Shown piece after piece: positions 1-37,008 of a stretch of 37,008 nucleotides of DNA (within the stretch, counting starts at the first letter, position 1; each line of letters begins with the position of its first letter). The translations under genes and the position numbers were made by a program. A model generated the notes under the pieces. That model was not told where the DNA came from. It saw only the letters and a program-made list of their open reading frames with translations, and ran no database searches. This DNA is from Nitrospira sp. (GTDB taxonomy: Bacteria > Nitrospirota > Nitrospiria > Nitrospirales > Nitrospiraceae), in contig SWDH01000029.1 of the NCBI GenBank assembly GCA_005116945.1, positions 445,724 to 482,731 of the forward strand, read 5' to 3'.

Positions 1-1
1 T

Positions 2-439
2 GTTGCTAAGTTCCTGGGAATCAGCGCAGCGCTGATTATGCTATCGGCCTCAATGGTGGGAGCCGAAGAGAAGGATCCACTCAAGGCGCGTGTTCCGCCT
101 GATCAGATGGCCGACGCGAAGGCCAACAAGAATCCGGTTGCCGCGACCCCGGAGAGTATTGCCAAAGGAAAGGCGCTGTACGAGGGGAAGGGCACCTGCT
201 TCAATTGTCATGGTAAGGAGGGGAATGGTCAGGGCGAGGCCGGTAAGGTGCTGAATCCGAGCCCCCGCGATTTCTCGAACTGCAAATTCCATAAGAAGCG
301 GAAAGATGGCGAACTCTTCTGGATCATCAAGAACGGGAGCGCAGGCACAGGCATGATCTCCTTGACCCCAGCAATCATTTCAGAAGAAGAAGCCTGGACG
401 ATCATCAACTACGAGCGCACCTTCTGTAAAGGCGAGTAG
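2..439 (+). CDS. Periplasmic monohaem cytochrome c (5' end outside window)
   Basis: A small class I c-type cytochrome, probably a periplasmic electron carrier. The reading frame is open to the window edge. The residues before the first in-window ATG (position 38) are hydrophobic and look like the second half of a signal peptide ending near SMVGA-EE, so the true start probably lies upstream and the gene is partial. The haem motif CFNCH is encoded from position 197 and is followed by a glycine-rich stretch. The methionine of GTGMISLTP, about 50 residues later, is the likely sixth ligand. The C-terminal helix (EEEAWTIINYERTF) is the usual last helix of the fold. Two extra cysteines (SNCKF and the C-terminal FCKGE) could form a disulfide. 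The gene stands alone before a strong terminator. The redox partner cannot be read from the sequence. Confidence 0.9.
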   Translation, partial: VAKFLGISAALIMLSASMVGAEEKDPLKARVPPDQMADAKANKNPVAATPESIAKGKALYEGKGTCFNCHGKEGNGQGEAGKVLNPSPRDFSNCKFHKKRKDGELFWIIKNGSAGTGMISLTPAIISEEEAWTIINYERTFCKGE

Positions 440-465
440 TTTCGTCGTCGCGATACGTGTCAAGA

Positions 466-506
466 AAAGAGGGTGGAGGATTCGATCCTCCACCCTCTTT
501 CTTTTT
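466..506 (+). terminator. Intrinsic terminator of the cytochrome gene
   Basis: A perfect 15-bp stem (466-480 with 486-500) closes a 5-nt loop and is followed by CTTTTT. It lies 26 nt after the cytochrome stop codon and is a textbook Rho-independent terminator. Confidence 0.93.
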
Positions 507-524
507 GCGATCGTGTGGTTCTGT

Positions 525-647
525 CAGGATGCTCAAAAAGGTCGTCCAGCAAGGCCGCAGCGAGTGAAGACCTGAGGCGTACCCTTGCGGTACGTTGAGG
601 GTCTGAACGATGCGAGAACGCCGCTGGCGGACTTTTTCAGCATCCTG
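525..647. repeat. Long imperfect palindromic intergenic repeat, copy 1
   Basis: The element starts with CAGGATGCT and ends with the exact reverse complement AGCATCCTG. The two roughly 58-nt arms fold back imperfectly around a short CTTGC loop (583-587), with GGCGTACC opposite GGTACGTT. Its right arm (588-647) recurs at 9319-9378 with two mismatches in 60 bases. It lies between the cytochrome terminator and the 3' end of a minus-strand gene. It has no coding sign; it could be a REP/MITE-like element or a bidirectional transcription stop. Confidence 0.8.
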
Positions 648-651
648 TTAG

Positions 652-2553
652 TCAGTGGGCTTCGGTGCCCTGGATCGCAGCTTGTTTCGTCAATATTAAG
701 GCAGCAGAAGGATCGGTTGGGCTGATTGTTGGTGCAACGAGTGGGCGTTGTTCTTGGTTTCTATAGGTTTTGGAGGCCCAACGTACTTTCTGGCTGAGAT
801 AGGTGACCGCTTCACCGAGTGTCACGTCGCCATTCCGATTTGTGTCGGCTTCGCCACGCAGGGCCCGCAGTAGATAATAGGTGAAGAGGCCATGCCGATG
901 CTGGTCGTCTTCCAACCCCTGCCCGATGCCACTGGTTCCAATGACATGGAGCGTCGAGCTTCCCGTAGGGTTCCATTGTGGGAGCGTGCCCAGGGCAGTT
1001 TTGGCTCGGCTGTCTGGTTCCATGCGCGACACAGCGCCATCGAATAGGAACACCGTCTGTCTTGCATGTAGGCGAGACAGGGCTGCTTCAAAATCCTTGA
1101 TCGGATAGGCCCGTGAAGCGGTCGTGTCGGTTCCATCGTACGGAACCAAGAACGTCTCTCCCGTCAAAGAGACCGAAGCCAGACCAGCGAAATAGATGAT
1201 GACGACTGCGTCTTTGTGTATGCGAGACGGCATCCAGTCCAGCAACGCTTCATCGATGTCCGAGCGTATCGCTTTCCTGTCTTGCAGGAGAAGAATGTTG
1301 GAGGCGGGTACACCACCAAGGGTCTGAAAGTAGTGGGCGACTGATTGAGCATCCGAGGAAGCGAATTTTCTGGATGGGACTTGTCGGCTTCGGTACGAGC
1401 CGATCCCAATTGAGATCAAGTAGGTATGGGGTTGCCTGAATTCGGTGACGGTAGCAGGGAGGTCGTCCACATCGTCGACGGTAATGCCGGTTGGTTGAAT
1501 TGCCAGTGCTAGGGTTTGTGGCGGTGGCTGCGTATGAGTTCCAGAGTCAGAGACCGCCACATAGATTTCCGCTTTTTCCGGTTGGAGGGATTGAGGTATC
1601 GTCGCCGCAAATTCCATCGAGCGGGATTGGCCCGCTTGCAGTCGTCCGATCGACAGCGTCGTCGTTGGAAACTGGGCAAGTAGCGAGGCGGTTCCCGTTA
1701 GGACCGCCGTGATACCCTGAAGTTCCTGTTCTCCTCGGTTCATGAGATCGACGCGCACCCGAATGCGCTCGCCTCCTTCAAAGACTAAATTGCTGTTTTC
1801 ATCCAGCACTGTGGCTTTAAACATGAGTGCCGATGGAGTGCCTTGGGCCGGTGTGGCCGTTGCCGGTGGAACCGGTCTGAGGGGTGCTGCTGCCACCGGT
1901 GCGGGACCGGATCCATCCGTCGCGGCCAACTGGGTTCTGATAGCGCGCATGACTTGTGTCGAGAGGGCGATTCCCGCGTCATGGACGAATTCCCTCATAT
2001 TGCCATAATCGCATCGGCGCGGGGTCGGTTCGAGAATAAGGCGTTGGTTGTGCTCGATGGAAACATTTTGCCTGCCAAGCTCTCTTCCCCCGCCATCCTT
2101 CAGGGTGACAAGCGCCTCGATAGTCATGTCTGCGGGTACCCGATCGTAGACATGATCGGCCCAAAGTTTGAGGCCAGAGCGTTGGAGTGTGACGATGATC
2201 TCTTTGTCGGACAGGATCTGCGCGGGGGGTCCATCGTCGACGGTTACAGCCCTAAAGTTTTTGGAGGCCGCGTCAATCATCAGTGATTCAATTTCTTCAC
2301 CCACGTTGAGTGCATGGGGGCTATTGCACCCATCAATGTATTGCATGGTGAGGTTCGTGAAGGAGGGGTCGAAGGTCAGCTTGACGGAGTTGGCCAGCCG
2401 TGGGCCCAAGTCCGGTAAAGGGGTCCGGTGCAGCACCGACGTCACCTTTTCGCATCCGGACAGTCCACCGGCTATGATGAGCAGAAACAAGAGGATGGCC
2501 CATCGTATGGTGAGTTGCTGCGGAAAGCCTGTTGGGTGCCGTTCAATGGCCAT
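652..2553 (-). CDS. Lipoprotein with degenerate caspase-like (peptidase C14) domain
   Basis: A 633-residue envelope protein. Residues 17-34 form a lipoprotein signal with lipobox LSGC (Cys34). Residues 35-210 are of unknown fold, followed by a Pro/Ala linker (215-240). Residues 243-355 look like a beta-sandwich resembling CARDB-type adhesion modules. Residues 376-590 match the caspase/metacaspase p20 layout: GIGSYR start, DAQSVAHYFQTLGG, a YF-G strand, and the late block HGLFTYYLLRALRGEADTNRNGDVT. The catalytic dyad is missing: the usual YFSGHG reads YFAGLAS (454-460), and the usual LDACYSG reads FLFDGAVSR (502-510). It is therefore probably a non-catalytic binding or scaffold protein. The start was chosen because it gives a complete lipoprotein signal; the ribosome site is weak. 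No neighbour on the same strand suggests a partner. Confidence 0.78.
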   Translation of the reverse strand: MAIERHPTGFPQQLTIRWAILLFLLIIAGGLSGCEKVTSVLHRTPLPDLGPRLANSVKLTFDPSFTNLTMQYIDGCNSPHALNVGEEIESLMIDAASKNFRAVTVDDGPPAQILSDKEIIVTLQRSGLKLWADHVYDRVPADMTIEALVTLKDGGGRELGRQNVSIEHNQRLILEPTPRRCDYGNMREFVHDAGIALSTQVMRAIRTQLAATDGSGPAPVAAAPLRPVPPATATPAQGTPSALMFKATVLDENSNLVFEGGERIRVRVDLMNRGEQELQGITAVLTGTASLLAQFPTTTLSIGRLQAGQSRSMEFAATIPQSLQPEKAEIYVAVSDSGTHTQPPPQTLALAIQPTGITVDDVDDLPATVTEFRQPHTYLISIGIGSYRSRQVPSRKFASSDAQSVAHYFQTLGGVPASNILLLQDRKAIRSDIDEALLDWMPSRIHKDAVVIIYFAGLASVSLTGETFLVPYDGTDTTASRAYPIKDFEAALSRLHARQTVFLFDGAVSRMEPDSRAKTALGTLPQWNPTGSSTLHVIGTSGIGQGLEDDQHRHGLFTYYLLRALRGEADTNRNGDVTLGEAVTYLSQKVRWASKTYRNQEQRPLVAPTISPTDPSAALILTKQAAIQGTEAH

Positions 2554-2829
2554 GATGAAACAGTCTGGCGTGACCGGAGTTCAAACCCGATTTCGAATCG
2601 ATAGATGAGGCTGAATGTAGCAGGGCTTAGGGCGTTTTGCGAGCCGGTGAATCCATAGATATCGTGCAGAACAGCTGAAGTCCGTCGGGTGAATTTTTGG
2701 AGAACACACCTTTTGGTAGTGTTGCAAGGGGAGGGTTCCGCCCACTTGACAGATCTGCTGACGGGGGGCGAACGTACAACAGTGGAGAATGAAGCGGCGG
2801 AGGAAGCTCTGCAGGGTCTGAGGTGAGGA

Positions 2830-3573
2830 ATGCGTCGTCGGCTTATTCAATTCAGCCTGATGCTCAGCGCAGTATTATTCGTGTCTTGTGCTTCCGCTGT
2901 TCCACCGGCACGGATTGGCGAGTATGTGTCCTCATGGCGTCAGGTCAGCAGCGAAGCGTTCACGAAGATCGAACAACGTCCCTTACAGGCAGGACTTGTC
3001 ATGGTGTCAGATACGGCGGAGCCGGGCGCGGCTCCGAATCTGCCGGAAGAGGCGCTGGTTCGCCTCGGCGAAAGTTTGCGACGGGATCTTGGCCGTGCGA
3101 TTCCTATTGCGATTACAGAGATACTCTCAGCGGACGGTATCGGGCCGCGGTCGCAGCGAAATGTGGCCCAGTTCGCAGAATTAGGGCAGCAACGTGGGTT
3201 CGACTATCTGGCTGTTGTGGTCGTCTCCAGCACTGAACAGGAATATCCCGTCACCCTCTCTCTCGGATTGACCACGCATGCACAGCCTGGATTTCGTCGA
3301 GACAACTGGTCGCTGCTGGAGTTCGTTCTATTGGATTTGAAGCAGCATCAGGTCGTCGCGCAGGCTGAGGGACGGGGTTGGGCTACCCTGGATCGCCCGA
3401 GTGCGCCAGGGATCGATCAATGGTACCCAGCGATCTTCTTGCGTCCACAGGATGAGCGGCGTATCTGGCCTCCGACGTATGAGGGCGCGCCGAATACGCT
3501 GCGAGTGGTGTCCTTTGAGCAAGCGGCTCAGCGGCTGGTGTTGAAACTGCGCAATGTGTGGCGTGGGGTATGA
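2830..3573 (+). CDS. Putative lipoprotein of unknown function
   Basis: A 247-residue protein that I do not recognise. The first 20 residues are a basic then hydrophobic signal ending LFVSC, so Cys20 is a likely lipidation site. The rest alternates alpha and beta: a helix RLGESLRRDLGRAI, a hydrophobic strand DYLAVVVVSS, a strand pair around SLLEFVLLDLKQHQVVAQAEGRGWATL, and a C-terminal helix. This pattern resembles periplasmic lipoproteins that report on or assemble envelope complexes, but no family is certain. A purine-rich ribosome site (GAGGTGAGG) sits just before the ATG. It is divergent from the caspase-like lipoprotein gene, with a 276-nt spacer in which I see no clear element. Confidence 0.75.
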   Translation: MRRRLIQFSLMLSAVLFVSCASAVPPARIGEYVSSWRQVSSEAFTKIEQRPLQAGLVMVSDTAEPGAAPNLPEEALVRLGESLRRDLGRAIPIAITEILSADGIGPRSQRNVAQFAELGQQRGFDYLAVVVVSSTEQEYPVTLSLGLTTHAQPGFRRDNWSLLEFVLLDLKQHQVVAQAEGRGWATLDRPSAPGIDQWYPAIFLRPQDERRIWPPTYEGAPNTLRVVSFEQAAQRLVLKLRNVWRGV

Positions 3574-3686
3574 GAGTCCGAATCGGCGACTCGAAAGAAT
3601 ACATAGTAGCCAAGGTGCGTCAGGGCCCTGGTGAATCGTTCCCTTTGGACTGTGTCCGGTGAGGTTCTAACGGAGGCTATTAGTCT

Positions 3687-3716
3687 TTGAAGCCCTCGGA
3701 ATGGATAGTGTACAAT
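3687..3716 (+). promoter_or_regulatory. Sigma-70-like promoter for the HtrA gene
   Basis: A TTGAAG -35 hexamer (3687-3692) and a TACAAT -10 hexamer (3711-3716) are separated by 18 nt. Transcription would start near 3723. That rules out an upstream ATG at 3701 and supports translation from the ATG at 3767. Confidence 0.6.
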
Positions 3717-3766
3717 GCATCGTTCAGCTCATGTCCTGTTGGATAACCCTGTGGAGGAACGCTGAT

Positions 3767-5284
3767 ATGGTCATCCGGAGTCGCGTAAGGAATATTCGAG
3801 GTCTTGTGACAGGTATCGGTCTGATCATGAGTGTGGTGGCTTGTACAGGTTTGCCTAGTGAGCCGACAGCGTTGGCTGCCGGGGTTCCGGCCGGGGGGAT
3901 GCAGGGGTTTTCAGACATTGTCAAAAAGGTGACGCCTGCGGTCGTGAATATTGCCGTCACCGGTGGTGGGGAAGGGAGGGGTCGAGGCCGAAAGTCGCCG
4001 GTACCGCCAGGTCCCTTTGGTGGACCCCCGGGTGAAGAGGCGCCGGAGGGTGAACTTCCGACTCCTCCGCCGATGCCTCCGGGTGGAGGCCATGGCCGTC
4101 CTGATCAAAGCGCCGGGTCCGGCGTGGTTTTCGATTCGAACGGATTTATCGTGACGAATAATCACGTCGTCGAGGGCGCCACGCAGATTACCGTCACGCT
4201 GAGCGATCGCCGAGAATTCAGTGCGAAAGTGGTAGGGACCGATCCGAAGACGGATTTGGCGGTGGTGAAGATCGAAGCGAAAGACCTCCCATCTTTAAAA
4301 TGGGCTGAGTATGAGAAATTAGAGGTCGGTGATCTTGTATTGGCAGTCGGCAGTCCGTTTGGACTGAGTTCCACCGTGACGCTGGGCATCATCAGCGCCT
4401 TGGGGCGGGGCAATGTCGGGATTGCAGACTATGAAGATTTCATTCAGACCGACGCCGCGATTAATCCCGGCAATTCCGGCGGGGCGTTGGTCAATGTGAA
4501 TGGCGAACTCATCGGAATCAATACTGCCATCTTCTCCAGGACGGGTGGGTCGGAGGGGATTGGGTTTGCCATTCCCAGCAGCATTGCGTTGGATATCGTC
4601 GACAGCCTACAGAAGACCGGCAAGGTTGTCCGGGGCTGGATGGGTGTCGCCATTCAAGAAATTACGCCGGCATTGGCCAAATCCTTCAAGCTCCCGGAAC
4701 AGCGCAAAGGCGTATTGATCAGCGACGTGAATGAGAGTGGTCCTTCGCATGCTGCGGGTGTGAAGCGCGGTGATGTAGTGATCGCGTTCAACGGAAAAGA
4801 AGTCCAGAATGTGAGTCAGTTGCGCAACCTCGTCGCGCGTACGATGGTTGGTAAGGATGCGCAGGTCAAGGTGTTGCGAGACGGGAAGGAGCAGACAATC
4901 GCTGTGAAGGTGGCGGAGCGGCCGACGGATGAGATGTTGGCGAAAAAAGAGCCGGCATCTCCTAAGGAACCGGTCGAAACGGCGAAGTTGCCTGATAATG
5001 TCTTGGCGTCCATTCGAGTGCAGGGCTTGGATGCGGCCACGATGAGTCAATTGAATATCCCGGCGAAGATGACGGGTGTCGTTGTGACATCAGTCGAGGG
5101 CGGTGGCTCTGCAGAAGCAGCGGGCCTGCAGCGTGGCGATGTGATTCAGGAAGTGAACCATGAAGTCGTGAAGACACTCGAAGACTACCAGCGCGCTTCA
5201 AGTAAGCTGAAAAAAGATGAGTTGGCTGTCCTGCTTCTCAGCCGGCAGGGGAACAGCTTGTTTGTTGCAGTCAATCCCAAATAA
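3767..5284 (+). CDS. degP: Do/HtrA-family periplasmic serine protease with two PDZ domains
   Basis: A periplasmic quality-control protease of the DegP/DegQ type, 505 residues from the chosen start. GGAGG lies about 9 nt before this ATG, and a promoter -10 box lies upstream of it. Residues 1-26 are a signal; SVVAC (Cys26) could be a lipobox, and an AlaXAla site follows at TALAA. A Gly/Pro-rich linker covers about 65-105, longer than in E. coli DegP. The chymotrypsin-like domain has the full triad: His133 in NNHVVEG, Asp163 in TDLAVVKI and Ser237 in GNSGGALV. The first PDZ starts near GWMGVAIQEI and the second near RVQGLDAATM; both carry typical AGxxxGDV loops. The length is normal for the family. 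Which paralogue (DegP, DegQ or DegS) it matches best cannot be decided here; the symbol is used in the broad sense. Confidence 0.93.
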   Translation: MVIRSRVRNIRGLVTGIGLIMSVVACTGLPSEPTALAAGVPAGGMQGFSDIVKKVTPAVVNIAVTGGGEGRGRGRKSPVPPGPFGGPPGEEAPEGELPTPPPMPPGGGHGRPDQSAGSGVVFDSNGFIVTNNHVVEGATQITVTLSDRREFSAKVVGTDPKTDLAVVKIEAKDLPSLKWAEYEKLEVGDLVLAVGSPFGLSSTVTLGIISALGRGNVGIADYEDFIQTDAAINPGNSGGALVNVNGELIGINTAIFSRTGGSEGIGFAIPSSIALDIVDSLQKTGKVVRGWMGVAIQEITPALAKSFKLPEQRKGVLISDVNESGPSHAAGVKRGDVVIAFNGKEVQNVSQLRNLVARTMVGKDAQVKVLRDGKEQTIAVKVAERPTDEMLAKKEPASPKEPVETAKLPDNVLASIRVQGLDAATMSQLNIPAKMTGVVVTSVEGGGSAEAAGLQRGDVIQEVNHEVVKTLEDYQRASSKLKKDELAVLLLSRQGNSLFVAVNPK

Positions 5285-5294
5285 TAGGCATGAC

Positions 5295-5335
5295 GCTAGC
5301 GGGGACCGCTCGGATACCGAGCGGTCCCCGCTAGC
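5295..5335. terminator. Perfect 19-bp hairpin between degP and tatC, no U-tract
   Basis: A flawless 19-bp inverted repeat (5295-5313 with 5317-5335) closes a 3-nt ATA loop and starts 11 nt after the degP stop. No T-run follows on either strand, so it is not a standard intrinsic terminator. It could be a Rho-assisted stop, an mRNA 3'-end stabiliser or a protein site. It separates degP from tatC. Confidence 0.55.
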
Positions 5336-5354
5336 CATCGGATGAACGGATCGT

Positions 5355-6299
5355 ATGTCCAACGGCCCGAATTCACTTTATCAGTGGCTGCAGGATACGA
5401 TCTTCAAGCCGCTGGAAGATAAGAAAATGCCGGTCATGGAGCACCTCGTGGAGCTTCAAGTCCGGCTGACACGAGTGGCCATCATTACCGCTGTGGTGTT
5501 TGCCGGCACATTTTTCTATGCCGACACGTTGGTCAAGTGGCTTCGCATTCCCCTTCAAAACATGTTTATGTTGGGTTCTTTGTCGTGGGTGCCGACCGAT
5601 CTGCCCACTGTCCCGTTCGTCTTCCTTGCGCCGGCTGAAGCGTTATGGCAGAACGTCAAGGTCGCCGGGCTCTTTGCCGTCGTTGCCGCGACCCCCTACA
5701 TTTTGTTTGAGATCTGGCAATTCGTCGTGCCGGGCCTCCATGCCCAGGAGCGGCGCTTTGTCGCCCCGTTTGTGATGCTGACCGCCGTCGCCTTTTACGC
5801 AGGCGTCGGTTTTGCCTTTTTCTTCGTGCTGCCGTTTGCGCTGAATTTCTTGATCGCCTATGGCGTCAACGCCGGCTTCGTTCCTCAGATCTCCATCGCG
5901 CAGTATGTCGGGTTTGCTCTCTGGTTCTTGATGGTATTCGGGCTGATTTTTGAAGTCCCACTGGCGATCACACTCATGGCGAAACTAGGGTGGGTCGATG
6001 CGCCGTTTCTGATTCGATATTGGAAATGGGCGTTGCTGGGATCCTTTGTGATTGCCGCAATTCTGACACCGACGCCTGACCCGTTTAATCAAGCGCTCAT
6101 GGCGGGCCCGATGTTTCTTCTGTACTGGGTTGGGATTTTCGGTGCGAAGTATTTCGGTAAGACTAAACCAGTCGCAGATGGTCAAGCTGGTGTTCCTGCA
6201 GTCGCAATGGCTACGGCAGGAGCCGGGACCGCGTCCCCAAGTGCGATGTCGAAGTCCTCAGGCGGGGACTATGTTGGCGTGCCGACAGATCGACGATGA
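5355..6299 (+). CDS. tatC: Sec-independent protein translocase TatC
   Basis: The polytopic receptor of the twin-arginine pathway, which binds RR signal peptides of folded, often cofactor-containing proteins. The family signatures are all visible: N-terminal EHLVELQVRLTR, an FGLIFEVPLAI segment in the fourth helix region, and ILTPTPDPFNQALMAGPM near the end, followed by a last membrane helix. Six membrane segments fit the family. It is longer than usual (314 residues against about 250): the N-terminus has about 25 extra residues and the C-terminus a 45-residue Ala/Gly/Ser tail. No tatA or tatB is encoded beside it. It is followed directly by an Fe-S carrier ATPase and molybdenum-cofactor genes, which fits export of molybdoenzymes. 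The ribosome site before the ATG is weak. Confidence 0.95.
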   Translation: MSNGPNSLYQWLQDTIFKPLEDKKMPVMEHLVELQVRLTRVAIITAVVFAGTFFYADTLVKWLRIPLQNMFMLGSLSWVPTDLPTVPFVFLAPAEALWQNVKVAGLFAVVAATPYILFEIWQFVVPGLHAQERRFVAPFVMLTAVAFYAGVGFAFFFVLPFALNFLIAYGVNAGFVPQISIAQYVGFALWFLMVFGLIFEVPLAITLMAKLGWVDAPFLIRYWKWALLGSFVIAAILTPTPDPFNQALMAGPMFLLYWVGIFGAKYFGKTKPVADGQAGVPAVAMATAGAGTASPSAMSKSSGGDYVGVPTDRR

Positions 6300-6350
6300 T
6301 GACCGGCCTTACAGGTAGATCGAACGTGATGTCTCACCAAAGGAACAAGC

Positions 6351-7304
6351 ATGGCGCGTGAATTAAATGTGATTCAACCTCCCAGTTCCGGTGGCAGCGA
6401 TGCCTGTGTGTATATGTGGGCCTGCGCGATCTGCGACGAAAATGAAACGTGTCAGAAGGACAAGGAGGGGCACAGTCGCTGGTTGGTGGCCAAACGGATG
6501 GAACGGATTGAATACAAAGTGCTCATCATGAGCAATAAGGGTGGAGTCGGAAAGAGTACCTGTACGACGAACCTTGCCGTGAGTCTCGCACTCAAAGGGT
6601 GGCATGTCGGCATTTGCGATATGGACATCCATGGCCCGAACATTCCCAAGATGGTGGGCGCCGAAGGGCAGAAGCTCAAGATCAGCAGCTCGGGCGGAAT
6701 CATTCCCTTCCAGGCGTACAACCTCAAGATTGCATCGATGTCTTTCTTATTGCAGAATTCTGACGATCCGATCATCTGGCGCGATGCGTACAAGTATGAG
6801 TTCATCAACCAGCTCTTGGGCGGTGTCGAGTGGCAGGATCTCAATTTTTTGTTTGTCGACCTTCCTCCAGGGACCGGCAACGAATCGGTCACGACCATCG
6901 ACCTGCTTGGCAATGTCAGCGGTGCGGTGATCGTGACGACGCCGCAGGAAGTGGCTCTCTTAGATTCACGCAAGTCGGTCACCTTCTGCAAAGACAGTGA
7001 AGTGCCGATTATTGGGATTGTTGAAAATATGAGCGGGCTCGAGTGTCCCCATTGCCACAATCATATTGAGGTGTTCAGAAAGGGAGGCGGAGAAGCGTCT
7101 GCATTGGATATGGGTGTGCCCTTCCTCGGGCGGATTCCGCTCGATCCCGATGTCGTGATCCAGTCCGATGCCGGTGAGCCGTTTGCGATGTTCAATTCCG
7201 ATACGGCGACGGCCGAGTGTTATCACGAGATTGCAAACAAGGTCGAAGCGTTCTGCAAGAAGCGCGGGTCCCTCGTGAATGTTGGATCTCGGCAGGCGCA
7301 CTGA
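6351..7304 (+). CDS. Mrp/Nbp35-type Fe-S cluster carrier P-loop ATPase
   Basis: A cytoplasmic MinD-like ATPase of the Mrp/ApbC/Nbp35 family, which carries and delivers Fe-S clusters. The deviant Walker A motif KGGVGKST is at 63-70, with family blocks DMDIHGPNIPKM and VDLPPGTGNE. The C-terminal cluster-bridging pair is CPHC (Cys232, Cys235). The N-terminus holds four further cysteines (19, 25, 28, 34) spaced CX5CX2CX5C. That recalls the N-terminal ferredoxin-like cluster of eukaryotic and archaeal Nbp35 rather than plain bacterial Mrp, which usually starts with a DUF59 domain that is absent here. AAAGGA precedes the ATG. It lies between tatC and moeA, all on the same strand, so a role in maturing exported Mo/Fe-S enzymes is likely but inferred. 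Confidence 0.9.
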   Translation: MARELNVIQPPSSGGSDACVYMWACAICDENETCQKDKEGHSRWLVAKRMERIEYKVLIMSNKGGVGKSTCTTNLAVSLALKGWHVGICDMDIHGPNIPKMVGAEGQKLKISSSGGIIPFQAYNLKIASMSFLLQNSDDPIIWRDAYKYEFINQLLGGVEWQDLNFLFVDLPPGTGNESVTTIDLLGNVSGAVIVTTPQEVALLDSRKSVTFCKDSEVPIIGIVENMSGLECPHCHNHIEVFRKGGGEASALDMGVPFLGRIPLDPDVVIQSDAGEPFAMFNSDTATAECYHEIANKVEAFCKKRGSLVNVGSRQAH

Positions 7305-7316
7305 GAAGGGGAAAAG

Positions 7317-8615
7317 GTGAAAGCGATAGACGCAACACAGGGGCTTACGCAGTTGGAGGAGGCGCAACGGATTGTGTTGGAGTCTACGCCGATCCTGGGC
7401 TTGGAGAAAATTTCGATCCTTGATGGGCTGGGTCGTGTCCTTGGCGAGGATATTGTGGCGGAACGGGACAATCCACCCTGGGACAACAGCGCGATGGATG
7501 GATTCGCGGTGCGGTGGGAGGATATCAAGCAGGAGCATGCCATTCAGAAAACGGTCACGCTCACAGTCATCGAGGATGTGGCGGCGGGAAAGATGCCGTC
7601 AAAATCCGTCGGCGCGAGGCAGGCGATTCGCATCATGACCGGGGCTCCGCTCCCGAAGGGGGCAGATACGGTTTTGAAGGTGGAGGATACTGAGCATACA
7701 CCGGACTCCGTGCGCGTCTTCAAACTGGAACAACAGGGCGCCAACGTTCGGCCTCAAGGTGAAGACGTCAAGAAGGGTGAGTGTATTATCGGCAAGGGGA
7801 CCAGAATTCGTCCTGGTGAAGCGGGGATGTTGGCGATCCTCGCCAAGTCGTTCATCTTTGCCTATCAACGACCTCGTGTGGCGATTCTTTCGACCGGTGA
7901 CGAACTGGCTGACTTGGACGAGCGATTCAGCGAGGAGAAAATCATCAACTCCAATAGCTATGGGATTGCGGCAGCGGTGCAGGAGGCGGGTGGCATTCCC
8001 CTGCTACTGGGGATTGCGCGGGATACGCCTGCTGCGTTGAAAGACAAGATTTCGCAGGGGCTAACGGCGGATATTCTCGTGCTGTCCGGTGGTGTGTCGA
8101 TGGGCGACTACGATTTCACGAAAGCAGTGTTCCAGGAGCTGGGTGCAGCCATGAATTTCTGGAAGTTAGCGATCCGGCCTGGACAGCCGCTTGCCTTCGG
8201 CAAGATTCAGGGCAAGCTGGCGTTCGGCTTGCCGGGGAATCCCGTGTCCTCCATGGTGACGTTCGAACAACTAGTCCGACCGGCCATGCTGAAAATGAGC
8301 GGGCACCGGAGCTATGGTCGTCCGGTTGTGCAGGCGATCTTCCAGGAGAAATTTTCCAAACGGACGGATCGGCGTCACTTTCTCCGCGGGGTGCTTACAC
8401 GAGAAGAGGGGGTTTTCAAGGTTCGCACGACCGGGGCGCAGGGATCCGGGATATTGACGTCTATGGTGAAGGCCAATTGTTTGATCGATATACCGGTCGA
8501 AGTCGAACGCGTGAATCCGGGTGATCTTGTCTCGGTGCAACTGCTGAGCGGGGAAGCGTGGATCACCCATGCCGATCCGGCCCAGACGAGTGGGCATCCC
8601 CTTTCATGTTGCTGA
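7317..8615 (+). CDS. moeA: Molybdopterin molybdenumtransferase MoeA
   Basis: Inserts molybdate into adenylylated molybdopterin, the last step of molybdenum-cofactor synthesis. Recognisable blocks are the N-terminal PPWDNSAMDGFAVR, the central STGDEL, the MPT-binding loop LSGGVSMGDYDF, and FGLPGNPVSSMVTFEQ before the C-terminal domain IV. The 432-residue length is slightly above the family norm, with a short C-terminal extension rich in polar residues. Translation starts at a GTG with AAGGGG about 5 nt upstream, 12 nt after the preceding stop, so it is probably translated from the same message as the Fe-S carrier gene. It is followed by mobB. Confidence 0.95.
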   Translation: MKAIDATQGLTQLEEAQRIVLESTPILGLEKISILDGLGRVLGEDIVAERDNPPWDNSAMDGFAVRWEDIKQEHAIQKTVTLTVIEDVAAGKMPSKSVGARQAIRIMTGAPLPKGADTVLKVEDTEHTPDSVRVFKLEQQGANVRPQGEDVKKGECIIGKGTRIRPGEAGMLAILAKSFIFAYQRPRVAILSTGDELADLDERFSEEKIINSNSYGIAAAVQEAGGIPLLLGIARDTPAALKDKISQGLTADILVLSGGVSMGDYDFTKAVFQELGAAMNFWKLAIRPGQPLAFGKIQGKLAFGLPGNPVSSMVTFEQLVRPAMLKMSGHRSYGRPVVQAIFQEKFSKRTDRRHFLRGVLTREEGVFKVRTTGAQGSGILTSMVKANCLIDIPVEVERVNPGDLVSVQLLSGEAWITHADPAQTSGHPLSCC

Positions 8616-8688
8616 AGATAACGGTGAGCAGCGCTGAGGGGCTTCCGTATATGGTTGATCGGTCCTGACAACGAAGGGCTCTTTTTGT

Positions 8689-9213
8689 ATGGCCGTACCC
8701 ATTGTGTGTTTTGTCGGTCGGTCGAACAGCGGGAAAACTACGCTGATCGAGCGAGTGATTCCTCAGTTAGTCCAGGCTGGCTACAAAGTGGCGACGGTCA
8801 AGCACGCCGGCCATGGATTCGATCTCGATACGGAAGGGAAAGACAGTTGGCGCCATAAGCGAGCTGGGGCCAGTAGTGTGATGGTGCTCTCCAAGGGCAG
8901 TATGGCGATGTTTGCCGACGTGCCTGATCAGTTGAACGTCGAGGCCGTGCGGGATCGGTTTCTCGATGACACCTACGACTTGATCATTGCCGAAGGATGG
9001 AAGCACGAACGCTATCCGAAGATCGTTATCGTTCGCGAGCAGATCGGTGAAATTCCTGTGTCGACGGAAGGGCTTCTTGCGGTGGTATCGGACAAACCCG
9101 TGGATCTCGCGGTTCCGTTGTTTGGACTGGACGATGTCGTTGGTGTGGCGGCGTTGATTATGAAGCACTTCCCACGGTCACTCTCTTGCACAGAGCGAGG
9201 GATGGAAGCCTAG
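8689..9213 (+). CDS. mobB: Molybdopterin-guanine dinucleotide biosynthesis protein MobB
   Basis: A small GTP-binding P-loop protein that assists conversion of the molybdenum cofactor to its dinucleotide form. The P-loop GRSNSGKT is at residues 10-17. The family block VATVKHAGHGFDLDTEGKDS and the following WRHKRAGA are clear, as is IIAEGWKHERYPKI with its conserved EGWK. The length (174) is normal. It is 73 nt after moeA on the same strand, with a weak AAGGG site. No mobA is present in the window. Confidence 0.94.
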   Translation: MAVPIVCFVGRSNSGKTTLIERVIPQLVQAGYKVATVKHAGHGFDLDTEGKDSWRHKRAGASSVMVLSKGSMAMFADVPDQLNVEAVRDRFLDDTYDLIIAEGWKHERYPKIVIVREQIGEIPVSTEGLLAVVSDKPVDLAVPLFGLDDVVGVAALIMKHFPRSLSCTERGMEA

Positions 9214-9318
9214 CACGGGCTCACTCCCATCGCTGGTGCTCCCGCGCGGTCACTATCCTGCTCAGTCGTTGATCATGGATAAGCCCCACTAGTGTTTCTG
9301 CCCTCCGAGGACCCTAAT

Positions 9319-9378
9319 CGGTACGTTGAGGGTCTGAACGATGCGAGAAGGACGCTGGCGGACTTTTTCAGCATCCTG
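9319..9378. repeat. Partial second copy of the palindromic repeat (right arm)
   Basis: These 60 bases match 588-647 with two substitutions and the same length, ending in the same AGCATCCTG. The left arm is not recognisable here, so the copy is partial or decayed. It follows the mobB gene, again in a post-gene spacer. Confidence 0.85.
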
Positions 9379-9396
9379 CTGAGGCTTGGATTGCCA

Positions 9397-9425
9397 TTTT
9401 CAAGAGGGCTATGATAGCCTAGAAT
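9397..9425 (+). promoter_or_regulatory. Candidate promoter and leader of the RRM gene
   Basis: TTTTCA (9397-9402) and TAGAAT (9420-9425) are spaced by 17 nt. A transcript from about 9432 would have a leader of roughly 180 nt. It would open within a 9-bp hairpin (9428-9436 with 9446-9454). Long leaders are common for cold-inducible RNA-binding proteins. The rest of the 9214-9615 spacer holds only the repeat copy. The call rests on pattern alone. Confidence 0.35.
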
Positions 9426-9615
9426 GACCTTGCCGCAGGGGCCTGGCGGCAAGGTAGAACGAAATATACAGGTCTGCAGCATCGATGTTGCCTTGCCCGA
9501 GAATCTCGCCGGAAGTCAGACCTAAGCCGCCGCATCTTTCGCGTCTTCGGCCCGCTCCTTCCTCCGTTCCTCGTGTACAAGACAATATCATCATACTCAT
9601 AAGGAGGAACCCCAG

Positions 9616-9834
9616 ATGGGTTCGAAGATTTATGTCGGTGGGTTGCCCTATTCGGCAACTGAGCAGGAGATGAGTGATCTGTTCGGGCGGCATGGCGCCG
9701 TCGCGTCTGCGCGGATCATTACGGATAAGTTCACGGGACAGTCACGCGGCTTCGGCTTCGTTGAGATGTCTTCCGATACGGAAGCGCAGGCGGCCATTAC
9801 CGCTCTCAACGGTGCGGAAATGGGGCCCGATTGA
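9616..9834 (+). CDS. Small RRM-type RNA-binding protein, C-terminally short
   Basis: A single RNA recognition motif, the bacterial and cyanobacterial Rbp type that binds single-stranded RNA and is often cold-induced. RNP2 is IYVGGL (5-10) and RNP1 is RGFGFVEM (44-51); both carry the aromatic residues that stack on RNA. An excellent ribosome site (AAGGAGGA) precedes the ATG. The protein stops at LNGAEMGPD, residue 72. Family members normally continue with a GRxLxVNEA strand (beta 4) and a basic/Gly-rich tail. That strand is absent, and I do not find it in the other frames just downstream. The gene may be 3'-truncated, or this may be a genuine short form. Confidence 0.8.
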   Translation: MGSKIYVGGLPYSATEQEMSDLFGRHGAVASARIITDKFTGQSRGFGFVEMSSDTEAQAAITALNGAEMGPD

Positions 9835-9984
9835 GACGTGACACATCGTATCGAGCCTTGACCAGGCTCTCTCGTGATGTTTTGGACCCCCTGCTTACAT
9901 CGTGTGTATCGGGTGGATCACGTTGCAGGCAACGGGTGACGACTCTCACGCGCCGGCTGGTTTTTGACCGAGCCTCGACACGTC

Positions 9985-10500
9985 CTAATCAAACCACTCG
10001 TCACCGACTCTGGGAGCTTTTGGCAGGTCTTCCGTCAGACTCTCGGCTGAGGGTGGCGATGCATGAAGTGCCTGCTGCACAAGTGCGACCAAGGCTTGTG
10101 GTTCAAACGGTTTTTGAAGAAATAAAAGGCTACCCCGGCGTAAGCCGTACCCTGCCAAATCCTGATCGATCTTGCCGGACATAATGATGACTCGCAGGTT
10201 TTTTCGTATGCGGAGCGCTCGGACAGCCAGTTCATGGCCGTGTACATGGGGGAATTGATTGGCGCTTGAGGCCAATTGAAAGCCCGGAGGGGGAAGGACG
10301 AGGTCTGTCACCAGCAGATCGATGGACCCATCGTGCTGTGTACAGACTCTGAGGGCTTCTGAGCTGCCCTCGGCATTGAGGACGGAATAGCCTGCCTGCT
10401 GAAGGATCAGCTTGCACATCTTTGCGATAGATGGTTCGTCATCGACCACCAGAATGGTCGGAGGCAGGGATTGAGGTGTAGCGTGTTGTTGTTCTGACAT
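9985..10500 (-). CDS. Stand-alone response regulator receiver protein
   Basis: A single CheY-like receiver domain (171 residues from the chosen start) with no output domain. Acidic pocket residues are Asp20 and Asp21 in VVDDE. The phospho-acceptor is Asp66 in LLVTDLVLP, the switch residue is Ser108 in MSGK, and the invariant lysine is Lys130 in QKPF. Between the phosphorylation site and the GHEL helix there is an insertion of about 14 residues (roughly 71-86, PPGFQLASSANQFPHV) compared with standard receivers, next to the active site. The C-terminus has a polar tail. An in-frame ATG 36 nt upstream (10536) is an alternative start; neither has a good ribosome site. No histidine kinase is adjacent. 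Confidence 0.85.
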   Translation of the reverse strand: MSEQQHATPQSLPPTILVVDDEPSIAKMCKLILQQAGYSVLNAEGSSEALRVCTQHDGSIDLLVTDLVLPPPGFQLASSANQFPHVHGHELAVRALRIRKNLRVIIMSGKIDQDLAGYGLRRGSLLFLQKPFEPQALVALVQQALHASPPSAESLTEDLPKAPRVGDEWFD

Positions 10501-10809
10501 AGGGTGGCTACCTAGCGACAGCATAGTACCTGGCAACGTCTATGGCTAGAGAATCCACACTTTTGGCAAGACCGATACAGAGTGGGTCTGGCAGGACTTC
10601 TAGTCAGGATCATTCGTGAATGGTTCCGGCTAGATGAGGGCTCATACTGGGTTAGGAGGGGTGTCATGGGAAGAGGCGGAGGGTTTCAGCGGAGTATACG
10701 CGTGAGCGGTGGGAATGCTTGATGCCCCGGTATGACGCTGAATCAGGGCACCGTGAAACTGGAGAAAGGGTGGCGGTGTTCGGACGATAGCTGTTCGAAA
10801 CTCGAATGG

Positions 10810-12261
10810 CTACTCGTGAGTTGACCGGGCCTTGAGTGCATCCAGTCGTGTTTTCTCCAGACTGACATGCAACGACTTCTCCTGCGTGACGATGACGGCT
10901 CCCGGCGCCTGGCCCTTTGCCTTCTTGACCCACTTGCGTCTCGTGTAGATGACGTCGCCTTTGCCGCTTTTCTTTAAATCGCTATAGAGCAGTGCCAGCG
11001 TGGCGGCATCTCGTATCGTCTCGATCGGCGGATCGGCTCCTTTCCCCAGCCGCACGACGACATGCGAACCGGGTGTGCCTCGGGCATGGAGCCAGAGGTC
11101 ATCGCTTTTGGCCAGACCGAACGTCAGCTCGTCGTTCTCCCGCGCGTTTTTCCCGACAAAAATCGCTAAACCGTCTGACGAGGTGAAGCGGCGGAACGGA
11201 CCTTGACGTTCTGCCTGGCGACCCTTTCCCCTGCTTTCCCGCTGCCGGATTGTCGTTCTCGCGATCTGGCTCGGTCTCTCGGGCGGTTGCCAGGTGCCTT
11301 GTTCGATGGCGGTGAGCTCTCCCTTCAGCGTCTCCAGCTCTCGGTTACCTTCTTCGATGCGTGGCCGCAGCTCCCGTTGTGCCGCCAGGTACTTCCGATG
11401 CTTTCGGAAGTAGTCGTCCATATTGCCTTGGGGAGTTTTGGCTTGGTCGAGTGGGATCGTCAGGGTAGGAAGTTCCTCATCGAAATAATCCACCACGGCG
11501 ACGTCGGTCTGGCCCTTGCGCATGGTTCCCAGGTTTGCCTTGATCAATTCGCCGTAGCGATCGTAGGTTGTGTATTTCTCTGCCTTAGCGAGGTCTTCAT
11601 GCCAGGCTTCAATACGACGGCGGAGTTTCTTGATGGATTTTCTCAGTATTCCCGCCCTGATATTTCGTGCAGTTTCGATGTTTGAAACACCCTCGGCCGT
11701 GCGGTAGTGAATTTCGATGGCAGCGGACAAAGGAAATGGCGACTCCGGGAGGTCCTGACTGAATCGCGCCTGGTCGGCAGCACCTCGTTCTCGCTGCGGA
11801 TGAGGGGGAGGCACGTACAGCTGTCCCACCAGATCTTTTTCCCTGTTCAGGTCTCTTCGGACAAGGCTTGCCTCATCGAGGACAAGGAGATTCGATGTTT
11901 TCCCTGTCAGTTCTGCCACCAAGTTGCAGGGACCTTCTTTGGCAGTCAGTGCAAGCTGAATGATTCGGTCTCCGTGAAGCTGTTCGATCTTGTCGATGCG
12001 TGCTCCTTGCAGATGGGCGCGGAGGAATTGGCAAAAAGGCGGAGGAGTCGGTGGATTCTGAAAGGCTGCCGTGGTGATGTGAATCCGGGTGGCGTCAGGG
12101 TGGCATGAGATGAGGAGTCGGTGCGTCCGTCCTGGCGTGCGAATCTCAAGCACCAGGGTGCGATCTGTCGGCTGATACACTTTTTGAATCCAGCCTCCAG
12201 CCAAAACTGGGGCACATTCGCCGGTCACCTTCGCAATTTCTGTCGCAGTCAATGACACCAT
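10810..12261 (-). CDS. rqcH: RqcH/NFACT family ribosome quality-control protein
   Basis: Homologue of RqcH/NEMF/Rqc2, which binds peptidyl-tRNA-obstructed large ribosomal subunits and promotes alanine tailing of stalled peptides. The NFACT-N domain occupies about 1-200 and includes FLRAHLQGARI and the diagnostic Asp-Arg pair (Asp98-Arg99 in LHGDRI). A middle coiled coil covers about 210-340. The NFACT-R domain starts near FRRFTSSDGLAIFVGKNA and contains DLWLHARGTPGSHVVVR. The length (483) is slightly short for the family (about 550), mainly in the coiled-coil part. It is a single-gene unit on the minus strand. The older label is fibronectin-binding protein A. Confidence 0.9.
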   Translation of the reverse strand: MVSLTATEIAKVTGECAPVLAGGWIQKVYQPTDRTLVLEIRTPGRTHRLLISCHPDATRIHITTAAFQNPPTPPPFCQFLRAHLQGARIDKIEQLHGDRIIQLALTAKEGPCNLVAELTGKTSNLLVLDEASLVRRDLNREKDLVGQLYVPPPHPQRERGAADQARFSQDLPESPFPLSAAIEIHYRTAEGVSNIETARNIRAGILRKSIKKLRRRIEAWHEDLAKAEKYTTYDRYGELIKANLGTMRKGQTDVAVVDYFDEELPTLTIPLDQAKTPQGNMDDYFRKHRKYLAAQRELRPRIEEGNRELETLKGELTAIEQGTWQPPERPSQIARTTIRQRESRGKGRQAERQGPFRRFTSSDGLAIFVGKNARENDELTFGLAKSDDLWLHARGTPGSHVVVRLGKGADPPIETIRDAATLALLYSDLKKSGKGDVIYTRRKWVKKAKGQAPGAVIVTQEKSLHVSLEKTRLDALKARSTHE

Positions 12262-12556
12262 TCGTCTCCGATTGACTCCGAGGAACGTTCTTCACTCATG
12301 CTGTCTGCTGGATCAAGTCGTGAACCCGTGCATTTTTGCCGCATGAGACCAATCTGTCACATCTATCATCAGTTGAGGGCGAATGCTGTTCGTCAGTACT
12401 CTACGATTCATTGGGAAAACACGCAAGCCGTCGCCACAACACCGTGGCATTGCGATTGCTAGCATTAGGAGGCAAGCGGTTGGTCACGCGTCTGCTAGGC
12501 TTAAAAGGGGAGTGTGCATGGTGTCGTTGGTGTCAGCCTTAACAGAGGAGGGTTCC

Positions 12557-12772
12557 ATGGAGTGCGCACGATGTGATGGTCTCATGGTTACCGACAGCCT
12601 TCTCGACATTCAAGAGAGCAGTATTCCGATGTGGATGAAAGGATGGCGATGTGTGTCCTGCGGGAACATTGTCGATCCGCTCATTCAGCAGCATCGGATG
12701 ATCCAACGGGCGGGAGCAGGGCGATTGCTCGAAACAGAAGCGGCCAAGCCGCAGCTCCGTCACGTCGCGTAA
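12557..12772 (+). CDS. Small zinc-ribbon protein
   Basis: A 71-residue protein with two CXXC knuckles (CARC at residues 3-6 and CVSC about 30 residues later), the layout of a zinc ribbon. Between them is a strand-like segment ending MWMKGWRC. The start is set by an AGGAGGG site 5-6 nt before this ATG; the open frame continues upstream to 12383, but that part has no ribosome site and no coding character. Its function is unknown; small proteins of this kind often act as nucleic-acid-binding or anti-sigma-like regulators. The 295-nt spacer before it holds no other feature I can support. Confidence 0.65.
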   Translation: MECARCDGLMVTDSLLDIQESSIPMWMKGWRCVSCGNIVDPLIQQHRMIQRAGAGRLLETEAAKPQLRHVA

Positions 12773-12781
12773 TGCGATGAG

Positions 12782-13024
12782 CTAGGCGTCTGCCCCTTTT
12801 GCTGAATGCAAAGGGTTCTGATTTCTGCACTTGCGATTGGGGCAGAACCGTTCATGAATCCTGCGGGCTAAACGGCGTCTTTCGTCGTTTGTTCCTCGAT
12901 AGTCGTAAGCGAGCCAAGCGCGACTCGCATAGATGAAACAGCCGGTCAACTCGCCTTCCTTGCACACCCCACTTGAACAGTGAATTCTCTTTCTACGTTC
13001 GACGAACAACCGCTCATCGTTCAC
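12782..13024 (-). CDS. Small Cys-containing hypothetical protein (uncertain)
   Basis: An 80-codon frame with GTG start. It is rich in basic residues and has five cysteines, including C-X4-C (VCKEGELTGC region) and CPNRKC. The segment WLAYDYRGTNDERRRLARRIHERF looks protein-like rather than random. No ribosome site is evident and I do not recognise a family. It may be spurious. Confidence 0.3.
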   Translation of the reverse strand: MNDERLFVERRKRIHCSSGVCKEGELTGCFIYASRAWLAYDYRGTNDERRRLARRIHERFCPNRKCRNQNPLHSAKGADA

Positions 13025-13550
13025 ATTACATAATCGCCCAATGGAAGAAATTAGGGTCGCATCTTGTAATCCAATATTGTGGATCCGGTCGGATTGTTGG
13101 TTGATCTTCTGCCTTGAGGTTTGATGGTTTTCGGATGGTGCTCTCGCCTTGTTCTCGCGTGAGGCGTTTGCGGCACTATCAGGTCACGTGGTCGCATGTG
13201 AATAACAGAGTCGTACAAGACACGACATTCGCTTGTGCCGTTCTTTTTTGCCTACCCTTTGCCCATAATCCTTGCTGTCATAGATCCTTTGCGATGTTTC
13301 ATTCATGCCACGCAGCGGCACACATCTATCTGCTTTTTGCCACAGTCGATGGCTGTTATGACAGGTGAGTGCCCAGACACAGTTCAGGAAACAACACGAT
13401 ACCTGAACATTATTGATATCTGTGGTGCGCGGTATTGTTTTTGCTGATGCCTGCATGGGTTTCGTTCGTCGATCAGGCGCATAGGATGAGGTGCGAAGAG
13501 ATTTTTCTTGGAGTAGTCGGTGCAGTTTCACAACTTAGGAGGAGTTATCG
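13025..13550. other. Gene-poor spacer upstream of the porin
   Basis: About 525 nt of lower-GC sequence. Open frames here show no convincing coding character or ribosome sites. The only element I can support is the strong ribosome site AGGAGGAG just before the ATG at 13551. No clear promoter hexamers or hairpins were seen. Confidence 0.5.
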
Positions 13551-14765
13551 ATGAAGGTGGGGAAATTCACTGTGGGAATCTGTGGACTGATTGGGTTGCT
13601 CGCCGGCGTTGGCCAGGTTTGGGCGGATGAGGCGGCTGTGCCAGACTCGTCGGCTTAAGGGAAGGTGGCTGTTCAGCGGCTTGTTCCTCAAAGTTGGCCG
13701 ATTTCTGTGAGGGGATGGGTCGACGGAGGCTATACGTTTAACGGATCGAGTCCTACCTCCCATTTTAACGGACCCTACAATGCGATCGATCGCGACAGAC
13801 CGGTGCTCAATCAGTTGTACCTGGTTGTGGAGAAGGCTCTGAAAGTCACGAGCGGGATCGATGTGGGATTCCGAGTCGATGCCATGTATGGACATGATTA
13901 CTTTTTGGCTCAAAGCAATGGGATCGAGCGGAATCAATCCGGTTCGCCCAAGTGGAACCGTGAGGAGCACGGATTCGCGCTTCCGCAGATGTATGCCGAG
14001 GCAGGCAACAAGACCTTCTCGGTGAAAGCAGGGCACTTTTATACGATTATCGGGTATGAAGGAGTACCGGCTCCGGCGAATTTCTTTTATTCAAAATCAT
14101 ACTCCTATCAGTTTGCAGGCCCATTCACCCATTGGGGCGGTCTCGCCACCTGGAATGTCACGCCGCAACTGACATTCCAGGGAGGCGTGGTGAATGGATG
14201 GGATGCGTTCGATCGGCGGAGCGACAAGCCTGCGTACGTATTGAAAGCTCAATACGCGATGGAGAATAATTTCTTAACGGCCTCGTTTGGAGTGATTACG
14301 GGAGAAGAACCGACGGCGATTGCCGAAAGAACCGGGCAACGGACCCGCTATAGCGCGATCATAGGCGTGAATCCTACCGACGATCTTGAATATGTTTTCC
14401 ATCATCACTACGCCTATCAAGAAGATGGGAAAATCGGTGGGGGAACTGCGCGATGGTATGGCATCGATCAATATCTCTATTACCGGCTGCATCAAAAAGT
14501 GAAAGCGGGACTCCGGTTCGAATGGATGCGGGATGAAGCGGGCACCAGAGTTGGAGGTTCCCCTGATCGAGGGAATCCCAACTTCGCTCCGTTCGCCGGG
14601 AGTTTCTACTCGCTCACCGGCGGAGTGAACTACTCCCTGCATCCGAACGTGACAATTCGTCCGGAAGTCCGGTACGACTGGTTTGCGGGTGGCCGGAATC
14701 CTTATAACGATGGGCAGAAAGACAATCAGGTTCTTGTTGCCATCAATGCCTATCTACAGTTTTAG
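13551..14765 (+). pseudogene. BBP2/OmpL-like outer-membrane porin interrupted by an in-frame TAA
   Basis: A beta-barrel outer-membrane protein. The ATG at 13551 has an ideal ribosome site and opens a signal peptide (MKVGKFTVGICGLIGLLAGV, then GQVWA-DEA). Codon 36 (13656-13658) is TAA. The same frame continues without interruption for 368 sense codons to 14765. It encodes amphipathic strands with an aromatic girdle, a segment GHFYTIIGYEGVPAP, and a terminal strand ending in Phe (NAYLQF), as the BAM machinery requires. A Gln, Lys or Glu codon would differ from TAA by one base. An internal GTG start at 13665 would give an unexported protein. So the gene is a very recent pseudogene, uses readthrough, or contains a sequence error. 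It belongs to the putative beta-barrel porin 2 group by overall pattern. Confidence 0.85.
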
Positions 14766-14788
14766 TGGGGGGAGCACGTGGGGTCGAG

Positions 14789-14812
14789 GCCGACTCGCAT
14801 AGGCGAGTCGGC
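14789..14812. terminator. Hairpin after the porin gene
   Basis: A perfect 10-bp stem (14789-14798 with 14803-14812) and 4-nt loop lie 23 nt after the porin stop. As with the hairpin after degP, no T-run follows, so termination is plausible but not certain. Confidence 0.5.
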
Positions 14813-14877
14813 TGATGCCATGAAACTTTGAGCTGGAGAATGAGGGCTGAGATCGATCAGTGGGACGTTCGATGTCT

Positions 14878-15261
14878 CTACGCTTTCAACTTCCCAAAGA
14901 CGCCAAGTGGGCTATAGAGGGAAAAGCGCCAACTACTTGGACCAAAGGAGTAAAATGTGTACGCCCAGATCGCGAGGTCGGCCAGGTTACCCATTTCGAC
15001 TTTCCCATTCCATGCACGATAGATTACGAGCAAGATGCCTATGAGGGCCACGAAACGAAGGAAGTGACAACCTATCGAGAGCCGAAGAAGCGAAAGCGCT
15101 GTGGCGAGTAGGAGAGCGCCGGCGAACAGGTCAGACACGAATAGGCCTCCATCGGCAAGATTTCTAGACAAAAAATGCCAGGCGCCTATCCACACGAGAA
15201 GGCCGTGAAAGCCCCACCACGTAATCGTTCCAAGAAGCTCATCTCTCTTCGAGGTCTCCAT
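14878..15261 (-). CDS. Small integral membrane protein of unknown function
   Basis: A 127-residue protein with four predicted membrane segments: near TITWWGFHGLLVWIGAW, the following LFAGALLLATALSLL, then FVALIGILLVIYRAW, and LADLAIWAYTFYSF. The start at 15261 follows a GAGGA site by 7 nt; an ATG 33 nt upstream lacks one. An overlapping plus-strand frame (14860-15111) is polar, without a ribosome site, and is taken as a shadow. I cannot name a family. It is convergent with the porin gene. Confidence 0.6.
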   Translation of the reverse strand: METSKRDELLGTITWWGFHGLLVWIGAWHFLSRNLADGGLFVSDLFAGALLLATALSLLRLSIGCHFLRFVALIGILLVIYRAWNGKVEMGNLADLAIWAYTFYSFGPSSWRFSLYSPLGVFGKLKA

Positions 15262-15543
15262 CAAACAGTCCTCATGTAACAGGGTGTTGAACAATTGCTA
15301 TTTTCAGCCGCTAATATAGCAGAAACCGATTGTGAAAAGCGGTAAGTCGTATGCATGCGCTGGGAGGAGAAGCCGGCTATTGTTGTGTGGAGAAGTTTCC
15401 ACGTGATGTACAGACAGGAGAAGGATGTACACATCAAGGAAGTGGACATCCTTTCTCCTCGCCTGGTAGTGGTCTATACTCCGTACTCCTCCAGTGTTGT
15501 GGCCCATCGATCTTCTGTTTGACATTGAGGGCGAGGTTGTCGC

Positions 15544-16344
15544 GTGCCTGAATCGGCGTATGTCTTTCAGCGAGTTGACGATCAACGGGAACTGGAACGG
15601 CTTCGAATGATCGAGCAGGTGTTCGATCCTGCGAGTCAGAGGCGGCTTCTGGCCACTGGTCTGCAAGCCGGCTGGCGCTGTCTTGAGGTTGGGCCTGGTG
15701 CTGGGTCCATTATGAACTGGATGGGTGAAGTGGTTGGTGTGACGGGGCGAGTTGTGGCGGTGGATCTCGATCCGAAGTTTCTGCGTGAAGTGGAACGACC
15801 CAATGTGAGCGTTGTGCGATCCGACATTCGCACGGCTCAGTTGTCGCAGCAATCGTTCGATGTGGTGCATGCGCGGTACGTCTTGATCCATCTCGCTGAC
15901 TATGAAGTGGCGTTGACGAAGATGCTTGACTGCCTCAAGCCGGGAGGCTGGCTTGTGCTGGAGGAGCCAGACTTTTCTGCGTCGCGTGGGATTGTCGGCG
16001 ATGAGCGTGAACTTGGATCTGTACACAAGGTCAATCAGGCGATCGCGAAGATGTACGCAACATTGAGGATGGACCACGCGCTGGGTCTGAAGTTGCCTGC
16101 CTTGCTGCAACGGCGCGGACTACAAGACCTCATTGTAGAGAACGATGCTCCGCTCTGTGCCGGCAGGTCGGGTATGGCCATGGTAATGAAGATGTCGGCT
16201 GAGCAATTATCTGAAAAGTATTTGGATACAGGAGTGGTTAAAGAGTCGGATCTTGAACGGTATTGCCGATTCGCCGACGATCCCAGCGCATGGGCTATCT
16301 ACTACGCCACCATTGCCGTGAGTGGCAGAAAGGCCGGAGGATGA
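15544..16344 (+). CDS. Class I SAM-dependent methyltransferase
   Basis: A 266-residue Rossmann-fold methyltransferase. Motif I is CLEVGPGAGS (about 47-56), the acidic ribose-binding end of strand 2 is VVAVDLDPKFL, and motif II/III is FDVVHARYVLIHLADY followed by LKPGGWLVLEEPDF. The substrate is unknown; the pattern is that of UbiE/type-11 small-molecule methyltransferases. GTG is the start, since no better in-frame start precedes motif I. It is translationally coupled to the hydrolase gene that follows, whose start overlaps the sequence around its stop. Confidence 0.88.
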   Translation: MPESAYVFQRVDDQRELERLRMIEQVFDPASQRRLLATGLQAGWRCLEVGPGAGSIMNWMGEVVGVTGRVVAVDLDPKFLREVERPNVSVVRSDIRTAQLSQQSFDVVHARYVLIHLADYEVALTKMLDCLKPGGWLVLEEPDFSASRGIVGDERELGSVHKVNQAIAKMYATLRMDHALGLKLPALLQRRGLQDLIVENDAPLCAGRSGMAMVMKMSAEQLSEKYLDTGVVKESDLERYCRFADDPSAWAIYYATIAVSGRKAGG

Positions 16345-16345
16345 G

Positions 16346-16882
16346 ATGTCGGTAGCTACTCCGGTGTTAGTACTCCCGGGTCATGGCAACTCCGGGCCGC
16401 AACATTGGCAAACGCTCTGGCAGCGGCGCCATCCACAATGGCAGCGCGTGAACTTGGGAGATTGGGACCGCCCGGTATGCGACGATTGGGTTCGTGCGTT
16501 GGATATTGCTGTGCGAGTGTGCCCTTCTCCACCGATGCTGATAGCTCATAGCCTCGCCTGCCTTCTCGTGGCTCATTGGGCTCATCGTTCAGCGTTGCGT
16601 CCGAAGGGCGCGTTTCTCGTGGCGGTCCCCGATCCGCAGAGTGCAAGCTTTCCTGCCAAGGCACATGGGTTTGCACCGGTGCCAATGCGGCCTCACGGGT
16701 TTCCTTCCATCGTAGTCGCGAGTGCCAACGATCCGTTCGGGTCATCGGCGTTTGCGCAGCACTGTGCACAGGTCTGGGGCAGCCGCTTTGTTGATATTGG
16801 AGAGGCCGGCCACATCAATGCCGACAGCGGTCACGGTGAATGGAACGAAGGCCACGCGATCTTTCAACAACTGGCTGGGTAA
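16346..16882 (+). CDS. RBBP9/YdeN-type serine hydrolase
   Basis: A compact alpha/beta hydrolase (178 residues) of the RBBP9 family. The oxyanion-side start LVLPGHGNSGPQHW is typical. The nucleophile is Ser69 in IAHSLACLL, the acid Asp129 in ASANDPFGS, and the histidine His156 in AGHINADSG, giving a complete triad. GGAGG lies immediately before this ATG and overlaps the end of the methyltransferase gene, so the two form an operon. The natural substrate of this family is poorly known. Confidence 0.88.
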   Translation: MSVATPVLVLPGHGNSGPQHWQTLWQRRHPQWQRVNLGDWDRPVCDDWVRALDIAVRVCPSPPMLIAHSLACLLVAHWAHRSALRPKGAFLVAVPDPQSASFPAKAHGFAPVPMRPHGFPSIVVASANDPFGSSAFAQHCAQVWGSRFVDIGEAGHINADSGHGEWNEGHAIFQQLAG

Positions 16883-16938
16883 TCGATGTCCATTCAGATT
16901 GTTCAGGCTCGACGGGATGATGCTGATATCGCCGCTTG

Positions 16939-17721
16939 CTAGAGGTAGACGGTCTGATAGTCCTGCTTCGCCAACGTCTGTGTCTTCATATCCCACTCGA
17001 TTACGAATATCGCAGAACGTGCTGAAGACAAGGACAGCAGGCGCTGCCCGTCCTTGGCCACGACACTCTCGGCTTGACGAAAGTCGAGGGTCTTGTCTGG
17101 CCCTGTCCGATTGCACACCAGGAGCGGAAGACCTGCATCGCGGGTGCATCGTTCCCATTCCCCATTCGGGCCATGCAGGCCTGGGGCCCATGCGGCGGAT
17201 GAGACCAGCAGTTGCGCTCCTTGGGCCTGTAGGTTTCGTGCGATCTCTGACGTATACGCATCTGCACAGATCAGCATCCCGACCCGTGTGAATGGAGGAA
17301 CTGGAACGGCGACTGCCTGCGTACCGGGCGTCGACCAGGCTTCCGATCCCACTCGCAGCGTATGAATTTTTCGATGGGCGCCGACGATGGTGCCATCCGC
17401 TGCGATCGCAAACAGGCTGTTGTAGAACTTGCGAGATGTTCGGTCCTGTTCGGGACAGGAGAGGAACAAGGTCACGCGCAGTCTGGCGGCGAGTCGGGAC
17501 ATGTGCGTCATCCACGGGTCTGGCTGAGGCACAATCCACGTCGTTCCGATGTGATCGGCAAAGGTATAGCCGGTGACGATGAGTTCGGGTGTGATGATCC
17601 AAGTCGCGCCGAGTCGTGCGGCAGCGTTGACGGCCTTCTCGACAAGCCGGCGGTTCTTTGTGATGTCGCCGGGGATCGGCGCGAGATGGAGCAAGGCGAT
17701 GCGTAAGGTGTGTGCCGACAT
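16939..17721 (-). CDS. Nitrilase-superfamily carbon-nitrogen hydrolase
   Basis: A 260-residue amidase of the nitrilase/omega-amidase fold. The triad is complete: Glu46 in TPELIVTGY, Lys118 in HRKIHT and Cys152 in MLICADAYTSE. The length is normal for stand-alone members. The substrate cannot be assigned; the short, single-domain form resembles aliphatic amidases and omega-amidases more than nitrilases proper. It is convergent with the hydrolase gene and divergent from the cysteine peptidase gene. Confidence 0.87.
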   Translation of the reverse strand: MSAHTLRIALLHLAPIPGDITKNRRLVEKAVNAAARLGATWIITPELIVTGYTFADHIGTTWIVPQPDPWMTHMSRLAARLRVTLFLSCPEQDRTSRKFYNSLFAIAADGTIVGAHRKIHTLRVGSEAWSTPGTQAVAVPVPPFTRVGMLICADAYTSEIARNLQAQGAQLLVSSAAWAPGLHGPNGEWERCTRDAGLPLLVCNRTGPDKTLDFRQAESVVAKDGQRLLSLSSARSAIFVIEWDMKTQTLAKQDYQTVYL

Positions 17722-17829
17722 AGTCTCGCGCTGTCAGGATGAGATATGCTGACCTGCGAACCTATCACAGGTGAAGTGATGGGTGATACCCTGACCGGCG
17801 CCACCATCTTCTTGACAAGGTGTCATGAT

Positions 17830-18303
17830 ATGGCAAAGATGCACGGAAGGTCTAATATCCAATGGACGAACGTTGAAACGAGAGTGGTCATGAAGCCGGT
17901 TGTGCAACTTGAGCGCACTGGGTGTGGCATTGCGAGCGTCGCGGCGCTCGCCGGTGTGAGTTATCGGGAGGCACGGCGTGTGGCGAACCGGCTCGGCATT
18001 TTCTCTGGCGATCCGACGTTATGGTCCGAGACACACCACGTTCGTAGGTTGCTCACGCAATTCGGAATCAGGCCGGCAAGCACCGAAGTGCCCTTCACCT
18101 CATGGGAGGCTCTGCCGGATCGTGCGTTACTTGCCGTTAAATGGCACAGAGAACGGGATTGCGCTTTCTGGCATTGGGTGGTGTTTTGGAGAGGGCCTCA
18201 CGGACCTGTCGTGTTCGACTCGAAGCGCGCACTTCGCCGACATGTACGGACCGATTTCGGTCGCATCAAGCCGAAATGGTTTATTTCTGTTAGTCAGATA
18301 TAG
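17830..18303 (+). CDS. C39-like papain-fold cysteine peptidase
   Basis: A 157-residue protein with the layout of bacteriocin-processing C39-like domains. The nucleophile Cys32 is in ERTGCGIASVAALAG, preceded by the oxyanion Gln of VVQLER. The histidine is His115 in FWHWVVFW and the acid Asp130 in VVFDSK. It has no ABC transporter part and no signal peptide. The start is uncertain: AAGG lies upstream of the ATG at 17830, whereas the ATG at 17890 would begin right at the domain (MKPVVQLER). The open frame starts further upstream at 17746 without a ribosome site. Its target is unknown. Confidence 0.72.
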   Translation: MAKMHGRSNIQWTNVETRVVMKPVVQLERTGCGIASVAALAGVSYREARRVANRLGIFSGDPTLWSETHHVRRLLTQFGIRPASTEVPFTSWEALPDRALLAVKWHRERDCAFWHWVVFWRGPHGPVVFDSKRALRRHVRTDFGRIKPKWFISVSQI

Positions 18304-18338
18304 AAGGCGGCTCCGTTCTTGAGCCGAATGCGCTACCG

Positions 18339-18929
18339 ATGACCAAACAACTCCAACCAATCTCCGATGGCAAGATCCGCTGCGGGTGGGTCGGTGGCAA
18401 ACCGCATTTCATTGCGTATCATGACCAAGAGTGGGGTGTGCCGATTCACGATGATCGGAAGCACTTCGAGATGCTGCTGTTGGAAGGCGCGCAGGCTGGT
18501 CTGACCTGGGAAACCATCTTGCTGCGGCGAGAGGGCTATCGTCTGGCGTTTGAGGGGTTCGATCCGAAGAAAGTGGCGCGATTCACGGCGAAAAAGAAAG
18601 CCCAGCTACTGAAGAATCCCGGCATCATCCGCAACCGGCTCAAAATCGACTCAGCGGTGACAAATGCGCAGGCCTTTCTCGCAGTCCAAGAAGAGTTCGG
18701 TTCGTTCGATCGCTACGTCTGGCAGTGTGTCGGTGGGAAGCCGAAAGTGAATCGTTGGGCGCGTATGTCTCAGGTTCCTGCCACGAGCCCAGAAAGCGAC
18801 GCCCTGTCGAAGGATCTCAAGAAACGCGGCTTCCGGTTTGTCGGCAGCACGATCGTCTATGCCTATATGCAGGCGGCTGGACTAGTGGACGATCATACGA
18901 CGGATTGCTTTGTGCGCGGTCGGCGTTAG
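18339..18929 (+). CDS. tag: DNA-3-methyladenine glycosylase I
   Basis: Base-excision repair enzyme that removes 3-methyladenine from alkylated DNA. Family marks are RCGWVG at the start, AYHDQEWGVP, and LLLEGAQAGLTWETIL with the catalytic-pocket Glu and Trp. The zinc snap is complete (Cys15, His28, His186, Cys190 in DDHTTDCF). The length (196) is standard. It starts 35 nt after the peptidase stop on the same strand. Confidence 0.95.
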   Translation: MTKQLQPISDGKIRCGWVGGKPHFIAYHDQEWGVPIHDDRKHFEMLLLEGAQAGLTWETILLRREGYRLAFEGFDPKKVARFTAKKKAQLLKNPGIIRNRLKIDSAVTNAQAFLAVQEEFGSFDRYVWQCVGGKPKVNRWARMSQVPATSPESDALSKDLKKRGFRFVGSTIVYAYMQAAGLVDDHTTDCFVRGRR

Positions 18930-19355
18930 AGGTTATGTATGAGCTGGGCGGGTTAGAGAGCCTTCTTGCCCTGCCCCATTAGAACATGATGCGGATCAAG
19001 GGTCAGCTCGGCAATCTAACACTGATGGTGGCAGATTTTGCCTATCTACGGACCCGCGGTCAAAATTCTAGCCTTCATTCCACAATGAGAATTCATGCGC
19101 GAATCGTGTAACCAAGAGCGGGAGTATTGCCGCAATAACCCGCGGTTCAACAGCGACATGAGCCTAGTTGACCGATCTTCTCCCTCGTGACCTGTTCCGG
19201 ACCACATATTCGCATTGTCCTCTACCCTCCCGGTCCTGCTCCATCTCTTCCCGTTCCGTTCAGTTTGTCCCCACTCTAACCGATATGACAGGTGAGCCAG
19301 TGTCCTAGTGCGGGGGGCTCGATCTCTGCCCACATTGGTCTGGAATGTGACGACG
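18930..19355. other. Spacer upstream of the export operon
   Basis: About 425 nt without a supportable gene. Open frames on either strand here lack ribosome sites and protein-like composition. It should contain the promoter of the export operon, but I could not single out convincing hexamers. Confidence 0.45.
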
Positions 19356-20885
19356 ATGATGCTTCAACGCATAGCGGTCGCGATGGGGACTCTGCTCATG
19401 CTGACCGGGTGTATGGTCAAGCCGTACGTGTTGACCATGCAAGAGGTACAAACACGAGCGACGAAGGATCTCCAGACTGTGACGACCATTCAGGAGCCGG
19501 TTTCAGGACCGATTAATCTCTACGAAGCCATCGCTCGCGCGCTGAAATACAACTTGGATGCCAGGGTGAAGGCCATGCAGGCGCAATTGGCCCACCAACA
19601 GCTCAACGTCGCGCACTATTCTTTGCTGCCGCAGCTGTCGGCCAATGCCGGGTTCGATGGACGCAATAACTTCACCGGTGGTGTCGGACAATCGCTTGTG
19701 ACAGGCCGCCAAGCGGTGGAGGCGTTTACCTCTTCTGAGAAGAATGTCACCTCCGGCAATTTGGCGTTGAGTTGGGATGTGTTGGATTTCGGGTTGTCGT
19801 TTGTGCGTGCGCAGCAGGCGGCGGACAACGTTATGATTGCGGAGGAAGAAAAGCGTCGAATTGCCGTGCGGCTGGCTCAGGATGTTCGGAGCGCGTACTG
19901 GCGGGCAGTCAGTGCCGAGCGTGTGCTTCACCGGGTAGAGTTTCTCAATGAATCTGTGCCAAAGGCATTAGAGAGCGCTCAACAGATCGTCGACAAGAAG
20001 CTGCAGTCTCCGCTCACCCCGCTCAACTACCGCCGTGATTTACTCAATATCCAGCGCGAGGTTCAGCGGCTCTATCGTGAACTCAGTACTGCGAGAACCC
20101 AACTGGCCTCGATGATGGGGTTACCACCGGGGGCGCTCTACGAACTCGCGGTGCCGACGAGGACGAGCACGGTACCGACTGTCAATCTGGATACAGAGAG
20201 CATGGAACAACAGGCTTTGCTGTTCCGGGCAGAGTTGCGCTCGATCGATTATCAAAAGAGGATCAATGCCAAGGAGGCCCGGGCCGTGTTCCTGGAATTG
20301 TTTCCCAGCCTGAGGCTCAGCGCAGGTGGGTACTACAACAGCAACAGCTTTTTATTCAATCAAAACTGGCTGGGCTATGCCTCTCAGGCGAGTTACAACT
20401 TGCTCTCTGCGTTTCGCACTCCCGCCAAGTTGAAAGCGGTGGACGCTCAGCGTCAAGTCCTGGATGCCCAAAGCATGGCGTTGACCATGGCCATCCTGAC
20501 CGAAGTGCATGTGGGGGCCGTCCAGTTTGCCCAAACGAAACAGGAGTACGAGAACGCGAAGAATTACCACGATACCCAAACGGCCATCACGGACTACACG
20601 AAGAGTTTGTGGCTCACGCACAGCACGAGCGACCTCACGCTCATCCGCGAACGGGTCAACGATGTGCTCGCCGAAGTGCGAATGGACAGCGCACAATCCG
20701 GCGTAGAAACAGCCTATGCCACGTTGATGGGATCGTTGGGACAAGATGCCGTGCCGAATGGCATCGGGGGCCAGACGGTTGCACAGCTGGCCGAGACACT
20801 TCGGAATATCTGGGAGTCAATCCCTGTAAGGGCGTCCGACGAAGAAGGGAGGGTGGACAATCATGCGGCATCTTTGGCGCACTAG
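19356..20885 (+). CDS. TolC-like outer-membrane channel lipoprotein
   Basis: An outer-membrane efflux protein (OEP/TolC family), 509 residues from the chosen start. The signal runs to lipobox LTGC. Two OEP repeats are visible: the first opens with NLYEAIARALKYNLDARVKAMQ and continues as a long helix, with strand segments around LLPQLSANAGFDGRNN; the second has FLELFPSLRLSAGGYYNSN and long helices. The start at 19356 gives a compact lipoprotein signal; the GTG at 19308 would add a non-hydrophobic extension. Its end overlaps the start of the adaptor gene by 23 nt. It would form the outer-membrane duct of the machine encoded by the next three genes. Confidence 0.9.
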   Translation: MMLQRIAVAMGTLLMLTGCMVKPYVLTMQEVQTRATKDLQTVTTIQEPVSGPINLYEAIARALKYNLDARVKAMQAQLAHQQLNVAHYSLLPQLSANAGFDGRNNFTGGVGQSLVTGRQAVEAFTSSEKNVTSGNLALSWDVLDFGLSFVRAQQAADNVMIAEEEKRRIAVRLAQDVRSAYWRAVSAERVLHRVEFLNESVPKALESAQQIVDKKLQSPLTPLNYRRDLLNIQREVQRLYRELSTARTQLASMMGLPPGALYELAVPTRTSTVPTVNLDTESMEQQALLFRAELRSIDYQKRINAKEARAVFLELFPSLRLSAGGYYNSNSFLFNQNWLGYASQASYNLLSAFRTPAKLKAVDAQRQVLDAQSMALTMAILTEVHVGAVQFAQTKQEYENAKNYHDTQTAITDYTKSLWLTHSTSDLTLIRERVNDVLAEVRMDSAQSGVETAYATLMGSLGQDAVPNGIGGQTVAQLAETLRNIWESIPVRASDEEGRVDNHAASLAH

Positions 20886-21648
20886 CGGGGTGTTCGGACT
20901 GTTATTGGTTGGCATGGTGGTCGTGGGCCCTCAAGCGGGCTGGTCGAAAGGCGAGCGCCCGTCGCACGTCATGCGATTGGAAAATGGGGTCATGCGCGGG
21001 GTGGTCAAAGCCGCGACGCAGGCCGTGCTCTATGCCCAAATCCAAGGCCGTGTGAGTCGGGTGCCATTTAAAGAAGGACAGCGATTTGAAAAGGGAAGTA
21101 CGCTGGTGCAAATCGATTGTGACAAGTATCGCGCGGAGTTGGCTGTGGCGTTGGCAGAACATGAGGCGAAAGACAAAACATTTCAGAACAACAAAGAACT
21201 CACCAAACTGAAGGCGGTCAGTACGCTGGATTTGGAAATCTCCGAAGCCGAAGCGAAGAAGGCCTATGCTGCGATTCGGATTGCCGAGATCAGTGTGCAG
21301 GGCTGCCACATCGCAGCCCCGTTTTCAGGCCGCGTTGTCGGGGTCATGGTCAACGAGCATGAAAACGTCTTTCCAAACGACAAGCTCCTGAGCCTGCTCG
21401 ACGACACGAGTCTCGAAATCGAGCTGGTGCTGCCCTCCTCGTCGTTAGCGTGGCTGAAACGGAAATCCCCCTTCACATTCGCCGTCGATGAAACGCACCA
21501 TGAGTATGCGGCCAAGGTCAAGGAGATCGGTGCGAACGTGGATTCGGCGAGTCAGACGATCAAGGTCATCGGCACTTTCGGTAAGCTGCCGGCCGATGTG
21601 CTGGCCGGGATGAGCGGCACGGCGCAATTTGCATCGAGGCAACCCTAA
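20863..21648 (+). CDS. Periplasmic adaptor (HlyD/RND-type membrane fusion protein)
   Basis: A 261-residue exported adaptor. The signal peptide covers about residues 1-28 (hydrophobic FGLLLVGMVVVG). The first lipoyl half is QGRVSRVPFKEGQRFEKGSTLVQID. A short helical hairpin spans about 85-145, and the second lipoyl half is CHIAAPFSGRVVGVMVNEHENV, followed by a beta-barrel part (LEIELVLPSSSLAWL). It lacks the membrane-proximal domain of full RND adaptors. It overlaps the TolC-like gene by 23 nt and is followed after 4 nt by the second adaptor, so it is one operon. Confidence 0.9.
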   Translation: MRHLWRTSGVFGLLLVGMVVVGPQAGWSKGERPSHVMRLENGVMRGVVKAATQAVLYAQIQGRVSRVPFKEGQRFEKGSTLVQIDCDKYRAELAVALAEHEAKDKTFQNNKELTKLKAVSTLDLEISEAEAKKAYAAIRIAEISVQGCHIAAPFSGRVVGVMVNEHENVFPNDKLLSLLDDTSLEIELVLPSSSLAWLKRKSPFTFAVDETHHEYAAKVKEIGANVDSASQTIKVIGTFGKLPADVLAGMSGTAQFASRQP

Positions 21649-21652
21649 CGTC

Positions 21653-23017
21653 ATGGCCACGACCACCGAACCGACCTCGCAGCAACTGACCACCCTGATC
21701 CACCTCGCGGCCCTCACGCATCTCGAAGGGCAGGTCCGCGCGGCAAAAACCGTTCAGGAACTGCAGTTTCTCTCCGTGAACGAGACGCGACGGCTCGTGC
21801 CCTACCAGCAGGCGTATCTGTTCAGTGCAGCCGAGTCGGAGTCTGTGCCATGGCAGGTGGCCTCCGCATCGAGTGTGGCGGTGGTCGATCGCGATGCGCC
21901 GATGATTCGCTGGCTTGAACAGGCCATCCAGGCGCTCCGTGTGGAGCATCCGGACGCCATCCCGATGGTTGTCACGGAAGAGACCTGTCCGGAGTCTTGC
22001 CGTGAAGGATGGCGCGAGCACGTCCAGGGATATGTCTTTTGGTGTCCGTTGAAGCACCCGGATGAAACAGTGCTCGGAGGCTGGTGGTTCGAACGGGAAT
22101 TTCCATGGGAAGAGAATGATATCACGATCGTCCATCGATTAGCCGGGAGTTTTGCCTATGCGTGGAAGGCGTTGTCGAAACGCACCAGAAGCTGGTCCGC
22201 GACCATCAAAAAGCCTTCGTACTGGTTGATCGGTGCCGCGATTGTTGCGGGGTTATGCATACCGATCCGCGTGTCGACGATGGCGCCGGTCAAGGTCTTG
22301 GCGAAGGATCCCATTGTTGTGAGCGCTCCGATGGATGGGGTGATTGCCGATGTGGTGGTGTCGCCGAATACGATGGTGCTGAAGGACCGTCTCTTGTTCC
22401 GTTACGAAGACACCAACGTGCGTAACCAGTTCCAGGTGGCGGAGAAACAACTGGCGGTGGCGAGAGCTGAACATTCGCAAGCCGTCCAGGGCGGCTTTTC
22501 GGATCCGCAACGGAAGGCCGACGCGCCGCTGAAGGAGGCTGAGGCCTCGCTCAAGGAAACGGAGCTCGCCTATGCCAAGGAGATGTTGGCGCAGATCGAG
22601 GTGCGGGCGCCGCAAGCCGGTCTGTTGCTCTATACCGACAAGGCCGATTGGGTGGGCAAGCCGGTCTCCGTCGGCGAGCGGATCATGGAAATTGCCGACC
22701 CGCAGCGTATCGAACTTCGGATCGATCTGCCCGTGAGCGATGCACTGTTGCTGAAAGAGGGCGCAGAGGTGGTTGCATTTTTTGACGCACTGTCGCTGGA
22801 ATCATTTGCGGCGTCGGTGAGCCGAGCCAGCTACCATGCCGAGGTGCTGCCAGGCGACGTGTTGGCCTATCGGGTGACGGCGGAACTGGCCGCGACCGAT
22901 CCGCGTATCCGTATCGGCTGGCAAGGTTCTGCTAAAGTCTACGGTGAGCGAGGTCCACTCGCGTTCTTGCTCTTCCGCCGTCCATTCGCTGCCCTACGCC
23001 AACTGCTGGGAGTGTAA
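21653..23017 (+). CDS. Membrane-anchored HlyD-type adaptor with N-terminal GAF-like domain
   Basis: A 454-residue two-part protein. Residues 10-170 look like a cytosolic GAF-type module: an opening helix, VQELQFLSVNETRRLVPYQQAYLF, then a strand-rich part with FWCPLKHP and GGWWFEREFPW, and a closing helix DITIVHRLAGSFAYAW. One membrane segment follows (near YWLIGAAIVAGLCIPI). The periplasmic part has a first lipoyl half around SAPMDGVIADVVVSPNTMV, a short coiled coil (NQFQVAEKQLAVARAEHSQ...), a second half VRAPQAGLLLY, and a barrel domain. A sensory-like domain on the cytosolic side of an adaptor is unusual. It is 4 nt after the first adaptor and 3 nt before the M50 gene. Confidence 0.82.
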   Translation: MATTTEPTSQQLTTLIHLAALTHLEGQVRAAKTVQELQFLSVNETRRLVPYQQAYLFSAAESESVPWQVASASSVAVVDRDAPMIRWLEQAIQALRVEHPDAIPMVVTEETCPESCREGWREHVQGYVFWCPLKHPDETVLGGWWFEREFPWEENDITIVHRLAGSFAYAWKALSKRTRSWSATIKKPSYWLIGAAIVAGLCIPIRVSTMAPVKVLAKDPIVVSAPMDGVIADVVVSPNTMVLKDRLLFRYEDTNVRNQFQVAEKQLAVARAEHSQAVQGGFSDPQRKADAPLKEAEASLKETELAYAKEMLAQIEVRAPQAGLLLYTDKADWVGKPVSVGERIMEIADPQRIELRIDLPVSDALLLKEGAEVVAFFDALSLESFAASVSRASYHAEVLPGDVLAYRVTAELAATDPRIRIGWQGSAKVYGERGPLAFLLFRRPFAALRQLLGV

Positions 23018-23020
23018 TCC

Positions 23021-24742
23021 ATGGCCGGACCTCCTCCTGCCCAGGTACCGAAGGAACGTAAGCTCCCTCCGCTCAGAAAGAATCTGCAATTCCTGCGTGG
23101 CGCTCCCACCAACGAAGGGGTTCCCACCTGGACCGTCGTCGATCCGGTCCGCAATAAGTACTTTCAAATCGAGTGGAACGTCTATCAACTCCTGCAGCGC
23201 TGGCCATGTGGGACGATCGAGAAGCTGGTCGATGTCATCGCGCGCGAGACCACGTCCCGTATTGGGATGGAAGATGTGGAAGACCTCGTCAAATTTCTCT
23301 ATGCGAACAACCTGACCGAGCAGTCGGCGAGCGGGGAGACCAAGGACTACGTTCAGCAAGAGGCAGCACGCCATCAGGTGTGGTGGCAATGGCTGCTGCA
23401 CCATTACCTCTTCATCAAAATTCCGCTCGTACACCCGCATCAGTTTCTCCACGCCACGTTGCCACTGGTGGCGCCGTTCTATACGGCGGCGGCGGCCTGG
23501 CTCTTCGGCACGATCGGGGTCGTGGGGCTGTTCCTCGTGGGTCGGCAGTGGGACACGTTTGTCTCGACGTTCCTCCATTTCTTCAACTGGCGCGGGGCTG
23601 TCATGTATGGCGCGGTCCTCTGCGTTGTGAAGGTCGTGCACGAACTCGGCCATGCCTACACAGCGACCCGGTTCGGGTGTCGCGTGCCGACCATCGGTGT
23701 GGCCTTGATGGTCATGATGCCGGTGCTCTATTCCGACGTGAGCGATTCGTATCGACTGAGTTCCAAGCGCAAGCGGTTGGCCATCGCCGCGGCCGGGGTC
23801 GTGGCGGAGCTGGGACTCGCTACGATCGCGACCGTGTTGTGGGCCTTCTTGCCTGATGGGACGCTACGGAGCATGGCCTTTGTCGTCGCGACCAGCAGTT
23901 GGATCATGAGCCTGACGGTGAACTTGAATCCACTCATGCGATTCGACGGCTACTATTTACTGGCGGATGGACTCGGACTTCCCAATCTGCAAGATCGTGC
24001 CTGTGCGTTCGGCCAGTGGAAACTCCGCGAGCTATTATTTGCCGCTGGCTCGCCACCGCCCGAAGCAGTCGGCCCCTCGACCCGCCGGATCATGATTGCC
24101 TATGCCTGGGCGATGTGGGCCTATAGGTTGATACTCTTCACCGGTATTGCGGTGATGGTCTATCAGCATTTTTTCAAAGCACTGGGGATCGTCCTGTTCC
24201 TTGTCGAGATTATTTTTTTCATCTGCCTGCCCATTTGGCGAGAACTCATGGCATGGTGGAGTCGACGTGCGGCCTTCACTAGGACGAGCCGGTTCGCCGT
24301 CACGATGGCTGTCGTGGCCCTGCTGCTGACACTCACATTCATTCCGTGGTCCAGTCGTGTGGCGATTCCCGGAGTCTTGCAAGCGAGGTCGTACGCGACC
24401 CTGTACCCTCCCGCCGCAGGTAGGATCGTGACGGTGTCGGTACGTCCAGGCCAGCATGTGCGGAAAGGCGATACCTTGCTCGTCATGGAAAGCTCCAAGT
24501 TGGCCAAAGACGCGGCCCTTGTGCAGACCCAGGTGGATCAATTGGACTTCCGACAGCAACGCCAAGCCGGGCATGCCGATGATCGGGCCCAAGGGCGGGT
24601 GATCGCCGAGTCGCTGAAGGCCAAGGCGCTTCACAGAAAAGCAGTCCTCGCCTCCCAATTCGGCCCAGCCCTTAGACGTCATATGAAGGAACTCCAGCAA
24701 GCCCGTGAAAATTACGGGCCAGTGCGGTTGAGCAAGGCATAA
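23021..24742 (+). CDS. PqqD-like / M50 site-2-protease / half-lipoyl membrane protein
   Basis: A 573-residue polytopic protein. Residues 30-105 resemble a PqqD-like winged helix (WTVVDPVRNKYFQIEW...LLQRWPCGTIEKLVD), a fold that binds leader peptides in RiPP pathways. The intramembrane zinc protease core follows, with HELGH at 207-211 and the third zinc ligand Asp309 in NPLMRFDG. About seven membrane segments lie between residues 140 and 460. After the last one comes a lipoyl half-motif (VSVRPGQHVRKGDTLLVMESSKL) and a coiled coil. The protein then ends at GPVRLSKA, where HlyD-fused relatives would continue with the second lipoyl half (APFxG). That half is not found in another frame, so the C-terminus may be truncated. 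It is the last gene of the export operon. Confidence 0.82.
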   Translation: MAGPPPAQVPKERKLPPLRKNLQFLRGAPTNEGVPTWTVVDPVRNKYFQIEWNVYQLLQRWPCGTIEKLVDVIARETTSRIGMEDVEDLVKFLYANNLTEQSASGETKDYVQQEAARHQVWWQWLLHHYLFIKIPLVHPHQFLHATLPLVAPFYTAAAAWLFGTIGVVGLFLVGRQWDTFVSTFLHFFNWRGAVMYGAVLCVVKVVHELGHAYTATRFGCRVPTIGVALMVMMPVLYSDVSDSYRLSSKRKRLAIAAAGVVAELGLATIATVLWAFLPDGTLRSMAFVVATSSWIMSLTVNLNPLMRFDGYYLLADGLGLPNLQDRACAFGQWKLRELLFAAGSPPPEAVGPSTRRIMIAYAWAMWAYRLILFTGIAVMVYQHFFKALGIVLFLVEIIFFICLPIWRELMAWWSRRAAFTRTSRFAVTMAVVALLLTLTFIPWSSRVAIPGVLQARSYATLYPPAAGRIVTVSVRPGQHVRKGDTLLVMESSKLAKDAALVQTQVDQLDFRQQRQAGHADDRAQGRVIAESLKAKALHRKAVLASQFGPALRRHMKELQQARENYGPVRLSKA

Positions 24743-24783
24743 TCCGGATTGTTCTTCTGCCAGCTCTTCGATATCATCAAGCT

Positions 24784-24906
24784 ATGAAAACCAAGAGGGT
24801 GAGACAGAAGAAAGCGAAGATTGGGATTGGCTCGTCACGGATCAATGCTGTGATCAAAGAGCTGCGCAAACAGTATGGGCCGATGCTGAAACGGCTAGCA
24901 GAGTAA
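24784..24906 (+). CDS. Small basic ORF (40 codons), uncertain
   Basis: Encodes 40 residues beginning MKTKRVRQKKAKIGIG and ending QYGPMLKRLAE, strongly basic with a C-terminal helix. There is no strong ribosome site. Codon usage looks normal. It lies where a toxin partner or the rest of the M50 gene might once have been. Real-gene status is doubtful. Confidence 0.3.
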   Translation: MKTKRVRQKKAKIGIGSSRINAVIKELRKQYGPMLKRLAE

Positions 24907-24918
24907 TGAGTTAGCGGG

Positions 24919-25116
24919 CTACGAAAGACGCCGGTAGAGTTCAGTGTTCTTTTCCATCACCCGCTTGGCAGCGGCACGAAATGTGTCGTCGGGCTGGCCA
25001 ATGAAGTCGTGAATAGCGAGGTGCACCATCTGCTCGACGGTCAAATCCTCGCGCTTGCCCAGCATTTCCAACCGACGCATTTCTTCATCTGAGAGGGAGA
25101 TCGTGAGCGTTGCCAT
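24919..25116 (-). CDS. Ribbon-helix-helix antitoxin-like protein, apparently without a toxin
   Basis: A 65-residue protein starting MATLTISLSDEEMRRLEML, a typical RHH/CopG DNA-binding beginning. Its C-terminal tail ends VMEKNTELYRRLS. To my knowledge that tail is common in antitoxins paired with Doc/Fic toxins; it would fit the toxin's active-site cleft. AAGGA lies about 10 nt before this ATG; the open frame extends to 25200 without a better start. The gene that should follow on the same strand (a Doc/Fic toxin) is absent; the 3' side meets a small plus-strand ORF and the end of the M50 gene. Confidence 0.68.
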   Translation of the reverse strand: MATLTISLSDEEMRRLEMLGKREDLTVEQMVHLAIHDFIGQPDDTFRAAAKRVMEKNTELYRRLS

Positions 25117-25268
25117 GATCGGATCCTTTGCGTAGGAGATGCTGCGTTTAGTCATGGAGTCAGTGTAGGGGAAAGGACTTCTGAGGCCAAACCCCTGCAA
25201 CTAATCCGCCACCACGGTAAGGAACTTCTACAAGCGCCAAGCCTATGGATCAGTATGACTGCCCAAGC

Positions 25269-25700
25269 CTAGATGTGTGATGCAAAGCGTTTAGTCTTCG
25301 CTGTTGCTCGAATCCATGAAACGGCATAGGGATGGGCACCAAGTGTTTTAGAGGATTGCACATATTCCTTCAGCTGCAGGAATGACACGGAAGGGTTTAT
25401 CCTTCGAGGCCCCCATGACAATTGCCTATCGATCTCAGACAGGTTCGCTGATTCTTCGGGTTGTTTGATAAGTTGGCCGGCTAGTTCTCTAGCATCGGAC
25501 TTTGGATCGTTGCCTCTGATGAACTGATCTGTTTCAATGAATAGCAGAGCAGTTGGCGAGAGAGTCGAGAACCCTGCCTTCCCCATCCCCATTGTTTTGA
25601 TCAGCCTGACCCATCCATGTTCCTAGAGCTCGTCTGCGGCTAGAGCCAAGATATCTTCTGTGAAACTTAGTTCGTTGCAAAGTGATGTTGGATCGATCAT
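25269..25700 (-). pseudogene. Hypothetical gene with one in-frame TAG
   Basis: From the ATG at 25700 the minus strand reads MIDPTSLCNELSFTEDILAL and AADEL, then TAG (25623-25625). The same frame continues with EHGWVRLIKTMGMGKAG and STLSPTALLFIETDQFIRG to 25269. Both sides of the stop look like one continuous protein of about 143 residues, with a helical start and a winged-helix-like middle (GFSTLSPTALLFIETD). I do not recognise the family. A shorter product could start at the ATG at 25592. The gene is antisense to, and overlaps, the apparent start of the first multicopper oxidase. Confidence 0.45.
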
Positions 25701-28700
25701 GGGATCGTGGTCTAGGAGCCTGTCCGAGTAATGTGCACTTTGGACTGGACAGCCAGCGCGTACTGTGGTTTCTAGGCAGGGCCGTCGAGCAGATTGAGCG
25801 GCAGGTGCAGACCAAAGGGCCGTTCCAGGGCGCTGGAGCCCATGCGATGCAGCAGGGCATTCTGCTCGTCGCGGAAGATCAGGATAAGGTGAAGGTTACG
25901 CAAGGCGCTCGCTGTCCGGCGCAAGCCCCTGTCCGTGCCTTCGATATTTCCACGATCAACGTGGAAATCACCGTGAATCGATTCGGAGATTTCTATCCAG
26001 GGTACATGTACACGCTGACCGAGAATGTGGCAGGTGTGCGGGCAGAAGAGGAAAAGAACAAGGCAGCGCGGGAAAGCGAGGATCCGACGTTCGCCGCCGG
26101 CGCAGTGTCAAACGGTTTGCAGGGCGATCTGATTCAACCATTGGTCATTCGGGCGAACCAAGGGGATTGTCTCCGGATCACATTGCGCAATCAGATTGCC
26201 GACGAACCGACCAACATGATCATCAACGGATCGCAGATGCTCGTCGCCAGCACGGGCAAGCCGGCGACCGCCAATAATCCTGATGCATTGGTGCCGACAG
26301 GGAAGCAGGGCGAATTCGAGTGGTACATCCCCAATGATCTTCAGGTAGGCGGGCGCGCGTTCCACAGCCATGCGACCAGAGAGCAGTATTCCCTGGGCCT
26401 GTTGGGTTCACTGGTGGTCGAGCAGCGAGGGTCTCGGCATCTGAGCCCCTTTACAGGTGAGGAAATGAAGAGTGGCTGGGAGGCGATGATCGATCTCGCG
26501 AACGCCTCGGACTTCCGTGAATTTGTCATTTTCTATCATGAGGCCGGTGACGAGACGTTCCGATTGTTGAATCGCAAAGGCGACATGTTGCCGCAGCGTG
26601 ATCCGCACACGGACACCTATCGGCCGGCCGCTCGGTTGCTCAACTATCGCAGTGAACCTCATGGCACGAGACTTGAGATGCAGGAGCACCTCGTCGGGTT
26701 CGCCGATGAGTCGCAGGGCTATGGCTCCTATACGTTCGGCGATCCCGCCACCACGGTTCCCCGCTCATACTTGGGGGATCCGGCTACGTTCCGGATGGTC
26801 GGTGGGTCTGAAATCGTCCATTCACACCATCTGCATGGCGGTTCGATCCGCTGGGCCAGACAGCCTGGCACGAGCAGAGTCGATCCGACCTTGTCGAAGA
26901 ACGGCCCTGTGAAGTTTCCGCCCATCAGTGACCCGTCGGATCGGCTAGACGTTCAGTCCATCGGTCCGTCGGAAATTTATGATGAGGTCACTGAGGGTGG
27001 GTCAGGCGGCTTGCAGGCCTTGGCCGGTGAGTTCGTGTTTCACTGCCACATCCCGCAGCATTATGTGACGGGAATGTGGGGGTTCTGGCGTGTCTACAAC
27101 ACGTTGCAGTCGACCGGGTTCCAAACCGACGTGATGAAGCCGCTCGTCGAGCTGCCTGATCGTAAGGGGAAAATCAAGCTCGCGGTCAGCTCGGACAAGC
27201 TGGTAGGGACCACAGTGGATTGGTATGGCGGGAAGAAGTGGGAGATCACCAAGGATAAGACAGATTGGAAAGCCAATCCGGTCAAGGTTTCCATCAAGGA
27301 TTGGGTCGAGTACATGTTGCCGCCGCAGGGCTTGCCCGGCAAGACCGAAGATCAGGTGAAGCAGGCTCAGGCGAATGATGCGACGGTGGTGAATTGGAAG
27401 TGGGAAGGTGCACTGGCGCTGAATGAGCCTGAGACGCCGCACAAGTGGGCGGATTATGAATCTCCAACTCCTTTGAAGCGTCCGGCCATTACGTTCGATC
27501 CACAAACCGGGAAACTGGCGTTCCCCTGGCTGCGCCCACATCTTGGAAAGCGGCCTCCATTTGCACCGAATCATGGTGGAGCGCCGTGGTTAGAGCCGTT
27601 CCATGTGCGCGAAGATGGAACCAAGAGTACAGAACAGGCCAGGCCGGGCGAGCAGGGACCGTGGAGCTTGTGTCCGGAAAATTCTCCGCGCAAGTTCTAC
27701 ACGACTCATGCCATTACGCTGCCGATTACGCTCAAGCCGGCGACGGCTAACTCACCCGCGCTGGTTGATCCCATTGGAATGATTTATGTGTTGCACGAGG
27801 AAGAGGCCGAGGTTCGCAAGAATCCCAAAAAGCAGCTTCCGTTGGTGATTCGCGGAAATGTCTACGATTGTGTCGACATCATTTACAAAAACGAAATACC
27901 GGACGATGCGCGGACGGGATGGGCGAATAAGGTCAATCTTCATCCACATTTCTTCCAATTCGATACCAGCGCATCCGATGGTCCGACGATCGGATTTTCG
28001 TACGACATGTCGTTGCGCGCCTTCACCATGTTGACGGATCCGCAGCCTACTAAGGGGATGCCTCTTCCTGGAAACACGGTGCAGACAGCAGATTCGAAGG
28101 CCGGCGCGCGCAGTATTACGGTGGCCGATGCGTCAAAATTCCACGTGAACATAGAACTGGGCGTCGCGATGGACGATCCAAAGTATTTTGAAGTCGCGCG
28201 GATTAAGACCATTGCCGGAAAGACCATCACATTCGATGCACCGTTGAAGTACGACCATAAGAAGAATGATATTGCCAGTGTCGAATTCATCCGTGAGCGC
28301 TGGTATGTCGATGCCGATTTCGGCACGGTGTATTGGCATGACCATGTCTTCGGAACTGATACCTGGGGGCATGGGCTATTCTCAGCCTTCATCACCGAGC
28401 CACCGCGTTCGACCTATCACGATCCGGTCACAGGGAAAGAAATCCGGAGCGGCCCCATTGCGGACATCCATACTTTGGAGCCGGTCTCGGCCCATATCCG
28501 GGGCAGTTTCCGTGAAGTCATGATGCATATCATGGACAGCAATGCCCGGACGGCAGAACTCATCACAACCGATAATCCGCAAGCGAGAGTGGGGGCAACC
28601 ACGGTAGATGGGCCTCCGTCTCATCAGTTCCCAGCGCGTATCAATAAGTCTCCGATGTGGTTTCTGAATGGTGGCGAAGCGACAACCGGAAGCGGCTACA

Positions 28701-30337
28701 GCATGCGTGTGGAGCCGTTGAGTGTGCGTCTAGCCCAGAATCCTGATCCATCGAAACTCTTTGTATCCGGTATTCATGGCGATCCTGGCACTCCGTTGTT
28801 GCGGGCCTATCTTGGCGACCCGATTCTGGTGCGTGCACTGGTTGGGTCTGCAAACGAAGTGCATACCTGGCATGTGACGGGCCATTGGTTCCCGATGGAA
28901 CGGTATTCGACTACCGCCATGCCACGGAGCACGATCCACCTGGCGATTGGAGAGCGATACGATCCAGCGATTCCAGCCGCGGGGGGACCGCAAAAGCAAG
29001 CCGGCGACTATCTCTATTATAGTGGCCGCGCTTCCCACTTCGCGGAAGGCAGTTGGGGAATTTTCCGGGTCTTCGATGAACTGCAGGGAGATCTGAAGCC
29101 CTTGCCGAGCCGTGAGCAGATTCAAAAGTCCGCTCCGTCGGTCTGTCCTGCTGACGCTCCAGTAAAGACCTTCAATGTGTCGGCGATCGACCAGAACATC
29201 CGGTACCATGAAGGGACGCCGGGTGTGATGGAAGTCGATTTGGAACGGAAGATGGTGTTTGGGAACGAGCAGGGCAAGATGTATGTGCTCGATGGCGATC
29301 GCGGCAAGGTCAAGGCCGGTGAACTCAGGCCGAGCCCACTGACCCTGCACGTCAACGTCGGCGATTGTATGAAGATCAATCTTAAAAATGAGATGGCAAA
29401 AGAACGAGCCGGATTCCACGTCGATATGATGGCGTTCGATCCGAAGGATTCGTTCGGCGCTAATGTCGGCAACAATCCTGGCGATCAAACGATCGGTCCG
29501 GGCCAGAGCAAAACGTACACCTATTTTGCTCACCCGGAGTACGGAGAGCTGGCAGCCCTCATTCAAGATTGGGGGAATGTGGTCGAGAATCCACGCAATG
29601 GCCTGTTCGGCTCGATCATTGTCGGCCCCAAGGGGTCGCGCTACCGCGATCCGATGACGGGCGCCGATCTGGCGATGAAGAGCAGCTGGCGTGCCGACGT
29701 GCTCGTGGACCGGACGATCCCTGGGAACGAAAACAGGAAAAACTATAGGTCATTCTCGCTGATGTTCCAGGATGAAGATAACATCGTAGGCGTGAGCTTC
29801 ATGCCTTATATCCAACAGGTGGCCGGCATCACGGCCGTGAATTATCAGTCGGAACCGACTGCCTGGCGGATAGAAAAGGGCTGTGATCTGTCGGAGCTCT
29901 TCAGCTGTGTCAAAGCCGGGTCTACTGGTCCAGCAACACCCCTGCTGCAGGCACATGTTGGAGATCCGGTGGCCATTCACGTGCTCGGCGCGTTCAGTGA
30001 GCAGGTTCAGCTGTTCACTGTCGACGGTCACGAGTGGCCGCATGAGCCGTATTCCCAAGGCGCCGACCAGGTCAGCACTATGGAGTTCGGTGGGTCTGAA
30101 GTGATCAATGCCTACCTCACGGGCGGCGCAGGCGGTCCAAATAAGATTGTCGGCGACTATATGTGGAAAAACCAACGTCCGGCATTTGCCAACGCCGGGC
30201 AGTGGGGCCTCTTCAAGGTCCTGCCAGTTGACGATTCACGGATCCTTCCGTTGATGCCACAGGTCCCGCCGACAAAGACGGCCGAGAGTGAGAATGGTCA
30301 AGGGGCCGTTTCACGAACATCGATGGGTGGACGGTAA
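25682..30337 (+). CDS. Giant multi-cupredoxin multicopper oxidase, paralogue 1 (no signal peptide)
   Basis: A 1,551-residue copper oxidase with at least six cupredoxin-like segments. Ligand motifs in order: a lone HSH (228-230); HSHHLHG (380-386, an HxxHxH motif); HCHIPQHYVTGM (454-465, the HCH...M motif holding the type 1 copper); HPH (754-756); WHDH (His886, His888); and a degenerate HTWHVTGH (1061-1068). Four motifs supply a full type 1 plus trinuclear set, but with the C-terminal-type pair ahead of the N-terminal-type pair. Size and order resemble large metal oxidases of the MnxG/MofA kind; Mn(II) or another metal is a possible substrate. Similarity to the second copy starts only at about residue 33. 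The first 32 residues are unrelated and contain no signal peptide, so the 5' end has probably been replaced. The true start is unclear. Confidence 0.82.
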   Translation: MMLDRSWDRGLGACPSNVHFGLDSQRVLWFLGRAVEQIERQVQTKGPFQGAGAHAMQQGILLVAEDQDKVKVTQGARCPAQAPVRAFDISTINVEITVNRFGDFYPGYMYTLTENVAGVRAEEEKNKAARESEDPTFAAGAVSNGLQGDLIQPLVIRANQGDCLRITLRNQIADEPTNMIINGSQMLVASTGKPATANNPDALVPTGKQGEFEWYIPNDLQVGGRAFHSHATREQYSLGLLGSLVVEQRGSRHLSPFTGEEMKSGWEAMIDLANASDFREFVIFYHEAGDETFRLLNRKGDMLPQRDPHTDTYRPAARLLNYRSEPHGTRLEMQEHLVGFADESQGYGSYTFGDPATTVPRSYLGDPATFRMVGGSEIVHSHHLHGGSIRWARQPGTSRVDPTLSKNGPVKFPPISDPSDRLDVQSIGPSEIYDEVTEGGSGGLQALAGEFVFHCHIPQHYVTGMWGFWRVYNTLQSTGFQTDVMKPLVELPDRKGKIKLAVSSDKLVGTTVDWYGGKKWEITKDKTDWKANPVKVSIKDWVEYMLPPQGLPGKTEDQVKQAQANDATVVNWKWEGALALNEPETPHKWADYESPTPLKRPAITFDPQTGKLAFPWLRPHLGKRPPFAPNHGGAPWLEPFHVREDGTKSTEQARPGEQGPWSLCPENSPRKFYTTHAITLPITLKPATANSPALVDPIGMIYVLHEEEAEVRKNPKKQLPLVIRGNVYDCVDIIYKNEIPDDARTGWANKVNLHPHFFQFDTSASDGPTIGFSYDMSLRAFTMLTDPQPTKGMPLPGNTVQTADSKAGARSITVADASKFHVNIELGVAMDDPKYFEVARIKTIAGKTITFDAPLKYDHKKNDIASVEFIRERWYVDADFGTVYWHDHVFGTDTWGHGLFSAFITEPPRSTYHDPVTGKEIRSGPIADIHTLEPVSAHIRGSFREVMMHIMDSNARTAELITTDNPQARVGATTVDGPPSHQFPARINKSPMWFLNGGEATTGSGYSMRVEPLSVRLAQNPDPSKLFVSGIHGDPGTPLLRAYLGDPILVRALVGSANEVHTWHVTGHWFPMERYSTTAMPRSTIHLAIGERYDPAIPAAGGPQKQAGDYLYYSGRASHFAEGSWGIFRVFDELQGDLKPLPSREQIQKSAPSVCPADAPVKTFNVSAIDQNIRYHEGTPGVMEVDLERKMVFGNEQGKMYVLDGDRGKVKAGELRPSPLTLHVNVGDCMKINLKNEMAKERAGFHVDMMAFDPKDSFGANVGNNPGDQTIGPGQSKTYTYFAHPEYGELAALIQDWGNVVENPRNGLFGSIIVGPKGSRYRDPMTGADLAMKSSWRADVLVDRTIPGNENRKNYRSFSLMFQDEDNIVGVSFMPYIQQVAGITAVNYQSEPTAWRIEKGCDLSELFSCVKAGSTGPATPLLQAHVGDPVAIHVLGAFSEQVQLFTVDGHEWPHEPYSQGADQVSTMEFGGSEVINAYLTGGAGGPNKIVGDYMWKNQRPAFANAGQWGLFKVLPVDDSRILPLMPQVPPTKTAESENGQGAVSRTSMGGR

Positions 30338-30420
30338 GACCGACGAAGGCGTCGGCCTATTGAAGAAACGAAGATCCTAATCTGAACGAGTGCGAGGCCG
30401 GTGAGGATCGCCCTGACTGT

Positions 30421-30458
30421 GGGGGGAGTATTTATACTCCCCCCATCTATTTTGTTTC
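30421..30458 (+). terminator. Intrinsic terminator after oxidase paralogue 1
   Basis: A 10-bp stem GGGGGGAGTA/TACTCCCCCC (30421-30430 with 30435-30444) has a TTTA loop and is followed by a T-rich run (TATTTTGTTT). It separates the oxidase from the next two genes. Confidence 0.85.
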
Positions 30459-30485
30459 GAGTTGCTCAGAAATGGTGGTGATAGC

Positions 30486-31262
30486 ATGACTATACATGGA
30501 TGGCGCATAGTGGCTTCTATCTGTCGTTCAATCGTTTTCAGCGCTCTTGTAATATGGCCGATTACAGCATGGGCCTATGAGGAAGCGACGGTATCGAATG
30601 GTGGCATGGTCACTGGGACAGTGCAATTTTCAGGCGAACTTCCACCGCCCACACCGTTTGAGCTTCGCCGGTATTATGATCGAGTCTATTGCGGGGCAAT
30701 ATCTGACGGGTCTGGCTATCGGCTGCTTCGAGAAGTCTCAGTTGGAGCACAGCAAGGGTTGAAAGATGTCATTGTGACAGTCGAAGGCGTCGAAAAAGGG
30801 AAACCGTTCGATTTTGCCGAAACGAATTTGGAGGCGAATATCTGTCAATTCGTTCCGTTCGTGTCGGTCATGCGGGAGAACCATCCCCTGATTGTGAAAA
30901 ACCTGGATCAGGTCTCACACGATTTGCAGTTTTATGAACGGGATCAAGAGCATGTGTTTATCATGTTCCATCGGCCGGCGTTGACCAAGGCCGGGACCAG
31001 CGATATCATTAAATTTACGGGGAGCCGCCGCGACGTGACCATGCAATGCGGCATGCATCCATTCATGCAAGGACACGGGCTTGCTGTCGACAATCCGTAT
31101 TATGCGATCACCGGTTTAGAGGGAACCTTCGCGATCAAGGATCTTCCGGCCGGGAAGTATCGGATCAAGGCGTGGCATCCGACTCTTGGAGAGAAAGTGC
31201 AAGACGTGACAGTGGCGGCGAATGGAACTGCCTCATTAGGATTTAGTTTTGAGGCGAAATAG
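30486..31262 (+). CDS. Exported cupredoxin-like protein
   Basis: A 258-residue periplasmic protein. The signal peptide ends AWA-YEE. A beta-sandwich follows, then a segment HPLIVKNLDQVSHDLQFYE (His145) and the cluster CGMHPFM (Cys188, His191, Met194). The set His...Cys-X2-His-X2-Met is that of a type 1 or related copper centre, so it may pass electrons to or from the oxidases on either side. The C-terminal 50 residues (GTFAIKDLPAGKYRIKAWHP) form a transthyretin/carboxypeptidase-regulatory-like module. The start at 30486 is preferred because it begins just before the signal; an ATG at 30462 is possible. It is coupled to the next gene (2 nt gap). Confidence 0.75.
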   Translation: MTIHGWRIVASICRSIVFSALVIWPITAWAYEEATVSNGGMVTGTVQFSGELPPPTPFELRRYYDRVYCGAISDGSGYRLLREVSVGAQQGLKDVIVTVEGVEKGKPFDFAETNLEANICQFVPFVSVMRENHPLIVKNLDQVSHDLQFYERDQEHVFIMFHRPALTKAGTSDIIKFTGSRRDVTMQCGMHPFMQGHGLAVDNPYYAITGLEGTFAIKDLPAGKYRIKAWHPTLGEKVQDVTVAANGTASLGFSFEAK

Positions 31263-31264
31263 CC

Positions 31265-31777
31265 ATGGGGTGTTCTCGGTTTCTTCATGTGGTGATGATG
31301 GCCCTGTGTGCGGGCGTGATGGGTGTGCATGCCGTTGCTGCCGAAGTTGTAGTGATACCTCCGGTTAGCCGCGTCGAAGTCGTACTGGCGAGGGAGTACA
31401 AAAATCAGATTGCCACAGTGACGGAAGAGTTTGTCCAGGCGGGGATGCCCAACGTCCATTTTCAGTTTTTTAGACAGGGGCAGCCTCCGCAAAACATCGG
31501 TCTGGGCCGGGATGTTCCAGCTGATAAGGCACGAGAAGCGATCCGGTTGGCACTCAAGTACAACCTCGGTGTGGGAATTCTTCTACCTGAGAGACTGTTC
31601 CCTCCTCGATTTGTCACGATCGCATCATCCAACTACGACGACACTGTGGAGTATCCCATCGACCAGGCCACCCTTGCCCAATTACAAAATGAAACCCTCA
31701 CGACTGAAGAGTTTCACCGCCTCTATCATGGTCTGACCTCTGTCCCGTTGCCGCCAAAGGGCCGATATAATCCGTAG
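31265..31777 (+). CDS. Small exported protein of unknown function
   Basis: A 170-residue protein with a signal peptide (FLHVVMMALCAGVMGVHAVAA, cleaved near VAA-E). The mature part is about 145 residues with mixed alpha/beta pattern (VEVVLAREYKNQIATVTEEF, then RDVPADKAREAIRLALKYN) and no cysteines or haem motif. I do not recognise a family. It begins 2 nt after the cupredoxin-like gene, so the two are co-translated and probably act together in the periplasm. Confidence 0.72.
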   Translation: MGCSRFLHVVMMALCAGVMGVHAVAAEVVVIPPVSRVEVVLAREYKNQIATVTEEFVQAGMPNVHFQFFRQGQPPQNIGLGRDVPADKAREAIRLALKYNLGVGILLPERLFPPRFVTIASSNYDDTVEYPIDQATLAQLQNETLTTEEFHRLYHGLTSVPLPPKGRYNP

Positions 31778-31845
31778 ACCCGCAGAGACTTTTTTAACAT
31801 GTCCCGCTCCTCCTTCACCTAAGCCCACTCTCACTTGAACTGAGC

Positions 31846-32045
31846 CTATTCGGCTGCGGGATCGGTTTGCCGACCGGAGCCTGGGAATGCCTCGACAGGC
31901 GTGGCCCCTTCCTTCTGCCATTACGGATGCGATTGCGTGGAACGCCGAGTTTCCTGGCAATCTTAGCGGTGGGCTGCTGGTTTGCATTCAGCAGCAGCAA
32001 GGCTTGTCGCTTAAATTCAGAGGTGAGCCGTCGTCGTTGGCCCAT
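31846..32045 (-). pseudogene. IS3-family transposase OrfA remnant with a frameshift
   Basis: The minus strand opens MGQRRRLTSEFKRQALLLLN and continues ANQQPTAKIARKLGVPRNRIR, a clear HTH_Tnp_1 (IS3/IS911 OrfA) domain. At 31920-31923 one base appears to be missing. In the shifted frame the expected continuation WQKEGATPVEAFPGSGRQ resumes and runs to TDPAAE before TAG (31846-31848). No OrfB and no confident terminal repeats were found. It is an old, decayed insertion between the two oxidase loci. Confidence 0.8.
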
Positions 32046-32147
32046 GCCGCCCCCTCGATGGCTATCGTGCCTCTTGAGATGTCCGTCAACCTTGGGCTAG
32101 CTTGCCTGTCCCGATACGCCCCAGATCTTCAACGGAAGCGTCCAAGG

Positions 32148-32214
32148 AACTAGACAGTCTATGTGATTGAAATTGCAGCGGTGAATTCGGTCTACTCGCG
32201 ATGGCTGTCTAGTT
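32148..32214. repeat. Short inverted repeat, possible insertion scar
   Basis: AACTAGACAGTC (32148-32159) and GGCTGTCTAGTT (32203-32214) are inverted repeats with one mismatch in 12, separated by 43 nt. They lie about 100 nt from the IS3 remnant. They could be remains of element ends or an operator-like site. Confidence 0.35.
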
Positions 32215-32351
32215 TTGTGGAAGTTTGACCAATCCAGACATATCAAGTTCCCGCTACTGTGAAGTGCGAATCATGAAGACTGGAGCGGATTCGCTGGTCC
32301 ATTCCTTCCTCTGCCTGCTTCTCGGCATATAAGTTGCGCATCCGTAATACC

Positions 32352-32483
32352 GCTGGTGGAGGTCTGGGTGATTAGGACCGGCCTCCGAATGACCCTCTTC
32401 TCCGAGAGGAGGAAGCCTTCACCAGCTCTTAGCCCCGCTCAGAAATGAGGCCGAGTGTGTGTCGGAGGCCGGTTCTCTTTTTC
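32352..32483 (+). ncRNA. Structured leader or small-RNA candidate ending in an intrinsic terminator
   Basis: Two long helices interleave. Helix A pairs 32352-32362 with 32416-32426 (11 bp, one G-U). Helix B pairs 32374-32388 with 32462-32476 (15 bp, one G-U) and is followed by CTTTTT, giving a terminator. The B 5' strand lies inside the A loop, so the full helices form a pseudoknot or compete. Between them are a small hairpin (32394-32398 with 32405-32409) and a CTCA-GAAA-TGAG stem with a GNRA loop (32438-32449). A possible -10 box TATAAG is at 32328-32333. The terminator ends 106 nt before the oxidase start, so this is either an attenuator of that gene or an independent RNA of about 140 nt. 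It matches no riboswitch consensus that I know. Confidence 0.5.
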
Positions 32484-32588
32484 AAGTAGACACAGTGAGC
32501 CGTGAGTCGGGCGATCGGTATAGGTAGTGCGTTCAAGTCATTCAAACAGTCCGCCCATGATGGCGGGCACATCCGAGGAGGCCGTGTC

Positions 32589-35500
32589 ATGAGATCTTTT
32601 CATACTCAACCGGGACGCAAGCTGAAGCGTTCCGGCGTTGTGCTGATATTGCAAAGTATCCCGCTGGCCGGCAGCCTGCTGATGGCCCCGATGGGGCTGG
32701 CCGCAGACCAGCACAGCCATCAAGGCGACGTAGGGGAAGCCTCGGCGGAGAAGGTGATTTATCGCGAAGGCGGAGCGATGCTTCACGACCGCATGATGGA
32801 GGAGGTCAAGCGCCAGCAGGAAGCCATGGGGCAGAAGGGCGGGTATAGCACTGGCGCGAACAGTCACATGTTACAGCAGGGCGTTCTGCTAGTCGCGGAG
32901 GATCCGGCAAAGATCGCCGTCACGGCCGGGCAGCGTTGCCCGGCGAATGCGCCGTTGAAGGAGTATCACGTCTCGGCGATCAACGTCGAGATCACACTGA
33001 GTCGGTTTCTCGACTATTTCCCCGGGTACATGTATGTGCTGAAAGAGAATGTTGAGAAGGTCCGCGGGGAAGAAGCCGCGAACAGGGAAGCGCGGGAGAA
33101 GGAGAACGATCCCGGCGCCGTGTCAAACGGGTTGCAGGGCGATGCCATTCAGCCGCTCGTCATCCGAGCCAACCAGGGCGATTGTCTCAAGCTTACACTC
33201 CACAACGAAATCACAGATGAACCGACCAACTTGATTGTCAACGGTTCCTCCATGGTGGTCGCGTCTAACGGCAAGCCCGCAACCCCCTCAAATCCAGAAG
33301 GTACGATTGCACCAGGCGGGCAGCAGGCGTTCGAGTGGTATATCAATCCGGATACGCAGGAGGGTGCGCGATTTTTCCGGTCGCATGCATCGCGTGAACA
33401 GTTCAACCAGGGGTTGATCGGCATGCTCGTCGTGGAACCGCGTGGCTCACGCTATCTCAGCCCCTTCGACGGCAAGCCGATGGCGAGTGGTTGGGAGGCG
33501 ATGATCGAAGATCCAAAGGGAGCGGACTTCCGGGAATTCGCGATTTTCTATCATGAGGCCGGTGATGAAGCGTTCCGCCTCTTGAATAAGAAGGGCGAAA
33601 TGTTGCCCCAACGCGATCCACATACCGATTCCTATCGGCCTGGCGCGCGGTTGCTAAATTACCGCAGTGAACCGCATGGCACACGCATCGAGCTTCAGGC
33701 CCATATGGGTTTTTACGGCGACGAGTCCATGGCCTATGGGTCTTATACGTTCGGCGATCCGGCCACGACCATTCCTCGATCCTATCTTGGCGATCCAGCC
33801 AAGTTCCGGATGGCAGGCGGGTCGGAAATCGTGCACTCGCATCACCTCCATGGTGGCTCAATTCGCTGGGCACGCCAGCCGGGGAACAGCAATCTGGACT
33901 TTGCAGTATCGAAGAATGGCCCGGTGAAGTTCCCTCCGATCAGCGACCCCTCCGACCGTTTGGATGTGCAGTCCATCGGGCCGACAGAGGTCTACGATCA
34001 GGTGATCGAGGGTGGGTCAGGGGGCTTGCAAGCTCTGGCCGGTGAGTTCGTGTTCCATTGCCACATCCCGCAGCATTATGTGACGGGCATGTGGGGGTTC
34101 TGGCGTGTGTATAACACATTGCAAGCAGCTGGTTCCCAGACCGATGTCATGAAGCCGCTGGTCGAGCTGCCGGATCGTGTCGGCAAGATCAAGCCAGGCA
34201 CTCCGTCGGACAAGCTTGTCGGCACCACGGTGGACTGGTATGGCGGCAAGAAGTACGAGATCACCCAGGACAAGACCGATTGGAAATCCGATCCGGTGAA
34301 GGTCTCCATCAAAGATTGGGTGGAGATGATGCTCACGCCGCAAGGCAAGCCTGGCAAGAAGAACAGCGAGAAAGAGCAGACCTTGGCCTACGACTCGACC
34401 GTCAACGACTGGGCGTGGGATGGTCGCAAGGCGCTCAGCGAACCCGAGACGACGTATGAATGGGTCAACTACAAGTCGGCGACACCCGGTAAGCGGCAGG
34501 AGATTCTCTTCGATCCGCAATCCGGCAAGATCGCCTGGCCGTGGTTACGACCGCACCTGGGTCGGCGCGTGCCGTTCTCTCCGAGCCACAGCGGCGCACC
34601 GTGGCTGGAGCCGATCCATCGCCGCGACGACGGCAGCAACTCGACTGAACCACCGAAACCGGGCGAGCAGGGGCCATGGAGCCTGTGCCCAGAAGGGGCG
34701 CCGCAGAAGTACTTCAATATTCACGCAATCGCGCTGCCGATCACATTGAAGAAAGCGACGGCCAAGACGCCGGCGATTGTGGATCCGGGTGGATTGCTCT
34801 ACGTGCTGCATGAAGAGGAGCAGGAAGTTCGGAAGAATCCCGCCAAACAGATGCCGCTGGTGATCCGCGGCAACGTGCAGGATTGCATCGACGTCGTGTA
34901 CAAGAGCGAGTTGAAAGACGATGTGCGGCAAGGGTTCTCCAGCAAGACGAACCTGCATCCGCACATGTTCCAGTTCGACACGCAGGCGTCTGACGGACCA
35001 ATCATCGGCTTCTCCTACGAGATGTCGTTGCGGCCGTTCACCATTCTGAAGGACGAGCATCCCGGCAAGGGCATGCCTGTGCCGATGAATACGACGATGG
35101 AGGCCGATGTGGCCAAGGGGGCGACCAGTATCAAGGTGAAGGACGCCTCACGTTACCACGTCAAGACTGAGTTGGGCGTGGGCATGGACGAAGTGGGCGG
35201 ATTCGAGTCCGCACGGATCAGCAAGATCGAAGGCAATACGATCACGTTCGAGCGCCCGCTGAAGTATAGCCATAAGAAGGGCGAGATCGTGTCGGTAGAA
35301 TGGATCCGCGAGCGATGGTATGTGGACGCCGATTTCGGTACCACCTTCTGGCACGACCATGTGTTCGGATTGGACGGGTGGGGCCACGGTTTCTATTCCA
35401 CGTTCATTGCCGAACCGCCTCGTTCCACCTATCATGACCCGGTGACCGGCAAAGAAGTGCGCAGCGGGCCGGTGGCCGACATTCACACCCTTGAACCGGT

Positions 35501-37008
35501 ATCCGCGCATATCAAAGGATCGTTCCGTGAAATTGTGACCCAGGTTATGGATTCCAATCCCCGCACCTCGGAACTCATCACGGCCGATAATCCCCAGGCG
35601 AGGGTTGGGGCCGTTTCGGTGGACGGCACTCCGTCTGCGGTCTATCCAGCCAAACTCAACATGTCGCCGTTGAGGTTTTTGAACGGTGGTGAAGCGACAA
35701 CGGGCGGCGGCTACAACATGCGTGTGGAGCCCTTGTCTGTGCGGCTGGCGAACAATCCAGATCCGTCGCAGCTGTTCAGCAGCCTGATCCACGGCGATCC
35801 CGAGACTCCGATGTTGCGGGCATATTTGGGTGATCCGATCGTGGTCCGGTTAATCGAGGGATCGGCCAACGAAGTGCATTCCTGGCACATCAGCGGCCAC
35901 TGGTTCCCGATGGAACGGTACAGCAAGAATTCGATTCCTCGGAGTTCGCTGCACGTCGTGATTGGAGAACGGTACGATGCGGCCATTCCGGCCGCAGGAG
36001 GACCGCAACAGATGGCGGGCGACTACCCGTACTACAGCGGTCGCGCGTCGCACTTTGCGGAAGGCAGCTGGGGGCTTTTCCGGGTGTTGGACAAAGCGGA
36101 TGCGACACTGAAGCCACTGCCGGGCCGGGGAGAGATTCCGCAGTCGGCCAAGTCTGTCTGTCCAGCCGAGGCGCCGGTGAAAACGTTCAACGTGGCAGCC
36201 ATCGACAAGGCGATTCGCTATAACAAGGGAACGCCCGGTGTGATGGAAGTGGACATGGAGCGGAAGATGGTGTTGGGCAACGAGACCGGCAAAATGTACG
36301 TGCTCGAAGGCGAGAAGACTAAGGTTGCCGCGGGCGGTATTGAACCGAGCCCGTTGACCCTGCACGTGAACGTGGGCGATTGCATCAAGGTGAATCTCAG
36401 GAACGAGATGGCCAAGGACCGGGCCGGGTTCCACGTGGACCATGTGGCGTTCGATCCCAAGGAGTCGATGGGGATCAACGCAGGGAATAATCCAGGCGAT
36501 CAGACAGTGGCGCCGGGGCAGAGCCGGACTTACACGTTCTTCGCCCATCCGGAGTTCGGGGAGAACGCTGCCCTGATTCAGGATTGGGGGAATGTGATCG
36601 AGAATCCGCGGAACGGACTCTTCGGAGCGATCATCATCGGCCCGAGAGGATCTCAGTATCGCGATCCGGTGACTGGTGAAGATCTGGCTCAGAAGAACTC
36701 TTGGCGCGCGGATGTGATCGTGAATCGGAACCTGCCGGGTAATGAGACTCGACAGAACTATCGGTCTTTCGCTCTTCTATTCCAAGACGAAGACAACATC
36801 ATCGGTACCAGCTTCATGCCCTACATCCAAAAGGTAGCTGGTGTCACGGCGGTGAATTACCGGTCAGAGCCGACCGATTACCGGATTGAGAAGGGCTGTG
36901 CGTACAGTGAGGTCCTCGTCTGCGTCAAGGCGGGCGATCAGCCGGTGACTCCGAGCATTGCGGCGCATGTGGGCGACCCGGTCGTGATTCATGTGCTGGG
37001 CGCCTTTA
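32589..37008 (+). CDS. Giant multi-cupredoxin multicopper oxidase, paralogue 2 (3' end outside window)
   Basis: About 1,473 codons are present, and the frame is open to the window edge. A strong AGGAGG site lies 7 nt before the ATG. A signal peptide (hydrophobic VVLILQSIPLAGSLLMAP, cleaved near GLA-AD) shows export. From the first copper motif on, it aligns with paralogue 1 at a constant offset of 36 residues: HSHHLHG at 416-422, HCHIPQH at 490-496, HPH at 790-792, WHDH with His922 and His924, and HSWHISGH at 1097-1104. The lone HSH of paralogue 1 reads RSH here (Arg264). Conversely His1285 (in FHVDHVAFD) is Met in paralogue 1. As in paralogue 1, the copper motifs are in permuted order. It is probably a periplasmic or surface metal oxidase; the substrate is not shown by sequence. 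Confidence 0.88.
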   Translation, partial: MRSFHTQPGRKLKRSGVVLILQSIPLAGSLLMAPMGLAADQHSHQGDVGEASAEKVIYREGGAMLHDRMMEEVKRQQEAMGQKGGYSTGANSHMLQQGVLLVAEDPAKIAVTAGQRCPANAPLKEYHVSAINVEITLSRFLDYFPGYMYVLKENVEKVRGEEAANREAREKENDPGAVSNGLQGDAIQPLVIRANQGDCLKLTLHNEITDEPTNLIVNGSSMVVASNGKPATPSNPEGTIAPGGQQAFEWYINPDTQEGARFFRSHASREQFNQGLIGMLVVEPRGSRYLSPFDGKPMASGWEAMIEDPKGADFREFAIFYHEAGDEAFRLLNKKGEMLPQRDPHTDSYRPGARLLNYRSEPHGTRIELQAHMGFYGDESMAYGSYTFGDPATTIPRSYLGDPAKFRMAGGSEIVHSHHLHGGSIRWARQPGNSNLDFAVSKNGPVKFPPISDPSDRLDVQSIGPTEVYDQVIEGGSGGLQALAGEFVFHCHIPQHYVTGMWGFWRVYNTLQAAGSQTDVMKPLVELPDRVGKIKPGTPSDKLVGTTVDWYGGKKYEITQDKTDWKSDPVKVSIKDWVEMMLTPQGKPGKKNSEKEQTLAYDSTVNDWAWDGRKALSEPETTYEWVNYKSATPGKRQEILFDPQSGKIAWPWLRPHLGRRVPFSPSHSGAPWLEPIHRRDDGSNSTEPPKPGEQGPWSLCPEGAPQKYFNIHAIALPITLKKATAKTPAIVDPGGLLYVLHEEEQEVRKNPAKQMPLVIRGNVQDCIDVVYKSELKDDVRQGFSSKTNLHPHMFQFDTQASDGPIIGFSYEMSLRPFTILKDEHPGKGMPVPMNTTMEADVAKGATSIKVKDASRYHVKTELGVGMDEVGGFESARISKIEGNTITFERPLKYSHKKGEIVSVEWIRERWYVDADFGTTFWHDHVFGLDGWGHGFYSTFIAEPPRSTYHDPVTGKEVRSGPVADIHTLEPVSAHIKGSFREIVTQVMDSNPRTSELITADNPQARVGAVSVDGTPSAVYPAKLNMSPLRFLNGGEATTGGGYNMRVEPLSVRLANNPDPSQLFSSLIHGDPETPMLRAYLGDPIVVRLIEGSANEVHSWHISGHWFPMERYSKNSIPRSSLHVVIGERYDAAIPAAGGPQQMAGDYPYYSGRASHFAEGSWGLFRVLDKADATLKPLPGRGEIPQSAKSVCPAEAPVKTFNVAAIDKAIRYNKGTPGVMEVDMERKMVLGNETGKMYVLEGEKTKVAAGGIEPSPLTLHVNVGDCIKVNLRNEMAKDRAGFHVDHVAFDPKESMGINAGNNPGDQTVAPGQSRTYTFFAHPEFGENAALIQDWGNVIENPRNGLFGAIIIGPRGSQYRDPVTGEDLAQKNSWRADVIVNRNLPGNETRQNYRSFALLFQDEDNIIGTSFMPYIQKVAGVTAVNYRSEPTDYRIEKGCAYSEVLVCVKAGDQPVTPSIAAHVGDPVVIHVLGAF

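What the first reader, a model, noticed from the sequence alone, without database searches (positions are those of the whole stretch)
19356..24742. Four-gene export operon with a PqqD-like/M50 protease instead of an energy module
A TolC-like channel, a soluble adaptor, a GAF-like/HlyD adaptor and a PqqD-like/M50/half-lipoyl membrane protein are packed with 23-nt overlap or 3-4 nt gaps. TolC plus adaptors normally serve an ABC, RND or MFS pump; none is encoded here. The M50 core has intact zinc ligands (His207, His211, Asp309), and a PqqD-like fold could capture a leader peptide. Inference: a secretion route in which an intramembrane protease releases or matures a membrane-tethered substrate into the TolC duct, with a cytosolic GAF-like sensor on the adaptor.
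Basis: partly seen in the sequence, partly recalled or inferred. Interest (0 to 1): 0.75.

Follow-up and report, generated by a model that had tools for sequence, protein, structure and literature searches.

The report
Protease-adaptor exporter for giant leader-tagged proteins
The four genes are one fragmented copy of a widespread bacterial export cassette, in which a membrane protease sits where a pump is expected and which travels with giant proteins carrying a shared tag at their start.

Summary
The four genes are real and laid out as described, but the fourth is a chimera: its ORF leaves the conserved M50 sequence at 24625|24626. The 12 relatives aligned encode 708-714 aa, and a modelled one ends in a complete MacA-type adaptor, so the 'half-lipoyl' end is a rearrangement or misassembly. 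The rest of the operon lies about 230 kb away in the same draft, behind a 100-N gap.

TolC, adaptor, GAF-TM-adaptor and PqqD-like/M50/adaptor form a tight cassette in Nitrospirota, Pseudomonadota and Desulfobacterota, with no ABC gene inside (0 of 80 loci). It travels with a giant repeat protein bearing an N-terminal leader, L-E-x-R-x-x-F-D-x-A, related to NCBI's LEPR-XLL motif.

In 147 family genomes, all 60 with DUF4347 also have the M50 gene; three have M50 alone. In Pectobacterium's order all 12 cassette loci have a leader-bearing giant. Of 15 DUF4347 loci outside that cassette, 11 lack the leader and ten of these start like Sec signals.

Best reading: a TolC-dependent exporter for giant proteins whose leader is bound, probably cut, by the PqqD-M50 protein. 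Energy source and cleavage are unproven; an unlinked ABC partner remains possible. Ten full-text searches listed no description.

The parts
19356..20885 (+). TolC-type outer-membrane channel gene (ORF open from 19308)
   Evidence: PF02321 1.8e-26; 95% identical to the copy of the closest relative
20863..21648 (+). periplasmic adaptor (HlyD/RND_mfp type)
   Evidence: TIGR01730 1.4e-34, over its cut-off; 95% identical to closest relative
21653..23017 (+). cytosolic GAF domain, one transmembrane segment (inferred), complete MacA/MexA-type adaptor (TTG start possible at 21629)
23021..24625 (+). conserved part of the PqqD-like / M50 (site-2 protease) / adaptor gene, first 535 codons only
   Evidence: alignment A1 with 12 relatives; collinear with G057 to this base
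24626..24742 (+). foreign 3' end of the ORF: last 38 codons resemble the end of an unrelated HExxH gene; rearrangement or misassembly junction at 24625|24626
   Evidence: 112 bp 87% identical to G057 near C29:407340 and 83% to own genome near G000:C22:160596

Best explanation
The genes are the exporter half of a five-part system. SHOWN by comparison: a TolC channel, a soluble adaptor, a GAF-TM-adaptor and a PqqD-like/M50/adaptor membrane protein form one tight operon, next to or around a giant repeat protein with the N-terminal leader L-E-x-R-x-x-F-D-x-A; leader and cassette occur together, and most DUF4347 giants outside it have an ordinary Sec-like start instead. INFERRED: the giant is made in the cytosol and its leader is bound by the PqqD-like N-terminal domain of the M50 protein, which has about seven transmembrane helices with its N-terminus inside and its adaptor outside (my count from the model). 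The site-2 protease centre cuts the leader at or in the membrane, and the adaptor domains form a sheath to TolC through which the protein leaves. The GAF domain gates or senses from the cytosol. UNKNOWN: what drives inner-membrane passage (proton-motive force, folding outside, or an unlinked pump). In this genome draft the M50 gene is severed, so the window copy as assembled cannot encode the intact machine.
For: Gene order: all four genes with gaps under 300 bp in 59 of 60 close-group family loci, and a DUF4347/leader ORF downstream on the same strand in 57 of 60. Of the 80 genome contigs kept, 58 have all four in order, 57 without a gap of 300 bp; 0 of 80 have an ABC gene inside, by motif. 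Co-occurrence in 147 family genomes (close-group M50 gene standing for the cassette): both 60, M50 alone 3, DUF4347 alone 0, neither 84; Fisher 4e-38, not corrected for kinship. Leader: 91 of 91 giants with a 5' end in view, some loci being counted twice because fetched from two collections; a stricter motif in 30 of 30 giants against 2 of 563 other ORFs, one of those two a cassette-adjacent giant without DUF4347. Contrast in Pectobacterium's order: a leader at 12 of 12 cassette loci, one of them a variant, three of the giants without DUF4347. Protease residues invariant in 34 of 34. NCBI's RiPP protease models (daptide, YydH/LiaK) match 34 and 31 of 34 members, below cut-off for the members printed. 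GAF fold and complete adaptors.
Against: No secretion, cleavage or complex was measured, and no energy source was identified. LapB-like ABC transporters elsewhere in the genome are commoner in genomes with the cassette (52 of 63) than without (37 of 84; Fisher 3e-6, not corrected for kinship), which favours an ABC in trans. PqqD assignment is indirect: direct profile comparison E 0.014, probability 3%. One leader-bearing DUF4347 protein (G532; L231, L255) has no cassette in the 30 kb seen around it, and L229 has a leader but no M50 gene in the 17 kb seen. On two of seven plasmid loci with the neighbour's start in view (L115, L120) the neighbouring protein shows no leader. Three family genomes have the M50 gene without DUF4347; one is this draft, where a remnant of the giant is present. 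A C-terminal motif also recurs (23 of 45), so the export signal may lie at that end, as in classical type I secretion.
Confidence: 0.58

Rival explanations
1. Type I secretion with the ABC subunit in trans: the cassette is a conduit and a LapB- or MsbA-like ABC transporter encoded elsewhere drives export, while the M50 protein only trims the leader.
For: A LapB-like ABC (E <= 1e-130, all below the curated cut-off) is present in 52 of 63 family genomes with the cassette's M50 gene against 37 of 84 without it (kinship not corrected). Giants carry a recurrent C-terminal motif (23 of 45 against a shuffled mean of 4.9), reminiscent of type I signals.
Against: 11 of the 63 have no such ABC. Three of these are at least 94% complete and have a DUF4347 giant next to the cassette (G072, a single contig; G078; G135). 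Only the top candidates per genome were scored, and weaker ABC hits (E about 1e-93 to 1e-111) remain in all 11, so energising by another ABC in trans is not excluded.
Confidence: 0.28
2. The cassette does not move the giant across the inner membrane. It anchors and releases it: the giant reaches the periplasm by another route and is held in the TolC duct until a protease cuts it, as LapG releases LapA.
For: Two protease-like parts are present: the M50 centre, and DUF4347, which has a caspase/CHAT-like His-Gly and Cys pattern (H 69 of 86, C 83 of 86; likeness recalled). Some giants have a C-terminal hydrophobic segment (16 of 45).
Against: Leader-bearing giants lack an evident Sec signal (4 of 91 exceed my hydropathy threshold), whereas ten of 15 DUF4347 giants outside the cassette start like one (judged by eye and hydropathy, values overlap).
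Confidence: 0.13
3. A small-molecule or peptide efflux pump: the adaptors and TolC export a metabolite or RiPP, and the giant gene is merely a neighbour.
For: NCBI's closest models are RiPP proteases and drug or metal efflux adaptors.
Against: Tight linkage and co-occurrence with one class of giant protein across phyla. No pump gene lies in the cassette. Small precursor genes were not searched for.
Confidence: 0.04
4. Export operon for the adjacent giant multicopper oxidase (MnxG-like, 25682-30337).
For: Adjacent in the window, no evident signal peptide; NF041487 4.9e-39, far below its cut-off.
Against: Oxidase in 146 of 147 family genomes, close-group M50 gene in 63 of 147. In the closest relative the two lie about 30 kb apart, with the cassette's own giant between them.
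Confidence: 0.02

Closest known systems
Type I secretion system (HlyB/HlyD/TolC; LapB/LapC/LapE)
   Same: TolC channel and HlyD-family adaptors in an operon with giant repeat proteins that lack an evident Sec signal; a recurrent C-terminal motif
   Different: No ABC transporter in the operon; the inner-membrane piece is an M50 intramembrane protease fused to an adaptor; conserved N-terminal leader; a further adaptor with a cytosolic GAF domain
PCAT / C39-peptidase ABC exporters (recalled)
   Same: Leader-cutting protease built into the exporter
   Different: Metal site-2 protease with a PqqD-like domain instead of a C39 cysteine peptidase, and no ATPase; giant proteins instead of peptides
RiPP intramembrane metalloproteases: daptide_HExxH NF041824, YydH/LiaK NF058609
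   Same: Nearest named models; the daptide model matches residues 38-403, covering most of the N-terminal domain and the M50 core
   Different: Scores below the curated cut-offs for the members printed (e.g. 172 of 300 bits); here fused to an adaptor and paired with TolC and giant proteins
LEPR-XLL domain proteins (NF012209)
   Same: The leader here is a relative of this 24-position motif: 17.1 and 18.0 bits against a cut-off of 17 for two of four FDxA leaders scanned; 27 bits for the LEPR-type leaders beside a cousin cassette
   Different: FD-A-A replaces LLSAD; the other two FDxA leaders do not reach the cut-off. I know of no published exporter for LEPR-XLL proteins (two papers with the term seen in passages)
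MacAB-TolC and AcrAB-TolC pumps
   Different: No MacB, AcrB or MFS partner in the operon

Membership tests
Type I secretion system | ABC transporter as the inner-membrane component, encoded with the adaptor | tested here: not met
   0 of 80 genome-contig loci have an ABC gene (Walker A plus signature motif) between the first cassette gene in view and the end of M50; no gap of 300 bp or more in 57 of 58 complete loci and 59 of 59 complete family loci. An unlinked ABC is not excluded.
Type I secretion system | TolC-type outer-membrane channel | tested here: met
   PF02321 1.8e-26
Type I secretion system | HlyD-family adaptor | tested here: met
   HlyD_3 hits; MacA/MexA fold
Type I secretion system | uncleaved C-terminal secretion signal | tested here: inconclusive
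   motif [LF][SATGHQ]x[QE][LFVIM] in the last 70 residues of 23 of 45 cassette-adjacent ORFs, shuffled mean 4.9, maximum 11 in 200; function untested
RND or MFS tripartite efflux pump | RND or MFS pump gene in the operon | tested here: not met
   none in the window cassette and no room between the four genes in 57 of 58 complete loci; unlinked pumps not searched
Peptidase M50 / site-2 protease | HExxH plus downstream Asp zinc ligands in a membrane core | tested here: met
   PF02163 over its cut-off; H207, E208, H211, D309 invariant in 34 of 34
PqqD / RiPP recognition element | PqqD-like winged-helix domain | tested here: inconclusive
   strands then three helices at residues 23-95 of the model; Pfam PqqD in 2 of 25 members, best 0.013; 12 of 12 of the paralogues scanned match PqqD, the printed one over cut-off, and align to our domain with E 5.4e-4, probability 30%; direct comparison E 0.014, probability 3%
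GAF domain | GAF fold | tested here: met
LEPR-XLL domain (NF012209) | match over the curated cut-off | tested here: inconclusive
   17.1 and 18.0 over 17, 15.9 under, one without match, among four FDxA leaders scanned
Daptide or YydH/LiaK maturation protease | equivalog score cut-off | tested here: not met
   window protein 169 of 300 and 37 of 225 bits; N. defluvii homologue 172 of 300 and 31 of 225
PCAT exporter | C39 peptidase fused to an ABC transporter | tested here: not met
   neither appears in the Pfam scan of the four cassette proteins

The most novel reading that the evidence does not exclude
A distinct class of protein secretion system without its own ATPase: an intramembrane protease fused to an adaptor binds the LEPR-type leader of giant proteins (annotated up to 16,239 residues in Variovorax), cuts it, and hands the chain to a TolC duct, with a cytosolic GAF domain gating the pore. 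Cousin cassettes handle LEPR-XLL proteins.
Probability: 0.32. Interest if true: 0.95.

Novelty: new variant of a known kind. Interest (0 to 1): 0.77.

Why it matters
It would give the LEPR-XLL-type leader a job, link RiPP-style leader recognition to the secretion of giant proteins, and pose a testable question: how a thousands-of-residues protein crosses the inner membrane with no ATPase in its operon.

Tried and rejected
Multicopper oxidase as substrate: rejected on distribution.

Substrate deleted from this genome: my first reading after (about 23.6 kb missing relative to G057). Revised when searches found the giant's repeats and the genes after it at G000:C22 about 229-245 kb, behind a run of 100 N at 229436. 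Rearrangement or misassembly cannot be told apart without reads.

PqqD by sequence against solved structures: only chance hits (E about 1). The 50 Foldseek rows shown for each model are adaptor chains, and barely tests the PqqD part.

LapB-like ABC as an argument against a partner in trans: I first meant to write that it is equally common with and without the cassette. A recount showed it is enriched with the cassette, so I raised that rival (0.25 to 0.28) and lowered my own reading (0.60 to 0.58), the novel case (0.35 to 0.32) and two minor rivals (0.15 to 0.13, 0.05 to 0.04).

Paper searches (all 10): no title or abstract start listed describes the cassette; several lists were cut (20 of 33, 20 of 83, 12 of 14, 10 of 22). 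Seen beyond listings: matching passages only of PMC6584795, PMC10868602, PMC9611531, PMC8277102 (first 300,000 characters held) and PMC12322963. The library lacks most subscription papers and all preprints.

Rows dropped: L218 was misread in A7 and left out of A8. Of 66 close-group places outside the window, 60 were fetched; six (G142, G108, G117:C1, G106, G133, G074) were not. One search took only giants with a 5' end in view and, for genome contigs, over 100 bits and 450 aa. One search counted 30 of 31 model matches; one fell out in the overlap filter. The giant model includes the leader, so it favours giants that have one.

Full report
THE OBSERVATION. Four ORFs lie as reported: TolC/OEP 19356-20885, an RND_mfp-type adaptor 20863-21648, a third gene 21653-23017 and an M50 gene 23021-24742, overlapping by 23 nt or separated by 4 and 3 nt. 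No ABC, RND or MFS gene is among them. The HELGH and Asp ligands of the M50 gene are intact.

THE SUBSTRATE. In 57 of 60 close-group family loci the M50 gene is followed on the same strand, by -45 to 1506 bp (median 226), by a long ORF with DUF4347 and, in the five scanned, cadherin, Ig-like, laminin-G, beta-propeller or beta-helix repeats. In Proteobacteria the giant often lies upstream of TolC or inside the operon. All 91 giants taken with a 5' end in view have a leader, usually around residues 30-50, often preceded by a basic, proline-rich stretch (some loci are in twice). In 86 non-redundant sequences L, E, R and D are 86 of 86, F 84 and the A two after D 85. The search pattern fixed L and R and required one of E/D/Q and one of D/S. 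A stricter pattern occurs in 30 of 30 giants counted and in 2 of 563 other ORFs of at least 250 aa in the same loci. One of those two is a cassette-adjacent giant without DUF4347 (L194); the other is a chance match in a TolC protein.

CO-OCCURRENCE. In 147 family genomes, taking the close-group M50 gene as the sign of the cassette: M50 and DUF4347 60, M50 only 3 (G000, G087, G106), DUF4347 only 0, neither 84 (kinship not corrected). In the order of Pectobacterium, 11 of 197 genomes have an M50 match at E <= 1e-100 and 23 have DUF4347. One of the 11 (G447) is a cousin cassette (L252), and its DUF4347 giant (L241) is not linked to it. The other ten genomes give 12 cassette loci, because G155 (L130, L243) and G469 (L245, L251) have two each. 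All 12 have a leader-bearing giant adjacent or inside; one leader is a variant (L250), and three giants (L130, L244, L251) have the leader without a clear DUF4347. DUF4347 outside this cassette, 15 of the 24 places: ten start with a Sec-like stretch and have no leader (L230, L232-L239, L241); L240 has neither at its start; L227 and L228 have a LEPR-type leader next to a cousin M50 gene; L229 has that leader but only a cousin adaptor in view; L231 (G532, also L255) has a leader with no cassette in view. Sec-like was judged by eye and hydropathy, whose values overlap (1.73-3.17 in the ten, 0.97-1.93 in leader-bearing ones). The leader thus tracks the exporter, not the domain behind it, with one clear exception.

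DISTRIBUTION. All four genes stand in order in 58 of 80, several of the rest being on short contigs; 57 of those 58 leave no gap of 300 bp. No ABC gene lies inside any of the 80, by motif. M50 relatives are also on 75 plasmid records, 58 of them covering at least 80%. Of eight opened, seven show the four genes in order (L117 by my own ORF scan); L115 shows only the last two. A leader starts the giant in five: Azospirillum, Burkholderia, Kosakonia, E. coli and Variovorax. It is not seen in L115 or L120, and the start is out of view in L117. The four-gene stretch is matched in 24 of 5,426 E. coli genomes at 99% identity or more, over at least 80% of its length in 22.

MECHANISM. The most likely scheme: leader bound by the PqqD-like domain, cut by the site-2 protease, chain passed through the adaptors to TolC, GAF as a cytosolic sensor. 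Shown: the parts, their linkage, the leader, the intact catalytic residues. Inferred: binding, cutting, export. Unknown: energy. A LapB-like ABC at E <= 1e-130 (none over the cut-off) is in 52 of 63 family genomes with the cassette's M50 gene and in 37 of 84 without, an enrichment (Fisher 3e-6, kinship not corrected) that favours a partner in trans. Yet 11 of the 63 lack it, among them a single-contig genome, G072 (the truncated hit in G129 counted as lacking). A recurrent C-terminal motif (23 of 45 against 4.9 expected) leaves open that the export signal is at that end and the leader serves processing.

KNOWN OR NEW. It works like type I secretion but its operon fails that system's defining feature, the ABC subunit. 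Its leader is a relative of NCBI's LEPR-XLL motif, its protease of RiPP maturation proteases. Ten full-text searches listed no description (see Tried and rejected); that is a limit of the library as well.

Noticed in passing
window 25682-30337 and 32502-37007: Two giant multicopper oxidases; the first matches MnxG distantly (133 bits of a 3100 cut-off) and is found in 146 of 147 family genomes. Nearly universal in the family, not explained here.
   Followed up: partly
L033 9459-11231 (-) and other giants, N-terminal domain: DUF4347 looks like a caspase/CHAT-type cysteine peptidase domain (His-Gly and Tyr-Gly-Cys motifs): Cys in 83 of 86, His of SHG in 69 of 86 and Glu in 11; likeness recalled, not tested.
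   Followed up: partly
L123, L130, L155, L200 and others, last 70 residues of giants: Recurrent C-terminal motif such as FSRQV, FTEQL, LSAQL about 30 residues from the end, 23 of 45 against 4.9 in shuffles.
   Followed up: partly
L113 188-856, L116 1-62, L119 16128-18235: Genes annotated 'tail fiber protein' lie near the cassette or its giant on plasmids of three genera; possible further partners or substrates.
   Followed up: no
L037 1225-5027, L050 14090-18312, L051: PAS/GAF histidine kinases, a hybrid kinase with receiver domains or a GGDEF response regulator follow the giant in some Nitrospira loci, so the operon may be under two-component or c-di-GMP control.
   Followed up: partly
L053-L072: A paralogous system in the same genomes: an M50 protein of about 715 aa with a PqqD domain (12 of 12 scanned) plus, in 14 of 20 loci, a related adaptor, mostly about 640 aa, without TolC or DUF4347 in view. 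Function unknown.
   Followed up: partly
L114 and L122 (Variovorax plasmid CP063167.1:19413-68132): The giant beside the cassette is annotated as one 48,720-bp gene, 16,239 residues, and starts with the leader.
   Followed up: partly
L033 about 3508-3635 and 42 places in G000: A dispersed repeat, matched over about 24 to 125 bp, occurs across the genome.
   Followed up: no
window 652-2553 (-): A caspase-domain (Peptidase_C14) protein; L048 also holds one near its cassette.
   Followed up: no
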